In this document: positions 1 to 64,000 of the stretch, piece after piece
Layout of the letters: each line of letters begins with the position of its first letter
Position numbering within the stretch: position 1 is the stretch's first letter
Source of the DNA: a virus
Virus record (IMG/VR): IMGVR_UViG_3300046011_005443
Span: 1-64,000 of that record
Length of the DNA: 64,000 nucleotides
Strand: one strand, 5' to 3'
The notes under the pieces: model-generated
The model's database searches: none
Seen by the model: only the letters and a program-made list of their open reading frames with translations
What the model was told of the DNA's origin: nothing
Program-made: the position numbers and the translations under genes

Positions 1-644
1 ACTATTTCAAAATTTACACTTCTACTGGCCACAGTCTTGGTAAACGAGAACAAAGGTACATCTGTGCCCACAGTTCGGAATCTATATTGCTCTGTGGGAA
101 TTCCTTGGATGGTAGCAGAACCTTGGCTGCGACCAAATTCTGTGTTGTCGGCCATAGCACTGTTCAACACAGTGAGAAATTGTTCTAACCAGTTGGTATT
201 GGTAGGGTCGTTCCAGGTTATCAACTGTTGGGCAAGATTCTTGCCATTACTGTCGACGATAGTATCAGTGGTAGATACTGAAACAAATTTTAAAAGTCCG
301 CTGGCGGCTGCTGTGCGTTTGGCATTGTAACTGAGCATGCGAGCAATACGCAGCACACTTTCTTTGGTCTCCGCTAGTTCAATAAAGTTTTCACGGCTGG
401 CAAGATCTATGCGGAATGCTAGGCTCTGGCCCAAGAACGCTACGGCATCTATCAATGCCATGTATTCTGATGATTCTATATAGTCGTTGAAATCTTCTGG
501 GTAGTTTTCACGTAGGTATGTGATAATAACCCTGCGCAGATTTTCAAAGTCGTAGCTGCGGAAATCCGCGTTTTTAAAGGTCTGATATATCCTGGTCCAA
601 TCTTGATTCAGTATGAGATTGTTTTGTCTGCTAGTTGTAGTCAT
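1..644 (-). CDS. 6: Baseplate wedge protein gp6, N-terminal part (cut by window edge)
   Basis: An open frame on the minus strand runs from ATG at 644 off the left edge (214 codons visible). It reads MTTTSRQNNLILNQDWTRIY and continues with IESSEYMALIDAVAFLGQSL, a segment followed by RENFIELAETKESVLRIARMLSY. This is the pattern I know from gp6 of T4-like marine phages. gp6 forms the inner ring of the baseplate wedges with gp25 and gp53 and triggers sheath contraction. It is the last visible gene of a minus-strand baseplate operon and follows gp25. A TAAATA late-type element ends 5 nt before the ATG. The C-terminal part is not in the window. The assignment rests on remembered family similarity. 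Confidence 0.85.
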   Translation of the reverse strand, partial: MTTTSRQNNLILNQDWTRIYQTFKNADFRSYDFENLRRVIITYLRENYPEDFNDYIESSEYMALIDAVAFLGQSLAFRIDLASRENFIELAETKESVLRIARMLSYNAKRTAAASGLLKFVSVSTTDTIVDSNGKNLAQQLITWNDPTNTNWLEQFLTVLNSAMADNTEFGRSQGSATIQGIPTEQYRFRTVGTDVPLFSFTKTVASRSVNFEI

Positions 645-649
645 ACCAA

Positions 650-657
650 TATTTACC
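650..657 (-). promoter_or_regulatory. Late-type promoter element before gp6
   Basis: On the minus strand the sequence reads GGGTAAATATTGGTATG, so the TAAATA core lies 5 nt from the gp6 start codon. AAGGG upstream could instead act as a distant Shine-Dalgarno sequence, so the promoter call is tentative. Confidence 0.45.
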
Positions 658-673
658 CTTAAAAATAAACTGC

Positions 674-1111
674 TTAGTTAATCACACTGTTGTTTTTGTC
701 AAAGTTCAAGGTCATACGTTCATTGATGTTAAACGGAATATACACCAAATCTGCTTGAATACGCATGCCTTGATCTGTGCTGTCTATGTTGATTTCAGTG
801 ACTGCAAATCTCGGATCATAGTTGATGATGGCTTCTACGTCCTTGGCTATGATTTCTTTGACATCAGGAGTAAATGGTTCAAACAGCATGTCCCAGATCA
901 CTGTGCCGAATTCCGGATTTTCCAGTTTTTCGCCTTTGCGAATATAAAAATGATTGATCAAATCCTGCTTGACAAGATTGATATCGTATAGCTTAAAGTT
1001 CTTATTAGCTTCAGTAGAGCTGAATCCTTTATAGGTGAACTGACCTTGATTCTGCGTTACCGTAGCAGAACGCTGCGCTGCTGTTTGTTGGTTGTATAGT
1101 CTTGTGGCCAT
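674..1111 (-). CDS. 25: Baseplate wedge protein gp25
   Basis: 145 residues, close to T4 gp25 (132). The core LYDINLVKQDLINHFYIRKG, then NPEFGTVIWDMLFEPFTPDV, then a DPRF motif is the gp25/TssE signature; most members carry EPR where this has DPR. gp25 sits in the baseplate inner ring and seeds sheath assembly. The gene lies 29 nt upstream of gp6 and 3 nt after the gp5-like hub gene, within one minus-strand baseplate operon. The start is the first ATG, with AGGGA about 10 nt upstream. The fit of length, motif and position makes this a firm call. Confidence 0.92.
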   Translation of the reverse strand: MATRLYNQQTAAQRSATVTQNQGQFTYKGFSSTEANKNFKLYDINLVKQDLINHFYIRKGEKLENPEFGTVIWDMLFEPFTPDVKEIIAKDVEAIINYDPRFAVTEINIDSTDQGMRIQADLVYIPFNINERMTLNFDKNNSVIN

Positions 1112-1114
1112 GTT

Positions 1115-2710
1115 TTAGGTGTCCCTGTCAGTTTTATCTGGAGTTAATAATTGCGGTGCTCTATGTTCATGCAAGGCCCAAGGCTCATGCATGGGTATGC
1201 GTTTCATGAAGCTTTTTACAATGCCAGCTTGGTAACGCTTGTCCCAACCTGCTGTAGTGCTAGTGGCTAAATTGTCTCTGAGATCATAGGGTCTTACAAA
1301 GTCAGCAGCCTCGGCAGTTTCTGCGTTTGTAGGACCGTTAAAAAATATTTTAGTACCGTTGACTTTGACTTCTGCGCCACTACCTAAATTGATATCTGAA
1401 GTGGAGCTAATTTTAGTTTCTGCTCCGGATGCAATATCTAGATCGTTGTTGGTGGATATTTTAGTCTTGGCTCCGACTAATATATCTAGGTTAGCACCCA
1501 CTGTGAGTTTAGAATCATTGTTGATTAAAAATTCCATGTCTGTGGCAATTTCTACGTGCCACTTACCCGATTCAGTTCTCATATTGATATTTCTACCTGC
1601 TTCTAGATTTATATCTCGAGCAGCACGTATGTTGAGATCTTGCTGTGTATGCACACTGATGCTGTCTTGTGCATAGACATCGATCTTACCGTTGCTGGTA
1701 AGTTCTATCCATGCTGTGCCACGAGCATTAGCAATATAGATTAGATCTTCTGAGTTGTGCATCAGGATCTGATGCCCAGTTCTTGTTCTTACTCTAAAAT
1801 ATTCACTAGCAGGGATCGTTGCAGATCCTGTATCACCTTTTTTCTGATTAGTAGGATCTAAAAGATCGATGTATTTCACTGGACCTTCTGCAGCAGATTT
1901 TTCTCTGTGAAATCTATCATTGCCGTCATCCATGACCAACTGTGTGCCACCTAATCTACTCACTGGCACAGTGGCCTGACTGTCTGATTTGCCTATTTGT
2001 TGTTTTTTAGCACTGGTTCTGCGATCAAGCGGACCTGGAGTAGATATACCAAACACCATGCTAGGAGCTTCTCGCCTCGGTGAACTTGTATTGAATCCCC
2101 TGACATCATCTTCTAACAAACCTTGTTCGAGAAATCTATCTGCTATAGGATGGACTACTCTGGGATATTTTTCTGGATCAATTTCCTGCGTGTCGCCATT
2201 GATGCGTTTGTTGATTTCAGCCACAGGCAAGGGCAAGGTAGTATTACCATATCTTTTTTTATCTTCAGCATCTAAACTGTTTACAGTGCTGCTAGCTATG
2301 GCTGGTACCATGTGATTGATGTTGATGCCAGGTACGCAGGCAAACCAATAACCTGCTGCAGGATCGCCATTGACAAACAATACCAACACATTAACACCAA
2401 CATCCGGCGGTACAAACCACATGCCGTATGATTTCTGTGTGTCGCTGAACCCGTCAATGGTTGACTTTGATCCATCGTTGTTTCCCATGAATTCAAATGG
2501 AGTATAACCGAAAAACGGCGATGCGTATTTCACAATAAAAGTTTGACTGTCGTCACCTGATGCGTTTGACTGATCTTTCAATAAGGTAACTTCGATAGAT
2601 CCCATGAAGGAAGGGTCAAGATGACTGATAACTCGGGCGATGTATATGCCCGTGGTTAACCCACCGCTTCTGCCTTCATCATCAACTGACGGTCTTGATA
2701 ATTCTGCCAT
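1115..2710 (-). CDS. 5: gp5-like baseplate hub/spike protein without lysozyme domain
   Basis: 531 residues. The N-terminal ~130 residues look like the OB-fold of gp5/VgrG (GIYIARVISHLDPSFMGSIE; MWFVPPDVGVNVLVLF). A linker follows, then from about residue 310 a repetitive beta region (ISVHTQQDLNIRAARDINLE; LDILVGAKTKISTNNDLDIA) of the kind that forms the triple-stranded beta-helix needle. T4 gp5 has a lysozyme domain between these parts; I see no lysozyme-like motif here, so the spike probably only punctures. A C-terminal tail of about 80 residues with HEPWALHEHRAP follows the needle. The start ATG overlaps the upstream gene's stop by one base. I expect a trimer at the baseplate centre. Confidence 0.85.
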   Translation of the reverse strand: MAELSRPSVDDEGRSGGLTTGIYIARVISHLDPSFMGSIEVTLLKDQSNASGDDSQTFIVKYASPFFGYTPFEFMGNNDGSKSTIDGFSDTQKSYGMWFVPPDVGVNVLVLFVNGDPAAGYWFACVPGININHMVPAIASSTVNSLDAEDKKRYGNTTLPLPVAEINKRINGDTQEIDPEKYPRVVHPIADRFLEQGLLEDDVRGFNTSSPRREAPSMVFGISTPGPLDRRTSAKKQQIGKSDSQATVPVSRLGGTQLVMDDGNDRFHREKSAAEGPVKYIDLLDPTNQKKGDTGSATIPASEYFRVRTRTGHQILMHNSEDLIYIANARGTAWIELTSNGKIDVYAQDSISVHTQQDLNIRAARDINLEAGRNINMRTESGKWHVEIATDMEFLINNDSKLTVGANLDILVGAKTKISTNNDLDIASGAETKISSTSDINLGSGAEVKVNGTKIFFNGPTNAETAEAADFVRPYDLRDNLATSTTAGWDKRYQAGIVKSFMKRIPMHEPWALHEHRAPQLLTPDKTDRDT

Positions 2711-5118
2711 TAATTTTGTCCTAGATCTCGATAATATCTAAAGCCCACTCTTCGTTGGGGTTGATTAGATGTAGTGGTTGGTTGAGCGCCTGTGCTAGAG
2801 GATGCAGTGTCAGCTCCAACTGTAGAGCTAGAAGCACTGCTGTCAACCAATGATGTTTTTGGCGGTTCTTTGTCGCCTATTTCTACCGCTGGCACATCTG
2901 CTTTGTCTACCACTGATGCTTTGTCTCCGGTAATAGTTTCGTTGACTTCCGGTCCTTGTGGGCCTGGCATTCTAATACATTTCAATTTCTGTTTCCAATT
3001 TCCATCATTGAATTGATTTTCGCAGCTGACAACTCTATATATACCGCCAAAAGGGCTTTCCTTTCCTGCTATTGAAAAATCGTATAGACCAGTTAATGTG
3101 TTCACATCAGCTGGAGTTCTGAATGTCATATAGATATAGACGTTGCCGCTTTCATAGTTCATAGTGCCATCGTCTGTTATCTGTGCTGTGGGCGAAGCGG
3201 CTCCTACAAAATAGTTACTCATTCCCGAATCTATCAACCAATAAGGATCACCAAGTATTTCAAGATTTACCGTGACCATGTCAGCACTGCTGCCACTGAT
3301 AAACGCTTCTTGAAAATTCTCTGCAACGTTTTGTTCAACAGTTTTGTATTCAGAACCGCCTTTGAATCCTTTCAATAGTCTAGGATCACGTTTTGGTCTA
3401 GCTCTACCGGTTTGTGCAGACTGCACTTCCGCAGCTTGTCCTTTACCTGTTTTAGTAGAAGAATTCTTTGTTTCAGCTGCGTTTTGATCTTGTGTGGAAG
3501 TTTTAGCGGCATCAGCTTCTGGTTTAGGATTTGCTCCTGCATAGAATAAATTATTGATGTCAATACTGAAACTAAGAATATCTACATTTTGTCCGGTGTA
3601 GATGTATTGGTATTCTTTGACTACATCTTTCATTAGTTCCGCATAACCCACCGGTGCGGATGTGGCGTTGGCAAATATGCTTTGATGCACTAGATATGGC
3701 ACTACCCTGTAAGTGATCTTTTTTGCATAATCGCCTGTGATAACATCAAATTTCAACAGCTCTATTTGCACATCTAGTTTAAACCACTTGATAAATCCCT
3801 GCGGTGTTAGAAATTTAGGTTCTAAGGCTTCGGTGGCATATTCCGAACTGAGGATCACTTGATTAATAATTGCTGTCAATGACTGACTCTGTCCAAATTG
3901 AAAGGCTCGAGTTTTTGGATCTATGGTCATGCCTTCTCTTTTTAACACACCTGTTTTTTCATCGTATTGATCACCAGCTCGCTTGAAAACTGCACGACCG
4001 CCAGAACTTTGATCAAATCCCAAACTTGCAGAGGCTATGTTGTTCTGATCCAGTAGCTGAGGATCTGTTTTAATCATAGAGCTTTGCACTGCTGATTTAG
4101 TAGAGGCTCCTTCGGATGGATTTACCGTTGCCTTTTTAACTTCTGATTGATTGCCTGCTGAACTTTGCCAGTCACTGGACAGTATAGGAAACTGGATGAC
4201 ATATTCATCTTTTTCGGTGATCTTTCCTTCGGCCTTTAATTTGTCTTCATTCTTGTTGAGATATGCTACAAGACTGCCCTCGCTGCCCGACAACAAATCA
4301 AATACATGACCTTTGCCGCTGGCAAATATTTTTACATCACTATAAGTGGTGTTGATAGCATCAGAAAATCCTTGATGATTATATGGAATTGCTTCTACTT
4401 TATATACACTACCGCCTTCATTGACTGTAAACTTAGTAGACGACAGTTTCATTACAAAATACTTGGGTTTTATCTGAGACAAATTTTGTCCTAGTTCATT
4501 AAATCCCTGAATATCCATCCGCAATACAAATGGTGCGTTGTCTAGGTAACTAAGATATCCTGCTTTTACTGCGGCATTCTGCATGCTTTGTAACAACAGT
4601 CCCATAGAATGCGGTTCAATTATATCAAATGAAAATTTAACAGCATTGCTGTTGCCTGTGGCTTCATTGGCTCCTATCACTGTCTGCATTACAAAGTTGT
4701 TGATGTAGTATTCCGGACTGCCAAAAAATGTCGCCACTCTGTCTGCGTCGAATCGTCCTGCAGATGAAAACACTAAATTTTTCAATGCTGACGGATTATC
4801 TCTATAAGTTTTAGGATCGTTAAACTGCTGCGGAGTCAAACATGCCAATGTCCACAACACATTATTACTGGCAAACACTTCCATGGGATTACGAACTAAT
4901 GCAGGTAGATTTTTCTTAGCCGATGCAGCTGTGGTGTTTGTTTTTGTTTCCTGATTAGATTTACCATTTTCCAGCATGTCAGAGGCTCGTGCTGGAACTT
5001 CAAGGGTCGTTCTCACAGCATTGCCTATGGCAAGATTGCTGTTGGTAAATTCTGCAATAGCCCGGGTGCCGTCTGGTTTAAACTGTTCTATAGCGTTGGC
5101 TAAAAATCTAGCGACCAT
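2710..5118 (-). CDS. Large baseplate hub/structural protein (unnamed family)
   Basis: 802 residues, lying between the gp53-like and gp5-like genes and overlapping the gp5 gene by one base, so it is very likely a virion baseplate protein. I see no enzyme motif. The middle (FSFDIIEPHSMGLLLQSMQN; LRMDIQGFNELGQ) reads as a beta-rich structural domain. It has two low-complexity linkers rich in Ala, Ser, Thr and Lys near residues 50-70 and 560-600, and a Ser/Thr-rich tail after residue 760. By position it could do the job of the T4 hub protein gp27, which pairs with gp5, but I do not recognise gp27 sequence features. An AGGAG Shine-Dalgarno precedes the ATG. Confidence 0.6.
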   Translation of the reverse strand: MVARFLANAIEQFKPDGTRAIAEFTNSNLAIGNAVRTTLEVPARASDMLENGKSNQETKTNTTAASAKKNLPALVRNPMEVFASNNVLWTLACLTPQQFNDPKTYRDNPSALKNLVFSSAGRFDADRVATFFGSPEYYINNFVMQTVIGANEATGNSNAVKFSFDIIEPHSMGLLLQSMQNAAVKAGYLSYLDNAPFVLRMDIQGFNELGQNLSQIKPKYFVMKLSSTKFTVNEGGSVYKVEAIPYNHQGFSDAINTTYSDVKIFASGKGHVFDLLSGSEGSLVAYLNKNEDKLKAEGKITEKDEYVIQFPILSSDWQSSAGNQSEVKKATVNPSEGASTKSAVQSSMIKTDPQLLDQNNIASASLGFDQSSGGRAVFKRAGDQYDEKTGVLKREGMTIDPKTRAFQFGQSQSLTAIINQVILSSEYATEALEPKFLTPQGFIKWFKLDVQIELLKFDVITGDYAKKITYRVVPYLVHQSIFANATSAPVGYAELMKDVVKEYQYIYTGQNVDILSFSIDINNLFYAGANPKPEADAAKTSTQDQNAAETKNSSTKTGKGQAAEVQSAQTGRARPKRDPRLLKGFKGGSEYKTVEQNVAENFQEAFISGSSADMVTVNLEILGDPYWLIDSGMSNYFVGAASPTAQITDDGTMNYESGNVYIYMTFRTPADVNTLTGLYDFSIAGKESPFGGIYRVVSCENQFNDGNWKQKLKCIRMPGPQGPEVNETITGDKASVVDKADVPAVEIGDKEPPKTSLVDSSASSSTVGADTASSSTGAQPTTTSNQPQRRVGFRYYRDLGQN

Positions 5119-5418
5119 TTATACTCCTAGAAACTTTGCAAGGTTTGTTTTTTTTGGCAAGTATATCACAGTTCCTGGCTCAAAATCGTATATAGGGTCT
5201 TTGATAACGCTCATGTTTCTTTGTACAAACACCCACCATAGTTTGGCATTGCCATATACGTCATAGGCCAAAAGGTCGGGTCGATGCCTGTATTGGTTTT
5301 CAATCACATATCGAAAATCATCTGCTTCGGCTGGCACTGGTCTAATCTCTAAGAGATCGAGATAAAAATTATTCTGCCTAGTATCAGACCAGGGACTGGT
5401 TTTAGAGTATTTTGCCAT
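5119..5418 (-). CDS. 53: Baseplate wedge protein gp53-like (LysM-like end)
   Basis: 99 residues. The pattern YRHRPDLLAYDVYGNAKLWW, followed by DFEPGTVIYLP, matches the gp53 family: an N-terminal segment that recognises the wedge and a LysM-like ending (DFxxGTxIxxP). gp53 clamps adjacent wedges in the T4 baseplate. This version is shorter than T4 gp53 (196 residues). The start ATG overlaps the stop of the preceding gene in a TAATG arrangement, indicating translational coupling inside the baseplate operon. Confidence 0.8.
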   Translation of the reverse strand: MAKYSKTSPWSDTRQNNFYLDLLEIRPVPAEADDFRYVIENQYRHRPDLLAYDVYGNAKLWWVFVQRNMSVIKDPIYDFEPGTVIYLPKKTNLAKFLGV

Positions 5419-6683
5419 TAGATATATCCTACTTGGCCTTCACCGGACATTTTGCCTCTAGCATAGTCTTGTAAGCTAAATTTTCTCAGTCCTTGTCTGC
5501 TGTATACAGGCGCTACTTGCACTGTTATTGTGCTCAACACAGGCACCCAAGTGTATTTGCCGTTCTGAAAAGGATCACATTTGATGTAGTTTACATCGTC
5601 TTTGAAATCCACTGAGAATGATTTTATAATCACAGGAACCTTGTCAAACACATGACTACCGTAACCTGTGAGATTACAAATAATAGGAGGATTACCTGCA
5701 AGATCACCTTGCCCAAAAAACATCTTGGTAGCTGTCTTAAAAAATGTAGTTGCTGCTATCCAGTAGGCGCCGTCTGTGGCAGTTTCACAACTGAACTCAC
5801 CGCTGATTGATATATCATCAACCACACTGTTTTTGTAACTGTATTGAGAATAGTTGGCATGAGTTATAGGTATAGTATTGTATTCTGCCTTGGTGCTGAC
5901 AGTGATGTTAGGCATGTATGGCCATACCACACCGCCAGTTTGTTTGAGAACTCCGAATAACGGACTATTAAAAGTATTCCATTCACAATTTATACGCACT
6001 CGCCAATCATCCTTGGATCCTGCTTTCAACTGTATAGCCTGCCCTTGTGGTGCAAACACTTCTGCCCCTTTGGGTATGTTGATGCCTCGCTTGAGACTAA
6101 GTATATTGTTGAGCATGCCTGCTGCTCCACTGATTTCGCCGGCAGCTTTCATTAATCCGCCTGCAAGATTGCCACCAGTGAGTTTGTTAATTGTTCCGGA
6201 GATATCTGCTGCTATGTTACTCGTCGAACCTGCAACTGTTCTTAGCTTATCAACTGCACCTCCCACAGCACTTTGTATGGTATTGTTACCACCCATAGCA
6301 CTGGCTCCGAAGTTTTTTGCACCTCCTGCTAACTGGTTTAATCCTGATTTAAATCCGCCAGATAGATCAGAAACCTTGTCGTCAAGTTTGAGTTTGTCCA
6401 TGACAGAAGTAGCGTCTGGCAGGGCAGCTTGCCCTTCGTTAGTGGCTTGGCTGATGTTTTCCGAAATACCTGCTACCAGTTGTGAAAACGGAGCCACAGG
6501 ATTACTGCCGGGTCCCGAAGATGGTGCTTTATCGCCGCCGAATCCAAATGCCGCTGTTAATTTTTCATTAAGTGCGCGATTGTTGGACACTTGTGCAGCG
6601 GTGATGCTATCAGGCTTGCCGCTCTTCGCATTTATGCTAGCGGCTTCTTCTTCCGGCGTGTTGGGATAAGTCTTACGAGCCAT
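5418..6683 (-). CDS. Tail-tube-initiator-like baseplate structural protein (gp48/gp54 type, tentative)
   Basis: 421 residues and the first gene of the minus-strand baseplate operon. The first ~190 residues are low-complexity (Gly, Ala, Ser, Asn). The C-terminal ~210 residues form a compact beta-rich domain (WRVRINCEWNTFNSPLFG; ISGEFSCETATDGAYWIAAT; FFKTATKMFFGQGDLAGNPP; VPVIIKSFSVDF). This layout, with an EF-x(n)-YWIA-x(n)-TKMFFG block, is what I recall for gp48-type tube-associated baseplate proteins of T4-like environmental phages. It may cap the baseplate and start tail-tube polymerisation. An AAGGAAA ribosome site lies ahead of the ATG, and a TAATAAATAG late element lies about 27 nt further upstream. 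The family assignment is from memory and less secure than the structural role. Confidence 0.5.
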   Translation of the reverse strand: MARKTYPNTPEEEAASINAKSGKPDSITAAQVSNNRALNEKLTAAFGFGGDKAPSSGPGSNPVAPFSQLVAGISENISQATNEGQAALPDATSVMDKLKLDDKVSDLSGGFKSGLNQLAGGAKNFGASAMGGNNTIQSAVGGAVDKLRTVAGSTSNIAADISGTINKLTGGNLAGGLMKAAGEISGAAGMLNNILSLKRGINIPKGAEVFAPQGQAIQLKAGSKDDWRVRINCEWNTFNSPLFGVLKQTGGVVWPYMPNITVSTKAEYNTIPITHANYSQYSYKNSVVDDISISGEFSCETATDGAYWIAATTFFKTATKMFFGQGDLAGNPPIICNLTGYGSHVFDKVPVIIKSFSVDFKDDVNYIKCDPFQNGKYTWVPVLSTITVQVAPVYSRQGLRKFSLQDYARGKMSGEGQVGYI

Positions 6684-6710
6684 TTTGAGCAGATTTCCTT
6701 GTCATATAGA

Positions 6711-6720
6711 CTATTTATTA
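6711..6720 (-). promoter_or_regulatory. Late promoter of the minus-strand baseplate operon
   Basis: The minus strand reads TAATAAATAG, with transcription expected about 5 nt downstream, giving a leader of about 22 nt that contains AAGGAAA before the ATG at 6683. It lies back to back with the promoter for gp55. Confidence 0.6.
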
Positions 6721-6731
6721 TGATAAAAATG

Positions 6732-6740
6732 TGCTATTAT
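6732..6740 (+). promoter_or_regulatory. Extended -10 promoter for gp55 gene
   Basis: TGCTATTAT matches an extended -10 element (TGnTATTAT); no good -35 is present at the usual distance. It would give a leader of about 20 nt with ACGGAGAA before the ATG at 6768. Confidence 0.4.
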
Positions 6741-6767
6741 ATAACATATAACGGAGAATTCTAACTA

Positions 6768-7610
6768 ATGATTGTGCCTAAAATTAAGTATCTAACCAAC
6801 AAAGATTTACTAAGAGAAATACACCTAAGCAAGAATACCTACTGTAGTTTCACAGACCCTGCATACGAAGAATACGATTTAATTGTCACAACATTAGACA
6901 AACTGAACATACGCACTATCGCAGAAGCCAAAAGAAATAGAGCATCTAAAATGGCCAAGGCTGCACACGAAGCAGCTGTATACGCAGCTGGTAAAAAAAT
7001 GCCAGCTAAAGAGTTTGAAGTTGATTATCGCAAAGTGCAGAAACAAGATCTAGTTTTTCGTGTGATGACCTTTACACACATACCGTTAGCGCCGGGCCGT
7101 AAGAAAACTCTTAAAAACACTGCTGACAGTCATGACAAAGTAAACTTTCCGCCTTTCCAGCATTGGAAATATGATGACAACGATAACTTGATCTGTGTGG
7201 GCAAAAGTCATTGGAAAGGAGATCTTGATCATGGAGAGTTTTCAAAAGATCACGGACAAATGACCAACGACCTAGCTCGCATGTTTATCAAGCTCTGTGA
7301 GAGATATGCCACCAGAGGCAACGTCAGAGGCTACACATACAATGACGAAATGAAAGGTCAAGCTATTCTTCAACTAACTCAAATAGGACTCCAATTCGAT
7401 GAAAGTAAATCTGATAATCCTTTTGCTTACTATACTGCTGCTGTCACTAATTCATTCGTTAGAATTATCAACCTGGAGAAGCGCAATCAAAACATTCGAG
7501 ACGACATTCTCGAAATGAATGGTATGAATCCTTCATGGACACGTCAAAACAGCTCCAATGGTGGTAAGAACGCTCCCGGACCAGTCACTGTCACAGATAG
7601 TTTAGATTGA
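6768..7610 (+). CDS. 55: Late-transcription sigma factor gp55
   Basis: 280 residues, against 185 in T4. The N-terminus (KIKYLTNKDLLREI) corresponds to the T4 gp55 start region, and the sigma region-2-like block appears at about residues 158-245: DLARMFIKLCERYATRG, YNDEMKGQAILQLTQIGLQF, ESKSDNPFAYYTAAVTNSFV and RIINLEKRNQNIRDDI. gp55 directs host RNA polymerase to TATAAATA late promoters, and such elements are widespread in this window. About 120 residues (~30-150), rich in Lys and with a second His/Asp-rich part, separate the N-terminus from region 2; T4 gp55 lacks this insert. It is transcribed divergently from the baseplate operon. A clear ACGGAGAA ribosome site supports the start. Confidence 0.85.
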   Translation: MIVPKIKYLTNKDLLREIHLSKNTYCSFTDPAYEEYDLIVTTLDKLNIRTIAEAKRNRASKMAKAAHEAAVYAAGKKMPAKEFEVDYRKVQKQDLVFRVMTFTHIPLAPGRKKTLKNTADSHDKVNFPPFQHWKYDDNDNLICVGKSHWKGDLDHGEFSKDHGQMTNDLARMFIKLCERYATRGNVRGYTYNDEMKGQAILQLTQIGLQFDESKSDNPFAYYTAAVTNSFVRIINLEKRNQNIRDDILEMNGMNPSWTRQNSSNGGKNAPGPVTVTDSLD

Positions 7611-7612
7611 GT

Positions 7613-7641
7613 TTGACCTTACATTTATATTCTGTTATAAT
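7613..7641 (+). promoter_or_regulatory. Sigma70-type promoter for gp47-gp46 operon
   Basis: TTGACC (7613-7618), a 17-bp spacer and TATAAT (7636-7641) make a near-consensus promoter. The ATG of gp47 is at 7648, only 6 nt beyond the -10, so transcription should begin at or next to the start codon. The same TTGACCTTA start and TATAATT end recur at 60811-60840. Confidence 0.75.
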
Positions 7642-7647
7642 TAATCT

Positions 7648-8658
7648 ATGAATCTCTTTAAGAAAGTTGCATGCTTCACTGACATACACTTTGGATTAAA
7701 ATCCGGAAGTCGTACACATAATCAAGACTGCGAAGATTTTGTGTCTTGGTTTTGTGACACAGCTCGAGCACAAGGCTGCGAAACAGCTATATTTCTAGGT
7801 GACTGGCATCATAATCGCAGTACCACTGATGTTAGCACTATGAATTATACTGTGAGCAACTTGGAAAAACTCAGTCAGAGTTTTGAAAAAGTCTATTTCA
7901 TTCTAGGCAATCACGATTTATTCTACAAAGACAAGCGTGAAATCAACTCTGTAGAGTTTATGAGATTGTTTCCTAACATTGTGCCCATACGTGAGTTATA
8001 CACAGAAGGGGATGTCACTATCATGCCTTGGCTGATAGGTGATGAATGGACCACTGTAAAACAACTGAAAAGCAGATACATTTTTGGACATCTTGAGCTG
8101 CCGCACTTTTATATGAATGCCATGGTGCAGATGCCTGATCACGGTCAGTTGCAGACTGGACACTTTCAGAATCAAGAATTAGTGTTTACTGGACACTTTC
8201 ACAAGCGGCAACAAAAAGGCAATGTGGTTTATATAGGCAATGCTTTCCCGCACAACTATGCAGACGCAGGTGATGACGATCGTGGTATGATGATCATGGA
8301 TTGGGGTGGCAAACCCGAATATCATTCTTGGCCCGATCAGCCCATATACAGAACCTACAAGCTGAGTCAGATCATCGATAGGCCTGATGAGCTGCTGCGT
8401 GAAAAGATGCATTGTCGTGTGACCATTGACTTGCCTATCACATTCGAAGAAGCAAACTTTATCAAAGAACAATTCATGCCGCAGTATAAACTGCGTGAGT
8501 TAATGCTAATTCCAGAAAAAGTAGAAGTAGAAAGTGCTGTTAATCCCATAGACATCACATTTGAATCTGTGGACACTATTGTAATGAATCAAATCAATAA
8601 CATAGACAGTGATACCTATGACAAAAAATTACTGTTGGATATCTATAACGAACTATGA
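7648..8658 (+). CDS. 47: Recombination endonuclease subunit gp47 (Mre11-like)
   Basis: 336 residues (T4: 339). The calcineurin-like phosphoesterase motifs are in order: TDIHFG (Asp12, His14), GDWHH (51-55), GNHD (87-90), and GHFHK near residue 183, which bind the two catalytic metals. With gp46 it forms the phage Mre11-Rad50 complex that resects double-strand ends for recombination-dependent replication. It is the first gene of an operon; its stop overlaps the gp46 start (ATGA). No Shine-Dalgarno is visible, and the TATAAT box ends 6 nt before the ATG, so the message is probably leaderless. Confidence 0.95.
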   Translation: MNLFKKVACFTDIHFGLKSGSRTHNQDCEDFVSWFCDTARAQGCETAIFLGDWHHNRSTTDVSTMNYTVSNLEKLSQSFEKVYFILGNHDLFYKDKREINSVEFMRLFPNIVPIRELYTEGDVTIMPWLIGDEWTTVKQLKSRYIFGHLELPHFYMNAMVQMPDHGQLQTGHFQNQELVFTGHFHKRQQKGNVVYIGNAFPHNYADAGDDDRGMMIMDWGGKPEYHSWPDQPIYRTYKLSQIIDRPDELLREKMHCRVTIDLPITFEEANFIKEQFMPQYKLRELMLIPEKVEVESAVNPIDITFESVDTIVMNQINNIDSDTYDKKLLLDIYNEL

Positions 8659-10433
8659 TTAAAATCAACAATCTCACAGTGCGCAACTTCATGAGCGTGG
8701 GTAATCAGACCCAGGCCATTGATTTTGACAAAGGTCAGCTTACCTTGGTGCTAGGTGAAAATATGGACCTAGGCGGTGACGACAGCGGTGCTAGAAATGG
8801 CACAGGCAAGACTACTATTATCAACGGATTAAGTTATGCCATCTACGGACAGGCGCTGACTAATATCAAACGTGATAATCTTATCAACAAGATCAACAGC
8901 AAAGGAATGCTGTGTACAGTGACTTTTGAAAAAGATGGAGTCAAGTATCATATCGAGCGAGGTCGCAAGCCTAATTTACTGAGATTCAGTATAAATGATC
9001 AAGAACAAGAGCTCAGCGATCTTGACGAAAGTCAAGGCGACAGCAGAGAAACACAAAAGGCCATTGAAGAAGTGTTTGGCATGAAACATGAGATGTTCAA
9101 ACATCTCATTGCATTAAACACCTACACAGAACCTTTTTTGAGCATGAAAGCTGCAGATCAACGTGCTATTATTGAACAGTTGTTGGGAATTACCATACTG
9201 TCAGAAAAGGCAGAAGCACTTAAAGATGCAATTAGAATCAGCAAAGACAGCATTGCAACAGAAAACACAAGAATAGAAACTGTCAAAGCCAGCAACGAAA
9301 GAATACAACAAAGCATAGAGTCGTTGATACGCAAACAACGCATGTGGGAAGAACAAAAAGAAACTGCTCTGACTAATTTACTCAAAAGCATTGATCGGCT
9401 CAGCGACATTGACATTGATCAAGAAATCGTCAATCAGCGAGCATTAGCAGATTGGAATACAAATAAAAAGGAACACGAGAGTCTAGCATCACTGAGTGCT
9501 AAACAAACTTCAGCTTTGGAAAAAGAACAGCGTATTCTAGACAAACTAGAACGAGAATTAGTCAGTCTAACAGAACACAAATGTCATACCTGCGGCCAAG
9601 AGCTACACGACGCCAAACATAATGAAATTATGTCTGCTAAGTCTGCACAGATTGAAGAAAGCCGTGGCGCTATCAACGAACATCTCGAAGAGCTCAGTGT
9701 GATCACTGAAGCAATATCGCTGCTGGGCGAACTAGGTGCGTGTCCTTCAGTGACCTACGATAGTTTAGAAGCAGCATTGAACCATAAAAATACCCTAGAC
9801 AGCCTAGAGCGTGACATTACTATCAAGACTGCAGAAGAAAATCCCTATGACGATCAGATTGTTGAACTCAAAGAAACAGCTGTGCAGGAAATAGATTGGA
9901 ACGGACTCAACGAACTAGTGCGTGTTAAAGATCATCAAGAGTTCTTGCACAAGTTATTGACCAACAAAGATAGTTTTGTTCGCAAACGAATAATAGATCA
10001 GAATCTTGCGTTCTTGAATCAACGTTTGACATATTATTTGGACAAGATCGGATTGCCTCACACTGTGGAGTTTCAGAATGATTTAACTGTGGTTATCACA
10101 CAGCTAGGACAAGATCTAGATTTTGACAATCTAAGCCGTGGAGAACGTAACAGATTGATCTTATCTTTGTCGTGGGCGTTCCGTGATGTGTGGGAAAACC
10201 TATACACCAGTATTAATTTGTTGTTTATCGACGAACTTGTAGATTCGGGCATGGATGCTAGTGGTGTTGAATCCAGTATTGCTGTGTTGAAACGCATGAC
10301 TCGTGAGCGTGACAAGAATGTGTTCTTGATTTCACATAGAGATGATTTGACCAGTCGTGTTAATCACGTGCTGAAAGTGATCAAAGAAAATGGATTCACT
10401 AGTTATAGCAATGACATAGAGATTATGGCATGA
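8655..10433 (+). CDS. 46: Recombination endonuclease subunit gp46 (Rad50-like ATPase)
   Basis: 592 residues (T4: 560). It has a Walker A motif GARNGTGKTT (45-54), long heptad coiled-coil arms broken by a zinc hook CHTCGQ near residue 310, an ABC signature LSRGERNRL near 492 and Walker B LLFIDELVD near 520. This is the Rad50/SMC plan. The protein dimerises, binds DNA ends with gp47 and couples ATP hydrolysis to end resection. The start overlaps the gp47 stop and its own stop overlaps the next start, so all three genes are translationally coupled. Confidence 0.95.
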   Translation: MIKINNLTVRNFMSVGNQTQAIDFDKGQLTLVLGENMDLGGDDSGARNGTGKTTIINGLSYAIYGQALTNIKRDNLINKINSKGMLCTVTFEKDGVKYHIERGRKPNLLRFSINDQEQELSDLDESQGDSRETQKAIEEVFGMKHEMFKHLIALNTYTEPFLSMKAADQRAIIEQLLGITILSEKAEALKDAIRISKDSIATENTRIETVKASNERIQQSIESLIRKQRMWEEQKETALTNLLKSIDRLSDIDIDQEIVNQRALADWNTNKKEHESLASLSAKQTSALEKEQRILDKLERELVSLTEHKCHTCGQELHDAKHNEIMSAKSAQIEESRGAINEHLEELSVITEAISLLGELGACPSVTYDSLEAALNHKNTLDSLERDITIKTAEENPYDDQIVELKETAVQEIDWNGLNELVRVKDHQEFLHKLLTNKDSFVRKRIIDQNLAFLNQRLTYYLDKIGLPHTVEFQNDLTVVITQLGQDLDFDNLSRGERNRLILSLSWAFRDVWENLYTSINLLFIDELVDSGMDASGVESSIAVLKRMTRERDKNVFLISHRDDLTSRVNHVLKVIKENGFTSYSNDIEIMA

Positions 10434-10648
10434 GTTCGGACGCACACGATCGTATGATCCATGCCTTTCAAGAATACTTTAAATGGCAGGATCGATTTCA
10501 TCACAAAAAATCCAACGAAGCAGGTATCAAAGCAAGATCATGGCTATCAGAAATACGCACACAGGCATCAATCATAAGAGTAGAAATACAAGATAAACGA
10601 AAGGCACAGCGAGAATCCAGAAAAGGCATGAGAGGCAAGAAGCTTTAA
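10430..10648 (+). CDS. Small helical protein coupled to gp46
   Basis: 72 residues, very basic and probably all helical (MIHAFQEYFKWQDRFHHKKS; GIKARSWLSEIRTQASIIR). The start overlaps the gp46 stop in ATGA. I recall similar small proteins after gp46 in T4-like cyanophages, without a known function. Its high Lys/Arg content, especially in the tail (RKAQRESRKGMRGKKL), fits nucleic-acid contact or association with the gp46/47 complex. That role is inference only. Confidence 0.7.
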   Translation: MSSDAHDRMIHAFQEYFKWQDRFHHKKSNEAGIKARSWLSEIRTQASIIRVEIQDKRKAQRESRKGMRGKKL

Positions 10649-10659
10649 CTAATTAAAGA

Positions 10660-11094
10660 GTGCAATGGACGTTTCAAAATCAAATAATAGACGAAATACC
10701 AGAAGGCTATATTGGCTTTGTTTATATAATCACGAATAAAACCACCGGACAGAAGTACATAGGCAAGAAATTAGCACAATTCAAACGTACCAAACCCCCA
10801 CTCAAAGGCAAAAAACTCAAAAGAAGAAGTGTAGTAGAAAGCGATTGGCGCGAATACTATGGTTCATCTGATAGGTTAAACGCAGACGTCCAAACATTAG
10901 GTCCGGAAAATTTCACAAGAGAAATACTTTACCTTTGCAAGTCCAAGGCAGAACTATCATATTTAGAAGCAAGAGAGCAGTTTGAACGCAGAGTTTTAGA
11001 AACTGATGACTATTATAATGGTATTATAAATGTCAGAGTTGGCGGATCAAACATACTTAGACAGCGTCTACTAGAACAATCTCAGGCAAAATAA
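10660..11094 (+). CDS. GIY-YIG family endonuclease-like protein
   Basis: 144 residues with a GTG start. The block GFVYIITNKTTGQKYIGKK (residues 19-37) gives the GIY (as VYI) and YIG (33-35) halves of the GIY-YIG motif. A conserved-type Glu lies in YLEAREQF (about 101-108) and an Asn-containing NGIINVRVGG follows. GIY-YIG enzymes cut DNA; free-standing ones in T4-like phages (Seg proteins) act as homing nucleases. No separate DNA-binding module is visible, but an insert rich in Lys/Arg (41-57) may help. An inverted repeat, CTTTAA-CTAA-TTAAAG, lies just upstream at 10643-10658. The gene borders the hairpin-rich non-coding stretch, which fits insertion into an intergenic region. Confidence 0.75.
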   Translation: MQWTFQNQIIDEIPEGYIGFVYIITNKTTGQKYIGKKLAQFKRTKPPLKGKKLKRRSVVESDWREYYGSSDRLNADVQTLGPENFTREILYLCKSKAELSYLEAREQFERRVLETDDYYNGIINVRVGGSNILRQRLLEQSQAK

Positions 11095-11096
11095 AG

Positions 11097-11553
11097 CGGT
11101 TTTTTGGCTAGCGCAGGCTCAATTTCGTGCGCTCTAAACCTGGTCTACGTGTACACAGGGATGGAAAACCTTGCCGCAAAGGTGCTTAACCACTACCCGA
11201 AAGGATGACGATCGCTACCAAGACCTGCGATTTGGTTATTTGAAAAGAAAAACAAGGCAAAAAGAGGGGAAATAAGCCCCACGTTTGCAAACATGTTAGC
11301 GTATGTTTGTAAGCCGCCGTCATATAAAGACGCAGCTCGAGGTACCGGATGACCGCCTCTGTAATGCTGTAACGCTAGAGTGTACTGTGCAACTCGCATA
11401 ATGCTCTTATCTTTGCCCGGCCTGGGCAAAGTGTGACTGAACAATCTGCATAATACTTGAATTGCTTCGCAATTACAATGTCAATAATTATTAAAAAGAA
11501 GACAATCGCGTTGAGCGACAAGCGAAAACGCAAACGAGCGCAAGCTCGTTTTT
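11097..11553 (+). ncRNA. Candidate large structured non-coding RNA
   Basis: This gap of about 495 bases holds no believable gene on either strand. It carries many inverted repeats readable as hairpins: GGGG/CCCC at 11266-11280; CAAACAT/ATGTTTG at 11288-11309; CTTTGCCC-GGCCT-GGGCAAAG at 11411-11431; AATTGC-TTC-GCAATT at 11460-11474; and CCCGAAAGG, a GNRA-type mini-hairpin, near 11196-11204. It ends in a strong intrinsic terminator at 11534-11553. Together these suggest one transcript of roughly 450 nt folded into a defined structure. No tRNA, tmRNA or RNase P signature is recognisable. The 5' end is unknown; TATAAT at 11014-11019 inside the nuclease gene is one possible -10. Its function is unknown. 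Confidence 0.5.
11534..11553 (+). terminator. Intrinsic terminator with GCAA tetraloop
   Basis: The perfect stem ACGAGC/GCTCGT (11534-11539 with 11544-11549) closes a GCAA loop and is followed by a T run. It ends the candidate RNA and separates it from the late gene at 11590. Confidence 0.85.
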
Positions 11554-11562
11554 AATAAATAA
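11552..11562 (+). promoter_or_regulatory. Late promoter overlapping the terminator
   Basis: TTAATAAATAA begins inside the terminator T run, 27 nt before the ATG at 11590; AGGAA lies between them as a ribosome site. Confidence 0.55.
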
Positions 11563-11589
11563 AGTTATACCTTTTAGGAATGCCTTGAT

Positions 11590-12561
11590 ATGAGAATTAA
11601 TGAACTATTAACCGAATCAGAAACCCAACATCTTGAAGAAGGACCTATTTTAAATAAGATCGGTTCAGTTGTAGGTAATGCTGCCCGTGGTGTAGCTAAC
11701 ACTGTAGGAGCTGTAGCAGGTGGGGTAGCAGGTGCTGGTCGTGCTATGAAGAAAGGATATCAAGCTGGCAAAGCATTTGTAGGCGATGATCCTGATCCTA
11801 ATAAAGGACAGCCTGGGTATGATGCAGGTGGAGCGCCAACAGCACCAAGTGGCGGAACTCCTTCAGCAAAAGATATCAATGCGCAAGGTCCTACAGGTAC
11901 AGCACCTGCTGTGGCACAAACAGGAGCAGCTGGCGCTGCGTTAGCTAAAACAACCGCAGCAGTAGACAAACAGACTACTGCCAAAGCAGGACAAACAGTC
12001 TACGCACAAGTAAAAGCCAACGTAGACAAGTTAGATAAGAAAGGCAAGCAGAGAATTTTACAGTTGTTGCAGAAATCGATGGCAACACCTGATCCTAAAC
12101 CAGCTGTAGGAGCAGCACCGGCAGCGACAACTCCCCCAGCAGCGGGAGCCGCAGCAGCACCAGCTGCTGAACCAACAACGGCAGCAGCGGCAGATGCGGG
12201 AGCCGCAGCAGCACCAGCTAACACCATGGCCAATGCACCAGTTAGTGCCACAAACACCGCGGCTGCAGATAATCCCAATCAACCTCAAACCAAGAAAAGA
12301 GGCGGCAGAGTAGCGGGTCAAGTAAGTCAAACACCAAATGCTATACGTAAACGTGAAAAACGTCAAGCGGCAGCTGCTGCTAGTTCCACCGGCAACAAAG
12401 TGATGGCTAATATGGCTAATCAATTATCTCAACAAAATGCCAGCAAGATTAATCATGGAAATACACTGTCAGAAGCTTTGGCTCAACGAGTGGAAATGCA
12501 CAAGCAAAAAATGTTTGAAACCGGATTATCACAAGGCACGATCAGCGTATTTAGAAAATGA
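11590..12561 (+). CDS. Putative internal head protein with capsid-targeting-like N-terminus
   Basis: 323 residues. It starts MRINELLTE-SETQH, resembling the T4 capsid-targeting sequence MKTYQEFIAE, after whose Glu the gp21 protease cuts (L/I-x-E). After a Gly/Ala-rich stretch (30-60), most of the protein is Ala/Pro/Thr low complexity (95-235), with a basic RKREKRQAAAAASS segment and a helical tail. It has no enzyme motif. I infer a protein packaged in the prohead and trimmed during maturation; a structural glycine/alanine-rich protein is the alternative. A late promoter is directly upstream, and the stop overlaps the next start (ATGA). At DNA level a unit containing GCAGCAGCACCAGCT is repeated near 12145 and 12203. 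Confidence 0.55.
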   Translation: MRINELLTESETQHLEEGPILNKIGSVVGNAARGVANTVGAVAGGVAGAGRAMKKGYQAGKAFVGDDPDPNKGQPGYDAGGAPTAPSGGTPSAKDINAQGPTGTAPAVAQTGAAGAALAKTTAAVDKQTTAKAGQTVYAQVKANVDKLDKKGKQRILQLLQKSMATPDPKPAVGAAPAATTPPAAGAAAAPAAEPTTAAAADAGAAAAPANTMANAPVSATNTAAADNPNQPQTKKRGGRVAGQVSQTPNAIRKREKRQAAAAASSTGNKVMANMANQLSQQNASKINHGNTLSEALAQRVEMHKQKMFETGLSQGTISVFRK

Positions 12562-12983
12562 AAATACGTGACATTGTGGTTGAAGTTGGACCAGTGGCCT
12601 ACGAAAAAGGCAAGTCTAAGATGGACAAAGTGTTAAGTCCTAGTAAATGGCTTGATGGCACCAACGCTAAACTACAGTATGACAAAGGTGCAGACAAGAT
12701 GGACAAGCTATTAACTCCGTCTAGATGGTTTGAACCATCCGGCACTGAAAAATCTAAAACCAAATCCAATGCAGCTCCCGCTGACACTACAGAACTTAAG
12801 ACCCTGATTGATCAAGCCATGTCCGGCAAGTCGTTGGACACAGCAAGTCTACAAAAATTAAGAACTTACCGTGGAGATATCAGTGATAAAGAATTAGGTG
12901 CTACCGTTGACAAAGTGCTGCGAGGCAGACCTCTTGATAGTCAAGACTTGTTTGCTCTAAAGTCTTATAGAAACACGCTCTAA
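12558..12983 (+). CDS. Small protein with capsid-targeting-like N-terminus and two internal duplications
   Basis: 141 residues. It opens MKIRDIVVE-VGP, again a short amphipathic lead ending in I/V-x-E like the gp21 cleavage site. Two tandem duplications are visible: YEKGKSKMDKVLSPSKWLDG repeated as YDKGADKMDKLLTPSRWFEP, and AMSGKSLDTASLQKLRTYRGD repeated as VLRGRPLDSQDLFALKSYRN. It is coupled to the preceding gene through ATGA. Both genes have the same type of N-terminus and share a late promoter, so I infer co-packaging in the head. Function is otherwise unknown. Its 3' end overlaps the convergent gene by 4 nt. Confidence 0.55.
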   Translation: MKIRDIVVEVGPVAYEKGKSKMDKVLSPSKWLDGTNAKLQYDKGADKMDKLLTPSRWFEPSGTEKSKTKSNAAPADTTELKTLIDQAMSGKSLDTASLQKLRTYRGDISDKELGATVDKVLRGRPLDSQDLFALKSYRNTL

Positions 12984-13183
12984 AAGAAAGGTAGTCCTGT
13001 TTTTCTTGTAGTTTCGAGATTTTCTTTAACAATCTCTGCAATTATTTCTCGCTCGTCCCAGCTCATGTGCATAACTTCAGCAAAACTGAGTCCACGCATG
13101 TACCAACACAGTTTCATGCATTCTTTTTTGAGATCCTTGCCTTCTTTATCTAAGCGATCAGATTCCCGTAAAATCTCCGGCAA
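12980..13183 (-). CDS. Small gp26-linked protein (possible gp51-type hub assembly factor)
   Basis: 67 residues, helical: CMKLCWYMRGLSFAEVMHMS, then WDEREIIAEIVKENLETTRK, ending KTGLPFF. T4-like marine phages commonly carry a short protein with a W-Y-M-R-G core and a KKTGxPLL-like end right after gp26, which I recall being annotated as gp51-like or as an assembly chaperone. It lies 8 nt downstream of gp26 on the minus strand. A role in hub assembly is inferred from position. T4 gp51 is much longer (249 residues), so homology to it is uncertain. Confidence 0.5.
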   Translation of the reverse strand: MPEILRESDRLDKEGKDLKKECMKLCWYMRGLSFAEVMHMSWDEREIIAEIVKENLETTRKTGLPFF

Positions 13184-13191
13184 GGATAACG

Positions 13192-14055
13192 TTAAGATTT
13201 TACGGCGAAAAAATTTGCCTGATCCATTGTAATAGGCAAGCTAAATGACTTATTACATTCTCCACAGGTAACGTTTTGTGCTTCAAACTGAATGTTGTCT
13301 TTCATCTGTATCACATGGTTCTGTATTTTTTCAAATACATCTTTGGCACAGTTTGCAATAAACTCTTTGATCATAGCTTGATCAGTAACAGTGCCTTCTG
13401 GTGCATCTATGGCAGTGATACAGTCTGCAATGATATCCACTGTGAGTTCTGTGAGCTTGATAAAACTAGCGCCAAATCTTTCTAGTTTGACTTCGTCTGT
13501 GAGGGTGTCATCATTGATGATCTGGAATATTCTCTGCTGCTCCATGGTTTGGATTGCAGTTTTTGTGACTTCTTTGTAGGTATACGGACGCACATGCACT
13601 GTTAGTTGATCTATTGGTATGTCTTTTTCGTATTGGAAATTGTTGAACACACCAAACCAAGCAGTGAGATCGATGTCGTAGCTGTTTTCAGCTTCACAAT
13701 GAGGACAGTTACACCCCACTTCCATCTTGTCTCCGTAGGTAGCAATGCGTATGGCTATCAGAGCAAAGTCTAGATCTATGTTTGGCATAGCCCAGGGATT
13801 GGTTATCGCTGGAATACAGCTCTTGATCAATTCCACAGTGCTTTGTCCGCTTAACAAGGCATCCGGAGTTTTAAACAGTAGTTCATCTTTGGCAGTCATT
13901 GCATAAACAGGATATTCTCCGTTGGCACTGACATCCAAACTGCCAGGTGGATAGAACTCGCCCTTGCTTGGTAGTTTGACATAGATCTTTGGCTGTCTAT
14001 AAAAGCTGGCCAGCGGGTTCTTTTTTGGCTGACTGTAATTAGGAATTTGGTCCAT
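13192..14055 (-). CDS. 26: Baseplate hub protein gp26
   Basis: 287 residues (T4 gp26 is 208). The N-terminal KIYVKLPSKGEFYPPGSLDV, followed by MTAKDELLFKTPDALLSGQS, is the gp26 family signature. Two Cys pairs, CNCPHC (115-120) and CGEC (264-267), could bind one zinc ion; such a split zinc ribbon is common in gp26 of T4-like environmental phages. It takes part in hub assembly. The start has CGGAGAT about 6 nt upstream, and a perfect TATAAATA late promoter lies 32 nt upstream on the minus strand. It is divergent from the tape-measure-like gene. Confidence 0.88.
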   Translation of the reverse strand: MDQIPNYSQPKKNPLASFYRQPKIYVKLPSKGEFYPPGSLDVSANGEYPVYAMTAKDELLFKTPDALLSGQSTVELIKSCIPAITNPWAMPNIDLDFALIAIRIATYGDKMEVGCNCPHCEAENSYDIDLTAWFGVFNNFQYEKDIPIDQLTVHVRPYTYKEVTKTAIQTMEQQRIFQIINDDTLTDEVKLERFGASFIKLTELTVDIIADCITAIDAPEGTVTDQAMIKEFIANCAKDVFEKIQNHVIQMKDNIQFEAQNVTCGECNKSFSLPITMDQANFFAVKS

Positions 14056-14087
14056 TTTATCTCCGGTAAATATATAATACGCAAGTG

Positions 14088-14095
14088 TATTTATA
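14088..14095 (-). promoter_or_regulatory. Late promoter for gp26 (perfect TATAAATA)
   Basis: The minus strand reads TATAAATAC exactly as in T4. It lies 32 nt before the gp26 start, leaving room for a normal leader with CGGAGAT. A TAAATATATAA at about 14067-14077 on the plus strand may serve the divergent tape-measure-like gene. Confidence 0.8.
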
Positions 14096-14123
14096 TGCGC
14101 ATTTATCCAGGAAAAAATAAGCC

Positions 14124-17090
14124 ATGGCAGTAATGATCGACATCCCAGGAATTGGCCAAGTTGAAGCTCAAAATGCAGCTTCCGAAGCCACGCTCAAGGC
14201 CATACTTGCTGTAATGAGTAGCGGTGGTGGCCGTGGTGGCGCAGCAGGTGGTGGCGCAGCAGGTGGTGGCGCAGCAGGTAGTAGAGCAGGTGGCGGCGGA
14301 GCAGGTGGCGGCGGAGCAGGAGGTGGCGGTGCGTTAGGACTTGCTTCTGCTGCGGTCAGTAAATCTTTTAAAGGTGTAGGATTCATGGCCGGTATGGCTG
14401 TGGTTGGCATAGGCAAACTTAAAGATACTGCTATACAGACAGCTGGCGCCTATGTAAAATTTAGTGATACTGTGACAGGAGCAGTAGAATCATTGTCAAG
14501 ATTGGACGGAAGTGCTACTGGTGCAGCACAAATGTTCAGCAGTATTCCGATATTCGGCAAGCTGTTTAGTGCAGTAGCAGGTGCAGCTGATGACGTAACT
14601 AAATCGTTTGTAGCTGTGTCACAGACCGGTGCTACATTTGGAGGCAGTATTAGTAATTTTGCCACAGCTGCTTCTCAAGCAGGTATGTCTATGGCAGAGT
14701 TTGGATCTATGATTCAGAAGAACAGTAATGCTATGACTGCTTTTGGAACCACTACAGAAGGTGGTGCAAGTAATTTTGCTCGAGTGTCAAAACAACTACG
14801 TAGTACCAGCAGTGAATTATATGCGTTGGGATTCAGCACACAAGATATCAATCAAGGATTAGCTAGTTACGGTGCATTGATGAAGGCTCAAGGTCTGCAA
14901 GGTAAGAAGTCCAATGCAGAATTGGCACAAGGTGCAAAAAGTTATCTTAAAGAGATGGATCTATTAGCAAAAGTCACTGGACAATCAAGAGCCGATATAG
15001 AAAAATCAAGAGAAGCGATGGCTAAAGATGCACAGTTTCAAGCATCTATGCAAGGGTTAGGTGAAGGTGTAAGAAACAGTTTCATGTCGGTAACTGATGG
15101 ATTGCAAGATACTGGACTGAAAAATTTTGCCAAAGACATCATGGCCACTGGCACAGCAACCACAGAAGAAAATCAAAAGCTCATGGCAATGATGCCTCAA
15201 AGCGCAGCTATGCTGCAGAGAATGAATCAAAAGATGCAGCGTGGCGAGGCAGTGACCTTGGAAGAACGCAACGCTCTTAACAACATGATGAAGTCTGAAG
15301 GTGGAAAAAATCTTCAAAATATCAAATCTGCAGCAGCAGCCAATTCTGAGCTAGCAGGATTGACAAATTCTTTAGCTGCTACTCAGTCTCTAAACAAAGA
15401 TTCTCTACTAGAAGCCACAGAAGAACAGAAAAAAGCAGCTGCTGAAACAGACAAGATGAATCAAAAGATGCAGCAGTTCCAGGCTGCAATCGCAGAAGTA
15501 GGTAACAAATTCAAGATGCTGTTGGCTAACAGTGGCATATTAGACTACCTAATCAGTGCGTTTGGCACAGTGGCTAATCTCGCAGAAAAATATTTGGTAC
15601 CTGCTTTTAACCTTGTAGTGTCGGTGGCCATGAAGATATGGGAAGGCATGAGTCTATTGTTGGCTCCTGTGATAGATTACCTCAGTGAAAAATTTGGTGC
15701 TTCGGGGTTAGGCGGTACAGTCGAATTCATTGACGGTATTATGAATGCTGTGTTTCCGGTTCTAGGCGGTTTAGTTAGGGGAGCTATATTGGCCTTTGAC
15801 GGATTGTATAATGGCGTGATGCAGATCATTCAACCTTTGAAAGAATTAATGAGCAACATATTTGGAGTTTCAGAAAGCACAGGAGGGTTCGGTGAGATAT
15901 TAATTAAAGTAGGTGCATTTGTAGGAGAAGCGTTCCAAGTGCTAGGTACGGCTGTAGGAGTGCTAATTAAAGTGTTCGATTTTATGTTCACTCCAATTAT
16001 CAAAGCAGTGGTAGCTATACTTGGTGGTATGTGGACGGTTGTCAAGGACGTGATTAATGGCTTGGCAAAATTTATGGATATTATTCAAGATGTGGGATCA
16101 TTCTTTGATGATTTAATGGATCAAATTTTATTTGCTATAGGAAAATTAACTAAAGGCCTAGCAGGTATCAGTGAAAAAGAATATGCCGAACGTAAAGAAC
16201 AATCCGATCAGCGTAAAAAAGATCGAGCTGAAGAAAGAGCATTGCGTAAAACCAACAATGACGAACTGACTAAAGCACAGATAACCGGTTTGAAAAAAGA
16301 CGAAGCTCAATTTAAAGAAAAGAAACTTACCCATGATAGACTCACAACTGGAGCAAAAAAAGAAGCAGAAGCCAAAGAAGCTGCGGTAAAGGCTCAAGAA
16401 AAATTATTAGACTACAGTGCAGGACCAGAAGAACTGTTGAAACAGTTCAGCGGTAAGCAAGGCGGCTCTGTAGAAATTGGAATTAAAAAACAGGAAATTG
16501 GCAAAGAAAAAGATGCTGCTAACAAAGAACTAACAGAAGCCAAAACCACAGCTGAAAAGAAAGCAGCTATTGAAAAAGTTGAAGCAGCCGAAAAGAAATT
16601 AGAAGCACTTACTAAAGCAGAAAAGGCTCAAAAAGAAGCAGAAAAACAACAAATAATTAAAGATTTTGAAAAGTCTGGCAACGAAAAAGCCGATGCAGAA
16701 GCTAAGGAAAAAGCGGCAGTCCCAGCACCAGCTAAACCTCAACCTACCACAGCTCCTACAGATAAACCAGCGGTCCCAGCATCAGCTAAACCTCAACCTA
16801 CCACACAAACTGACGCAGGCAAAAAAGCTCTTGAAGCAGATGCCGAAAAGAAAAAACAAGAAGCAGATGCCAAAGCCAAAACAGATGCAGAAGCCAAAGC
16901 TAAAGAAGAAGCGGCAGCTAAAGAAAAACAAGAACAAGATAAAAAATCTCAAGAATCACCTTCTACACTGCTCGCGGAGTTAAATACTAAGATGGCACAA
17001 TTAATAAAACTGCAGGCGCAGACCACTACAAACACTTATGAAAATGTAATGGCTACAAAAGGCCTTAACAAGAATCTATACAAAGCATGA
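14124..17090 (+). CDS. Tape-measure-like tail structural protein
   Basis: 988 residues, the largest protein between the hub and head genes. Order of parts: a Gly/Ala repeat region (33-72); helical stretches with several hydrophobic segments, especially 540-665 (NAVFPVLGGLVRGAILAFDG; FDFMFTPIIKAVVAILGGMW), as in tape measure proteins that insert into the host membrane; then a long Lys/Glu/Ala coiled-coil tail (690-960) with two copies of a PAKPQPTT unit. The T4 counterpart is gp29. Length and membrane-like segments support the call, but I recognise no family motif. The stop overlaps the portal gene start (ATGA). Confidence 0.6.
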   Translation: MAVMIDIPGIGQVEAQNAASEATLKAILAVMSSGGGRGGAAGGGAAGGGAAGSRAGGGGAGGGGAGGGGALGLASAAVSKSFKGVGFMAGMAVVGIGKLKDTAIQTAGAYVKFSDTVTGAVESLSRLDGSATGAAQMFSSIPIFGKLFSAVAGAADDVTKSFVAVSQTGATFGGSISNFATAASQAGMSMAEFGSMIQKNSNAMTAFGTTTEGGASNFARVSKQLRSTSSELYALGFSTQDINQGLASYGALMKAQGLQGKKSNAELAQGAKSYLKEMDLLAKVTGQSRADIEKSREAMAKDAQFQASMQGLGEGVRNSFMSVTDGLQDTGLKNFAKDIMATGTATTEENQKLMAMMPQSAAMLQRMNQKMQRGEAVTLEERNALNNMMKSEGGKNLQNIKSAAAANSELAGLTNSLAATQSLNKDSLLEATEEQKKAAAETDKMNQKMQQFQAAIAEVGNKFKMLLANSGILDYLISAFGTVANLAEKYLVPAFNLVVSVAMKIWEGMSLLLAPVIDYLSEKFGASGLGGTVEFIDGIMNAVFPVLGGLVRGAILAFDGLYNGVMQIIQPLKELMSNIFGVSESTGGFGEILIKVGAFVGEAFQVLGTAVGVLIKVFDFMFTPIIKAVVAILGGMWTVVKDVINGLAKFMDIIQDVGSFFDDLMDQILFAIGKLTKGLAGISEKEYAERKEQSDQRKKDRAEERALRKTNNDELTKAQITGLKKDEAQFKEKKLTHDRLTTGAKKEAEAKEAAVKAQEKLLDYSAGPEELLKQFSGKQGGSVEIGIKKQEIGKEKDAANKELTEAKTTAEKKAAIEKVEAAEKKLEALTKAEKAQKEAEKQQIIKDFEKSGNEKADAEAKEKAAVPAPAKPQPTTAPTDKPAVPASAKPQPTTQTDAGKKALEADAEKKKQEADAKAKTDAEAKAKEEAAAKEKQEQDKKSQESPSTLLAELNTKMAQLIKLQAQTTTNTYENVMATKGLNKNLYKA
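14221..14330 (+). repeat. In-frame GC-rich tandem repeat (Gly-Gly-Gly-Ala-Ala)
   Basis: A 15-base unit GGTGGTGGCGCAGCA occurs about three times in a row, followed by related GGTGGCGGCGGAGCA units. All are in frame, encoding a Gly/Ala-rich linker. Such tracts change length by slippage. Confidence 0.8.
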
Positions 17091-18793
17091 GCTGGAAAAA
17101 ATACTTTACCCCTGTTAACATAGATAACACCAGCGGCTCTATGAGTCCAATCAGTGGTCGCGGCCGTCCAGGTCCTGCTCGTGCTAATTATTCCAGCTAT
17201 CTACCAGATGTTTACGCAGGTAGTCCCAATCGTGTAGAACGATACATGCAGTATGATACCATGGACATGGACTCGGAAGTCAATGCTGCTTTGGACATAC
17301 TCACAGAATTCTGTACACAAAAAGACAAAGAAAACGCCACACCGTTTCATACATTTTTCCGTGGTGAGCCCACTGCCACTGAAGTCAAGATACTCAAAGA
17401 CAGCCTACAGAAGTGGTGCAAACAGAACAGCTTTGAAACCAGAATCTTCCGCATACTACGCAACGCATTCAAATACGGAGACTGCTTTTTTATTCGTGAT
17501 CCAGAAACCAAAAAATGGTTGTTTGTGGATGCTTCTAAAGTCACTAAGATAATTGTTAACGAATCAGAAGGCAAGATTCCCGAGCAGTATGTGATCCGTG
17601 ATATCAACTTCAACTTCAAAGAATTCATAGCTACCACACCACAAAATACCACAAACACAGCTCCAAGTGGTACTAGTTCATATCAGACAGGTGGTGGTTT
17701 TGCCCGCGGCTTTGCAGGTGATGCAGCACGTTCAGTAGGCACAAGATTCAGTAATCAGACCAATGAAATAACAGTGGATGCCAAACATGTTATTCATATT
17801 TCATTGTCAGAAGGACTAGATAATAACTATCCTTTTGGTAATAGTCTATTAGAATCAGTGTTCAAAGTCTACAAGCAGAAAGAATTGCTTGAAGATGCTA
17901 TTATTATCTATCGTATACAACGTGCTCCAGAAAGACGAATTTTCTATGTAGACGTTGGAAATATGCCGGCACACATGGCTATGAGCTTTGTTGAACGTGT
18001 TAAAAATGAAATTCAACAACGACGTATTCCTTCATCAACGGGTGGCGGAGCAAATGTCATAGACGCTAGTTATAATCCACTAAGTGTAAACGAAGACTAC
18101 TTCTTCCCACAGACCGCCGAAGGTCGTGGATCAAAAGTAGAAACATTGCCTGGAGGTACAAATCTTGGCGAAATTACAGATTTACGTTATTTTACTAACA
18201 AACTGTTTAGGGCTCTTCGCATCCCTGCTAGCTATTTGCCCACAGCTATCGACGAGCAAGCCAACACTGTATCAGACGGCAAAGTAGGCACAGCTTACAT
18301 ACAAGAATTGAGATTTAACGAATACTGCAAACGTCTACAGAGTATTATAGTAGAAACATTTGATCTTGAATTCAAGCTGTGGCTTAATGATCAAGGTGTA
18401 AACATTGATAGTGGACTGTTTGAACTTAAATTCAATCAGCCGCAGAATTTTGCTGCTTATCGTCAAAGTGAATTAGACACAGCTAGAGCAGCTACATTTT
18501 CACAGGTGGTACAGATTCCGCATCTCAGCAAGCGTTTTGCCATGAAACGATTCTTAGGCATGACTGAAGATGAGATCAAAGAAAATGAAAAACTGTGGCG
18601 TGAGGAAAACGGTTCTAATATCAAAGCACCTGCCGATGCACAGAGTCAGTTGAGAGGCATAGGTGTAACACCAGGAGGCATGGCTGCAGATGTTGGAACT
18701 CAAGAAGCAGAAGCACCTTTAGATATGGCAGCTGCCGCAGAGCCAGGCGCAGATGCCGGGGCAGAAGCAGCACCAGAAGCACCAGTTCAGTAA
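17087..18793 (+). CDS. 20: Portal vertex protein gp20
   Basis: 568 residues (T4: 524). Typical gp20 stretches are RVERYMQYDTMDMDSEVNAA, LDILTEFCTQKDKENATPFH, RILRNAFKYGDCFFIRDPET and LGEITDLRYFTNKLFRALRI. The last belongs to the region used for gp20 marker surveys of cyanomyoviruses. Twelve copies form the portal through which DNA is packaged. The C-terminal ~50 residues are an Ala/Glu/Pro-rich tail. It is coupled to the upstream gene by ATGA and starts the head series gp20, core, gp21, gp22, gp23 in T4 order. Confidence 0.96.
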   Translation: MSWKKYFTPVNIDNTSGSMSPISGRGRPGPARANYSSYLPDVYAGSPNRVERYMQYDTMDMDSEVNAALDILTEFCTQKDKENATPFHTFFRGEPTATEVKILKDSLQKWCKQNSFETRIFRILRNAFKYGDCFFIRDPETKKWLFVDASKVTKIIVNESEGKIPEQYVIRDINFNFKEFIATTPQNTTNTAPSGTSSYQTGGGFARGFAGDAARSVGTRFSNQTNEITVDAKHVIHISLSEGLDNNYPFGNSLLESVFKVYKQKELLEDAIIIYRIQRAPERRIFYVDVGNMPAHMAMSFVERVKNEIQQRRIPSSTGGGANVIDASYNPLSVNEDYFFPQTAEGRGSKVETLPGGTNLGEITDLRYFTNKLFRALRIPASYLPTAIDEQANTVSDGKVGTAYIQELRFNEYCKRLQSIIVETFDLEFKLWLNDQGVNIDSGLFELKFNQPQNFAAYRQSELDTARAATFSQVVQIPHLSKRFAMKRFLGMTEDEIKENEKLWREENGSNIKAPADAQSQLRGIGVTPGGMAADVGTQEAEAPLDMAAAAEPGADAGAEAAPEAPVQ

Positions 18794-18800
18794 TAAATAC
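18791..18800 (+). promoter_or_regulatory. Late promoter, core 4 nt from the start codon
   Basis: TAATAAATAC begins at the gp20 stop codon and is followed by ATT and the ATG at 18804. A late transcript would start at or within the start codon. Confidence 0.6.
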
Positions 18801-18803
18801 ATT

Positions 18804-19055
18804 ATGCTTCTTAACGAATTCTTTTATTTCAACGAAAAAAACAACGACTTTGCTCAAGATCGTAGATATGAATCCAGCAGAGATCGCAGCATCATTGACA
18901 AAAAAGACACCAGAAAGATACGTCTTACGCTGCGACAAATCAATCAACTGAGGCTTCAAAGCGAAGCACATCAATTAGAATCACAATCTGAACTGGACTT
19001 TATAAGACAAATGTATGGAACTCCAGTTGGCGAAGAAGCAGCATCTGCACAATAA
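18804..19055 (+). CDS. Small conserved head-operon protein
   Basis: 83 residues from the ATG at 18804. A longer upstream frame exists, but it would overlap the gp20 end and skip the TAATAAATAC element. MLLNEFFYFNEKNNDF is followed by DTRKIRLTLRQINQLRLQSE and DFIRQMYGTP. I recall close relatives between gp20 and gp21 in T4-like cyanophages, sometimes labelled prohead core gp67 or gp68, but the highly acidic gene at 19732 fits gp67 better. It is probably a helical head-assembly protein. No Shine-Dalgarno is seen. It overlaps the next gene by up to 41 nt. Confidence 0.7.
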   Translation: MLLNEFFYFNEKNNDFAQDRRYESSRDRSIIDKKDTRKIRLTLRQINQLRLQSEAHQLESQSELDFIRQMYGTPVGEEAASAQ

Positions 19056-19671
19056 CCCCGCGTTTGTTATAGGCAACGGCACCAGTCGACAGTGCTTGAA
19101 CCTGCGATCTCTAATAAACAAAGGTGTGACCTACGGCTGTAATGCACAGTATCGTGAGTTTGAACCTCACTATTTAATAGCTGTAGATGTGAAAATGGTC
19201 AACGAAATCATCGAGTCTGGCTATAACAAAAAACATCAAGTTTGGACTAATCCCAATAAAGGCATACAAACCAAACATGGTGTAAATTTTTTCAGTCCGC
19301 ACAAAGGCTGGAGTTCAGGACCCACAGCACTATGGTTTGCAGCCACCCAAGAACATAAAAGCATCTACATTTTTGGATTTGACTATCAAGGGCTGAACGG
19401 TAAATTCAACAACATTTACGCAGACACATTCAACTATAAAAAATCAACAGATGCAGCAACTTATCATGGCAATTGGCTGAGTCAAACTGAAAAAGTAATC
19501 AAAGAATTCCGTCACACACATTTTTTTAGAGTCATAGAACCTGGAGCATTTATACCGGACAGACTAGGACCTGCTCTGACCAATCTCAGTCATATCACCT
19601 ACGATGAATTTAGTAGAAGTTTTCCTGATACTATATATTCAGATCAAATCAATCAAAAAACTACCATTTAA
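19015..19671 (+). CDS. Rossmann-like protein, possible glycosyltransferase relative
   Basis: 218 residues. After a short lead it has FVIGNGTSRQCLNLRSL, then GVTYGCNAQYREFEPHYLIA, then KSIYIFGFDYQG. A glycine-rich V-I-G-N-G-x-S loop after a beta strand, with a second strand naming an object by position, is the arrangement I know from GT42 sialyltransferases and DUF115/MAF-like proteins. It is also found as a free gene in T4-like marine phages. It may modify glycans or proteins, but no activity can be shown. It sits inside the head operon, overlapping the previous gene; the true start could be a TTG at 19027. It is unusual there, since T4 has no such gene at this spot. Confidence 0.5.
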   Translation: MELQLAKKQHLHNNPAFVIGNGTSRQCLNLRSLINKGVTYGCNAQYREFEPHYLIAVDVKMVNEIIESGYNKKHQVWTNPNKGIQTKHGVNFFSPHKGWSSGPTALWFAATQEHKSIYIFGFDYQGLNGKFNNIYADTFNYKKSTDAATYHGNWLSQTEKVIKEFRHTHFFRVIEPGAFIPDRLGPALTNLSHITYDEFSRSFPDTIYSDQINQKTTI

Positions 19672-19692
19672 CACCGGTTTGTAATCTTCGTG

Positions 19693-19700
19693 TTAAATAA
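19693..19700 (+). promoter_or_regulatory. Late-type promoter before prohead core gene
   Basis: TTAAATAA lies 31 nt before the ATG at 19732; GAGGAGA precedes the start. Confidence 0.45.
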
Positions 19701-19731
19701 ACAACAGCCCATACCATTTGAGGAGAATACC

Positions 19732-20565
19732 ATGGCCGACAATAAATTACTACAACAGATGCTTGAGCATTTGGTCAATGATGATCAAGTTAAAGCAGAA
19801 GAACTGTTCCACGAATATGTGGTAACAAAATCTCGTGAAATCTATGAATCTTTAATTGACAGCGAAATTGCTGAAGAAGAAGAAAAAGACGAAGAAGATG
19901 AAGAAGTAGACGAAGCTGCAAAAGACGACGATGCAGAAGAAGACAAAGTCGACGAAGAATTTGAAGACATTGCTATTGAAGGCGATGACGAAATGCCCGC
20001 AATGGGCGGTGATCCAACTGACGAGCTAGAAGGCGACATCGATGCAGAAATGGATGACGAAGAAGGTGAAAAGTCTGAAGAAGAACTATTCCAAGACCTA
20101 GATAGCATTGTAGACGAACTACAAGCCAAATTTGATGAACTCAAAGGCGGAGATGACATGGGCGACATGGGCGATGATGACATGGGCGACATGGGCGACG
20201 AAAAAATGAAAGACAGCATGGACCTAGCAACTGTTCGTGAATACGTCGAGAAAGTTGCACCAGCTAAAATGGGTGACGACGGCGTAAACAACAAGTCTAT
20301 TGTAGCTGGCAAGAATGACATGGGCGGTACAACTGCCAACATTCTAAGCGGCAAGAATGGTGCTCCTGGTTCAGAAACAGGTGAATTAAAAGGTTCAGGA
20401 TTGCTAAAAGGCAAGCCAACCGAAGATAATGCTGGCAACATCAATGTCCCAGGCGGCAAAGCAGGTAATGCGTTCTCTAAGAAAGAACCTGGACATGGTG
20501 CTGAAAAAGCTGGTGCAAAAGAATCACCAGACAACAAGCAAAGCCTTTTCCGTGGTCGTAGATAA
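19732..20565 (+). CDS. 67: Prohead core protein, gp67-like
   Basis: 277 residues from the ATG at 19732, chosen for GAGGAGA 6 nt upstream; an in-frame codon 42 nt earlier lacks this. The N-terminal helix (LLQQMLEHLVNDDQVKAEEL, then FHEYVVTKSREIYESLID) followed by an extremely acidic stretch (Glu/Asp, residues 50-130) matches the plan of T4 gp67, though it is much longer (T4: 80). A GDDMGDM repeat follows, then a Gly/Lys/Asn-rich tail. gp67 is part of the internal scaffold core and is cut by the prohead protease. Its position before gp21 agrees with T4 order. Confidence 0.75.
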   Translation: MADNKLLQQMLEHLVNDDQVKAEELFHEYVVTKSREIYESLIDSEIAEEEEKDEEDEEVDEAAKDDDAEEDKVDEEFEDIAIEGDDEMPAMGGDPTDELEGDIDAEMDDEEGEKSEEELFQDLDSIVDELQAKFDELKGGDDMGDMGDDDMGDMGDEKMKDSMDLATVREYVEKVAPAKMGDDGVNNKSIVAGKNDMGGTTANILSGKNGAPGSETGELKGSGLLKGKPTEDNAGNINVPGGKAGNAFSKKEPGHGAEKAGAKESPDNKQSLFRGRR

Positions 20566-20574
20566 TAGGACTTA

Positions 20575-21207
20575 ATGGTGAAAACTACTCTATCAGAACA
20601 TTTGAGTTTTGACCAGGCTAAGATTGTCTTGGAGCGCGACGAAGGCAGCGACGGTAAAAAGTCGCTGCATCTAAACGGCATTTGCATTCAAGGAGACATC
20701 CGTAATGCAAATCAGCGTGTTTACTCTTCTGAAGAAATTGGCAGGGCTGTCAAAACGCTCAATGAACAGATCGCTGGTGGCTACTCCGTTCTTGGAGAAG
20801 TTGATCATCCTCAGGATTTAAAAATTAATCTAGATCGTGTTAGTCATATGATTACCAAGATGTGGATGGATGGTCCTAACGGCTACGGAAAACTAAAAAT
20901 ACTTCCAACTCCTATGGGACAGTTAATTCAGTCCATGCTAGAGGCGGGAGTCAAACTGGGTGTTAGTTCCAGAGGATCCGGCGAAGTAGACAGTAGTGGC
21001 AAAGTGCAGGGTTTTGAAATAATCACAGTAGATGTGGTAGCACAGCCTAGCGCCCCGGGAGCTTATCCCACACCAGTATACGAACATTTAATCAATAACA
21101 CAGGCGGTTACAAGGCATATCAAATAGCACAAGAAGTTCAAGGCGACCCCAAGGCTCAAAAATACTTAGCAGAAAGTCTCAAGAGAATAATCTCTGGACT
21201 CAAATAA
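20575..21207 (+). CDS. 21: Prohead core protease gp21
   Basis: 210 residues (T4: 212). The herpesvirus-assemblin-like serine protease motifs are GEVDHPQD with catalytic His78 and GVSSRGSG with the nucleophile among Ser131/132. ANQRVYSSEEIGRAVKTLNE is typical of the family. It matures the prohead by cutting after L/I-x-E sites in scaffold, capsid and internal proteins. Candidate targets are visible in gp23 (YLAE-SATAG) and in the proteins at 11590 and 12558. It lies between the prohead core gene and gp22. Confidence 0.95.
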   Translation: MVKTTLSEHLSFDQAKIVLERDEGSDGKKSLHLNGICIQGDIRNANQRVYSSEEIGRAVKTLNEQIAGGYSVLGEVDHPQDLKINLDRVSHMITKMWMDGPNGYGKLKILPTPMGQLIQSMLEAGVKLGVSSRGSGEVDSSGKVQGFEIITVDVVAQPSAPGAYPTPVYEHLINNTGGYKAYQIAQEVQGDPKAQKYLAESLKRIISGLK

Positions 21208-21222
21208 CAGTAGGAGAATCAC

Positions 21223-22317
21223 ATGCTAGACATCGTAAAACAATTGTTTGAAAACAATGTGATTTCCGAAGAAATCAAATCGGAAATTGAATCAGCTTGG
21301 GAAAGCAGAATTCAAGAAAGCCGTGATCAAGTAACCGCTGAACTACGTGAAGAATTTGCTCAGAAGTATGAGCATGACAAAGGCGCAATGGTAGAAGCTG
21401 TAGAAGCTATGCTAACAGATCGCTTGCAGGCAGAGTTAGGTGAATTGGCAGAAGATCGCCAAGGACTTATCGAAGCCCGCGCCAAGTATACTAAGAAAAT
21501 GAAAGACGATTCCAAAGCAATGGAATCATTTATCTTTAATAATCTTAACAAAGAATTGGCAGAACTACACGAAGATCGCAAGACAGTTGCAAACAATGTT
21601 GCAAAATTAGAATCTTTTATCGTGGATGCCCTGGCGAAAGAAATCGCAGAATTCCACACAGATAAGAAAGATTTGGCCGAAACTAAAGTAAAATTAGTAC
21701 GCGAAAGCAGAGCCAAGTTTGACAATCTCAAGAAAGAATTTATCACAGCAGCTTCCGTAAAAGTAGCAGAAACAGTGCAGAACGGTCTACGTTCTGAAAT
21801 GACTCAGCTCAAGGAAGACATTGAATCAGCTAGAAGAAATGACTTTGGTCGCAGAATTTTTGAATCATTTGCCAGCGAATATGCTGCAAGTCATCTAAAT
21901 GAGAAATCTGAAACAGCAAAACTTCTCAAAGTTATGATGACAAGAGAATCTGAATTGGAACAAGCAGCAAAAATGGTTGCAGAAGCACAGCAACAAGTAG
22001 CACAGAAAGAACGTGAACTACATGTCATCAAAGAAAGTAATCAACGCAAGGAAGTTATGAGCGAATTGCTGAATCCTTTGGCTGGTGACAAACGTGAAGT
22101 CATGAAAAGTCTGCTTGAATCAACACAAACAGAAAAGCTACGTACAGCTTTCGACAAATACCTACCAGCAGTAATGAATGGTGGAGCACCGGCGAAGAAA
22201 GTACTATCAGAAGGCAAAGAAATTACAGGCGATAAACAGGCACCTCAATCCAGCGGTAAAGAAGAAAAAACCGCTGAGATATTTGACATCCGCAGGCTTG
22301 CGGGACTAAAAGTTTAA
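21223..22317 (+). CDS. 22: Prohead scaffold protein gp22
   Basis: 364 residues (T4: 269), almost entirely coiled coil: FENNVISEEIKSEIESAWES at the start, long Glu/Lys/Ala heptads, and an Asp-Ile-Arg-Arg-Leu-Ala-Gly-Leu end. Near residues 65-160 a tandem repeat of ~40 residues is visible (TDRLQAELGELAEDRQGLIE; FIFNNLNKELAELHEDRKTV; FIVDALAKEIAEFHTDKKDL). gp22 forms the core on which gp23 assembles and is degraded by gp21. TAGGAGA precedes the ATG. It is followed by gp23 after 11 nt. Confidence 0.92.
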   Translation: MLDIVKQLFENNVISEEIKSEIESAWESRIQESRDQVTAELREEFAQKYEHDKGAMVEAVEAMLTDRLQAELGELAEDRQGLIEARAKYTKKMKDDSKAMESFIFNNLNKELAELHEDRKTVANNVAKLESFIVDALAKEIAEFHTDKKDLAETKVKLVRESRAKFDNLKKEFITAASVKVAETVQNGLRSEMTQLKEDIESARRNDFGRRIFESFASEYAASHLNEKSETAKLLKVMMTRESELEQAAKMVAEAQQQVAQKERELHVIKESNQRKEVMSELLNPLAGDKREVMKSLLESTQTEKLRTAFDKYLPAVMNGGAPAKKVLSEGKEITGDKQAPQSSGKEEKTAEIFDIRRLAGLKV

Positions 22318-22328
22318 GGAGAACTATA

Positions 22329-23495
22329 ATGTCACAATTACTCGAGTCACGCTGGTCGGAAACCAAAGACGCCCTTTTAGAAGGTCTTCAAGGTAACAAG
22401 CGTTCAGTAATGGCAACAACTCTAGAAAATACCCGCAAGTATTTGGCAGAGAGTGCCACCGCTGGAGCAACATCCGCCGGTAACGTTGCAACACTAAATC
22501 GTGTGATCCTTCCTGTGATCAGACGTGTAATGCCTACGGTCATTGCTAATGAATTAGTTGGCGTACAGCCAATGACAGGTCCAGTTGGTCAGATCCATAC
22601 TCTACGTGTTCGCTACAGCGATACATTTAGCGGCACTGGTGGAAACGTTACAGCTGGTGAAGAGGCTCTAAGCCCATTCAAGATTGCTGAAGGTTATGCT
22701 GGTGCTACTACTGGTAAGGCTGCTTCAACAGCTGCACTAGAAGGCGTAGCAGGTAACAAACTAAGCATTCAAATCTTGAAGCAAACAGTTGAAGCTAAGA
22801 CACGTAAGTTGTCAGCTCGCTGGACATTCGAAGCAGCTCAAGATGCACAAGCCCAACAAGGCATTGACATCGAAGCTGAGATCATGGCTGCTCTTGCACA
22901 AGAGATCACAGCTGAGATCGATCAAGAAGTTCTACGTAGCCTAGCTACATTGTCTTCAACAGTATTAACATATGACCAAGCTGCTGTATCTGGAACAGCA
23001 ACATTCGTTGGTGACGAGCATGCCGCATTGGCAGTTCAGATCAACCGTGCTGCTAACTTGATCGCTCAGCGTACACGTCGTGGTGCTGGTAACTGGGCAG
23101 TTGTATCACCAACAACATTAACATTGTTGCAAAGTGCTACTACTTCTGCTTTTGCTCGCACAACAGAAGGCACATTTGAAGCTCCAACAAACACCAAGTT
23201 CGTTGGTACATTGAACAGTGCAATGAAAGTGTATGTTAACACATATGCAGAGAACGACAACGTTCTAGTTGGTTACAAAGGTTCTAGCGAATCTGACGCA
23301 GCAGCATTCTATTGCCCATACATTCCATTGATGAGCAGTGGTGTTGTTCTTGACCCAGCAACTTTTGAACCAGTCGTGTCCTTCATGACACGTTATGGTT
23401 ATGTTGAGTTGACAAACACAGCTTCTTCTCTAGGTAACGCAGCTGATTACTTGGCGACTGTTGCTGTAACATCCGCTAACCTACGTTTTGCTTAA
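22329..23495 (+). CDS. 23: Major capsid protein gp23
   Basis: 388 residues, shorter than T4 gp23 (521). Family stretches include TFEAAQDAQAQQGIDIEAEI, KVYVNTYAENDNVLVGYKG and AAFYCPYIPLMSSGVVLDPA, then TFEPVVSFMTRYGY near the C-terminus. The first ~41 residues are a probable pro-segment ending YLAE-SATAG, matching the L-x-E gp21 cleavage rule; T4 gp23 loses 65. AAGGAGA precedes the ATG. Codon choice (repeated ACA, GCT, CGT) appears more uniform than in neighbours, as expected for the most abundant virion protein. A strong terminator follows. Confidence 0.97.
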   Translation: MSQLLESRWSETKDALLEGLQGNKRSVMATTLENTRKYLAESATAGATSAGNVATLNRVILPVIRRVMPTVIANELVGVQPMTGPVGQIHTLRVRYSDTFSGTGGNVTAGEEALSPFKIAEGYAGATTGKAASTAALEGVAGNKLSIQILKQTVEAKTRKLSARWTFEAAQDAQAQQGIDIEAEIMAALAQEITAEIDQEVLRSLATLSSTVLTYDQAAVSGTATFVGDEHAALAVQINRAANLIAQRTRRGAGNWAVVSPTTLTLLQSATTSAFARTTEGTFEAPTNTKFVGTLNSAMKVYVNTYAENDNVLVGYKGSSESDAAAFYCPYIPLMSSGVVLDPATFEPVVSFMTRYGYVELTNTASSLGNAADYLATVAVTSANLRFA

Positions 23496-23520
23496 TCTGT
23501 AACACGTATAACGCAACTTC

Positions 23521-23544
23521 AAAAAGGCTCTTCGGAGCCTTTTT
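23521..23544 (+). terminator. Strong intrinsic terminator after gp23 (UUCG tetraloop)
   Basis: AAAAAGGCTC-TTCG-GAGCCTTTTT forms a perfect 10-bp stem with a TTCG loop, 26 nt after the capsid stop. The A and T runs make it symmetrical, so it could also act on minus-strand transcripts. Confidence 0.95.
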
Positions 23545-23550
23545 GTTTGA

Positions 23551-23560
23551 CTTAAATATC
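23551..23560 (+). promoter_or_regulatory. Late promoter directly after the gp23 terminator
   Basis: CTTAAATATC is followed at once by ATGATG. The second ATG (23564) is 5 nt from the TAAATA core, the same spacing seen at other leaderless late genes here. Confidence 0.5.
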
Positions 23561-23563
23561 ATG

Positions 23564-23833
23564 ATGAAAGTGGAATCGGAACAAGACTTCAAACAACTAC
23601 GTGAGCAGTTTACGGCATGGAGAAATCGCTTTCCAATGTTTACGCATGATGTTCAACGCATTGAAAAAATAATAAACCAACACATTACTGCGCACAGTAA
23701 AATAATGGTCTTGTATAGACAAACTAAAAATCGCGGATATTTAGAAAAAGCACAACAAGAAATCAATGCCATCAATACAATATTAAACACTGTAGAAAAA
23801 ATGGAACTGATGAGTCTGCTAAGTCGCGGATAA
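23564..23833 (+). CDS. Small helical protein after gp23
   Basis: 89 residues from the second of two adjacent ATG codons (23561/23564). Helical and charged: ESEQDFKQLREQFTAWRNRF, KIINQHITAHSKIMVLYRQT, INTILNTVEKMELMSLLSR. No family recognised. It stands alone between the capsid terminator and a new late promoter (23829) that overlaps its stop. No Shine-Dalgarno is visible. A virion or head-assembly role is guessed from position only. Confidence 0.6.
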   Translation: MKVESEQDFKQLREQFTAWRNRFPMFTHDVQRIEKIINQHITAHSKIMVLYRQTKNRGYLEKAQQEINAINTILNTVEKMELMSLLSRG

Positions 23834-23837
23834 ATAA
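23829..23837 (+). promoter_or_regulatory. Late promoter for the small structural gene at 23904
   Basis: GATAAATAA overlaps the previous stop codon. The expected leader of about 60 nt contains a small GCGG-TAC-CCGC hairpin and AAGGAGAAA before the ATG. Confidence 0.55.
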
Positions 23838-23903
23838 AGTATCTAGAAGAATTATGCGGTACCCGCCGCGTAGACCTAGAACGTCAAACACAAGGAGAAA
23901 CAA

Positions 23904-24311
23904 ATGGGACGCCCACTAAACAAGAAATTTTTTGGTTTATTAGATGATGGTACTAACATCACGGTAAACTGTCAAGTAGGATCAAATGCAGAATCTGCAG
24001 TAGGTTATATCGTTCGTCAACGCTCACCAAAAAGATTTATAGTCAACGACAAAAAAACTGGTACAAACAAACTAGTAGGTGACACTGAATCAGGAAACAG
24101 CCAAGGTAATGTAGGAGTTTGCCAACTAGTAGATAAAGCAGACGGTGCTTTAGATGCAAATGAAATGAGCATTATGGGTGAATTTAACGGACAGGGTATA
24201 AGAATAGCCAAGTTAACCAACAAAATAGCTGTAGATTTTAACGGCACAAGATACAAATGGTCTATAGTTAACGACTCTACAACTAGCATACTTTCTCTAA
24301 CAGCACCGTAA
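23904..24311 (+). CDS. Conserved virion-type protein of unknown function
   Basis: 135 residues, beta-rich. It begins MGRPLNKKFFGLLDDGTN and contains GYIVRQRSPKRFIVNDKKTG and RIAKLTNKIAVDFNGTRYKW. I recall the MGRPLNKK start from conserved hypothetical genes of T4-like marine phages close to structural genes. A head decoration or small appendage protein is possible. It has a strong ribosome site (AAGGAG), is the first gene of the appendage operon, and is followed after 13 nt by a fibre-type gene. Confidence 0.65.
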   Translation: MGRPLNKKFFGLLDDGTNITVNCQVGSNAESAVGYIVRQRSPKRFIVNDKKTGTNKLVGDTESGNSQGNVGVCQLVDKADGALDANEMSIMGEFNGQGIRIAKLTNKIAVDFNGTRYKWSIVNDSTTSILSLTAP

Positions 24312-24324
24312 TTTAGGACCGTAA

Positions 24325-25377
24325 ATGGGACAGTTTCTAAGAGTCAACGGCGACTACAACATTCGAGCAGGCGACGGTGCCAAGATAACACTTGACACTG
24401 GACCTGCTGTGAGTGGTGGGTCAGTACGAGTCACTGGTAATCTCGTGGTCGAAGGTGATACCTTTAATATCAGTACTACTAACTTAACCATTGAAGATAA
24501 CATTATATCGCTAAACACTGGTGAAGTAGGACCAGGTGTTACCCTGATATATTCTGGTGTTGAAATCGATCGTGGCAATACTTCTGCAGTAACTCCGCAG
24601 AACAACGCCAGCTTGCTCTACGACGAAAGCACTGACTCGTGGTTAATCGCGCATGGTTCTGCTCCAGGGCCGTTTAATTTTGATGCCAGTAGTCTTCGCC
24701 TCAAACAGATACTAACAAACAGCACCACCGATTCAGGTGACCTCACACTGATAGGAACCGGCACCGGAGTAGTAAAAGTGTTGGGTACTATTAATTATGA
24801 AGATCAAGTCACAGAAGATGATGATATTCCAAACAAGAAATTTGTTGATGATGCAATTCAAAATAATCCCACATTTCAAATTGTAGCACCACAAAGCCAA
24901 GACACCAGAGTGGTTATTGCAGACAAAGATATTACTCCTAATCTCGCTGGCACAGCTGGATCGTTGGCATATTTTACAGCAACCACTAGTTATAATACTT
25001 TTGGTGAAAGTGCAGTTTCGATAATAGTAGACAATGCTCTAGTCGGACAGTTCTATACAAATAGATTTGAAGTAGGCGATCTAGAAATTGGTGGCGGGCC
25101 GGATCGCAATGAAATTACAAGTCGTGCCAGCATAACCAACGAAAACATTTATGTAAGAACTCAAGGCACCGGTAAACTTCAAACCAACTATGCCATGCAG
25201 TTTGAAAAAATTGGCACAGTGCCCGGATATGTATCAAATAATGTATTGCTATATGCAGCTGTGCCTGGCACAGGCACCACAGGAGTATATTTTGTCAACG
25301 ACAGCGCAGAAACTGCAAAACAAAATGGTGAGTTGATAAGTAAAAACAAAGCACTGGTATTCAGCATGCTATTTTAA
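24325..25377 (+). CDS. Tail-fibre-type structural protein
   Basis: 350 residues, rich in Thr, Ser, Asn and Gly, mostly beta. The N-terminus (GSVRVTGNLVVEGDTFNIST, then NLTIEDNIISLNTGE) is the repeat-like beta block common to phage fibre and appendage proteins. DDIPNKKFVDDAI resembles the ending of intramolecular fibre segments. The C-terminus (VPGTGTTGVYFVNDSAETAK) also occurs in fibre families. It is the first of three related multi-domain genes (with 26513 and 27742). It is probably a trimeric appendage protein; attachment site and receptor are unknown. Confidence 0.6.
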   Translation: MGQFLRVNGDYNIRAGDGAKITLDTGPAVSGGSVRVTGNLVVEGDTFNISTTNLTIEDNIISLNTGEVGPGVTLIYSGVEIDRGNTSAVTPQNNASLLYDESTDSWLIAHGSAPGPFNFDASSLRLKQILTNSTTDSGDLTLIGTGTGVVKVLGTINYEDQVTEDDDIPNKKFVDDAIQNNPTFQIVAPQSQDTRVVIADKDITPNLAGTAGSLAYFTATTSYNTFGESAVSIIVDNALVGQFYTNRFEVGDLEIGGGPDRNEITSRASITNENIYVRTQGTGKLQTNYAMQFEKIGTVPGYVSNNVLLYAAVPGTGTTGVYFVNDSAETAKQNGELISKNKALVFSMLF

Positions 25378-25386
25378 GAGACACAT

Positions 25387-25788
25387 ATGATAAGAAACTA
25401 TGAAAATCCCGAAGGCACACTATCACTGGTAGATTCTACCAATGTCACTATTCCAGTTAAAGTGTTTACCAGCTCAACCACAGGCGGGCCTATTGGAGGT
25501 GGAGTGACGGGTAGAGAAAATGCCGTGACCACCATAGCATTGTGCAACACACTAGCACCCGATCCTGCAGACGAAACTACTAACAGTGTTACAGTAAATA
25601 TCTATATAGTTCGAAGCGGACTAAGTTATGCAGCTGGTAATCTTGTGGTCAGCAATCTTGTAATACCTGCCGGTGAAACTGTGTTCTTTTCTGAAGAACG
25701 CATAGTGTTGGCCAGCGGCGACCAAATATGGGTTGGCACTTCACAAGCCGCAGGACTAAGTGTAACTGTGAGCGTATTAGCTGTATGA
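25387..25788 (+). CDS. Small beta-sandwich appendage protein
   Basis: 133 residues. Beta strands with a TTIALCNTLAPDPADETTNS, VNIYIVRSGL, VISNLVIPAGETVFFSEERI-like pattern (actual text VVSNLVIPAGETVFFSEERI), then LASGDQIWV. The same design (variable start, VxVYI strand, I-P/SP-N/G-x-T turn, L-x-x-GD/GE) recurs in the proteins at 28798 and 43036, so these three look like paralogues interleaved with fibre genes. Likely a small virion decoration or fibre-linking protein. The stop overlaps the next start (ATGA). Confidence 0.55.
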   Translation: MIRNYENPEGTLSLVDSTNVTIPVKVFTSSTTGGPIGGGVTGRENAVTTIALCNTLAPDPADETTNSVTVNIYIVRSGLSYAAGNLVVSNLVIPAGETVFFSEERIVLASGDQIWVGTSQAAGLSVTVSVLAV

Positions 25789-26510
25789 AATTCTTAAAGA
25801 CTAAAAATATTTCTCAGTTTAGCATCAACGATCGTGCGTTGATTTATTATCCTGCTGGCAACGGTCCTGGCAATAGAGTAGTGATCAACGCCAACGGTGG
25901 TATGATGTTGCCCAAAGGCACAACTGCACAACGACCACAGTTGACCAGTGTTCGGCAACCTACAGATGCCAACGGCACTATTCGGTATAACACAACAATT
26001 CCAGCACTAGAAGCTTATGTAGGCGGCGCCTGGGTCACAGTAGCAAGTCCATTTGCTGCTGCTATTACCAAACAAACACTAGGCCCAGGAGACGGTGTTT
26101 CTACTATTTTTGGACCGTTGAACAGCACCTATGCACCATCGTATGCTGCCAGTGCAGATAATGTGTTGGTATTAGTAGAAAACGTCATGCAGATTTCTAC
26201 CACCAATTTTACAGTGGTTCAAAATCCCACAAGCACAGGAACAGGCGCAGAAATTAATGCCACATCATTGAGTAGCGGAAACAACGGCACAAGTTATATA
26301 ATTACTTCGGTAGGAACTACAACATTTACATCATTCGGTGCAGGTGCAAACACAGTAGGCACAGTGTTTACAAAAAGTGGCGGGACTCCTACAGGATCAG
26401 GTAAGGTACGTATCGCTGGATACTATCTCACATTTACATCAGCAGTACCAGCATCGGGAGGAGGCGGTAATCCAGTTTACGTAACTGTATACTACGGATA
26501 CGCCAACTAA
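25785..26510 (+). CDS. Fibre-type structural protein
   Basis: 241 residues from the ATG at 25785, which overlaps the previous TGA; a longer frame from 25728 would overlap coding sequence and is unlikely. MKFLKTKNISQFSINDRALI is followed by a RQPTDANGTIRYNTTIPALE block that also ends the sister fibre proteins (compare EVGETRWNTEEGYLECYDGT at the end of the 26513 protein). This module, with a Trp/Val-containing strand, is common in phage appendages. The C-terminal half is Thr/Gly/Ser-rich. Function beyond virion attachment is unknown. Confidence 0.55.
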   Translation: MKFLKTKNISQFSINDRALIYYPAGNGPGNRVVINANGGMMLPKGTTAQRPQLTSVRQPTDANGTIRYNTTIPALEAYVGGAWVTVASPFAAAITKQTLGPGDGVSTIFGPLNSTYAPSYAASADNVLVLVENVMQISTTNFTVVQNPTSTGTGAEINATSLSSGNNGTSYIITSVGTTTFTSFGAGANTVGTVFTKSGGTPTGSGKVRIAGYYLTFTSAVPASGGGGNPVYVTVYYGYAN

Positions 26511-26512
26511 CC

Positions 26513-27610
26513 ATGAGTCAATTGGGGCGCATAGGTGGACAGGTATTAACAGACAACCTGTTACGTGCAGGCGTTGACCTTGCGTTTGAAACTAATCTAC
26601 TATATATAGATGTCAACAATCAACGTATTGGCGTTAGAGATTCAACGCCAGTATATACGTTAGATGTAAACAGCAATTTTACAACCAACGATCTCACTGT
26701 AGTCACACAGATAGCTCCAGGCAATTTAAGAATAAATTCACCTGATAATTTTACCACCAGTGTAGGTGGTATTGATGTGTATATCAACGGTGACGGCGAA
26801 ATATTTCATGATCGATTGATCACAAACAATCTTGTATTAGATGGCAATCTTATATCTAGCTTGTCTAACAGCGACATAGTTCTAGATCCCAACGGATCAG
26901 GAACAGTAGAGTTAAGAGCCAACACTGACATCGCTGGTAATCTTGCAGTAAGTGGAAACATCAATATCAGCGGAAATTTATCAGGTCAAGGAACCTTGAC
27001 ATTTGGTGACCAAACTTTAGATACGATTACTATAAACACAGATTTTACTCAAAGCATCATACCTGGAGATGATTTGACCTATGCTATGGGTGCAGACGCA
27101 GGTGACAGCAGTGCAAGGCGTTGGAGTCAAATACATGCACCGGACTGGACAAATATAACCAACGGAGCATGGCCCGGCAGCGGACTACGGTCGCAATCAG
27201 TAACAGTTAGTGATCAACTTATCCTTAACGGAGTAATTAATAAAATATCGGCCACGCAGAGCAACGACGATGTAGTATTATTGCCAGACACAGGCATTAC
27301 TCGCATAGAGGCCACACAGTGGCAGAACAATGACATAACCAACCTCTTAAATACACCATTGATTTTTGCCAGCACAGCAGGCATTGGATATTTGAGATTC
27401 ATGGATACCAATGCATTTGTCATACCCTCAGGAGATAATTCCCAGAGAAGAGGCAGCCCAGAAGTTGGTGAAACACGGTGGAACACTGAAGAAGGATATT
27501 TAGAATGTTACGACGGCACTGTGTGGGCAATCGGCACAGGTGGCGGTGTCGAAGTTAGTGTTGAGATTATGGAAGACCTCAGCCATATTTATAACCTGAT
27601 GTTAGGGTAA
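26513..27610 (+). CDS. Fibre-type protein, paralogue of the 27742 gene
   Basis: 365 residues. MSQLGRIGGQVLTDNLLRAG is followed by LAFETNLLYIDVNNQRIGVR, then beta repeats (NIAGNLAVSGNINISGN-like) and a C-terminal ETRWNTEEGYLECYDGTVWA module. The neighbouring 27742 protein shares this plan along its length (GRISGQLLKSNLLRAGENLA; FETDLLYLDVVNSRIGIR). The pair must come from a tandem duplication followed by divergence. They probably form trimeric fibres or baseplate appendages. A DPNGSGTVELRAN element is shared with 27742 as DPNGTGTVNVIAN. Confidence 0.65.
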   Translation: MSQLGRIGGQVLTDNLLRAGVDLAFETNLLYIDVNNQRIGVRDSTPVYTLDVNSNFTTNDLTVVTQIAPGNLRINSPDNFTTSVGGIDVYINGDGEIFHDRLITNNLVLDGNLISSLSNSDIVLDPNGSGTVELRANTDIAGNLAVSGNINISGNLSGQGTLTFGDQTLDTITINTDFTQSIIPGDDLTYAMGADAGDSSARRWSQIHAPDWTNITNGAWPGSGLRSQSVTVSDQLILNGVINKISATQSNDDVVLLPDTGITRIEATQWQNNDITNLLNTPLIFASTAGIGYLRFMDTNAFVIPSGDNSQRRGSPEVGETRWNTEEGYLECYDGTVWAIGTGGGVEVSVEIMEDLSHIYNLMLG

Positions 27611-27622
27611 TTTTCAAAAATC

Positions 27623-27631
27623 GATAAATAC
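27623..27631 (+). promoter_or_regulatory. Late promoter with long leader
   Basis: GATAAATAC lies 111 nt before the ATG at 27742, much farther than other late promoters in the window; the space holds a structured leader. Confidence 0.6.
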
Positions 27632-27638
27632 TTTTAAT

Positions 27639-27736
27639 TGCAAAAACGACCATTTTTGCAGGATCCGACTGCGGTAAACCGGCAAAGAGCGTGAGCTGAA
27701 AATCTGGTTAACGGTGTAACACCGGGTAAATTGGAG
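27639..27736 (+). other. Structured 5' leader of the 27742 fibre gene
   Basis: About 105 nt of non-coding sequence between a late promoter and the start codon. Hairpins visible: TGCAAAAA/TTTTTGCA (27639-27660, loop CGACCA) and CGGTG-TAA-CACCG (27712-27724), with further G/C-rich pairing possible between 27668 and 27700. GGAGA at 27732-27736 is the ribosome site, 8 nt beyond the second hairpin. It may stabilise the mRNA or control translation. I recognise no known riboswitch. Confidence 0.45.
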
Positions 27737-27741
27737 AGCTA

Positions 27742-28794
27742 ATGGCTATCGGTCGCATTTCCGGTCAGCTCTTGAAGTCAAATCTTCTTCGTGCAGGAGA
27801 AAATCTGGCATTCGAGACGGACTTACTCTATCTAGATGTTGTGAACTCTCGAATCGGGATACGCACAGCGACCCCAACGGTTGACCTCGATGTCAACGGA
27901 CACACCCGTTCTACAAACGTCACAGTAGACAATCAATTAAATATTGGAAACTTACACTTTACTGGTAATACCATAACTAGTGATTCCAACACTATAAATT
28001 TTGCAGCGGCAGCAGGTGAAGCCACTGTTTACCACTCAAGACTGCAGATAGACGATTTACAACTGCAAGGCAATGTTATATCAACCACTGTCAGCAACAG
28101 TTCTATAGAAATAGACCCTAATGGAACCGGCACAGTTAATGTCATAGCCAACACCAATATCACAGGAAATCTAGCAGTTACAGGAAATGTAAGTGCTACC
28201 GGTAATATAGTCATTGGCGGAAATATAACTATTGGTGATGCTCTTACAGATAATATTGTAATCAATGCCAGCATTCGCAGCGACCTTGTGCCAGAAACTG
28301 ATAATCTTTATGATCTAGGATCTCCCACATTCCGTTGGAGAGCTATCTATGTCAATGATTTTTATACCAATACTATAAACGTTCCAGCATTGGATGTTGG
28401 AAACTTGATGTTCCGTGACAATGAGATTACCACAACTACTGGACAAGATCTATACATTGATGGCAACGGTGCAGGCGGTGTTAGATTAGGTAATTTTAGA
28501 ATTGTTGACAACGTTATTACAAATGTGTCTACAAATGCAATCACACAAATAGCACAGTCTGGCACAGGCTATTTTAAAATACAAGGTACTAATGGGTTTG
28601 TTCCTCCTAGAGGAGATGACGGACAACGTCCTACAGCTTATGCAGTTTTAGGAATGACTAGATTTAATACCAATTCTAAAGCATTAGAAATATGGGACGG
28701 GTTAACTTGGGCATCACCGGCTGGAGCATCGGGAGCTGTGAGTATTACCCAGGCCAACGACATTGCAGTGCAGATAGCACTCACACTAGGATAA
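27742..28794 (+). CDS. Fibre-type protein, paralogue of the 26513 gene
   Basis: 350 residues. The N-terminal 30 residues (GRISGQLLKSNLLRAGENLA) repeat those of the 26513 protein. Beta repeats follow (NITGNLAVTGNVSATGNIVI), then LYDLGSPTFRWRAIYVNDFY, a module found in many phage fibre proteins, and a C-terminal GMTRFNTNSKALEIWDGLTW block. It has its own late promoter and a structured leader, unlike its sister. Likely a trimeric appendage. No receptor-binding tip can be identified. Confidence 0.65.
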   Translation: MAIGRISGQLLKSNLLRAGENLAFETDLLYLDVVNSRIGIRTATPTVDLDVNGHTRSTNVTVDNQLNIGNLHFTGNTITSDSNTINFAAAAGEATVYHSRLQIDDLQLQGNVISTTVSNSSIEIDPNGTGTVNVIANTNITGNLAVTGNVSATGNIVIGGNITIGDALTDNIVINASIRSDLVPETDNLYDLGSPTFRWRAIYVNDFYTNTINVPALDVGNLMFRDNEITTTTGQDLYIDGNGAGGVRLGNFRIVDNVITNVSTNAITQIAQSGTGYFKIQGTNGFVPPRGDDGQRPTAYAVLGMTRFNTNSKALEIWDGLTWASPAGASGAVSITQANDIAVQIALTLG

Positions 28795-28797
28795 AAT

Positions 28798-29130
28798 ATG
28801 CCAACCTTATTTAGACATGCGGTTAACACTAATATAGGAACTACTCCTGTTGATGTAATACAGATACCACTGGGAGTAAGAGCTACGGTGATTGGATTGA
28901 ATTTGGCCAATATCACAGACTATGACACCGCCGTAGTTGACGTGTATATTATAGATGAAAATTCTACTCAAGCACACTATATACGAGGATTATCAATTTC
29001 TCCTAACAGCACAGCTAAGATTATCACACAAGGTGAAAAACTGATATTACCAGAAACCGCAGGTATACGAATAGTCAGCGATACCGAAGACAGCATTGAT
29101 GTTGTTGTTAGTTATGTAGAAATATCTTAA
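28798..29130 (+). CDS. Small beta-sandwich appendage protein
   Basis: 110 residues. TVIGLNLANITDYDTAVVDV, then YIIDENSTQAHYIRGLSIS, PNSTAKIITQGEKLILPETA and a final DVVVSYVEIS strand. Similar in plan to the proteins at 25387 and 43036. It lies 3 nt after a fibre gene and 9 nt before another virion-type gene, all in one operon. Probably a small virion component; no specific function can be assigned. Confidence 0.6.
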   Translation: MPTLFRHAVNTNIGTTPVDVIQIPLGVRATVIGLNLANITDYDTAVVDVYIIDENSTQAHYIRGLSISPNSTAKIITQGEKLILPETAGIRIVSDTEDSIDVVVSYVEIS

Positions 29131-29139
29131 GGAAAAATC

Positions 29140-29505
29140 ATGCCAAGTAATTATTATTTAGGTCAAAGTCCAGATGAAGCACTAGGAGATAGTCCTCGCT
29201 ATTGGTATGCTCTGCGTAGAAACAGCGACGGAGAATTATTTTTGTATAGAAGTGATCAACTCAAAGACAAAGACAGCATTGAATTAAATTTACCAGGCGC
29301 TCCTGAAGAAAATTTTGAAGATTTTGAACCAGGCGTAGATTATTTTGATGGTATCACGCAAGATCACGAAGTAGAATATGACAATTTAGTCTGGACACAA
29401 TATCGTTGGGACAACAGAAACATGTTGTATTATGTAGATAATCAGGGAAGATTAACCCAGAGAATAAATCAGGGATACACCTATCCCACAGGTCATTCAA
29501 GTTAA
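29140..29505 (+). CDS. Small acidic appendage-operon protein
   Basis: 121 residues, acidic and aromatic-rich: YYLGQSPDEALGDSPRYWYA, LRRNSDGELFLYRSDQLKDK, EEFEPGVDYF-like (actual ENFEDFEPGVDYFDG), QYRWDNRNMLYYVDNQGRLT. I recall similar proteins upstream of giant fibre genes in T4-like cyanophages. It ends 13 nt before the first giant fibre gene and has AAGGAAA before its ATG. It may be a chaperone or adaptor for the fibre; this is inference from position. Confidence 0.6.
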   Translation: MPSNYYLGQSPDEALGDSPRYWYALRRNSDGELFLYRSDQLKDKDSIELNLPGAPEENFEDFEPGVDYFDGITQDHEVEYDNLVWTQYRWDNRNMLYYVDNQGRLTQRINQGYTYPTGHSS

Positions 29506-29518
29506 AGTGGAATAAATC

Positions 29519-32500
29519 ATGGCAGAATTTAAGATCAGTAGAATTAGATATACGTGGAAGAATGAATGGGCAGCTGATTCAACTACGTATTTTAAAGATG
29601 ATGTGGTGAGGTATGGAGGCAGCACTTGGATATGCCAAAGACAACACACAGCATCCACTTTTGCGGGTGACCAAAATTACTATAGTAATCCTGGAGACAC
29701 TCAACCGACTCCGGCCTGGATTAAGATGACCGACGGATATGCATGGCGCGGAAATTGGAATCCTACAACTCTATACAATCCAGGTGATCTAGCACTGTAT
29801 GGTGGTGTTATCTATATTTGTATTACCAGCCACACGTCTGTAGCAATATTCGACACTAGTTTAATAAATTGGGCTGTATATCTATCAACAGACAATTGGA
29901 GATCAGCATGGACGCCAGCTACTAGATACGGTATTGGAGACATTGTTAGATACAACGGTATTGTTTACAGATGTATTATAGGTCACACTTCATCTACTAC
30001 AAATTTGGGTTTAGAAATAGGAAACAATGATACCGAAGACGACAGTGCCGGGGAATTATGGCAAATATACTACGAAGGTATAGAATATAAAGGAACATGG
30101 ACTGCTACTACTAGATACAGACGCAACGACCTTGTAAAATATGGTGGTAGTATTTTACGTTGTGTTACAGGACATGTTGCAGGATCTAATATCACCAATG
30201 AAAATTTTGTTACAGAATTTTCTGGATTTAATTTTTATCAAAACTGGAGCAATGCAGTTTATTACGCCATTGGCGACATAGTAAGATATGGAGGATATCT
30301 ATATATCTCCGTTACCAATCATACCAACAGTTCTAGTATCACCGAAGACACTGTAAATTGGAAGGTACTATCAAAAGCCACTGATTTTATGGGCACATGG
30401 AGTGCAGATACAGATTATAAAGTTGGAGATGTAGTTCGTCGTGGAGGAAATCTATACACAGCGATAGCTGATACAGTAAATGATGGCAGTTCTTTGGATT
30501 ATTTAGATTCCAGTAATTGGGAACTGGTTAATGTGGCTCAAACATTTAGAGGTAGTTGGATTGTAGGTGCATCGTATAGTCTTAATGAACTTGTGGTATT
30601 TAAAGGCAATACCTATAAGGCCACAGTTGAACACATTGCTGCCAATGCTAATTTTCCGGGAGATAACGGCGAGGGTATAAATTATTGGGATCTCGTGCTT
30701 CAGGCAGGTTCAGAAATAGGAATGTCGCAGCGTGGGGATTTATTAACCTTTGACCTTTCAAGATCAATCGTAGGTGACGGCAGCACGTTTGGTCTCACTA
30801 GTGTTCCGGTTGGATTAGAAAATCAAGTTGTTATAGCAAATCAAGAAAGCAGTATTGACTACGCATACTGGGGAGATCTAGCTAGAGTAAGATACGTGGA
30901 TCCTACAGGTGTCGATGATTACACCAATCCAGAAAGAGGCACCAGTCAATTCTTGCCTTGGAAAACTATTAGATTTGCCTGTGAACAGGTTAATGATGGC
31001 TACAATGGACATACCACCATCAAGGTTGCTGTAGGTGAATACACGGAATTAACTCCGATTATTGTGCCACCTAAAACAGTGATACTAGGTGCTGAACTTC
31101 GTAGCACAACAATAAAGCCATCGAGCCCAGTGCTATCGGCTACAGATCGCACACGACATATAGCTGTGTTAAATAGAATTTCCGGAATAATACAAGCGAT
31201 TATAGCAGGAACTCCAATCAGTCCAGCGAAATCTGTGGGTAATTCTTTGAATCAAGTGATTTTGACAGAATCGATTCAAGTATCATTTAACCCACCAATA
31301 TTTGACCCTGAGAATCCGCTAAATGAGATACTAAACACAGTTATTCAGCCTATCACTACCAGCAGTGCTGCTGCTGTGGCAATACAAAACAAAATCACAG
31401 ATATAATTTCCTACATCAATTTTTATGTAAACAGTTCTGGTTCAAATCCTGCAGTAGTAGGCACTAATACTGCACAGACTTCTACAGCATACACCAATAC
31501 TGTGTTGGTGTTAGAAGCCAACAAGAATTTTATCATTGCAGAAGCTGTGGCCTACATGCAGGCCACATATCCTACATATGATTTTGATGCGGATATGCTG
31601 CGACACAGTATTCGTGGATATGTAGATGCTTGGAAATATGATATCATATATACAGGCAATTACAAATCTTTGTTAACAGCAAGATATTATAGAAATCAAA
31701 TACTAGGATGCACAAATACCGAAGACATGTTCTATGTGAGAAATGCTACCGGAATACGCAACTGCACTTTGAAGGGATTAGAATCAACCCTGAATCCGCC
31801 TGTGGCCTTTGATCTATATCAGATACCGCTGGGAGGTGCCTATGTGTCGCTGGATCCAGGATGGGGACCAAACGATAATAGTACCTGGATCACTACTCGA
31901 TCTCCTTATATTCAAGGTGTTACTACCATAGGCACAGGCTGTGTTGGACAAAAGATCGACGGTGCTCTGCACAACGGAGGCAATAGATCTATTGTTAGCA
32001 ACGACTTCACACAGGTCTTAAGTGACGGAATCGGAGCTTGGGTGCGTAATAACGGTCGAGCAGAATTGGTTTCGGTGTTCACATATTATTGTCATATTGG
32101 ATATTTTGCCGAAGACGGTGGTGTTATACGAGCCACAAACGGCAACTGTTCTTATGGTACGTATGGCGCCATCGCAGACGGCATCGATGCCTCAGAAACA
32201 CCAGTCATAGCAAGGAACTATACCAGAGCTCAACAGGCCATTGTGGCAGCAGCTTTTGCTGGAGATTTTGTTGACGAAATACAGATTTTAGAATGGGCAA
32301 ATATGGGTCAGGATTATACCTCGGCTACTGCAACGTTTGCTGGTGCTGGCGTCAATGCCAGTGTGGTTTTTGAAGAGTTCAGAGATGATGCTGTGTTTGA
32401 AGCACGACGACTTGATGTCAATGCCGGCACCACTCAAATAGCACAAGAAATTGGCGGCAGTGGTTATGTAGTAGTACAGAACAATGCACAAGGTGGCGAT

Positions 32501-35134
32501 GCAACAACAATTACCATAGCCACCAATGATGCCAACTCTATCGCAGAATATCTTGGCATGCGGATAATTCTTACCAGCGGTGCAGGCACAGGACAGTATG
32601 GGTATATTACTGCATATGATAACGTCACTAAAGTGATGAGTGTGGCTAGAGAATCCGATGATCAACCGGGCTGGGATCATGTGGTGCCTGGAAAACCAGT
32701 CACAGTTCCGTTGTTGACCAACACCACATATAGAATAGAACCTAGAGTAATATTTTCTGCTCCGGTGTACTCAGCCCAAGAAATTACAACTCCTGCTACT
32801 ACAACATGGTCAGAAATTGTGTTTGGTGACACTACTGAAACTTATACAAACATAGCGGTTAATGAATCAGGCACTGGCACTACTATAGATATTGTTGCTG
32901 CGTTAGCTACGTTTGACATAGTGAAACAAGGTAGAAATTACACACTGACTATCAACAATGCAGGTGCAGGATATGAGGCTGGACAGCTACTAACCATAGA
33001 CGGTAACCTTATAGGTGGAGCTACACCGATCAACGATTTATTAATTTTAGTTACTGATGTTAGTGATGACAGCACAAATTCTATACTGTCCGCACAACAA
33101 AAGACCTACGGCACAGGAGAAGACAATCTAGCAGCCAGCGGTAGATTTGTGGTGGTATCTACTGCCGGTAGTGCTGCTATGTATAGTTCAGATGGCACCA
33201 ACTGGACTACATTCAATATGCCTACTGTAGGTGATTGGAAATGTCTAGCAGCAGGCAGAGTAACTTATCCAACATTAGGTAATCATTTATTTGTAGCAAT
33301 TCGAAAAGGCAGCGCAGTAGCAGCAAGTTCTACAGATGGCATAAATTGGATCACAAGAAGCATGCCAGCATCTCGCCAATGGAATTCCTGTATCTACGGT
33401 GGCGGTTTATTTATTGCTGTGGCCACAGACTCTAACTCAGCAGCCTACAGTCTCAATGGCACTACCTGGAGTTCACTGGTGTTACCCTCATTCGGCGATT
33501 CTACACTAAACGAATGGGTGGACGCGGCCTATGGCAAGCAGAGATATGTGGCATTAGCCAACAGTGGAAACATCGTGGCAGTAGGCACATATAACAGCAC
33601 ATTAAACACATGGTCATGGACAGGCCATATCATGGATGTGGTCGCAGACTCCAGCGCCAAAGATTGGGTCAGCATTGCCTACGGCAACGGTAGATTTGTT
33701 GCAATTTCCAGCACAGGCGATGTTGCCTACAGCTTCGATGGCAATGATTGGTTGCCTGCTGTTATGCCGTCACAAGATGGCAGCACCGCACACAACTGGA
33801 AAAAAATTAGATATGCACAAGGTGTGTTCTTTGCAGTGGGAGACACCGGATTTAGAACAGTCGGTAATGATCCAACGTCGGGTCTCACTAATTTTGCAGC
33901 AACCAGTTTTGACGGTGTTGTATGGACCTCAAGAACACTAGCTAGTATACAGTCATGGCAGTCAGTGGCATTTGGCACTCCGTACGTAGATCTTAGAGAC
34001 TCCACAGTAGGAAACAATACACCTACATGGATCGCTATTGATAATTCAAATAAATTTAACAAGATACAAACTGGTGCAAGAGCATTAGGGCGTGTGACAA
34101 TCGCTAGTGGAGTAATAAGCGGTGTGAAATTATGGGATCCAGGATCCGGATATACCGAAGGGCCTACCTGCACATTTGTCGATCCCAACAACAATAGAGA
34201 TGCAAAAATTGAATGCCGCACTGGAGACGGAGTATTAGCACAGCCAAGTTGGCTGAATCGGGGACTAGGATATAGAACACTATCTACTAGAGTAACCGTA
34301 TCTGGTGACGGATTTGCAGATGTGATTCCCACTGGAAAATTTATTGTTATCAACGATTTAGATGCATATCCAGGACCTGGAGCAAATTTAGTAATTTCAG
34401 GACTCAGCGGATCATACACTCTTGTGACCATCGAAGAACTAGGTCTCACAGACAGAGGGCTGGCAGCAAGAATACGTGTAACACCAGAAATTAAAGCTCG
34501 TGATAATTTACAACATCTCACAGAAATAACTATTAGAACACGATTCAGCCAGTGCAGAATTACAGGTCATGATTTCTTAGACATAGGCACAGGCAATTTT
34601 GAAGAAACTAATTATCCAGAATTATACAGTGGATTTTATGAACCACAGCCTTTTAATGAAATAGTAGAAGAAGATCGAGGTAGAGTGTTTTATACCTCAA
34701 CAGATCAAAGTGGTAACTTTAGAGCAGGCGAGTTGTTTGCAGTTGAACAATCCACAGGAACTGTGACAATTAGTTCTGATTTCTTTGATCTTTCTGGACT
34801 CACTGAACTGCGACTCGGTGGAATTAGAATTGGTGGAACTGGCGCAGTAGTTAGAGAATTTTCTACTGATCCGTTGTTCATAGCAGATTCTAATAACATT
34901 GTCCCAACCCAAAGAGCCATAGCTGCTTATCTAGCAAATAGACTCAGCGTAGGGGGGTCGGAAATTGCAGTAGGCAGTTTTATAGCAGGAACTGTGTTAG
35001 TAGGACCTGATAGAATCAATAACACTGCAGGACTACGTGTTATTGTGCCGGTATTAGCGGAATTTAACATGGCAAATTCAGGAATAAGTGGCAGCATGTT
35101 GGCCCAGACAATGTTTTACAGATCGTTCAAGTAA
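29519..35134 (+). CDS. Giant modular tail-fibre protein A (1871 residues)
   Basis: Domain order: seven N-terminal repeats of ~50 residues (about 8-390) of the form W-x(8-10)-Y-x-x-GD-V/I-V-R-YGG-x-x-Y-x-C-x-x-x-HT, resembling small carbohydrate-binding (chitin-binding-like) modules; a region starting YVDPTGVDDYTNPERGTSQF and LPWKTIRFACEQV (~460) that looks like a pectate-lyase-type beta-helix; a conserved SLDPGWGPNDNSTWITTRSP segment (~770); six propeller-like repeats (~1200-1500; e.g. FVAISSTGDVAYSFDGNDW); and a C-terminal part with ITGHDFLDIGTGNFEETNYP and ADSNNIVPTQRAIAAYLANR. Likely a trimeric glycan-binding fibre. The second giant gene has the same order. The start has a weak ribosome site. 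Confidence 0.75.
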   Translation: MAEFKISRIRYTWKNEWAADSTTYFKDDVVRYGGSTWICQRQHTASTFAGDQNYYSNPGDTQPTPAWIKMTDGYAWRGNWNPTTLYNPGDLALYGGVIYICITSHTSVAIFDTSLINWAVYLSTDNWRSAWTPATRYGIGDIVRYNGIVYRCIIGHTSSTTNLGLEIGNNDTEDDSAGELWQIYYEGIEYKGTWTATTRYRRNDLVKYGGSILRCVTGHVAGSNITNENFVTEFSGFNFYQNWSNAVYYAIGDIVRYGGYLYISVTNHTNSSSITEDTVNWKVLSKATDFMGTWSADTDYKVGDVVRRGGNLYTAIADTVNDGSSLDYLDSSNWELVNVAQTFRGSWIVGASYSLNELVVFKGNTYKATVEHIAANANFPGDNGEGINYWDLVLQAGSEIGMSQRGDLLTFDLSRSIVGDGSTFGLTSVPVGLENQVVIANQESSIDYAYWGDLARVRYVDPTGVDDYTNPERGTSQFLPWKTIRFACEQVNDGYNGHTTIKVAVGEYTELTPIIVPPKTVILGAELRSTTIKPSSPVLSATDRTRHIAVLNRISGIIQAIIAGTPISPAKSVGNSLNQVILTESIQVSFNPPIFDPENPLNEILNTVIQPITTSSAAAVAIQNKITDIISYINFYVNSSGSNPAVVGTNTAQTSTAYTNTVLVLEANKNFIIAEAVAYMQATYPTYDFDADMLRHSIRGYVDAWKYDIIYTGNYKSLLTARYYRNQILGCTNTEDMFYVRNATGIRNCTLKGLESTLNPPVAFDLYQIPLGGAYVSLDPGWGPNDNSTWITTRSPYIQGVTTIGTGCVGQKIDGALHNGGNRSIVSNDFTQVLSDGIGAWVRNNGRAELVSVFTYYCHIGYFAEDGGVIRATNGNCSYGTYGAIADGIDASETPVIARNYTRAQQAIVAAAFAGDFVDEIQILEWANMGQDYTSATATFAGAGVNASVVFEEFRDDAVFEARRLDVNAGTTQIAQEIGGSGYVVVQNNAQGGDATTITIATNDANSIAEYLGMRIILTSGAGTGQYGYITAYDNVTKVMSVARESDDQPGWDHVVPGKPVTVPLLTNTTYRIEPRVIFSAPVYSAQEITTPATTTWSEIVFGDTTETYTNIAVNESGTGTTIDIVAALATFDIVKQGRNYTLTINNAGAGYEAGQLLTIDGNLIGGATPINDLLILVTDVSDDSTNSILSAQQKTYGTGEDNLAASGRFVVVSTAGSAAMYSSDGTNWTTFNMPTVGDWKCLAAGRVTYPTLGNHLFVAIRKGSAVAASSTDGINWITRSMPASRQWNSCIYGGGLFIAVATDSNSAAYSLNGTTWSSLVLPSFGDSTLNEWVDAAYGKQRYVALANSGNIVAVGTYNSTLNTWSWTGHIMDVVADSSAKDWVSIAYGNGRFVAISSTGDVAYSFDGNDWLPAVMPSQDGSTAHNWKKIRYAQGVFFAVGDTGFRTVGNDPTSGLTNFAATSFDGVVWTSRTLASIQSWQSVAFGTPYVDLRDSTVGNNTPTWIAIDNSNKFNKIQTGARALGRVTIASGVISGVKLWDPGSGYTEGPTCTFVDPNNNRDAKIECRTGDGVLAQPSWLNRGLGYRTLSTRVTVSGDGFADVIPTGKFIVINDLDAYPGPGANLVISGLSGSYTLVTIEELGLTDRGLAARIRVTPEIKARDNLQHLTEITIRTRFSQCRITGHDFLDIGTGNFEETNYPELYSGFYEPQPFNEIVEEDRGRVFYTSTDQSGNFRAGELFAVEQSTGTVTISSDFFDLSGLTELRLGGIRIGGTGAVVREFSTDPLFIADSNNIVPTQRAIAAYLANRLSVGGSEIAVGSFIAGTVLVGPDRINNTAGLRVIVPVLAEFNMANSGISGSMLAQTMFYRSFK

Positions 35135-35142
35135 TGAACAAA

Positions 35143-35151
35143 CTAAATATA
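35143..35151 (+). promoter_or_regulatory. Late promoter between the giant fibre genes
   Basis: CTAAATATA lies 16 nt before the ATG at 35168; CGGAGTAG follows as ribosome site. Confidence 0.5.
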
Positions 35152-35167
35152 GAATACGGAGTAGAAA

Positions 35168-38100
35168 ATGGCAGAATTTAAACTAGGTAGAATTAGATTT
35201 GTTTGGAAAAACACATGGACCCCATCTACCACTTATTATATTGATGATGTGGTAAGGTATGGTGCTCGCACCTATATCTGTGCAGTGGGACATACTTCTG
35301 CTTCAGATTTCAACACAGATTTAGAATACAGTCCAACCAAATGGAATCAGATGAGCGACGGTCAAAGCTGGACCGGGGACTGGAATGTTAGCACTTTCTA
35401 CAAACTCAACGACGTGGTCAAATACGGCGGGTTGCTTTATATTTGTAATGACAGTCACACTTCAGCAGCTACCACAGCGTCAGGCTTAGAAAATGATCAA
35501 TCCAAGTGGACTTTGTATGCAGAAGGATTAGATTGGAAAAACGATTGGACAGTATCCACTCGCTACAAAGTAAATGATCTAGTGCAGTATGGAGGTTATA
35601 CCTATGTGTGTAATCTTCACCATACTTCTGCAGCTACCGCTGCATCCGGATTAGAACAAGACCAGGCTAAATGGGATTCATTTAATCCTGGCATAGAATA
35701 TAAAGGTGATTGGGTAGCTTCTGTAACCAGATACAAAGTCAATGATGTGGTAAAATATGGTGCCGGCCTGTGGATCTGTGTCACACAGCATACCGCAGAC
35801 GCTGCATTTTTAACAGATTCTACAGCAGGGCGTTGGAGTCAATTTGTAGAAGGCACAGAGTATGAAGATACATGGAACAATGCAACTCTGTATCAGCACG
35901 GCGACATTGTTAGATATGGCGGTAATCAATACATAGCAAAAACGATTCATACTGCCGCAGTTGCTTCTGAAACACCACCAACACAGTCATCAAGATGGGA
36001 CCTCTATACAGAAGGATTTAAATTTCAATCTGTGTGGGCAGCCGGCACTTCTTATAAAATTGGTGAAGTAGTTAGTATGGGTGGCTATACCTATTTGGCC
36101 TTACAGGATTCTCCTTCAAACACTTACACTGTTACAGCAGTCACAGCGGCTACAGATACATTTACTATAGCTTCGACAGTAGGTATGGCAGTAGGCATGG
36201 CAGTAAGATTTACTGGAACAACATTTGGTAATGTGTTTACCACAGCTAGATACTATGTAAAAACTGTAGCAGCAGGCAATATCACAGTGAGTACAACACC
36301 AGGTGGCACAACCTTCGACATCACTGCAGATGCTGCAGGCACAATGTCTGCCACTGTATCAGCAGAACCACCTAATGCTACATACTGGTCAAGACTCAAC
36401 GCTGGTATCAGCTGGCAGGGAGAGTGGTCAGATGACAGAGAATATGTGTTAGGTGATGCCGTAAGATTTGGTGCTAACGCCTTTATCTGCGTATTGGCAC
36501 ATAGATCAGAAGGTGATGACGGTTCTACTGTAGGTGCAGCAGGTGGTGGACAAGCTAACAGCAGACCTGATCAAGACAACACAGGAACATATTGGAATAT
36601 TCTAAACGTCGGCACAGAAACCAGTGTGTTATCAGTGCGCGGCGATCTAGTCTTTTATGGCGGTAACGGGCCTCAGAGACTACCAATCGGCCGTGAAGGC
36701 CAGGTATTAACCTCCACAGGCATCGATCCAGCATGGGTCACTCTAGGCGAAATAGATCACACCTATTTTGTAGCAACTACAGGCACTGATCTACCATCAC
36801 CAATACACGGTAGAACCTGGGACAAACCTTGGAAAACTATTCGCTATGCTTGCGAACAGGTAGAACGTGGTCCTCGCAATCCCGATGCACGATATTTGTT
36901 GGAATTAAATCGTGTGTTCATTCAACGCGAAGTCACAGAATTTATTCAGAATCAAATTACTAACAACATTGCACCATTTACTTCCGGATTTGTCTACGAT
37001 GATTTCAAATGCGAACGAGATGTAGGATTTACACTAGATGCGGTAACCTATGATCTATGCCATGGTGGTAATATTAAATCACGCGGAGTTGCTAATTCTC
37101 TAATCGGCGGACTCAGCGAAGGCGAAACAGAAGCATATCCAGGCTTAGCAATTGAATCAGACGAATCCGTTGCTGCCTACAACTACATGCTCACAGTTGT
37201 TGGAAATGTTTTAGCACAGACAGCTCCAACAATAAATTATCAGACACTGAACGGCGACAACTCTACTGCCACAGTAGCTCAATATTTCAACAGCGATCTC
37301 ACAGCAGAATCTGGAGCATTGGCTAATGTGACAGCAAGTGTTACACTGATCACAAATGCTATCACAGCTAGAGCAGCAGCGGTTACAGCACCTCAGATAG
37401 CAGCCGCCATAGCTAGTGTGCCGGCAAGACGTAGTCCTAGTAATTTGATCCAAGTGGCTACCGGACAGTATAGAGAAACATTACCTATTATTGTGCCAGA
37501 ACAGACCTGTATACAAGGTGACGAATTACGCTCAACCAACGCAGGTCCTGCAGGTAGCCTGACCAACAGATCCGATGCAGGCTACAGCATAGGAGCATTG
37601 ACTAGACTGCAAACAGTGGTTGACCAAATTGTTCGAGGAGCCAACGTTACAGAAAGCTCAGGTAACACTGCAATTCAAAGTGCGTCATTTCCATATGCCA
37701 GCACCGAAGAAGCAGCAGATGCAGCACAATTGGTCAGAGTCATGCAGCATCAAATTGATTTCAAGATCAGTTCCACATTCATGGTGAGTTCCGCAGATCC
37801 TACAGGATATAATAGTTCATTCTTATCAGGATTTGGTGATGCAAGAACGCTGCTGATTGAAAACAAAGAATTTATCAAAGACGAAATCACAGCGTTCTTA
37901 AATGAAAATTATAGCACATTAAAATTTAGTAGAACCAAATGCAAGCGTGATGTAGCATTTATTGTTGATGCTATGAGCTATGATTTGACCTATGGCGGAA
38001 CCTGGGCTACACTAGTAGCCGGCACAGCCTACTTTGACGGAGATAACAGCTCGGCACTGCAAATTGACAGCACAGAAATCGCCGCAACGGCAGCTGCCTA

Positions 38101-41100
38101 CGGTAGACTAAAAACTATTGTGCAACAGATCATTGCCAATACCACAGTAACAAAATCCACAGGCAACACTGCTACTCAATGGACCGACAGCACTAATTTA
38201 ACGGGTGGAGCAGCAGCTAACGCTACAGTAGGTGCATTGGTAGACATCATCACTAACATCATACAAGGTGATAGCACAGAAGCCACAACACCACAGATCA
38301 CAGTTACTACAATATCTGGTACAGACACACTTACCAGCAACAGTCATGGATTAAGTGTAGGAGATGCAGTTGTTCCAAGAGAAACTGGCAACGGGTTAAC
38401 CAACGGTGTCAAATATTGGGTAGTAGGCACAGTAAACACTAACACATTCCAACTGGCAGCTACATATGGCGGCGCAGTGTTAACTACATTTACCAACGGT
38501 GCTGGTATTAGCATACCTGTAGAAGTTATAGACTATCCTACTGCTACCAATGCCGTGACATCAACAACTGCTTTGATTGCTGCTGCGGTGACATTAGACG
38601 CTGCACAAGAAACCATTGTCCAAAATGTTGTAGATGATCTAAATGCAGTAGCATGGCACACTGACTTTGTAGTAGACGAAACTTCGTTGACCTCGACAGA
38701 TTTTAGAATCTACGTTGGTAAGCATACTCTCGCACACACCTATGTCAGTGGTGGAATAGTAACGAAATCCAATGGAACAGAGTTAGCAGTTAGTAACTTT
38801 GTCTATAATAACTCTACAGGATATGCGGTAGTGACTACTGCAACACACGGATTAGCAGCAGGCGACATTGTTAACATAACAAGTATTACTGTATCTTGCC
38901 TATCGTCAGGTGGTACTTCCTTTACTGCGATATTCCCAAGTGCATACAAAACTGATGGTGTTACTCCTAAGATTCGATATCTACAAACCAAGTGTATTAG
39001 AGATACTCGATTGATTCTAGAAGCTGTGATGTTTGACTTTATGTTCAACAGCAACTTCAAATCTAGAGAAGCAGCATACTCATATCTAAGAGCTTCAGCA
39101 GCAGAGGTATTTGTAGGTAATCAAAAAACCATTACTAGAGACGCATTAACTAATGCCAAAACAGAAGCACTGGCCAATGTGGGCGGTAACGCAACTGCAC
39201 AGGCTCGTATTGAAACACTAATGACCTTAGTAGATGATATCCTTTACGGTGCCACTAATGAAGGCAGTCGTTGTGCCACAGGCAACAGAATGATTGACTA
39301 TGCTGTGCTGCAATTAGAGAGAAATAGAGATTATATAGTTGCAGAGATTGATGCTTACATCGATTCAACATATACAACTACAGTAACTAATGCCACAGCA
39401 GCCACAGATGTGTTTACCTGCACTAGCACTTCCTGGATGAAACGTAATACAGCAGTAAGATTTACAGGAACTGCATTTGGCGGAATTAGCACAGACACTA
39501 CCTACTATATACAAAACGTTGTAAGTTCAACAACTTTTAAAATTGCTACAACTAGAGATTCAAACACAGCATTTAATATTGCATCAAATGCCACCGGATC
39601 TATGACAGTAGCATTGTATTACAATAGTGCATCGTGCCTGCGAGATGTTGGCACTTATATCGATGCGCTAAAATATGATTTGAAATATCCAGGCAACTAC
39701 AAATCTAGATACGCAGCTAGATACTATGCAAATAGTGTAACAGGCAGTTTAGAAGAAGACATGTATTATCTCAGGGATGCCACAGGTCTAAGAGATCAAA
39801 CACTCGAAGGACTTACTGGTGATCTGTTAGCAGAAAATGAATTCGGTACTTCTAGAGTAAGTGCAGGAGCATATGCTTCGTTGGATCCAGGATGGGGGCC
39901 AGAGGATTATCGTACATGGATTATAACACGTTCACCATATGTGCAGGGGTTGACCACATTGGGCACAGCGGCTGTAGGTCAAAAGATTGATGGCTCACTG
40001 CACAACGGTGGTAATGATTCTATAGTTAGCAACGACTTCACCCAGGTAATATCAGATGGTATCGGTGCTTGGATTACTAACAACGGTCGTGCTGAACTTG
40101 TTTCAGTGTTTACTTACTATGCTCACATTGGATATTTGGCTGAAAATGGCGGACGTATCCGCGGAACAAACGGCAACAATTCATACGGAGATTTTGGTTC
40201 TGTAGCAGAAGGGGTTGACAACTCTGAAACTGCCGGCACAGCCATAGTTGATAATAGACTGCAATTTGACGCAGAGATCGATCGTGTTATCACTGACGGA
40301 TCAGCATTGGTGCAATTAGAATTCACAAATGCAGGTATTGACTATACAGAAGTCACTTATACACTCACCGGCGGCGGCTCCGGAGCTATAGTCGAAGCAG
40401 ATGAATTCCGTGATGACGCTGTGTTTGAAGTTCGAATGTTAGACCTAATTGACGACAGCACTAATGCTCCTGAGGCTGAGGGAAATCTTGGCGGATTTGG
40501 TTATATCACAAACTCCAACACTGCCCAAGGTGGAACATTGACTTCTGTAACCATAGCTGCCACAGACGGCGAATCTAGTTCTGCTTACATAGGCATGAAG
40601 ATAGTGCTCACAGGTGGCGCAGGTGTTGGTCAGTTTGGTATTATCACCACATATAATTCAGGTACAAAAGTAGCTGGGCTGATCAAAGAATCCGACGGTA
40701 CAGCAGGTTTTGATCATTTAGTAGCAGGCACAGCAATTATATCTCCAGATGCTTCTTCGACATATATCATTGAACCTAGAGTAACGTTCTCAGCGCCTGG
40801 ATACACCAGCACAGCTGCCACTCTGCCAACCAGCGGAGCCTGGACAGCAGTGAAATATGGCGAAACTGCTGCGGTGTATACTACAGTCACAGGCACATAT
40901 ACAGGCACAGGAGTAGGAGCCACATTCACCGTGATACGCAATGGATGGAAATATACACCATCAACACAGAGCGCAGGCACAGGATATACCAGACTAGAAA
41001 CCATAACAATTTTAGGTAATAGTCTAGGCGGCACAACTCCTGCCAACGATTTAATAATTACTATTACCGCAGTGAATTCTACCACAGGTGCTATCTTAGA

Positions 41101-43012
41101 TTTTGATCACTCAGGTTACGGCATAGGTGGCAGATATGTAGCTCTACGCAATGGAGTTACCGCTGGTGCAACATCAGAAGATGGCGTTAATTGGACTTCA
41201 CAAACTAGCTTGATGCCAAGCGGAGCGAACTGGTCTGCAATGGCCGCCGGTCTGTTTGACGACAATTCCACAGTGGGCAAGGTCAGCAAATTCGTAGCAG
41301 TAGCAGGCACAAGTGCAAATACTACCGGAGCATACAGTAGTGACGGTATTACCTGGTCAGCAACCAGCATGCAGACTTCTGCGGTATGGGTCGATGTGGC
41401 CTTCGGTGCACAGAAATTTGTGGCAGTCAGCAGCGATGTAACCACAGTGAGAATCAGCAATGACGGCGAAACATGGGATCAGACAGGCACATTGACCACG
41501 ACTGGATTCACAGCCATAGCCTACGGTAAAAATAGATTTGTTGCAATTAAGAGCGGCACTAATGTTACCAATCATGCCACATCAACCACAGTTACAGGAA
41601 CATGGACTGCAGGCACATTGCCGAGTTCGTCAAACTGGAACAGTATCGCCTATGGTAACAACAGATTTGTTGCTATTTCGAGCACCAGCGGCACTGTTGC
41701 TGCCTATAGTTTAGACGGTATAACTTGGTCATCTAGCACATTACCAGCTACAGCATCGTGGACCAAAGTTACATACGGTCAGGGAGTATTCCTTGCCGTG
41801 AGCACAACTACAGCAGCAGCAACATCGCCAGACGGAGTAACATGGACCACTAGAACTACTTCTACGGCAGCTAGCGGTTTCTCAGCAATCACTTTTGGTA
41901 ATAGAAATCGCTACGGCCTGTTTGTAGGTGTAGGTGGCAGCACAGGCACAGTGGCCACTTATATTAGAACCGGAGCCACTGCTAGAGGTCGTGCTAAAGT
42001 GGCTGCTGACAAACTGTTCCAGGTTAATATCACAGAGCCTGGATCGGGATATGCCTCGGCGCCAACAATTACATTCACTGATCCTAATAACACATTTGAA
42101 TCCCCCGTGACCGTGAGAACCGGCAGCGGTGTGTTAGCTAATCCTAGTTTTGTTAACAGAGGATCGGGTTATGTCACAGGTAGCGGTGAAGTAGACATAG
42201 GTGATGGTTATTCCAACCTATTCCAACCTGGTTCGTTTGTGGCGCTGAGAAGAATCAGCATTCAACCAGTGCCCGGAGCCAACGTGGTGTTCAGTCATCT
42301 ACCTGACAGAACTTTTAAGTTGGTCAACGTGATCACATTCTTGGGTGAAAACGAGGGTGCTTACACAGCATTCTTCCAAATTAGCCCACAACTGACAAGA
42401 TCAGAAGCTCCGGCAGACGGAGTTAGTGTTGAAACTAGGATTAGATACAGTCAGGTTAGATTAACTGGACACGATTTCTTGGACATAGGCACAGGCAGTT
42501 TCATTGACACTAATTATCCCGGTGCGCCTAATCAACCTGCTATTCCTGCCAACGAAGCTGTGGACAACGGAGGAGGTCGAGTGTTCTTTACCTCCACAGA
42601 CCAAGACGGTAACTTCCGTGTTGGTGATCTGTTTGCTATCGAGCAAAGCACTGGTATTGCTACACTGAATGCAGATGCATTTAACATTAGCGGACTGCAA
42701 GAACTTAACTTGGGCAACGTAACACTAGGCGGCGGTTCAGCTACAATCACTGAATTTTCAACAGATCCATTCTTTACAGCAGATTCGGATAATATTGTGC
42801 CCACACAGCGAGCAATCAAAGCTTATATTGCGGGCCAAATTGGAGGTGGTGGTGCAAGTTTGAACGTGAACTCTATCACAGCAGGTAGTGTGTTTATTAG
42901 TTCTAACATTATAACTACTACTACTGGCGGCCCAATTAAAATAAATGCTAATTTTGAATTCAGAGGCGGAGTTACCGGAGTTCCCCTGGCATTCAACTAC
43001 TTTTTGAACTAA
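35168..43012 (+). CDS. Giant modular tail-fibre protein B (2614 residues)
   Basis: A paralogue of fibre A with the same domain order: seven N-terminal Y-x-x-ND-V-V-K-YGG repeats, a TGTDLPSPIHGRTWDKPWKT-type beta-helix entry, SLDPGWGPEDYRTWIITRSP, propeller-like repeats (FVAISSTSGTVAAYSLDGIT) and the ending ADSDNIVPTQRAIKAYIAGQ. It is about 740 residues longer because of inserted beta modules: TVTAVTAATDTFTIASTVGM with FTGTTFGNVFTTARYYVKTV (~320-395), a close second copy, TVTNATAATDVFTCTSTSWM (~1400), and other HGLSVGDAV / HGLAAGDIV modules. It has its own late promoter. Shared stretches remain similar at DNA level, so the two genes can recombine. Confidence 0.75.
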   Translation: MAEFKLGRIRFVWKNTWTPSTTYYIDDVVRYGARTYICAVGHTSASDFNTDLEYSPTKWNQMSDGQSWTGDWNVSTFYKLNDVVKYGGLLYICNDSHTSAATTASGLENDQSKWTLYAEGLDWKNDWTVSTRYKVNDLVQYGGYTYVCNLHHTSAATAASGLEQDQAKWDSFNPGIEYKGDWVASVTRYKVNDVVKYGAGLWICVTQHTADAAFLTDSTAGRWSQFVEGTEYEDTWNNATLYQHGDIVRYGGNQYIAKTIHTAAVASETPPTQSSRWDLYTEGFKFQSVWAAGTSYKIGEVVSMGGYTYLALQDSPSNTYTVTAVTAATDTFTIASTVGMAVGMAVRFTGTTFGNVFTTARYYVKTVAAGNITVSTTPGGTTFDITADAAGTMSATVSAEPPNATYWSRLNAGISWQGEWSDDREYVLGDAVRFGANAFICVLAHRSEGDDGSTVGAAGGGQANSRPDQDNTGTYWNILNVGTETSVLSVRGDLVFYGGNGPQRLPIGREGQVLTSTGIDPAWVTLGEIDHTYFVATTGTDLPSPIHGRTWDKPWKTIRYACEQVERGPRNPDARYLLELNRVFIQREVTEFIQNQITNNIAPFTSGFVYDDFKCERDVGFTLDAVTYDLCHGGNIKSRGVANSLIGGLSEGETEAYPGLAIESDESVAAYNYMLTVVGNVLAQTAPTINYQTLNGDNSTATVAQYFNSDLTAESGALANVTASVTLITNAITARAAAVTAPQIAAAIASVPARRSPSNLIQVATGQYRETLPIIVPEQTCIQGDELRSTNAGPAGSLTNRSDAGYSIGALTRLQTVVDQIVRGANVTESSGNTAIQSASFPYASTEEAADAAQLVRVMQHQIDFKISSTFMVSSADPTGYNSSFLSGFGDARTLLIENKEFIKDEITAFLNENYSTLKFSRTKCKRDVAFIVDAMSYDLTYGGTWATLVAGTAYFDGDNSSALQIDSTEIAATAAAYGRLKTIVQQIIANTTVTKSTGNTATQWTDSTNLTGGAAANATVGALVDIITNIIQGDSTEATTPQITVTTISGTDTLTSNSHGLSVGDAVVPRETGNGLTNGVKYWVVGTVNTNTFQLAATYGGAVLTTFTNGAGISIPVEVIDYPTATNAVTSTTALIAAAVTLDAAQETIVQNVVDDLNAVAWHTDFVVDETSLTSTDFRIYVGKHTLAHTYVSGGIVTKSNGTELAVSNFVYNNSTGYAVVTTATHGLAAGDIVNITSITVSCLSSGGTSFTAIFPSAYKTDGVTPKIRYLQTKCIRDTRLILEAVMFDFMFNSNFKSREAAYSYLRASAAEVFVGNQKTITRDALTNAKTEALANVGGNATAQARIETLMTLVDDILYGATNEGSRCATGNRMIDYAVLQLERNRDYIVAEIDAYIDSTYTTTVTNATAATDVFTCTSTSWMKRNTAVRFTGTAFGGISTDTTYYIQNVVSSTTFKIATTRDSNTAFNIASNATGSMTVALYYNSASCLRDVGTYIDALKYDLKYPGNYKSRYAARYYANSVTGSLEEDMYYLRDATGLRDQTLEGLTGDLLAENEFGTSRVSAGAYASLDPGWGPEDYRTWIITRSPYVQGLTTLGTAAVGQKIDGSLHNGGNDSIVSNDFTQVISDGIGAWITNNGRAELVSVFTYYAHIGYLAENGGRIRGTNGNNSYGDFGSVAEGVDNSETAGTAIVDNRLQFDAEIDRVITDGSALVQLEFTNAGIDYTEVTYTLTGGGSGAIVEADEFRDDAVFEVRMLDLIDDSTNAPEAEGNLGGFGYITNSNTAQGGTLTSVTIAATDGESSSAYIGMKIVLTGGAGVGQFGIITTYNSGTKVAGLIKESDGTAGFDHLVAGTAIISPDASSTYIIEPRVTFSAPGYTSTAATLPTSGAWTAVKYGETAAVYTTVTGTYTGTGVGATFTVIRNGWKYTPSTQSAGTGYTRLETITILGNSLGGTTPANDLIITITAVNSTTGAILDFDHSGYGIGGRYVALRNGVTAGATSEDGVNWTSQTSLMPSGANWSAMAAGLFDDNSTVGKVSKFVAVAGTSANTTGAYSSDGITWSATSMQTSAVWVDVAFGAQKFVAVSSDVTTVRISNDGETWDQTGTLTTTGFTAIAYGKNRFVAIKSGTNVTNHATSTTVTGTWTAGTLPSSSNWNSIAYGNNRFVAISSTSGTVAAYSLDGITWSSSTLPATASWTKVTYGQGVFLAVSTTTAAATSPDGVTWTTRTTSTAASGFSAITFGNRNRYGLFVGVGGSTGTVATYIRTGATARGRAKVAADKLFQVNITEPGSGYASAPTITFTDPNNTFESPVTVRTGSGVLANPSFVNRGSGYVTGSGEVDIGDGYSNLFQPGSFVALRRISIQPVPGANVVFSHLPDRTFKLVNVITFLGENEGAYTAFFQISPQLTRSEAPADGVSVETRIRYSQVRLTGHDFLDIGTGSFIDTNYPGAPNQPAIPANEAVDNGGGRVFFTSTDQDGNFRVGDLFAIEQSTGIATLNADAFNISGLQELNLGNVTLGGGSATITEFSTDPFFTADSDNIVPTQRAIKAYIAGQIGGGGASLNVNSITAGSVFISSNIITTTTGGPIKINANFEFRGGVTGVPLAFNYFLN

Positions 43013-43017
43013 ATATA
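43009..43017 (+). promoter_or_regulatory. Late promoter at the end of giant fibre B
   Basis: CTAAATATA overlaps the fibre stop codon and lies 18 nt before the ATG at 43036, with GGAGAAA between. Confidence 0.5.
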
Positions 43018-43035
43018 TACATGGAGAAATAAATT

Positions 43036-43356
43036 ATGGCAACAGGAAGATTAGGAACCGCAGATTTATCAGCAGTCACGCTGACAACACTGTATACAGT
43101 GCCTGCTACAACATTCACAGTGGCAACAGTCAGTGTGGTAAATCGTGGTGCAAGTGCAGCACTGATACGAATAGCACTAGCAAGTTCTGCGTCACCCACT
43201 GACGCTGAATGGCTGGAATATGACGTGAGTCTATCTCCTAAAGGTGTGTTAGAACGCACCGGTATTGTTATGGATGCAGCAAAATTACTGGTAGTTCGTT
43301 CCAGTGCTACTGGTGTCAATGCAGTGGTCTATGGCATTGAAACTGCAACGGCCTAA
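43036..43356 (+). CDS. Small beta-sandwich appendage protein
   Basis: 106 residues, rich in Ala, Thr, Val and Ser: TLTTLYTVPATTFTVATVSV, VNRGASAALIRIALASSASP, LLVVRSSATGVNAVVYGIE. Same design as 25387 and 28798. Such ~110-residue all-beta proteins often follow fibre genes in T4-like marine phages. Directly after giant fibre B with its own late promoter and GGAG site. Likely a virion accessory protein. Confidence 0.6.
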   Translation: MATGRLGTADLSAVTLTTLYTVPATTFTVATVSVVNRGASAALIRIALASSASPTDAEWLEYDVSLSPKGVLERTGIVMDAAKLLVVRSSATGVNAVVYGIETATA

Positions 43357-43369
43357 CTAGGAGAATACC

Positions 43370-44272
43370 ATGGGTAGAAAACATACAGCAGGAACAGCAG
43401 GCGGCTCAGGAGTTGGTGGTTTTAATATAGATAACACCACCCTAACTGCTGCTGACGATCTGGACATTACCATAGATCCTGCCGGCACTGGCATATTTAA
43501 AATAGCTGGTGATGCACAGCTACAGGCTCAGGGGGATCTTCGATTTGCAGATTCAGATAGTTCAAACTGGGTGGCGTTTCAAGGCCCAGCTACAGTCTCA
43601 TCAAATGTAACCTGGACACTGCCCGGTACAGACGGCACAAACACACAGTTGTTATCAACTAATGGATCAGGTGTGTTAAGTTGGGCCACTGCCGGATTAT
43701 CTTTAACGGATAATACCTCTGATGCTGCATCTCACTTTGTGACGTTGACTACATCTACTACAGATACTACTATCACCTCAGTGAGACGTAGTTCTTCAAA
43801 ATTGACTTTCCAGCCCAGCACAGGAACATTAAGTGTCACTGAGTTAAGAGTAGCAGGACTGGCTACAAGTCTCCAAGTAGAAAATGTGCAGACAAGCAGT
43901 TATACCTGTGTATTAGAAGACGCTGGAAAAGTTGTTACCATGAACAACACCAGCTCAGCAACTATAACCATACCTCCCAATAGCAGTGTGGCGTATCCCA
44001 TAGGCACAGTGATCAGCATAGCTAGAATCAACACGGGTAGTGTAGCTCTCACAGCAGGTGCTGGAGTCACACTCACAGGAAATACTGGTACTGGGGCTAT
44101 GAATGCTAACGAACAATTATTTTGTAGAAAACGCAGCACAGACACCTGGTTGGTAGTTCACACCTTGGTCACTGGTTCCGTTAGCGCCACTGGTGGTACA
44201 GTCACAACACCCGCCGGATATAAACTTCATCAGTTTACATCAACTGGTGCCCAAAGTTTTATTATATCGTAA
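43370..44272 (+). CDS. Fibre-type structural protein
   Basis: 300 residues. The start MGRKHTAGTAGGSGVGGFNI is followed by DLDITIDPAGTGIFKIAGDA, with the DPxGTGxxxI element also found in the 26513 and 27742 proteins, then AFQGPATVSSNVTWTLPGTD, a module typical of fibre proteins, and a beta domain with VLEDAGKVVTMNNTSSATIT and IPPNSSVAYPIGTVISIARI. The C-terminal TPAGYKLHQFTSTGAQSFI is also the opening of glycine-rich adhesins, and the next gene is one. TAGGAGA precedes the ATG. Likely a distal fibre part. Confidence 0.65.
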   Translation: MGRKHTAGTAGGSGVGGFNIDNTTLTAADDLDITIDPAGTGIFKIAGDAQLQAQGDLRFADSDSSNWVAFQGPATVSSNVTWTLPGTDGTNTQLLSTNGSGVLSWATAGLSLTDNTSDAASHFVTLTTSTTDTTITSVRRSSSKLTFQPSTGTLSVTELRVAGLATSLQVENVQTSSYTCVLEDAGKVVTMNNTSSATITIPPNSSVAYPIGTVISIARINTGSVALTAGAGVTLTGNTGTGAMNANEQLFCRKRSTDTWLVVHTLVTGSVSATGGTVTTPAGYKLHQFTSTGAQSFIIS

Positions 44273-44287
44273 GCATAGGAGAAATAT

Positions 44288-45232
44288 ATGCCTTTTATCA
44301 GCACAATAAGAAGTCAATCAAATATTCAACAGCCCGAAAAAGCAATTTCGGAATCTATCTATGAAATCACTGGCGGTGATAAAGTATACACTGCTGGCGG
44401 CTATACCATTCACATGTTTACCACCGTGGGAGATCATCAGCTAAATGTCAAAGTCAAAGACCAATACAAAAATTCAGCAATGAATTTGGTGAATACCGCC
44501 GCTGGTATAACTGTGGAGTATCTAGTTATTGGCGGTGGCGGCAGCGGCGGCCAGGGATACAGCACCAACGGCAATGGTGGCGGCGGTGCCGGAGGATACC
44601 TATCAGGCACCACACCCCTGACAACAGGCACGACGCCAGTTACAGTTGGCACAGGTGGTGGACCTCAACCTTACAATGGCGGTGCAAATGGCGCTTCTAG
44701 TAATCTTGGACCTATACAGGGCATCTATGGAGGTTACGGCGGCTATTATCATGGCTCAGCCGGCCAATACGGTGGAAGTGGTGGCGGAGCAGCCTACGGC
44801 TACGGCGCCGGTTCGAGCCAACCGGGTCAAGGGTTTCCAGGTAGTCCATACACATATACTTGGTCGGGCGGTGGCGGTGGTGGGTCCAGTCAAGCCGGTC
44901 AGAATCATCAAGGTGGACTTGGTACCAGCAGCTCAATCACTGGCTCTGCATTAGCTCGAGCAGGTGGTGGTGGTGGTGGTGGTAACAGCTCAGAACCAGG
45001 TGGAGATGGAGCCAGCGGTGGCGGTAGAGGTCACGGATCTACTCCAAATTGGGGCTACAGCTACTATTCATACAGTCAAGATCCTCGCGGAGGATGGGGA
45101 GTAACTCATGCCTATACAGCTAATTCCGGATCAGGCGGCGGCGCAGGCTCATACTGGGCTCCAAACATTGGCTGGGGTGCAGGTTCGGGATACGGTGCCA
45201 GCGGCCTAGTGGTAGTAAGGTATCCTAACTAA
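44288..45232 (+). CDS. Glycine-rich adhesin-like protein
   Basis: 314 residues. DKVYTAGGYTIHMFTTVGDH is followed by VEYLVIGGGGSGGQG and a long region of Gly, Ser, Asn and Tyr with runs of up to seven Gly (e.g. ARAGGGGGGGNS), ending ASGLVVVRYPN. VEYLVIGGGG with a final VVVRYP is the frame of glycine-rich phage tip proteins. Polyglycine loops of this sort in T-even gp38 adhesins decide host range. It is the likely receptor-binding tip of a nearby fibre. Tyr-rich repeats (GGYGGYYHGSAGQYGGSGGG) are notable. Its stop overlaps the next start (TAATG). Confidence 0.65.
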   Translation: MPFISTIRSQSNIQQPEKAISESIYEITGGDKVYTAGGYTIHMFTTVGDHQLNVKVKDQYKNSAMNLVNTAAGITVEYLVIGGGGSGGQGYSTNGNGGGGAGGYLSGTTPLTTGTTPVTVGTGGGPQPYNGGANGASSNLGPIQGIYGGYGGYYHGSAGQYGGSGGGAAYGYGAGSSQPGQGFPGSPYTYTWSGGGGGGSSQAGQNHQGGLGTSSSITGSALARAGGGGGGGNSSEPGGDGASGGGRGHGSTPNWGYSYYSYSQDPRGGWGVTHAYTANSGSGGGAGSYWAPNIGWGAGSGYGASGLVVVRYPN

Positions 45233-45660
45233 TGGCAATTTTTAAAACCAATCGAGACATATTCACAGCGCCTTGGGAAGATGAATTGTTCAATGAGAAT
45301 TGGATGGATCATGATGTTCCTTATGCGCCACCAACTGTGGATTGGAAATATGATAGAGAAATGAGGATCGAGGATGTGGAAATCTGGGAACAGATTTGCT
45401 ACAAAACCGGAGGCATAGGGTTATATGCTGCATATCTGCCCTATGCTGAATTTTATATTGTCACAGGAAAATGGATACAGGCAAAACCTGGCAATATTGA
45501 ATGTTTTTACGGCCCAGGTTCCATGCAGGCTGCATATCGCAGAGCCAAAGAAGTAGGAATGATAGTTGCTGTAAAAGAAACCTGGGTAGACGATAAAGAT
45601 CTGTGGTTGCATCAACCTGGTGGAGCCAAACAGCAAGGCAATGTCACATTGTCTGATTAA
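45232..45660 (+). CDS. Unknown protein, family shared with the 49099 gene
   Basis: 142 residues with no recognised family. DVEIWEQICYKTGGIGLYAA, then YLPYAEFYIVTG, closely resembles DITVWEEIYFKPGVIGVYAA, then WDPYCEFYLVYY, in the protein encoded at 49099; both also carry a WVDD/WVDE near the C-terminus. The shared core looks like a small alpha/beta domain. It is coupled to the adhesin gene by TAATG and converges on the first oxygenase gene. Each member of the pair sits at an edge of the minus-strand oxygenase cluster, so a link to the fibres or to the oxygenases is possible. Confidence 0.55.
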   Translation: MAIFKTNRDIFTAPWEDELFNENWMDHDVPYAPPTVDWKYDREMRIEDVEIWEQICYKTGGIGLYAAYLPYAEFYIVTGKWIQAKPGNIECFYGPGSMQAAYRRAKEVGMIVAVKETWVDDKDLWLHQPGGAKQQGNVTLSD

Positions 45661-45668
45661 TTCCGGAA

Positions 45669-46268
45669 CTAGGCATATTCAAAGTTTGCGCTAATGCTAA
45701 TCCTAAGCTCTTTACTGTAATTTTTTTCCACCATGTGTGGAACATTAGATCTAAATATCAAAAGCAAATCGTCTACTGGTTCATACGTACAGGTTTTCCT
45801 GCTAGCAAAATTTTCAAGATTGCCTTCTACCGGAAGAGTATACATGTCAGTCATGGCTTCTATGCTTCTAAACCGAATTTTTCCACAATTTTCTAACACA
45901 GACAGATAGTAACTAACACTGAAATGAGATCGTGTGTGTTGATGATATTCTTGATAGGCTCCCGGTTCTGCAAGATTAAACCAAAAGTCTTTGCAGTAAA
46001 GAGTTTCGATGGGAAGATTAATACCGTAGTTTTTACCAAATTCGTGTACCTTGTTTCGAAGCAGCTCAATCAAGGATATAACTATAGTGTCTTGATCAGA
46101 TCTATAATCATAAAATCCCACAGTATTGTAGGTATCACAGGCCCACTTGGTAACAGTATGACCTTGAGTCTGAAAATATATGGTCTTGGCCTTGTTTACA
46201 AGATACTGTCTATGTTGAAAATTTAATGTATCATTGTAGATCAGTGTGGGGAACCAACCGTCTATCAT
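45669..46268 (-). CDS. 2OG-Fe(II) oxygenase-like protein 1
   Basis: 199 residues. EYHQHTRSHFSVSYYL gives a His-x-His iron-binding pair (109/111), VPHMV supplies the distal His (178) and ELRISISANF the Arg (189) expected to bind 2-oxoglutarate. The jelly-roll strand order (FWFNLAEPG before the first motif; DDLLLIFRSNVPHM before the distal His) matches the TIGR02466-type putative 2OG oxygenases. Such enzymes use O2 and 2-oxoglutarate to hydroxylate a substrate. Its start overlaps the stop of oxygenase 2 (ATGA). It is the last gene of a minus-strand group of five. Substrate unknown. Confidence 0.72.
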   Translation of the reverse strand: MIDGWFPTLIYNDTLNFQHRQYLVNKAKTIYFQTQGHTVTKWACDTYNTVGFYDYRSDQDTIVISLIELLRNKVHEFGKNYGINLPIETLYCKDFWFNLAEPGAYQEYHQHTRSHFSVSYYLSVLENCGKIRFRSIEAMTDMYTLPVEGNLENFASRKTCTYEPVDDLLLIFRSNVPHMVEKNYSKELRISISANFEYA

Positions 46269-46942
46269 TTGGTGTATTGGATATAGGATTTCTCAGCCAC
46301 AGCATCACCGGGTTTAGTAGATGTTTTATATTCTTTTAGAAGTTCTAGACTAGGGACGGTGCCTAGCATGCCCAAAGAATCACGTTTGTCCCATTTCCAT
46401 TCTGCATTTGGTCCATGAGCATCTACATAATGAAAGAAAGCCTGCACTTGCCAAGCATCTTGACCTTTGTCGAAAGGTTCGCGCCAATGAGGCACATCAC
46501 ATCCTCGATAAATTGCTAGGTCACCGGGTAGTAGATCCACTCGATTACCATCCATATATATTGACCAAACTTTGTCAGCATCGTAATTGAAATTGAAACA
46601 CAGAGTTGCAGAAATTTCACAACTAGGCCTATCTACATGGGGAGTAAGTGTGTCACCGTTTCTATAAACTCTATAATAGCAATAAGTTGGAAACAGAGAA
46701 AAACCCACTGCTTGTTCTAGCACAGGTTGCAGATGCAACAACATGCTTTCCATTGCAGGATCACAGTATTTTGAATGAGCTTCAGCACACTGAGCTCCGT
46801 CGCCCATTAAGGCTTTTTCCGGAGTGAAATCTTGCATTTCATCAAACAGAGCATATTGAGTGACAAAATCTCTTAGTTCCGTGGAGATTGCGGATCTTAA
46901 TACTAAGTATTTGTTTTTTTCAAAAAAGTCTTTATTTTCCAT
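46265..46942 (-). CDS. 2OG-Fe(II) oxygenase-like protein 2
   Basis: 225 residues from the ATG at 46942, chosen because AAGGAGC lies 8 nt upstream; an in-frame start 30 nt earlier is possible. The facial triad appears as HVD (His102, Asp104) and His152 in DVPHWREPF; YRVYRNGDTLTPHVDRPSCE and SATLCFNFNYD show the double-stranded beta-helix strands. AFFHYVDAHGP ends the fold. It differs in sequence from the other oxygenases of the cluster. It overlaps the upstream gene by 11 nt and the downstream one by 4, indicating coupled translation. Substrate unknown. Confidence 0.78.
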   Translation of the reverse strand: MENKDFFEKNKYLVLRSAISTELRDFVTQYALFDEMQDFTPEKALMGDGAQCAEAHSKYCDPAMESMLLHLQPVLEQAVGFSLFPTYCYYRVYRNGDTLTPHVDRPSCEISATLCFNFNYDADKVWSIYMDGNRVDLLPGDLAIYRGCDVPHWREPFDKGQDAWQVQAFFHYVDAHGPNAEWKWDKRDSLGMLGTVPSLELLKEYKTSTKPGDAVAEKSYIQYTK

Positions 46943-47735
46943 TTGAAGCTCCTTGATGAAAAGGACAACCAAGTGCTTGTTGTTCTATTTTTTCATGCAG
47001 TCTTTTTTTGTTATTATAAAGTTGAGTAGAATCACGATATTCATCTCTTTTCATCACAAATTTATCAATGCCAAATACTCGTTGATATTCGGACTGAGTG
47101 ACCAAATGATGCACAAGTTTGATCTTCTTTTCAGTCATAGGGTGCATAATAGCCAGTGGAGTCAACGGCAGTATGGTGCAAGTTTGCAATTCTTTGGTCT
47201 GTTTTACAAATAGGTTAATTTCAGTGGCATGGGTATATTTGTAGTTCACTAAGCCAGGCAATACTGATATAACTCCATGGGTGTCTTGCATATTCCATAA
47301 CGGTTCAGTCCAAGTAAAATTCATGTCTTTTTTAGTTTTAATTGCCCAGGGAGAAATAAGTTTTATATTATGACCATGCTGGCCAGCAAAGCCAGGAAAT
47401 TGCACACCTGGATGATTAGTAGGAGTAGAAACGTCCCCGTTAGAACTCACCCATTCCCACTCTTTTTCAGATCCTATGGGATTTACCATCATATTCATTT
47501 CAAACCATGAAGGAATAGCTATGCCTTTTTTATAGTATTCTATAATTGCGTTACAATGTTTTATGGTTACCAAAGGGGGATCAGAGTCTGGCACTTTTGA
47601 TGGCAACTGTCTCCACCAATCCGGAGCATACTTCATAGCCCAGTCAATTTTAGCGTAGTCGTAGGCATGTGCAAGATGAGTAAAGCAGTCTACTACCACT
47701 TCTTCTTGTCTAGTAAAAAAATACGGAAATTTCAT
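46932..47735 (-). CDS. Unknown protein, family shared with the 53919 gene
   Basis: 267 residues. I do not recognise the family with certainty. CNAIIEYYKKGIAIPSWFEM, ISPWAIKTKKDMNFTWTEPL, SVLPGLVNYKYTHATEINLF and CTILPLTPLAIMHPM can be aligned by eye with matching blocks in the 53919 protein (CPGINILQSQGFVVRAWQDI; ITGWCCKIPSDYLLIQ; ALSGIYSSDYGINNI; IKAGTPLAQLIAVP). The beta-rich core with a P-L-A turn could be a cupin-like fold, but no metal-binding triad is evident. A CPFH sequence lies near the C-terminus. In both clusters this family is flanked on both sides by 2OG oxygenase genes, so a shared pathway is likely. Confidence 0.55.
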   Translation of the reverse strand: MKFPYFFTRQEEVVVDCFTHLAHAYDYAKIDWAMKYAPDWWRQLPSKVPDSDPPLVTIKHCNAIIEYYKKGIAIPSWFEMNMMVNPIGSEKEWEWVSSNGDVSTPTNHPGVQFPGFAGQHGHNIKLISPWAIKTKKDMNFTWTEPLWNMQDTHGVISVLPGLVNYKYTHATEINLFVKQTKELQTCTILPLTPLAIMHPMTEKKIKLVHHLVTQSEYQRVFGIDKFVMKRDEYRDSTQLYNNKKRLHEKIEQQALGCPFHQGASNGK

Positions 47736-48400
47736 AATAATATTTGTCTCGATGCAGGAATAGGAAAATAATCAGAACTTACTTCTTGAATAAAAAATAC
47801 CTGTGTAAGTCTGGGCCTGTTATCATGCCCTGTAAATTTATTTACACCATGATACTGGAATCCGTCATAGGCAACAATTCTATTATAGATATTTTTAAAA
47901 TTCACAGTTTCTTCAAATAGACTGTTGTTTTCCTGTAGCTTTTCATTATAGAAATCAGTTTTAGTTCTATCAAAGTTCAAAAACATATCTTGTTTTTCTT
48001 CTAGATTGATCGGTATATCAAATGGTTTTTTTGGTCTAAACAACGAAGTGCCGCAGCCCGTATCTATACCGGGAGTGAGATATATCACCCCAGCATATGG
48101 CTTATAGTCTGCATGAATCCATCCTTGATTGATTGATGAGTATTGATCTGGTTCTGCAATTTGGAAGTAGGTTTCCACAGCCCATTTAACACTGTTGGTT
48201 TTTTTAAAATCAAAGGTCAGGGAAAATAGCTTATCGCAGAAATTTTTAAAAAATACAGGATTTACAGAATCTAGGGAAGGTGATCTTTTGCCAGGCCATG
48301 GCACATTAGAAGTTGTTTTGAATTCTAAAGATAACGCAAACTCTCTGATCACATTCGGATCGTTATAAAAATTATCTACACACAGAGAAGGAAAATACAT
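47732..48400 (-). CDS. 2OG-Fe(II) oxygenase-like protein 3 (DUF6445-like)
   Basis: 222 residues. VDNFYNDPNVIREFALSLEF with a PGKRS motif soon after is the typical opening of DUF6445-like proteins. The metal site is WIHADYKPYAGVIYLTP (His96, Asp98) with a distal His184 in DGFQYHGV and Arg197 in RPRLTQVFF. I infer a 2OG-dependent oxygenase, although the family is poorly characterised. A Phe/Lys-rich central segment (120-160) is predicted to cap the active site. Its stop overlaps the start of the next gene (ATGA). Substrate unknown. Confidence 0.65.
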   Translation of the reverse strand: MYFPSLCVDNFYNDPNVIREFALSLEFKTTSNVPWPGKRSPSLDSVNPVFFKNFCDKLFSLTFDFKKTNSVKWAVETYFQIAEPDQYSSINQGWIHADYKPYAGVIYLTPGIDTGCGTSLFRPKKPFDIPINLEEKQDMFLNFDRTKTDFYNEKLQENNSLFEETVNFKNIYNRIVAYDGFQYHGVNKFTGHDNRPRLTQVFFIQEVSSDYFPIPASRQILL

Positions 48401-48401
48401 A

Positions 48402-49031
48402 TTATATTTCTCTATCCTTGATCCACGTTACCATGCTGTATTTTGTGCCAGATGTTATTGGGTGTGCAATGTGTAGATACGCATAGTTGGATGGGAACAA
48501 AATTAACATTCCGGGTTCAGGTTTAATTTTTACGTGAAAATTAGGAAATTCCAACTCACCTCCTTCAAAATTGTCATTTAAATAACACAAGCAAGATATT
48601 GCTCTTCCTATAGGAGTTCCGCCATCATAATGTCCTTTGTATTCTTCGCCTTGATCGTATTTTAACATTTGATAATGTTCGTGCCAAAGACCTTCCTTGA
48701 TATTAAATCTTTTAGCATAGGGAATTGATGCTGCTAATAATAACATATAGAACTGATTATGAACATTTTGTAATACAGCATTATTGGTAATTCCTGCTAG
48801 ATGAGTAACTCCCATCATTTTGTTTGTTCTGTGTGTTTGATGTGGTCCTTCCTGAGTGGTTTCGGCTCGTTGCCAATGCACTCCGGAATCTGAATTAGAA
48901 GCTGCGTTTTCCACCATCTTGATAGTGTTCTCTGGGTTCGGCCAGGCATTTTCATAAATGGCAATACAACCTGCTATCACAGTGCTTGGCTGTAGTTCCC
49001 CAGGAAAAAAATTGTTTATTACCACGGTCAT
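48402..49031 (-). CDS. Prolyl-4-hydroxylase-like 2OG-Fe(II) oxygenase 4
   Basis: 209 residues. The P4H-type signature is complete: YQMLKYDQGEEYKGHYDGG (His134-x-Asp136), CLCYLNDNFEGGELEFP, GMLILFPSNYAYLHIAHPI (distal His187) and GTKYSMVTWI with Lys197 as the 2OG-binding base. Members include prolyl and other peptidyl hydroxylases. A collagen-like Gly-x-Pro segment occurs in the fibre gene 49739, about 700 bp away, giving one possible substrate. A late promoter and an AAGGAC ribosome site precede it; it is the first gene of the minus-strand oxygenase operon. Confidence 0.85.
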   Translation of the reverse strand: MTVVINNFFPGELQPSTVIAGCIAIYENAWPNPENTIKMVENAASNSDSGVHWQRAETTQEGPHQTHRTNKMMGVTHLAGITNNAVLQNVHNQFYMLLLAASIPYAKRFNIKEGLWHEHYQMLKYDQGEEYKGHYDGGTPIGRAISCLCYLNDNFEGGELEFPNFHVKIKPEPGMLILFPSNYAYLHIAHPITSGTKYSMVTWIKDREI

Positions 49032-49056
49032 ATTGTTGTCCTTTTATACGAGCTAT

Positions 49057-49065
49057 GCTATTTAA
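49057..49065 (-). promoter_or_regulatory. Late promoter of the minus-strand oxygenase operon
   Basis: The minus strand reads TTAAATAGC, 25 nt before the start at 49031, with AAAAGGACA in the leader. It lies back to back with the plus-strand late promoter at 49085. Confidence 0.5.
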
Positions 49066-49084
49066 GAGAGCAACGGAATTATTT

Positions 49085-49093
49085 CATAAATAC
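49085..49093 (+). promoter_or_regulatory. Late promoter, 6 nt from the 49099 start codon
   Basis: CATAAATAC is followed by TGATT and ATG. No ribosome site fits between, so the message should be leaderless. Confidence 0.6.
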
Positions 49094-49098
49094 TGATT

Positions 49099-49443
49099 AT
49101 GGCCACCCGTTTTATTTCCAGCGACGAGATATTCAGTCACAAGTTTTATAAAAATTATTGTCAAAACATCTCGTCTAACAATTTGCAAACTACTGCTACT
49201 CCTTGTGTTGCAGATATAACAGTTTGGGAAGAAATTTATTTTAAACCAGGTGTAATAGGTGTATACGCTGCCTGGGATCCTTATTGTGAATTCTATTTGG
49301 TTTATTATCCTGTGTTAGCGGAAACAAAGTTCCATTCGTTGACATTTTTTGGAAAAGATGCTTCGAATAGGGTTCAGGAATTTCTTGCAACATATGATAT
49401 AGATCTTGCTACCAACAATGTATGGGTAGATGAAATCAACTGA
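49099..49443 (+). CDS. Unknown protein, family shared with the 45232 gene
   Basis: 114 residues. DITVWEEIYFKPGVIGVYAA and WDPYCEFYLVYY match the core of the 45232 protein; the N-terminal 35 residues do not. NNVWVDEIN at the end corresponds to the WVDD of its relative. No known family or catalytic motif is seen. It is expressed from a late promoter, with only 6 nt between TAAATA and the ATG, and overlaps the opposite-strand gene by 8 nt. Confidence 0.6.
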   Translation: MATRFISSDEIFSHKFYKNYCQNISSNNLQTTATPCVADITVWEEIYFKPGVIGVYAAWDPYCEFYLVYYPVLAETKFHSLTFFGKDASNRVQEFLATYDIDLATNNVWVDEIN

Positions 49444-49672
49444 ATTTCAATGAAAAAGTCATCAGATCTAAACTATTTGAAAACTCAATGCAACTCCAAT
49501 CTTCAGAAATTGATGATTTAAATTCTGTTTGCCAGTGATGTCTAATCACAGACTGTAGATCTAAAGACAACTGATCTGTATTATTTTGTTTTTCTATAAG
49601 ATATTCCACGGCTTTGAGAAAAACAGGACTCACAGCGCAGTCATCTTGTAGTATTTTGATAGTCAAAGTCAC
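49436..49672 (-). CDS. Small unknown protein with GTG start
   Basis: 78 residues: TIKILQDDCAVSPVFLKAVE, YLIEKQNNTDQLSLDLQSVI, RHHWQTEFKSSISEDWSCIE. No family recognised. It looks real because a perfect TATAAATA late element ends 4 nt before the GTG, the same geometry as other late genes here. It converges on the 49099 gene with 8 nt overlap. A start other than GTG is possible, but there is no nearby ATG. Confidence 0.5.
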   Translation of the reverse strand: MTLTIKILQDDCAVSPVFLKAVEYLIEKQNNTDQLSLDLQSVIRHHWQTEFKSSISEDWSCIEFSNSLDLMTFSLKFS

Positions 49673-49676
49673 TGTT

Positions 49677-49684
49677 TATTTATA
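49677..49684 (-). promoter_or_regulatory. Perfect late promoter TATAAATA, 4 nt from a GTG start
   Basis: The minus strand reads TATAAATA-AACA-GTG. This is the closest match to the T4 late consensus next to a start codon in the window. Confidence 0.7.
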
Positions 49685-49706
49685 GGTATCCAGTCTGCAT
49701 TTTTAG

Positions 49707-49715
49707 AATAAATAA
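49707..49715 (+). promoter_or_regulatory. Late-type promoter for the cupredoxin fibre gene
   Basis: AATAAATAA lies 24 nt before the ATG at 49739; only a weak AAAGAA ribosome site follows. Confidence 0.45.
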
Positions 49716-49738
49716 TAGACTAATAACAAAGAATATCA

Positions 49739-52021
49739 ATGGCCAAAATATCCGTATCCGATGCAGTAAGAATAATTCCAAGAGACGCTGAATTTCTGAA
49801 CAGAAAGTCAGGGCTAAGAGGTGAAGTTTTTTACGATCAAACAGCTAATACCCTTAGAATTTACAACGGATCATCCACTGGCGGATTAAATTTAGCTAGA
49901 GGAGATCTTGCCAATGTGTCAACCAGTGATTTTAGATCTAAGTCTGTGGTTTCTAAACTGGCTACAGTCACATATCAGGTAACAATCACAGGTCCTCAAG
50001 GCGGCGATACAGGCAACAAATACAATCTTAACGGTGTTTATCGTCCTATACTGAATTTTGTAGTGGGCTATACCTATGTGTTTGTTCAGGACGATCCTAC
50101 CAACGTCTACTTTCCTAACGTCAATGGAACTACAGTAAATCAGCATCCTTTGAATTTTTCCGCAGATAATCTCAGTGGAAACAATGGCGGCGGCACAAGT
50201 TATCTTGTAGATGTGCAATATTACCTAGATAATGTTAATGTTACACAGGCAGTGTATAACAGTAATATGTTTGCCACAGCCACTGCACGGCAGGTGCGTA
50301 TCACAGTCACTAATTCTACGCCAGCTTTGCTCTACTATTGGTGTTGGAATCACTTGGCCATGGGTCAGTCAATAGCAGTAGCAGATCCTGGATCAGGAAC
50401 CGGTAGCGGAGGCGCACTAAATGACTTGAGTGATGTTGTGTTAACAACTCCAACAATTAACCAGGTGTTGAAGTATAACGGCACAAATTGGATTAATGAT
50501 ACAGACTTAGAGTCTAATAGTTTTGCCACAATAGCAGTAGCAGGGCAAAGCTCAGTGGCTGCGGGCACCCCCACAGATACGCTGACACTAGTGGCAGGCG
50601 CAGGTATAACCCTCACAACTAATGCTGGCACAGATGCCATTACAATTACCAGCACAGCCAGCACAGGCAACATAACATTTGTTGCTAACACCATAGACAG
50701 CACAGACAGCACAGCTATCACTGTAACTCCTGCTGTAAATTTTGAATCAGATGTGGTAGTAGGCAATGAAATCGTATTTGCAGACGGCACAAGACAGAAT
50801 ACTTCTGCTGTAGGTGTACCTGGGCCAGTAGGACCGCAAGGGCCAGCAGGAGCTTCGGGAGCAGGTACAGGAGATGTTCTTAGCAGTGGTGGCGGATATG
50901 TCGATAATGCTATTGTACGCTATGACGGTACTACCGGTACTATCATACAAACCAGCTCTGCAACCATATCAGATGCTGGACTACTTACGGCCACTAACTT
51001 CAGTGGTGGAGGTTCAGCACTTACTTCGTTAAATGCTACGCAGTTGACTTCAGGCACCATACCGGACGCCAGATTTCCGGCTACGTTGCCTGCAGTGAGT
51101 GGCGCAAATCTCACAGCACTTCCTGCAACATTACCAGCGGCCAGCGGGGCTAATCTCACAGCATTAAATGCTACACAACTCACCAGCGGCACAGTACCCA
51201 TCGGAAGACTCGGGTCGTCAGGAACACCTAGTGCCAGCACCTACCTTAGAGGCGACAATACATGGGCTACTGTTTCGGGCGGAGGATTAGCATCTGACAG
51301 TTTTGCCACTATATCTGTGGCAGGCCAATCGAATGTTGTAGCAGATTCAGCCACAGACACACTAACACTGGTGGCAGGTACAGGCATTACTATTACCACA
51401 GATGCAGGTACAGACACTGTGACCATTACCAACTCAGGTACTGGCCAAAACACTTTTGAAACAATAGCAGTAGCTGGGCAGAGTTCTGTGGTAGCAGATT
51501 CGGCCACTGACACTCTTACTATAGCTGCAGGCACAGGGATCTCAATAACCACGGATGCCGGCACAGACACAGTGACAATTACCAGCACAGTCAGCGCAGG
51601 CGCCACATCATTCACCGGACTAAGTGATCGTGCAGATCTCACCATAGACCAATTTTATCTACAGGCAATAACAAGACTTAATGTCACAAACAACGGAGCT
51701 AGTGCTTACAGATTTGACCAATATGGCACCACTGACGATCCTACAGTCTATGCCATCAATGGCACCACCATAGCTTTCAATCTCAATGTGACTGGACATC
51801 CATTCTTGATACAAGACGGCGCTGGCGCAAATTATAACACAGGATTGGTACACGTGACCACAGGGGGCACCGTAACTACAGGAGCGTCGGCTCAAGGTCA
51901 AACATCGGGCACACTATATTGGAAGATTCCAGATTCAATTACTGGTAGCTACAGATATCAGTGTAGTGTTCATGCTGCTATGATTGGAACTATTCAGATT
52001 AAAAACTTTGCCAGTATTTAA
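49739..52021 (+). CDS. Tail-fibre protein with two cupredoxin-like domains and a collagen-like segment
   Basis: 760 residues. The N-terminus (RDAEFLNRKSGLRGEVFYDQ) is a usual fibre start. Residues ~75-215 form a beta domain with NQHPLNFS (His136) and YYWCWNHLAMG (Cys202, His205, Met208). The C-terminal ~85 residues repeat the design: VTGHPFLIQ (His687) and YQCSVHAAMIG (Cys742, His745, Met748). His...Cys-x2-His-x2-Met is the type-1 copper pattern of amicyanin. Between them are Gly-x-Y triplets (359-376; GVPGPVGPQGPAGAS), ALTSLNATQLTSGT repeats and three copies of a FATIAVAGQSSV...GTDTVTIT unit. The gene stands between the two oxygenase clusters. Copper binding is predicted, not shown. Confidence 0.7.
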   Translation: MAKISVSDAVRIIPRDAEFLNRKSGLRGEVFYDQTANTLRIYNGSSTGGLNLARGDLANVSTSDFRSKSVVSKLATVTYQVTITGPQGGDTGNKYNLNGVYRPILNFVVGYTYVFVQDDPTNVYFPNVNGTTVNQHPLNFSADNLSGNNGGGTSYLVDVQYYLDNVNVTQAVYNSNMFATATARQVRITVTNSTPALLYYWCWNHLAMGQSIAVADPGSGTGSGGALNDLSDVVLTTPTINQVLKYNGTNWINDTDLESNSFATIAVAGQSSVAAGTPTDTLTLVAGAGITLTTNAGTDAITITSTASTGNITFVANTIDSTDSTAITVTPAVNFESDVVVGNEIVFADGTRQNTSAVGVPGPVGPQGPAGASGAGTGDVLSSGGGYVDNAIVRYDGTTGTIIQTSSATISDAGLLTATNFSGGGSALTSLNATQLTSGTIPDARFPATLPAVSGANLTALPATLPAASGANLTALNATQLTSGTVPIGRLGSSGTPSASTYLRGDNTWATVSGGGLASDSFATISVAGQSNVVADSATDTLTLVAGTGITITTDAGTDTVTITNSGTGQNTFETIAVAGQSSVVADSATDTLTIAAGTGISITTDAGTDTVTITSTVSAGATSFTGLSDRADLTIDQFYLQAITRLNVTNNGASAYRFDQYGTTDDPTVYAINGTTIAFNLNVTGHPFLIQDGAGANYNTGLVHVTTGGTVTTGASAQGQTSGTLYWKIPDSITGSYRYQCSVHAAMIGTIQIKNFASI

Positions 52022-52096
52022 TTTTCTTTCAATTCTGACATTATAAATCAAATAGTTGATAATAGCTAATTTATTTTTGAATCTGAAATTATTGAA

Positions 52097-52104
52097 TTAA
52101 ATAC
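52097..52104 (+). promoter_or_regulatory. Late promoter of the plus-strand oxygenase cluster
   Basis: TTAAATAC lies 23 nt before the ATG at 52128. The 106-nt gap from 52022 to here is AT-rich and holds no gene or terminator that I can see. Confidence 0.5.
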
Positions 52105-52127
52105 TCGTTTGCAAAGTATATGAGATC

Positions 52128-52727
52128 ATGAATCCACAAATTATTCCAATTTTTCCTGCAGCTATCTATAGAATCAATCTTAGAAAGTTATCAGCGGCTG
52201 AACGAATTGCATATGACACTAATACCGTAACCTCTATAAGTAGACAAGGCAATCAGACATCTGTTAATTCAACCCTGCTTGATAGCGATGTATTCTCAGA
52301 TTTGAAAAACATATTCATGGAGCATGTACATAATTATGCTCGAGAAGTGATTAAAACAAACTGCCAATTTTATATGACAAATTCCTGGAAAAATCAAAAT
52401 AAAAAAGGACAACCACACGATCTGCACAATCACAGAAATAGCGTGATTTCAGGAGTATACTATGTGAATGTTGCAGACAGTGAAAATTCTATCTGTTTCA
52501 ACAGGCTAACATCACCGTTTTTTATGGAGTTTGAGTGCAGCGAACGTACACCATTTAACAGCATAGAATGGCAGATTCCTGTTGAAGATGCAATGTTAAT
52601 ACTTTTTCCTTCCACTCTCTTTCACAGTGTGCCTGTAAATACCACAAACAACGAACGATTGAGTATTTCTTTTAATACTTTCATCAAAGGTAATTTCAAT
52701 AATAACACTCTTGTGATCAACGCATAG
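52128..52727 (+). CDS. 2OG-Fe(II) oxygenase-like protein 5
   Basis: 199 residues of the TIGR02466-like type. NPQIIPIFPAAIYRINL opens the fold; KGQPHDLHNHRNSVISGVYY carries the iron ligands (His100-x-His102), FPSTLFHSV the distal His166 and NERLSISFNTFIKG the Arg177. Oxygenases 5 and 8 share this design (N/H-x-N-S-x-x-SGV-x-Y; FPS-x-L-x-HSV; R-I/L-S-L/I-SFNT-x-x-x-G) and are clear paralogues. First gene of the plus-strand cluster. Substrate unknown. Confidence 0.8.
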   Translation: MNPQIIPIFPAAIYRINLRKLSAAERIAYDTNTVTSISRQGNQTSVNSTLLDSDVFSDLKNIFMEHVHNYAREVIKTNCQFYMTNSWKNQNKKGQPHDLHNHRNSVISGVYYVNVADSENSICFNRLTSPFFMEFECSERTPFNSIEWQIPVEDAMLILFPSTLFHSVPVNTTNNERLSISFNTFIKGNFNNNTLVINA

Positions 52728-52736
52728 CATAAATAC
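52728..52736 (+). promoter_or_regulatory. Late promoter for the rubrerythrin-like gene
   Basis: CATAAATAC lies 35 nt before the ATG at 52772; CCGGAGAT follows as ribosome site. A classical leader, in contrast to the leaderless group. Confidence 0.6.
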
Positions 52737-52771
52737 ACTATATAATTTTACTCATTCCGGAGATCATTTAC

Positions 52772-53302
52772 ATGAACACAGAATTACCAGTCCCAGAGGG
52801 ATATCAAGAACCATTAATTCCGCCCCCTGATCTTGATCCAAATACACCGTTGGCTATTCCAGTGGCATTGAATAGCAAGACTGCAGCCAATCTTAAACTG
52901 GCGTTTGCTGCCGAGGCACGATCTAATGATAGATATCACTATTTTGCTACTGTGGCTGAAAAATATGAAGATGCAAATGCTACAGCTTATTTTAAACAGA
53001 TTGCCGAAGAAAAACATATGTTTGCTCAAGGCCATTTAAAAGAAGCTATTTTAGGTGGATTAGGTGATCCAGATACTGGAAAGCCATCAATGCATATTAC
53101 CCAGGTATTGGAAACTGCAATTGCTTCTGAAATGCAAGCATCGGTTGAGCTGTATACAAAATATGCAGATGATGCTCGAGAAGACAAGTTGCCGCATTTA
53201 GCAGAGTGGTTTATTGAATTATCAAGAAGAGCATCTGCTCATAAAAAATCATTCGAAGACCTGCTGAAATACTACGATCCTGCCCCACCCGACAACGAAT
53301 AA
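52772..53302 (+). CDS. Rubrerythrin-like ferritin-fold diiron protein
   Basis: 176 residues; a four-helix bundle after a Pro-rich lead (1-35). Helix 1 has NLKLAFAAEARSNDRYHYFA (Glu48 expected to bind iron), helix 2 has QIAEEKHMFAQGHLKEAIL with an ExxH (Glu79, His82), helix 3 ETAIASEMQASVELYTKYAD (Glu114/Glu120) and helix 4 WFIELSRRASAHKKSF, where the usual second ExxH is degenerate (Ala154 in place of Glu, His157 kept). No rubredoxin domain follows. Rubrerythrins reduce peroxide. A phage copy between Fe(II) oxygenases may protect them from peroxide or supply iron; that is inference. It has its own late promoter. Confidence 0.75.
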   Translation: MNTELPVPEGYQEPLIPPPDLDPNTPLAIPVALNSKTAANLKLAFAAEARSNDRYHYFATVAEKYEDANATAYFKQIAEEKHMFAQGHLKEAILGGLGDPDTGKPSMHITQVLETAIASEMQASVELYTKYADDAREDKLPHLAEWFIELSRRASAHKKSFEDLLKYYDPAPPDNE

Positions 53303-53320
53303 GTTATATAATCTGTTCGC

Positions 53321-53875
53321 ATGAATCGAGTAGACTCAACTCTACCAATATTTTTACACCAAGGGTTAAAATCTTATCCAATTGATTGGATGAAGACACA
53401 GGTGTTAGCCGCACATCACAAGGCAGACTACAACACCGGAAATAATTTTCAAATCAACGATTCTTCGGGAGTGTTTCACACCTTATACAAAGATTTTTTT
53501 CATATTGCCAACCAGCATTTTGGTCCACTAGAATTAGATCAAAGAAATCTTGCCAGCTGTTGGGGTTATGTAACGAACAAATTTTTTTACAAAGGTGGCA
53601 TCCATAATCACCTAAATACCTGTGTAATTAATGCTGTTTACTATTTGAATATACCCGAGACTGCAGATAGACATCAAGGGTCTCTAAGTTTTTATGATAA
53701 TAACTTTCATGAAATCTATAATATAAGACCCAACGTTGGTGATTTGATTATTTTTCCAGGATATCTTAACCATCAGCCTCATCAATCATTTAGTTTAGAT
53801 TATAGAGTTTCTATTAACATGGAAATTATTTGTCAAAATGTCTGGGGTGTTGACAACAACTCTGTTTTGAGTTAA
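53321..53875 (+). CDS. 2OG-Fe(II) oxygenase-like protein 6
   Basis: 184 residues. YKGGIHNHLNTCVINAVYYL holds the iron pair His95-x-His97, DLIIFPGYLNHQPHQS the distal His151 (or His154) and DYRVSINMEI the Arg162. WGYVTNKFFYKGG before the first motif is the strand seen in related phage enzymes. A TATAAT box lies 8 nt before the ATG (53307-53312), without a clear -35, so it may have its own weak promoter; no ribosome site is seen. Substrate unknown. Confidence 0.75.
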   Translation: MNRVDSTLPIFLHQGLKSYPIDWMKTQVLAAHHKADYNTGNNFQINDSSGVFHTLYKDFFHIANQHFGPLELDQRNLASCWGYVTNKFFYKGGIHNHLNTCVINAVYYLNIPETADRHQGSLSFYDNNFHEIYNIRPNVGDLIIFPGYLNHQPHQSFSLDYRVSINMEIICQNVWGVDNNSVLS

Positions 53876-53882
53876 TGATTGC

Positions 53883-53911
53883 TTGTAAAATCTGTGTTGA
53901 TGTGTTATAAT
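53883..53911 (+). promoter_or_regulatory. Sigma70-type promoter for the 53919 gene
   Basis: TTGTAA (53883-53888), 17-bp spacer, TATAAT (53906-53911). The ATG follows after 7 nt, so the message is predicted to be leaderless. This suggests expression of 53919 and the following oxygenases independent of late promoters. Confidence 0.65.
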
Positions 53912-53918
53912 CAAAGAC

Positions 53919-54647
53919 ATGACTGCACAAAAGATTATATTTTATCCCACTATACCTGGCATCGATAAGACAATGCCGATTTTATCTGCAGATAAAATCG
54001 TGCATAATTGGAAACAGGAAGCAGCTAGAGAATTTAAAAATCAAAAAAATAATCTCGGGCATGCCATACACAGCATTTCTAATTGTCCCGGAATCAACAT
54101 CTTACAGAGTCAAGGGTTTGTAGTGCGAGCATGGCAAGATATCTACGTCAAAGCAGATTCGTCACAGGATAAAATACAGTGGAGAACTCCTATTGATCAA
54201 GAAAAAATCAACGGCAGTCCGGCGATTGAGGAACATCAAGACAGTTTGTTTAAAACATTTCAAAACTGGCCGAATCATTCTAGCCGATCTGTGATAAAAT
54301 TTATCACTGGCTGGTGCTGTAAAATTCCCAGTGATTATCTTTTAATACAAACTTCTGTATTCTACGCCGATGAAAATCGATTCACTGCTCTAAGTGGGAT
54401 TTATTCAAGTGACTACGGAATCAATAACATAAATGTTCCGGTATTTTGGCACAACCTCAATGAGGAAACCGTGATCAAAGCTGGCACCCCCCTTGCACAA
54501 TTAATTGCAGTTCCTAAGAATTCCTTGGAATTAGAAATCAGAACTGATATTAGCAAAGAAGAACTAACGATAAATTATATATTGATGAACAATACTTTCG
54601 TAAGAAATTACGCTAAGATCAAATCATATTTTCAGGGAAATCAATAG
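53919..54647 (+). CDS. Unknown protein, family shared with the 46932 gene
   Basis: 242 residues. CPGINILQSQGFVVRAWQDI, ITGWCCKIPSDYLLIQTSVF, ALSGIYSSDYGINNINVPVF and VIKAGTPLAQLIAVPK line up with blocks of the 46932 protein. No catalytic motif is recognised. Its ATG is 7 nt after a TATAAT box, so it is probably translated from a leaderless mRNA. It ends in TAGTG, overlapping the next oxygenase start by one base. Membership in both clusters beside 2OG oxygenases suggests it acts with them, for example by presenting or modifying the same substrate. Confidence 0.55.
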   Translation: MTAQKIIFYPTIPGIDKTMPILSADKIVHNWKQEAAREFKNQKNNLGHAIHSISNCPGINILQSQGFVVRAWQDIYVKADSSQDKIQWRTPIDQEKINGSPAIEEHQDSLFKTFQNWPNHSSRSVIKFITGWCCKIPSDYLLIQTSVFYADENRFTALSGIYSSDYGINNINVPVFWHNLNEETVIKAGTPLAQLIAVPKNSLELEIRTDISKEELTINYILMNNTFVRNYAKIKSYFQGNQ

Positions 54648-55168
54648 TGCAAAGTACATTGTTTGAAACAAAATTTTATAGTTATTATATCAATGATTGG
54701 GAATCAAAGAAAGAAAAAATTTCAAAAAAAATTAATGCAGCGGCATTGGTAAGAAAGCCCGGTCAATTGTTTGCAAGCGATCGAGGTAATAACAGCTATC
54801 AGTCTGAGTTTGTTGAAATTTTTAAGAATGAACTGGCTCTGTTTTCTAATGAAATTAAAGTAGAATCATTAGATATAGGCGACGTATGGACAGTGTCTTA
54901 TGCAAAAGATGAATTTCATATCCCTCATAATCACTCGGGGGTGGGATATTCGGGAATCATCTATTTAGATTACGATGAAACCTTACACAGTCCAACTTAT
55001 TTTATTAATCCTGTAAATAATCCCATAACTGATCAAACAGAGATAAAGAATATTGAAGCCAGTGAAGGATTAATGATTATTGTACCGAGTAATATTTTAC
55101 ATTACACGTTGCCTAATAATTCACACACAATCAAAACTATAATTGGCTTTGATTTAAAATTTAGATAA
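54647..55168 (+). CDS. 2OG-Fe(II) oxygenase-like protein 7 (GTG start)
   Basis: 173 residues. EFHIPHNHSGVGYSGIIYLD holds His91, His94 and His96, of which two should bind iron; VPSNILHYTLP has the distal His152, and HTIKTIIGFDL has Lys163 where most relatives carry Arg to hold 2-oxoglutarate. The fold otherwise matches the TIGR02466-like group. GTG start overlapping the previous stop (TAGTG). The Lys for Arg change is also seen in the P4H-like enzyme 4 and is tolerated in that family. Confidence 0.72.
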   Translation: MQSTLFETKFYSYYINDWESKKEKISKKINAAALVRKPGQLFASDRGNNSYQSEFVEIFKNELALFSNEIKVESLDIGDVWTVSYAKDEFHIPHNHSGVGYSGIIYLDYDETLHSPTYFINPVNNPITDQTEIKNIEASEGLMIIVPSNILHYTLPNNSHTIKTIIGFDLKFR

Positions 55169-55178
55169 GGCGGTTTCT

Positions 55179-55865
55179 ATGACACATGATGTTATTCCGT
55201 TATTTCCAACTCCATTATTTGTTGCAGAGATACAAGGATTCACCAACGAAGAATTAGAATTTGTAAAACAGTCATCTTTGTATTCTCGATACAAAGATGA
55301 ACCAGGAAGATGTGTAGGATCGGATAGATTTGATATCATACATTTACCTGAAATGTCAAGAGTATGTGATTTTGTGCAAACACAGTTGAATCTATATGCT
55401 CGAGAGGTAATGTCTATATCTAATCAGTTGTTTCCTACTATCAGTTGGTTGAATCGTACCACAACAGGTGCATATCATTATCAACATCATCATGTGAATA
55501 GCATTGTCAGCGGAGTTCTATATTTCACAGAGGATCCTGCACCTATTGAATTTCACGTAGATAAAAATTGTGTTTGGGGCTCATTAAAGATGTTTCCTAT
55601 CAAATATAATCAATATAACACTCATAGCACCACAGTTGAAATCAAACAAGGAACATTATTGATATTTCCGTCCTACTTAGAACATTCTGTAATGAGATCA
55701 ATAGCTGACACTGATAGGATAAGTTTATCTTTTAACACTTGGGTGAATGGAACAATAGGCCTATTAGATAAGACCAGTTTTTTAAATTTAGATGCTCCAA
55801 CATTAAAATTTGAGCCCAAAGACAATTTGAATGTGTTGATAGAACGACAACGATTGCAAAAATGA
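55179..55865 (+). CDS. 2OG-Fe(II) oxygenase-like protein 8
   Basis: 228 residues, paralogue of oxygenase 5. VIPLFPTPLFVAEI opens the fold; GAYHYQHHHVNSIVSGVLYF carries the iron ligands (among His103-His105), LIFPSYLEHSV the distal His169 and TDRISLSFNTWVNG Arg180. A C-terminal extension of ~40 residues (FEPKDNLNVLIERQRLQK) is absent in oxygenase 5. AAGGCGG lies before the ATG. Its stop overlaps the next start (ATGA). Substrate unknown. Confidence 0.8.
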   Translation: MTHDVIPLFPTPLFVAEIQGFTNEELEFVKQSSLYSRYKDEPGRCVGSDRFDIIHLPEMSRVCDFVQTQLNLYAREVMSISNQLFPTISWLNRTTTGAYHYQHHHVNSIVSGVLYFTEDPAPIEFHVDKNCVWGSLKMFPIKYNQYNTHSTTVEIKQGTLLIFPSYLEHSVMRSIADTDRISLSFNTWVNGTIGLLDKTSFLNLDAPTLKFEPKDNLNVLIERQRLQK

Positions 55866-56389
55866 TTAAACAGTATAACAAATTCACAGACGAATGGTTG
55901 CATTCTATAGTTAAAGAACAAGTATTAAATCCGATGTTAGATTGGAATTTTCCAAGTTATGCAACCGGTGAAATCGATTTAGAAAAGGCGGCATTTGGTA
56001 AGTTAACATTTAATAAACAACAAAACATCAATAATTGGAACAGAGTAGAATCATTGACCTATGTTCTTGATCGATGGTTAGATCAAAATAAAGAATGGTT
56101 TAAAATTGATTTTTTAAATCACTGTATGATAAATTTTTACACTGCTGGTCAGGTCACTGCCTGGCATAATGATAACTCTTATAAATTACCTGGAACATAT
56201 AGTTTACTTTATTATGTAGATGATAGCAATGGCGGGACTGAATTTGAACATCAAAAATGTTTCCACAAAGAAAACACAGGCATATTTTTTGATTCTAATC
56301 TAAGTCATAGACCGATTGCGTCAACTAAACCTAGACGTATAAGTGTAAGTTGGGTTCTAAAAGGAACAATTTTGCACAATGCTCAATAA
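55862..56389 (+). CDS. 2OG-Fe(II) oxygenase-like protein 9
   Basis: 175 residues. INFYTAGQVTAWHNDNSYKL gives His102-x-Asp104, GTYSLLYYVDDSNGGTEFEH the following strands with a typical NGGTEF turn, FFDSNLSHRPI the distal His149 and KPRRISVSWVL the Arg (158/159). It is closer in design to P4H-type enzymes than to oxygenases 5 and 8. Last gene of the plus-strand cluster, coupled to oxygenase 8 (ATGA) and convergent with the minus-strand tail genes, with only 7 nt between the stops. Confidence 0.8.
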   Translation: MIKQYNKFTDEWLHSIVKEQVLNPMLDWNFPSYATGEIDLEKAAFGKLTFNKQQNINNWNRVESLTYVLDRWLDQNKEWFKIDFLNHCMINFYTAGQVTAWHNDNSYKLPGTYSLLYYVDDSNGGTEFEHQKCFHKENTGIFFDSNLSHRPIASTKPRRISVSWVLKGTILHNAQ

Positions 56390-56396
56390 ATTTTGT

Positions 56397-56675
56397 TTAG
56401 TTTTTTTGTGCCTGTGACCAGTCTCTGATTCTAGTTTCTAATTTTTTTCTTATAGCTGTGATATCTTGTTTCATTTCACTGCCCATGGTAGGTAGCTGAC
56501 GACTGTAGATCATTTCCATATGCATGCTATCTAATTTTTTTATTTCTGCAACAAGTTTATTCAATAGTTGTTGAGATTCTTGTTTAGCTGCACCATCAGG
56601 CATTGTGTCGATGGCTGTGCGATATCGCTCATAATCTTCCTGGAATCTACTAGATTTTTGTAACAGACTTGACAT
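56397..56675 (-). CDS. Small coiled-coil protein
   Basis: 92 residues, helical: SSRFQEDYERYRTAIDTMPD, SQQLLNKLVAEIKKLDSMHM, MKQDITAIRKKLETRIRDW. No family recognised. It overlaps the upstream Nudix-like gene by 26 nt and ends a minus-strand operon that encodes neck and tail proteins. It may be an assembly factor; no stronger statement is possible. Confidence 0.55.
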   Translation of the reverse strand: MSSLLQKSSRFQEDYERYRTAIDTMPDGAAKQESQQLLNKLVAEIKKLDSMHMEMIYSRQLPTMGSEMKQDITAIRKKLETRIRDWSQAQKN

Positions 56676-57045
56676 TTTCTAACTCCAATATGGTTTCTAT
56701 TTTCACACGTATTACTTGATTATTTAATGTAGTTCTCAATCCCGAGTGTAGTTGTTTGGGAAGGCAATCTAAATCAGCCCAGCATACAGTCTTTGACGCC
56801 ATAGTCAAAAACTCTTGATCGACCACGCACACATAGGTGCCATACTCAAACCCGCGATCTTCAGATAGATACAGTTCGATAGGAACTATACGCCCCTGTG
56901 CGTATTGAGTTAACAATGCGTCTGCATCCTCTAGAAGACTGTTATTGCGTTGAAAGGTAGGCACAGTCCATCGCTCATCATCTAAGATTAGAAATATGCG
57001 ACCTGTGGTTTTAGCTAAAAATAATAATCCGGCACGCTGTTGCAT
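56650..57045 (-). CDS. Nudix-like domain protein lacking a Nudix box
   Basis: 131 residues from the ATG at 57045, 8 nt after the gp15 stop; a GTG 36 nt earlier is possible but would overlap gp15. MQQRAGLLFLAKTTGRIFLI, DDERWTVPTFQRNNSLLEDA, and TVCWADLDCLPKQLHSGLRT follow the strand order of phage Nudix proteins (the W-x-x-LD-x-LP-x-x-LH-x-G ending is familiar). The catalytic box GX5EX7REUXEE is not present, so hydrolase activity is unlikely. Perhaps a structural or binding derivative used in the tail operon. Confidence 0.5.
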   Translation of the reverse strand: MQQRAGLLFLAKTTGRIFLILDDERWTVPTFQRNNSLLEDADALLTQYAQGRIVPIELYLSEDRGFEYGTYVCVVDQEFLTMASKTVCWADLDCLPKQLHSGLRTTLNNQVIRVKIETILELENVKSVTKI

Positions 57046-57053
57046 GCAGATAC

Positions 57054-58631
57054 TTATCCGCCCACTGTCTTGAAGTTCCACTCTCCTGGCAGATATTCAC
57101 CTTCAAATGCTTTGAGCCATTGAGTGCCATCCCATTTGTATTTGATGCCTGTGCGGATATTTTGAATATGTGTGGGTGAGAAATCTTCACCTGCAATAGC
57201 TGCATCTTCCAATGTATGATCTTCAGGATTCCAAATTGTGGCCCAGGTTTGCCCAGTCCACTCTACAATAGAGTTGGCTGTGATCACAGGATCCGTGCCG
57301 TCTTGATTTTCCCATGATGAATCGTTATTACTAGGATCACGCCAGGCCTGCGGACCTCTATATGGTATGTTTGTGCTGTCTGCAGGATTAGAAGGAAGGT
57401 TAATGTAACCTCCACGATTCTCACTGTTGTTGACATCGTCTAACATCAAGAATCTTAAACCTACTGGTATCTGCGAGTATGATCCATAGACTTCTAACGG
57501 ATTATACTTGTAAGGATCTATGATAGCATCTACCGTGCCTCTAGCAGCTATGCCGGGGATACTACTGGCAATGTCGTCATTGGCAGGATATGTGTCTGCA
57601 TCTAAAGTCACCGTGAGAACAGTCTGGTCTAGAGGATTGATCACAAACGTGCCCACAATCTCATAGCCACTGGCTTTTTTGAACCATATCTCACTGCCCG
57701 GCACATAGCCGCCTTGTATCTCTAGAATCTTTGACCACTCTACCGGTTCGCCATTTTTAAATTCTTTCTGACTCAGCCCCAATGACTGCACAGCATCTAA
57801 TGGATTCACGAGTGTGAGATCATATTGATTATCATTGACTGTTCCTGTGTTAGATTTGAACAGTAACACTCGATAATTACCATAAGTTTTAGTAACTAGG
57901 GTCATACTGGATTGAGAAGTGTTGTATATTAGATCTGAAAGATCCATCACATCGCCCTGTTCTGTGAACACATTGGCTATTATGCTTTGAACTATGCCTA
58001 GTTTTTTGACCTTGGCCGGTGGTGATATATACACAGGCATTTCAAAATCAAGACTGCAGATGTCTATATCTGATTCTGCGCCTTGAGGTATTGTCCTACT
58101 GGAAAAATTAGTGCCGGTTAGATACATGGCGCTGAGACTGGTCCAGTCTATATAATTGTCAGTGGTCTGTAGTTCTAAACTGGGATTAAACAGCACTAAT
58201 ATCTGTTCCAACAACTGTAATTTTTGATCGGTGTTGGATGTCCATATATCAGCTTTCATGGTCAGTTTGAATGGAGTAGGCATGAGCCTTTCAACAGTGT
58301 AATTGCCGCCCTGTGCGCCCGAATATTCTCTTGTGCCACTGGCGTCTGTGAATCTGCGTTCTCTCACATGTATCTTAGACACGAATGTGGGATCACTGAG
58401 CCTGTTAGTATCCATCTCAATGCCTGTGATATAACAAGCTATTCTCGGCACCGTAGGCATTTTGTTTTCAGAATTATCTTTGATAATGCTGGCTACCTGT
58501 CTGGTCAAATCGCCATACATTACAGGAATCTGTCGTTGTTCGCCATCGCCTGCTTGATATTTAAATCCAATGAACACACGCATGAACTGCGTGACATACC
58601 GTCGTATCTGTCCGTCGTAGTGAAAATCCAT
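57054..58631 (-). CDS. 15: Tail sheath terminator/stabiliser gp15
   Basis: 525 residues (T4 gp15: 272). The N-terminal ~240 residues fit gp15: MDFHYDGQIRRYVTQFMRVF, QIPVMYGDLTRQVASIIKDN, ERLMPTPFKLTMKADIWTSN, TDQKLQLLEQILVLFNPSLE and FEMPVYISPPAKVKKLGIV. gp15 caps the tail tube and sheath and joins tail to neck. The C-terminal ~280 residues form an extension that T4 lacks, ending in a small GTQWLKAFEGEYLPGEWNF carbohydrate-binding-like or lectin-like turn. Its start overlaps the gp14 stop (TAATG). Confidence 0.82.
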   Translation of the reverse strand: MDFHYDGQIRRYVTQFMRVFIGFKYQAGDGEQRQIPVMYGDLTRQVASIIKDNSENKMPTVPRIACYITGIEMDTNRLSDPTFVSKIHVRERRFTDASGTREYSGAQGGNYTVERLMPTPFKLTMKADIWTSNTDQKLQLLEQILVLFNPSLELQTTDNYIDWTSLSAMYLTGTNFSSRTIPQGAESDIDICSLDFEMPVYISPPAKVKKLGIVQSIIANVFTEQGDVMDLSDLIYNTSQSSMTLVTKTYGNYRVLLFKSNTGTVNDNQYDLTLVNPLDAVQSLGLSQKEFKNGEPVEWSKILEIQGGYVPGSEIWFKKASGYEIVGTFVINPLDQTVLTVTLDADTYPANDDIASSIPGIAARGTVDAIIDPYKYNPLEVYGSYSQIPVGLRFLMLDDVNNSENRGGYINLPSNPADSTNIPYRGPQAWRDPSNNDSSWENQDGTDPVITANSIVEWTGQTWATIWNPEDHTLEDAAIAGEDFSPTHIQNIRTGIKYKWDGTQWLKAFEGEYLPGEWNFKTVGG

Positions 58632-60022
58632 TATAGGTCTGCCTCAGGTCTTAGAGCCTTGCTGAGACTCTGCTTTTCTTTAACTGTGTGACCGTCTATG
58701 GTGTTCACAGTGGGATTGTTTATGAATGTAGATTTTTGTGTCTGACGCACATCTTTGTCTGCAAAAGGTTCGCCGGCTGCTACATCACTGGCTCCAAGAT
58801 TGCTCATAGTCGTGCGCACATTGTCTTCAAACTTGCGCCATCTTACTCCGTCAAATCTAAACAGTCTGTTAGGAAGATAATCTGTTCGCAGTGCAAATTG
58901 TCCATTAACAGGATTGTTTGGAAAAGAAATGCCTGCGGTAAATGGAGCACCGTTAGGAGGTAAACCGTCTTTGGTTAGATAACCTTCATAGCCATCACCA
59001 TCCGCCGGTAATATCACCGAGCTAGCAGTCTGACCAACAAATATTGGATTACCATCTGAGTCAAATTGGGGAACTCCATTTTCATCAGTGGCTTGTGTAG
59101 CTGCGTCAACAGTCACCAACGATGCATCTACACTGGCTAATTCTGCGGTACCGTCGTTGGTTCTCTGTAGAGTATAATACTTGCTGGTATCGTAACCGCT
59201 GCGTGGTGCGTCTGCTTCTGCTTGATCTAACACCGCGGCAGTGATCTGCATTTCTTTTTCATAGGTACTGATCACATCTCGCAATGTATCTGCCAATGCA
59301 TAATAGGTATTATTAGGCGGAGCCACACCAGTGACTTCTTGTATGACTTGATATTTTTTGCCATTGTCGGCTAATACAACATCGCCGGGATAGTAAGTTA
59401 TGGTTGAATTATAAGTGCCTTTGAAGAATTCTCGGTCTGCAATGTCGTCTAGAATCTGTTTGAATTCTTGACTGTCTACTAATGGTTTGCACTTGGCACG
59501 ATATAAATGTGGATACCATGTGGCTGAAAATCCTTCCGCTGCTCTACTAACTTCTTCAATCACAAAGAAACGTTTCAAGGCAAAAGTTAAATCATTCAAA
59601 GCGTATTCGTCTTTGAGATGCGGCAGTTCTATCACATCCCCTGCTATAATTTTACGACCTAGTTTTTCTACAGTATCGGTGATATGGAATGTGATAAAAA
59701 TAGTGTCATTCTGTAGGAACAGGCCAAACTGGCTGAGATTAAAATCGATATCAGATATATTGTATACACCGCGCATGACATAAACATCAGGATCATATTT
59801 GCGATCTCGATTTTCTAAAAATAACAGATCCTGTATGTTTGCTACGTTATCAGTGGCGTAGGTAGGAGTGCTAGGACTATCGCCTTGTATGGCCGTGCCA
59901 GGACCTATATATCTGTGCACCAGCACATCTGTGCCGCCAACTTGGAACATTTCCCAGGCGGTTTTATCAATAAAGCGGAAATCGTTGCCCTTTTCGGGCC
60001 GGTATAAACTGAGTCTTGGCAT
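58631..60022 (-). CDS. 14: Neck protein gp14
   Basis: 463 residues from the third codon (ATG at 60022), preferred because the first ATG (60028) touches the TAAATA element. The N-terminal 200 residues match gp14: QDLLFLENRDRKYDPDVYVM, FNLSQFGLFLQNDTIFITFH, KIIAGDVIELPHLKDEYALN, and AEGFSATWYPHLYRAKCKPL. The C-terminal part has a GTYNSTITYYPGDVVLADNG module that recalls the repeats of the giant fibres, then FPNNPVNGQFALRTDYLPNR. T4 gp14 has 256 residues. gp13 and gp14 form the neck that joins head and tail. Confidence 0.82.
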   Translation of the reverse strand: MPRLSLYRPEKGNDFRFIDKTAWEMFQVGGTDVLVHRYIGPGTAIQGDSPSTPTYATDNVANIQDLLFLENRDRKYDPDVYVMRGVYNISDIDFNLSQFGLFLQNDTIFITFHITDTVEKLGRKIIAGDVIELPHLKDEYALNDLTFALKRFFVIEEVSRAAEGFSATWYPHLYRAKCKPLVDSQEFKQILDDIADREFFKGTYNSTITYYPGDVVLADNGKKYQVIQEVTGVAPPNNTYYALADTLRDVISTYEKEMQITAAVLDQAEADAPRSGYDTSKYYTLQRTNDGTAELASVDASLVTVDAATQATDENGVPQFDSDGNPIFVGQTASSVILPADGDGYEGYLTKDGLPPNGAPFTAGISFPNNPVNGQFALRTDYLPNRLFRFDGVRWRKFEDNVRTTMSNLGASDVAAGEPFADKDVRQTQKSTFINNPTVNTIDGHTVKEKQSLSKALRPEADL

Positions 60023-60029
60023 AGTCATA

Positions 60030-60035
60030 TATTTA
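60030..60035 (-). promoter_or_regulatory. Late-type promoter before gp14
   Basis: The minus strand reads GGTAAATATATGACTATG; the TAAATA core lies 7 nt from the ATG at 60022. It is back to back with the gp13 promoter. Confidence 0.45.
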
Positions 60036-60042
60036 CCGCTAC

Positions 60043-60050
60043 GATAAATA
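60043..60050 (+). promoter_or_regulatory. Late promoter, 5 nt from the gp13 start codon
   Basis: GATAAATA is followed by CTCGT and ATG. No ribosome site is possible in between, so the mRNA should be leaderless. Confidence 0.6.
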
Positions 60051-60055
60051 CTCGT

Positions 60056-60814
60056 ATGAGCACATCAGATCAAGCCAAAAATTCCGTATACAACTACTGC
60101 AAAACCATGCTAGGCGATGGTATGGTAGATGTAGAACTAGATCCCATCCACTACGACACAGCACTTAATCGTGCTCTAGCAGTTTTCCGTCAGCGTAGCG
60201 ACAACGCTGTGGAAGAAAGTTATGCGTTTTTAACCCTCACAGAAAGCACCAACGAATATATCCTGCCCAAAGAAATACAGCAGGTTCGACAGATATTCCG
60301 CAGATCGGTGGGATCAAGAACGGGTAATGGAACGGGTGGAACGGTGTTTGAGCCATTTAACTTGGCCTATGCCAATACCTATTTGTTGAGTTCAACGAAT
60401 ATGGGCGGCTTGCTAACCTATGAACTGTTTGCACAGTATCAAGAATTGGTAGGCAAGATGTTTGGTTCATTTATTAACTACACATGGCATCCACAGAGTC
60501 ACAAGCTGATCATACATCAACGTCCTCGCGGCGAAGAATCTGTGATGTTGCAGGTATACAATAGCCGACCTGACTTTGTGATTATTGATGATGTGTATTC
60601 CGGACAGTGGATCAAAGACTATGCGTTAGCCAACTGCAAAATGATGCTAGGACAGGCTCGAAGCAAGTTTGGACAGATCGCAGGTCCGCAGGGTGGTACT
60701 CAACTCAATGGTACAGCACTGATCACAGAAGGTCAAACTGAGATGGAAAAACTCACCGACGATCTGATGAAATTGGTTCCCGGCGGCAGCGGATATACCT
60801 GGATAACTGGTTGA
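60056..60814 (+). CDS. 13: Neck protein gp13
   Basis: 252 residues (T4: 309). SVYNYCKTMLGDGMVDVELD, IHYDTALNRALAVFRQRSDN, YAFLTLTESTNEYILPKEIQ, LFAQYQELVGKMFGSFINYT and KDYALANCKMMLGQARSKFG agree with gp13. It binds below the portal and closes the head after packaging. It is divergent from gp14; in T4 the two genes are adjacent and in the same direction, so this arrangement is rearranged. Start codon 5 nt after a late element. Confidence 0.85.
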   Translation: MSTSDQAKNSVYNYCKTMLGDGMVDVELDPIHYDTALNRALAVFRQRSDNAVEESYAFLTLTESTNEYILPKEIQQVRQIFRRSVGSRTGNGTGGTVFEPFNLAYANTYLLSSTNMGGLLTYELFAQYQELVGKMFGSFINYTWHPQSHKLIIHQRPRGEESVMLQVYNSRPDFVIIDDVYSGQWIKDYALANCKMMLGQARSKFGQIAGPQGGTQLNGTALITEGQTEMEKLTDDLMKLVPGGSGYTWITG

Positions 60815-60839
60815 CCTTATAACTAATCTATATTATAAT
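60811..60839 (+). promoter_or_regulatory. Sigma70-type promoter for dNMP kinase
   Basis: TTGACC (60811-60816), 17-bp spacer, TATAAT (60834-60839). It overlaps the gp13 stop codon. The leader carries AAAGGGG before the ATG at 60860. The sequence is similar to the gp47 promoter. Confidence 0.78.
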
Positions 60840-60859
60840 TGTTCTAAAGGGGACAATTT

Positions 60860-61516
60860 ATGATTATAGGTGTATGCGGTTTCATAGGCTCGGGCAAAGA
60901 CACTGTAGCCGACTATCTAGTTAATTTTCACGAATTTCGCAGAGAAAGTTTTGCTTCAACACTCAAAGATGCCGTGGCCAGCGTGTTTGGCTGGGATCGA
61001 ACCATGCTGGAAGGGCGCACAGCACAGGCTCGAGAATGGCGTGAACAAGTAGATCCTTGGTGGGCAGCACGTTTAGACATGCCCACATTAACTCCTAGAT
61101 GGGTTCTACAATACTGGGGAACAGAAGTCTGTCGTAGGTCGTTCCACGACGACATATGGATTGCTTCATTAGAAAACAAACTGCGTCTCAGCAAAGATCA
61201 TATTGTAATTTCAGACTGCCGTTTCCCCAATGAAATTAAATCAATTAAAGATGCAGGCGGCCAAATTGTTTGGGTGCAGCGTGGTGAGTTGCCTGACTGG
61301 TATGAGGATGCTATCAGCGCCAATCAAGGCAATAATGTAGGGCTAAACGCCATGAAGATGCGTAAAATACATGCATCGGAATGGGCATGGCTGGGCAGTG
61401 ATTTTGACAAGATCATCGACAACAATGGCAGCATCGATGAACTTTACGAGCAGAGTGCAAACCTAGTAGTCAGCAATAAGATCGCCTTGCCTCCAAGTTA
61501 TACCCTCTTTGCCTAA
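60860..61516 (+). CDS. 1: Deoxynucleoside monophosphate kinase (T4 gp1 type)
   Basis: 218 residues (T4 gp1: 241). P-loop GFIGSGKDT at 7-15, followed by FASTLKDAVASVFGWDRTML, TPRWVLQYWGTEVCR and IVISDCRFPNEIKSIKDAGG, all typical of phage dNMP kinases. It phosphorylates dNMPs to dNDPs for DNA synthesis. It has its own sigma70-type promoter overlapping the end of gp13, so it can be expressed early although it lies among late genes. Its last 54 nt overlap the convergent HNH-like gene. Confidence 0.93.
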   Translation: MIIGVCGFIGSGKDTVADYLVNFHEFRRESFASTLKDAVASVFGWDRTMLEGRTAQAREWREQVDPWWAARLDMPTLTPRWVLQYWGTEVCRRSFHDDIWIASLENKLRLSKDHIVISDCRFPNEIKSIKDAGGQIVWVQRGELPDWYEDAISANQGNNVGLNAMKMRKIHASEWAWLGSDFDKIIDNNGSIDELYEQSANLVVSNKIALPPSYTLFA

Positions 61517-61801
61517 GATAGCAGCGCAGTTCAAGCACACGGTTTTGAGATTTGAGGGTCTGCAGTTGTTGAGATTTTCATCTACATGAAACACTCGAAA
61601 TACTTCGGCGTGTTGAGATCGAAACCCGCATTTTTCACACACGGGTTTGGGTTTGTATCCTGCTCGTTGCCAACGTGGAACATGAGCACTTGCACCGTGT
61701 GCTAGACAGATTTCACACAGTGTTCTGTAATAGGCACGAGTGTCTTTGTAGTAATTAATGGCTCTAGGTCGCTGTGCGCAGGCCTTGCATAGTGGTCGCA
61801 T
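61463..61801 (-). CDS. HNH-like zinc-finger protein
   Basis: 112 residues. Cys pairs CKAC (5-8), CEIC (29-32), CEKC (55-58) and CLNC (89-92) frame VFHVDENLNNCRPSNLKTVC, which fits the His-Asn-Asn core of HNH proteins (His72, Asn76/79, Asn84). Similar proteins are spread through T4-like cyanophages. It may be a nicking or homing nuclease, or only a zinc-binding protein. It runs against the dNMP kinase gene and overlaps its last 54 nt. A TAAATAT element 4 nt from the ATG suggests late expression; AAGGG further upstream is an alternative ribosome site. Confidence 0.65.
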   Translation of the reverse strand: MRPLCKACAQRPRAINYYKDTRAYYRTLCEICLAHGASAHVPRWQRAGYKPKPVCEKCGFRSQHAEVFRVFHVDENLNNCRPSNLKTVCLNCAAILGKEGITWRQGDLIADY

Positions 61802-61805
61802 TTGA

Positions 61806-61811
61806 TATTTA
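61806..61811 (-). promoter_or_regulatory. Late-type element before the HNH-like gene
   Basis: The minus strand reads GGGTAAATATCAAATG, so TAAATA is 4 nt from the start. The same GGGTAAATAT lies before gp6. Confidence 0.4.
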
Positions 61812-61865
61812 CCCTTTTAGACCCCTTTTGTTCGGTGCCTAACTTGCTGTTTTTGGAATAGTATG

Positions 61866-61874
61866 CTAAATATT
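61866..61874 (+). promoter_or_regulatory. Late promoter for the tail sheath gene
   Basis: CTAAATATT lies 31 nt before the ATG at 61906; CAGGAGAA in between is a strong ribosome site. Confidence 0.55.
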
Positions 61875-61905
61875 ATGAGCAACTATTACCAGGAGAATAG
61901 GCGAT

Positions 61906-64000
61906 ATGGCACTAACATCACCAGGCGTACAAGTTACGGTAATCGACGAGAGTTTTTATACACCAGCAGAACCTGGTACGGTTCCTCTTATCGTCGTAGC
62001 TACAGCCCAAGATAAAACAAACGGAGCTGGAACAAACACAGCTTCAGCAACAACCAAAGCAAATGCTGGCAAGGCATTTAAAATTACGAGTCAGAGAGAT
62101 CTCACAGATCTTTTTGGGATTCCGTTCTTTGAACAGACAGCGAGTTCAACTCCTATCCATGGTTCAGAGCGCAACGAATATGGACTATTAGCAGCCTATA
62201 GTTTGCTAGGTGTAAGCAACGCGGCATTTATTGTTCGAGCTGATGTAGATCTAGACCAACTCGCAGCAGAAGTAGATGCCCCGGGAGCGAACCCTGTAAA
62301 CGGCAAATGGTGGATGGACACACAGGCCACAACTTGGGGTATCCAAGAGTGGAACAGTGCCGCAGCATCAACAGCCGGCGGACAGAAATTTACTAACAAA
62401 GTACCGTTAGTGCTAACAGATGCAGACAGTCCTTCTAAAATTGAAAACAATGCTCCTAAAACATCTGTAGGACAGATCGGAGATTATGCAGTAGTATTTC
62501 AAACTGTAGGTGAAGCTGCTGCATATACAACTGCAAATGACTTGGCAAGAATATATTACAAGTCTCCAGGCAATGGCGGGGTAAGTGCCGGCGGCACACC
62601 AGTTGATGCAGGCGAATGGGTATTGATAGGTTCCAATGCGTGGAAAGCCAGCTGGCCAGTAGCAGTAAGTAACACATACTCGGGAACACTGTCGGGCACT
62701 TTATTCGTTAACGCCCAACAAATTACTGCAGGAACTTTAACACAAATCGCAAACAACATCAATTCACCCGGTATCGTGGGTGTAACAGCAAAGATGTTGG
62801 GTAATAAGTTATACATCTATTCCGATGGTAGATCATTAGGAGAAAACACTAATGTTGAAGTTGGAGACAGTGCATTGTCTGCTGATGGACAGATAAAGTT
62901 AGAAAATGGCACAGCAAGCTGGAGCACCATTGGCATTGACACCGGATTATACCTCAGCCCTAAACTGCAACAATCACCGCACACAGATGTGCCGACTTAC
63001 AAGCGCAGTGATAACCCAACCTCATTGCAGGGATATGCTACAGGGTCTGTATGGATTAAAACCACAGAGCCAAACAACGGCGCTAGATGGAGAGCCAAGC
63101 AGTGGAGTTCAGCTACATTATCGTGGGTAGCATCAGAAGCTCCTATATATGCATCTACCAATGCTGCACTTTACTATCTAGATCGCAGTGGAGGTGGTGC
63201 TAACATCTCAGCAGATACAGTGTTTGTACAGAGCAATGCACAAGAACACAGTGGATTTGACGCAACTCCAGACACAGCTGAATTCCGTATGTGGTATAGA
63301 CATATAGGTATAGGTCAGGGCACCAGCATTACATCCAACATTATCAAAAGTGGAACCTTTACCGCTGCTTCTACTAGAACATTTACCTTGGCTGAAAGCA
63401 TAGTAGGACAGTTGGCTCTAGATGCTGCCAAAACCATTACTTTGTCAACAGCCGCGGGAAATGCGCCTACAGGCGACAACAGCGATGCAGACAAGTTTGC
63501 TGCTGCTATCAACGCAGCCGGCTTCACAAACATCGAAGCCTCTGTGGTGCAGATTACCCTAACACAGAGCAGATTGGTAATTACTCACAATGACGGTGGC
63601 GATTTTAGACTCACAGACAGCACAGGTAATCCATTGTCGACTCTATTCACTCCATACAACATCAAGACCAGAGCTGGCACAGAAAACTTCTACAATATTT
63701 CATTGGGTAGTGGTGCTGCAGGCGCAGAAGATCTTGCTGCAGGTGCTGCACAAGACTATCTAGCTTCAGGTTATCAGCCGTTAGCCGCACAAGATCCAAG
63801 ATTCTCAGCCAGTCCAGATGCTCCATTGAATGAAGCAGCAGATCAACAACTATGGTACAATCCTAACTTTGCTGATGTTGACATTATGGTTCATAATGGC
63901 AACACATGGGTGGGATATAGACACAGCACAGCACCATATTTTAATCAAACTGACGACACAGCGTTGACAAAGAGAACCGGTTACTTACCAATAGTAGCTG
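61906..64000 (+). CDS. 18: Tail sheath protein gp18, N-terminal part (cut by window edge)
   Basis: An open frame from ATG 61906 runs to the window end (698 codons visible). The start MALTSPGVQVTVIDESFYTP, then AEPGTVPLIVVATAQDKTNG, is the classic sheath N-terminus of T4-like marine phages; the next part, ITSQRDLTDLFGIPFFEQ, then EYGLLAAYSLLGVSNAAFIV, continues the family. The sheath contracts on infection. It is already longer than T4 gp18 (659 residues) with the C-terminal core not yet reached, so extra surface domains must be inserted (roughly residues 190-560, with SGTLSGTLFVNAQQ and similar beta stretches). A late promoter and CAGGAGAA precede it. Confidence 0.93.
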   Translation, partial: MALTSPGVQVTVIDESFYTPAEPGTVPLIVVATAQDKTNGAGTNTASATTKANAGKAFKITSQRDLTDLFGIPFFEQTASSTPIHGSERNEYGLLAAYSLLGVSNAAFIVRADVDLDQLAAEVDAPGANPVNGKWWMDTQATTWGIQEWNSAAASTAGGQKFTNKVPLVLTDADSPSKIENNAPKTSVGQIGDYAVVFQTVGEAAAYTTANDLARIYYKSPGNGGVSAGGTPVDAGEWVLIGSNAWKASWPVAVSNTYSGTLSGTLFVNAQQITAGTLTQIANNINSPGIVGVTAKMLGNKLYIYSDGRSLGENTNVEVGDSALSADGQIKLENGTASWSTIGIDTGLYLSPKLQQSPHTDVPTYKRSDNPTSLQGYATGSVWIKTTEPNNGARWRAKQWSSATLSWVASEAPIYASTNAALYYLDRSGGGANISADTVFVQSNAQEHSGFDATPDTAEFRMWYRHIGIGQGTSITSNIIKSGTFTAASTRTFTLAESIVGQLALDAAKTITLSTAAGNAPTGDNSDADKFAAAINAAGFTNIEASVVQITLTQSRLVITHNDGGDFRLTDSTGNPLSTLFTPYNIKTRAGTENFYNISLGSGAAGAEDLAAGAAQDYLASGYQPLAAQDPRFSASPDAPLNEAADQQLWYNPNFADVDIMVHNGNTWVGYRHSTAPYFNQTDDTALTKRTGYLPIVA

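Follow-up and report, generated by a model that had tools for sequence, protein, structure and literature searches.

Gene content of the island

The window, i.e., the whole stretch of 64,000 nucleotides analysed here (positions 1 to 64,000 of IMG/VR record IMGVR_UViG_3300046011_005443), belongs to a large T4-like phage. Its capsid protein has its nearest counterparts in the jumbo phages Phosso, Vibrio 2.275.O and PA5oct. Nine genes of the 2OG-Fe(II) oxygenase type are packed into 10.7 kb (Table 1). All nine open reading frames listed in the original prediction are present, with the positions and strands given there. The minus-strand operon begins with the gene of oxygenase 4. The gene of oxygenase 5 lies 106 nt downstream of the fibre gene at 49739, on the same strand. 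The product of this fibre gene carries a collagen-like GXY run and matches baseplate-wedge and tail-fibre-connector PHROGs.

The more telling fibre neighbour is the Gly-rich ORF at 44288, located beyond the region covered by the original prediction. It exceeds the PF21722 cut-off (31.8 versus 24.3 bits), and its counterpart in a 281-kb relative is the sole called ORF of at least 150 aa with at least 20% Gly. Judging by its placement after giant fibre genes and by the adhesins described in PMC8651126, it looks like a fibre-tip adhesin, and it is the candidate substrate of the island's enzymes.

Table 1. Genes in and beside the oxygenase island (positions in the window).
Feature	Position	Strand	Evidence or remark
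Giant fibre-like protein, 2614 aa	35168..43012	+	six CBM_5_12 stretches
300-aa tail/fibre-like protein	43370..44272	+	phrog_8780 minor tail protein 2.2e-15
Gly-rich adhesin-like ORF, 314 aa, 28% Gly	44288..45232	+	PF21722 Gly_rich_2 1.8e-7
142-aa protein between Gly-rich ORF and island	45232..45660	+	relatives likewise placed in loci L131, L134
2OG-type oxygenase 1, PF13759/TIGR02466 type	45669..46268	-	PF13759 4.7e-16; TIGR02466 72 bits vs cut-off 62.5
2OG-type oxygenase 2, phrog_2954	46265..46942	-	PHROG match and AlphaFold model
Family q copy 1, predicted dUTPase-fold partner protein, non-oxygenase	46932..47735	-	model; phrog_7084 1.1e-13
2OG-type oxygenase 3, DUF6445 (PF20043)	47732..48400	-	PF20043 1.8e-13, over cut-off
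2OG-type oxygenase 4, PF13640 prolyl-4-hydroxylase-like	48402..49031	-	PF13640 1.3e-15, over cut-off
114-aa protein, paralogue of 45232-45660	49099..49443	+	30% identity, 1e-10
760-aa structural/fibre protein	49739..52021	+	phrog_677 1e-49; phrog_708 1.3e-16
2OG-type oxygenase 5, PF13759	52128..52727	+	PF13759 7.7e-22; TIGR02466 over cut-off
Rubrerythrin/ferritin-like protein	52772..53302	+	PF02915 5.2e-11
2OG-type oxygenase 6, PF13759	53321..53875	+	PF13759 1.3e-8, over cut-off
Family q copy 2	53919..54647	+	phrog_7084 5e-40
2OG-type oxygenase 7, PF13759	54647..55168	+	PF13759 2.8e-8, over cut-off
2OG-type oxygenase 8, PF13759	55179..55865	+	PF13759 2.3e-20, over cut-off
2OG-type oxygenase 9, P4H-like	55862..56389	+	PF13640 4.1e-5, 24.9 vs 27 bits (sub-cut-off); phrog_274 5.9e-16

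Assignment of the oxygenase-type proteins

Six of the nine proteins pass a Pfam 2OG cut-off. The remaining three are assigned by a sub-cut-off match (55862), a profile-profile match (47732) and an AlphaFold model (46265). By family or fold and by triad, all nine are of the 2OG-Fe(II) oxygenase type, and they presumably act as enzymes. A double-stranded beta-helix fold is predicted by homology for the eight proteins besides 46265. The nine comprise several old sequence types (PF13759, PF13640/P4H-like, DUF6445 and phrog_2954), as originally proposed. Recent duplication, which had also been proposed, does not hold: the closest pair in an all-against-all comparison shows 24.6% identity (27% in a multiple alignment).

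The iron triad of the original prediction was recovered throughout, while the accompanying basic residue is not universal. An HxH..H triad occurs in all five PF13759-type proteins (45669, 52128, 53321, 54647, 55179) and is invariant across 11 aligned sequences of this type; oxygenase 1 carries HQH109-111, H178 and R189. The other four (46265, 47732, 48402, 55862) show HxD..H, e.g., H96, D98, H184 and R197 in oxygenase 3, HYD134 in oxygenase 4, and HND102 with H149 in oxygenase 9. In the DUF6445 type, triad and Arg are invariant in 13 alignment rows, and the triads of DUF6445 and the PF13759 type superpose in the alignment (hhalign E 3.3e-5, probability 72%). The PF13759-type profile matches the solved structures 3bvc and 2rg4 (1.5e-18 and 1.8e-18, respectively). 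An Arg or Lys, the latter in 54647 and 48402, follows the distal His after 9-13 residues in eight of the nine proteins. The exception is 46265 (H102, D104, H152), where Gln167 occupies the usual Arg/Lys site. This Gln at +15 after the distal His is invariant within its family (21/21 rows), and K159 is not conserved there.

Protein 46265 has no Pfam match at E<=1, and its only PHROG matches, phrog_2954 and phrog_3531, are each labelled 'ferrochelatase'. Its AlphaFold model (mean pLDDT 86.7) matches 569 PDB chains at E<=0.001 and resembles prolyl-4-hydroxylase and PHD2-type folds, with 4j25 as the best match (E 1.7e-10) and query TM-scores of up to 0.61. A ferrochelatase identity was rejected in favour of this fold, and no ferrochelatase is found among the best 50 matches listed. 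Three PHROG labels, namely ferrochelatase, DNA endonuclease V and minor coat protein, seem to be misleading and to mask oxygenase-type proteins.

Family q

The pair 46932 and 53919, overlooked in the original prediction, consists of homologous non-oxygenases that recur in modules elsewhere; iterated profiles built from each copy retrieve the other. Family q is predicted to adopt a dUTPase fold. The AlphaFold model of copy 1 (mean pLDDT 92.1) has 2zdc as its best Foldseek match (6.4e-4), and the matches listed are nearly all dUTPases, one of them at E<=0.001. VIA-align against 2y8c gives Z 9.5 over 120 residues (rmsd 2.8), where a best Z of 7-8 is common for models without a clear match. The motif-3 column, which was assigned by eye, holds D in 33, N in 13, E in 13 and S in 2 of 61 rows. 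At this putative catalytic Asp column, one window copy has Asn and the other Ser. One Cys is kept in 61/61 rows. The q gene of six haloarchaeal viruses has ribonucleotide reductase or thymidylate synthase as a neighbour as well, and none of four nearby ORFs in each of HF2 and HRTV-5 matches the oxygenase profiles.

Late-promoter motif

Location under late promoters, as originally claimed, is borne out for part of the island. ATAAATA precedes 49099 (at -13), 49436, 49739 (at -31) and 52772, and is absent before 49031, the start of the minus operon, and before 52128. In the 103-kb record, 44 called genes have a gap of 20 nt or more, and 16 of these carry ATAAATA in the 80 nt before the gene; base shuffles give 1.49 (maximum 6). 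Within the window, TATAAATA itself occurs no more often than expected (3 versus 4.1).

Oxygenase numbers in other phages

A profile search of nine other records found 13, 13, 9, 12, 4, 25, 6, 19 and 11 oxygenase genes, respectively. The available parts of the published accounts give ten such oxygenases for cyanophage S-CREM1, 24 for S-SCSM1 and nine, scattered, for S-SZBM1 (PMC9146016). Nine per genome is thus not the peculiarity it had been taken for, since other phages of this kind carry similar or higher numbers. Their packing differs between records. The first of the nine, the 281,658-b contig, carries the same island; 9 of its 13 oxygenase genes fall in a run of 16 genes, far more than chance gives (null maximum 7 in 5000). 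For HTVC008M, P-SSM2, S-RIM44 and Mosig, dense clustering does not reach significance (235 to 596 of 5000).

Tentative answers given so far for the abundance of these genes in marine T4-like phages, as far as the accessible literature goes, are 2-oxoglutarate draw-down, DNA repair and host reprogramming. In a role of this kind in host metabolism, regulation or DNA repair, the oxygenases may deplete 2-oxoglutarate, alter host proteins or repair DNA. In the portions available, effects on 2OG levels, NtcA and DNA repair were proposed for cyanophages (PMC3037559), host reprogramming was proposed as well (PMC9602691), and oxygenase genes near uvsX, uvsY and uvsW were noted in other phages (PMC9146016). 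Many oxygenase genes also sit elsewhere in the genomes, away from Gly-rich ORFs. We nevertheless consider such a host role unlikely. It leaves the Gly-rich linkage and the shared q genes described below unexplained, it gives no reason why up to 25 divergent enzymes (P-SSM2, profile count) should be required to consume one metabolite, and none of the nine island proteins has an over-cut-off Pfam match to AlkB or Tet/JBP.

A recurrent module

The island represents a module that recurs among phages and is composed of divergent oxygenases and one to four q copies. What seems to be new is the context, i.e., q copies and the same oxygenase types recurring beside Gly-rich ORFs. Of the distinct IMG/VR loci anchored on q, 55 in all, 34 contain three or more oxygenase genes within 6 kb, and a halogenase is present in 19; for the 26 loci with full flanks, the numbers are 21 and 11. 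Of the 69 loci anchored on the 46265 family, whose contigs are often short, only 12 have three or more additional oxygenases within 6 kb. Halogenase, q and oxygenases occur together in syn9, S-CREM1, S-RIM44 and P-TIM40. The profile search did not find q in HTVC008M or Mosig.

The halogenase homologues in many modules are compatible with small-molecule or peptide biosynthesis, in which oxygenases and halogenases would tailor a secreted or intracellular compound; a PrnA-like antibiotic protection was suggested in the available text of PMC9964418 and PMC2984593. Tryptophan halogenase (PF04820) has no match in the window's record or in the 281-kb relative, which counts weakly against this explanation; we hold it to be improbable.

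Linkage to Gly-rich ORFs

The first set comprised nine module-selected records, with the window's own record left out. For 10 of 17 Gly-rich ORFs, two or more module genes lie at a distance of up to five genes (null 2.97; 18 of 5000 rotations). Counted by record, six of the eight with Gly-rich ORFs show the linkage (null 1.65; 3 of 5000 rotations). Near 46265-family anchors, the density of Gly-rich ORFs is 0.138 per kb at a distance of 1-2 kb, compared with 0.010 over the nine records. Such an ORF lies within 4 kb in 27 of 69 of these loci (6/15 with full flanks) and in 18 of 55 q-anchored loci (15/32 with full flanks). PF21722 matches seven of the ten Gly-rich neighbours scanned.

A second set, selected by capsid protein, consisted of ten contigs with lengths of 50 kb or more. 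All six Gly-rich ORFs, on two contigs, have two or more module genes no further than five genes away (null 1.15; reached in 128 of 5000). Oxygenase genes are present in three of the four contigs with a PF21722 match and in none of the six without; since these contigs are fragments and the two are neighbours, adhesin and module could be jointly absent.

At a 25% Gly threshold, the linkage is gone (3/7; 392 of 3000), and at a three-gene distance it is not significant for the ORF count of the module-selected set (516 of 5000) or for the capsid-selected set (2/6; 1409 of 5000). No Gly-rich ORF is near the module in P-SSM2 (0/4) or in record G011 (0/1), and record G013 has the module and no Gly-rich ORF at the threshold used. 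No association with the module is seen for genes of at least 1000 aa (6/62 versus 9.6 expected at five genes; 19/62 versus 14.4 at eight genes, 482 of 3000). As evidence against itself, the original prediction had named a survey in which nine genes per genome are normal and unlinked to fibre genes. The number is indeed not unusual, so half of this applies. The other half does not, as linkage is seen: to Gly-rich adhesin-like ORFs, not to long genes in general.

A gene-exchanging fibre region could also be an insertion hotspot that gathers cargo beside adhesin genes, with the oxygenases acting on something else. Module gene order and orientation differ among phages, the adhesins of hafunaviruses are located in a hypervariable region, as stated in the available part of PMC8651126, and the small intervening genes of the window's group and of S-RIM44, P-TIM40 and S-CREM1 have no BLAST similarity. 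Against this, the association is specific to Gly-rich ORFs and absent for genes of at least 1000 aa, and the gene content (q and the same oxygenase types) recurs. These findings are still compatible with a mere hotspot, which we regard as less likely than adhesin modification.

Proposed role

The recurrence of these clusters beside Gly-rich tip genes suggests a chemical finishing of the host-gripping part. We give about an even chance to the reading that the module hydroxylates, and elsewhere perhaps halogenates, the adhesin at the distal end of the fibre or a protein that cooperates with it. In the most likely scheme, the oxygenases would act late in infection with Fe(II), O2 and 2-oxoglutarate, and selected residues of the fibre-tip adhesin, or else of an associated fibre protein or chaperone, would be hydroxylated. 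Each oxygenase may act at its own site, which would account for many divergent paralogues instead of a single enzyme. Family q may serve to present the substrate or to recognise it, and modified tips could alter receptor binding, folding or stability. Halogenases, if present, would halogenate aromatic residues; Gly-rich ORFs beside halogenases are scarcely richer in Trp (3.7 versus 2.65 per protein) or Tyr (11.25 versus 10.93; 20 versus 55 proteins). As for the dedicated pathway suggested in the original prediction, the nine genes beside fibre genes are real, and a single pathway acting on fibre proteins is plausible.

Modification of host surface proteins or glycans instead of the virion would be analogous to bacterial halogenase-SapC-cupin/JmjC-DUF6445 loci beside TonB receptors. 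Among 80 bacterial halogenase loci kept, profiles detect TonB-receptor-like genes in 35, Cupin_8 in 12, SapC in 7 and DUF6445 in 3, the last checked with Pfam. Yet q is dissimilar to SapC (hhalign E 0.28-0.6) and the module goes with adhesin-like genes of the phage itself; we hold a host-surface target to be very improbable.

Within the adhesin-modification reading, a tentative and more specific version is a dedicated finishing line for the receptor tip, with swappable site-specific hydroxylases, halogenases in many relatives, and q handling the substrate. If true, the Gly-rich adhesin would gain non-standard residues, both chemistry and sequence would tune host recognition, and enzymatic post-translational chemistry would join the ways in which phages set host range. 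The Gly-rich linkage and the recurrent partner make the question directly testable in already cultured phages.

Comparison with known systems

Protein 46265 shares its predicted fold and the HxD..H triad with prolyl-4-hydroxylase/PHD2 (4j25, 4iw3, PHD2 entries and the viral vCPH 5c5t), but its conserved Gln replaces the usual 2OG-binding Arg/Lys. Five of the nine island proteins belong to the TIGR02466/PF13759 family, whose entries 3bvc and 2rg4 are uncharacterised and carry HxH instead of HxD. The predicted fold of family q is common to dUTPase/dCTP deaminase; q is about 100 residues longer, and the putative catalytic Asp is replaced in the window copies.

Bacterial tryptophan halogenase-SapC-Cupin_8-DUF6445 loci cluster DUF6445 and hydroxylase-type proteins as the island does. 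The DUF6445 loci are found in Ferrimonas marina, Pseudoalteromonas rubra and an Enterobacterales MAG, two of the three with a TonB receptor. In contrast to the phage module, the profile search finds neither q nor fibre genes in the bacterial halogenase loci.

The closest parallels are blocks of marine T4-like phages (syn9 gp45-54, S-CREM1 ORF72-80, HTVC008M gp68-72, Mosig 00055-00060, S-RIM44 and P-TIM40), which share the oxygenase types of the island by annotation and profiles. For S-SZBM1 and P-TIM40, the available text of the S-SZBM1 authors reports no long tail fibre (PMC9146016). Unlike most of these blocks, the window is without a tryptophan halogenase, as is Mosig, and its phage differs from the marine T4-like phages in its jumbo-phage-like capsid protein. 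Most of the blocks have a Gly-rich ORF nearby, as the island does; the window differs in its two opposed operons around a fibre gene and in its rubrerythrin-like gene.

Genomic setting and composition of the island

The window phage is T4-like. Among named phages, its capsid protein is closest to those of the jumbo T4-like phages Phosso, Vibrio phage 2.275.O and PA5oct (67-72% identity). The virus record has 103,120 bases, of which the window covers bases 1-64,000. A 24 kb megablast against phages gave no match. Five further IMG/VR contigs carry the same island, with identical 46265 and 47732 proteins (genes are named by their start coordinate); one of them, G001, has 281,658 bases. Of the 44 genes called in the 103-kb record that have a gap of 20 nt or more, 16 carry ATAAATA in the 80 nt upstream (shuffles: 1.49), and these elements are likely late promoters.

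Features of the island (45669-56389), its surroundings and two compared loci
Position	Strand	Feature	Remarks
22329-23495		Capsid protein	
29519-35134		Giant fibre-like protein	1871 aa
35168-43012		Giant fibre-like protein	2614 aa; six CBM_5_12 carbohydrate-binding stretches
44288-45232		Gly-rich ORF	28% Gly, PF21722; one small gene from the island, downstream of the giant fibre-like genes
45232-45660		Small protein	Paralogue of 49099-49443 (30% identity, 1e-10), one per island half; relatives in the same place in loci L131 and L134
45669		Oxygenase-type	
46265		Oxygenase-type	
46932	minus	Family q	
47732		Oxygenase-type	DUF6445
48402		Oxygenase-type	
49099-49443		Small protein	
49739-52021		Fibre-like protein	Collagen-like run of six triplets, GVPGPVGPQGPAGASGAG; by eye, two CxxHxxM loops resembling a cupredoxin copper site
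52128		Oxygenase-type	
52772-53302	plus	Rubrerythrin/ferritin-like	In the plus operon
53321		Oxygenase-type	
53919	plus	Family q	
54647		Oxygenase-type	
55179		Oxygenase-type	
55862		Oxygenase-type	
92866-93177 (record, outside the window; locus L001)		PF13640 match	2.6e-18; by eye, starts of neighbouring sequences resemble surface-sugar synthesis genes
10906-13766 (locus L030)		Family q	Four tandem divergent q genes in one module
7827-10681 (locus L181)		Family q	Four tandem divergent q genes in one module

All nine ORFs that the original prediction had described as 2OG-Fe(II) oxygenase-like are present. Six score above a Pfam 2OG cut-off, five of them with PF13759 and the sixth with PF13640; of the five, 45669 and 52128 also pass the TIGR02466 cut-off. 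In the DUF6445 protein 47732, H96, D98, H184 and R197 are kept in 13 of 13 aligned family sequences; against a PF13759-type profile, triad aligns on triad (E 3.3e-5, probability 72%), and against solved structures the DUF6445 profile had no match. 55862 matches PF13640 below the cut-off and phrog_274 clearly. 46265 is labelled ferrochelatase in PHROGs. That identity was rejected, since the structural matches of its AlphaFold model (mean pLDDT 86.7) are to prolyl hydroxylases, with 569 chains at E<=0.001.

The part of the description that is less secure is the cosubstrate. Four proteins carry an HxD..H triad and the five PF13759 proteins HxH..H, with triad histidines that are invariant in 11 aligned sequences; in the 46265 family, the site usually taken by a 2OG-binding Arg or Lys is Gln in every sequence (21/21). 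"Oxygenase-type" is therefore the safe label, and 2OG dependence is putative, above all for the PF13759 group with its HxH motif and for the 46265 family with its Gln. Recent duplication, also proposed originally, was rejected: no pair of the proteins exceeds about 25-27% identity.

The labels phrog_2954 (ferrochelatase), phrog_274 (DNA endonuclease V) and phrog_1644 (minor coat protein) here fall on oxygenase-type proteins, and the same words are product names in RefSeq phage records. Membership of a DNA-modification or AlkB-type family was rejected, as none of the nine has a Tet/JBP or AlkB match above cut-off; below it, we observe Tet_JBP for 48402 (0.065) and 2OG-FeII_Oxy_2 for 55862 (0.006). 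The rubrerythrin-like protein might serve iron or peroxide handling for the oxygenases; it occurs in four distinct sequences in the relatives' islands, the window's own included.

Number and clustering of oxygenase genes

Nine such genes per genome are not unusual, as counts in nine other records show. Our iterated profiles (ox5, p4, p10), which widen over the rounds, so that counts may take in distant relatives, and which may miss divergent 'minor coat' copies as well as genes of the JmjC/cupin type, gave 13 genes in G001, 13 in syn9, 9 in S-CREM1, 12 in S-RIM44, 25 in P-SSM2, 19 in HTVC008M, 11 in Mosig, and 4 and 6 in the records G011 and G013. Published reports give ten oxygenases for S-CREM1 (PMC9964418), 24 for S-SCSM1 (PMC9602691) and nine, scattered, for S-SZBM1 (PMC9146016). 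Clustering was evaluated in the first seven records of our own count. It is dense in G001 (9 of 13 in 16 genes, 0/5000), S-CREM1 (7/9, 0/5000) and syn9 (8/13, 1/5000), and not significant in HTVC008M, P-SSM2, S-RIM44 and Mosig (235 to 596 of 5000).

A recurrent module with a dUTPase-fold partner

46932 and 53919, neighbours that the original prediction overlooked, are homologues: a profile begun from either finds the other. One Cys is common to all 61 aligned members of this family, q. In fold, the AlphaFold model of 46932 (mean pLDDT 92.1) resembles dUTPases, with 6.4e-4 in Foldseek and Z 9.5 across 120 residues in VIA-align. In the column that we assign to the putative catalytic Asp, the window's copies have Asn and Ser. 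We call q dUTPase-like by predicted fold alone and do not conclude that it is a proper dUTPase. The four tandem divergent q genes of L030 and L181 are unlike a housekeeping nucleotide enzyme.

Similar blocks containing a q gene occur in syn9, with two tryptophan halogenases, and in S-CREM1, with one. A q-family scan, limited to the 80 best of 125 relatives, gave 55 distinct anchors: 34 have three or more oxygenase genes within 6 kb, 20 have five or more, and 19 have a halogenase; for the 26 anchors with full flanks, the numbers are 21 for at least three oxygenases and 11 for a halogenase. A further scan of relatives behind the counts kept the best 80 of 597. The module exceeds 16 genes in some loci (L181, L030). 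No tryptophan halogenase match was found in the window's own 103-kb record or in G001, and the halogenase is thus optional. The overlap filter in gene calling can lose real genes: the S-RIM44 q gene (6.9e-34 with our q profile) was dropped in the nine-record count, where a halogenase ORF overlapped it.

Linkage to Gly-rich adhesin-like ORFs

The module is linked to adhesin-like genes. Runs of Gly-rich ORFs of about 280-375 aa adjoin modules, with 44288-45232 as the window's counterpart, and elsewhere 7 of 10 scanned Gly-rich neighbours match PF21722. In nine records fetched for holding module-family genes, the window's own excluded, there are 17 Gly-rich ORFs (at least 150 aa and 20% Gly), and 10 of them lie no more than five genes away from two or more module genes (null mean 2.97, 18/5000 rotations, which here and below handle linear fragments as circles); by record, this holds for 6 of the 8 having such ORFs (null 1.65, 3/5000). 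At three genes' distance the result is weaker (516/5000 by ORF, 3/5000 by record), and at a threshold of 25% Gly the linkage is lost (3/7, 392/3000). Genes of at least 1000 aa show no linkage to the module in these records. Of the 69 distinct anchors chosen by the 46265 family only, 27 have a Gly-rich ORF no farther than 4 kb away (6 among the 15 whose flanks are complete); the density is 0.138 per kb at 1-2 kb versus 0.010 over the nine records.

A third test used contigs chosen by capsid protein; 80 loci included ten that reach 50 kb, and every one of these was taken. Four match PF21722, and two contain three Gly-rich ORFs apiece by our criterion. Each of these six ORFs has two or more module genes no farther than five genes away (null 1.15, 128/5000); at three genes' distance this is true of 2/6 (1409/5000). 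In the two contigs we count 9 and 12 oxygenase genes, respectively, together with four halogenases per contig and, in the same order, two q genes and one. G022, a third contig, has four oxygenase genes, and three of these lie 4.5-6.5 kb away from a PF21722 match. The remaining seven have neither oxygenase genes nor Gly-rich ORFs by criterion; one of these, G031, starts inside a PF21722 match. This joint absence is weak evidence because the contigs are fragments. Gene calling gave only 22-37 ORFs for the 55-63 kb of each of four capsid-bearing contigs (G027, G028, G030, G031), far below other records; either the genes are very long or the calling is at fault.

The activity, substrate and benefit of the module are inferred. 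That it would modify the adhesin at the distal end of the fibre, or a protein working together with that adhesin, has in our judgement an even chance; its main rival is that the fibre locus is an insertion hotspot. Trp/Tyr enrichment in Gly-rich ORFs adjoining halogenases is slight at most, so the halogenation part of the modification reading gains no help. In the open-licence literature consulted, we found no statement tying oxygenase clusters or halogenases to fibre adhesins.

Comparison with haloarchaeal viruses and bacterial loci

A tblastn search of named phages with 46932 gave no match at 1e-3; 53919, to which it is linked by profile, matches 63 named records, at least 48 of them haloarchaeal by name. 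An ORF of 24-28% Gly lies 0.9-1.4 kb from q in five of six haloarchaeal virus records examined (HF2, HRTV-5, HRTV-7, HCTV-7 and Serpecor1; the exception is HRTV-2), and a Gly-rich adhesin is described as the key host-range determinant of the hafunavirus family (PMC8651126). A ribonucleotide reductase or thymidylate synthase gene likewise neighbours q in these haloarchaeal viruses, and in HF2 and HRTV-5 the oxygenase profiles match none of the four neighbouring ORFs tested in each. This context speaks against a simple reading.

In bacteria, the best 80 of 567 loci with halogenase similarity, searched with partner profiles built from a few members, include a TonB-receptor-like gene in 35, Cupin_8 in 12, SapC in 7 and DUF6445 in 3. 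For the three DUF6445 loci, Pfam confirms the TonB receptor in two, and SapC with Cupin_8 in two. Profile comparison shows no similarity between q and SapC, and q as a SapC was rejected. These loci are an analogy to the phage module, not members of it; as in the phage module, hydroxylase-type and halogenase genes can accompany a surface-binding protein.
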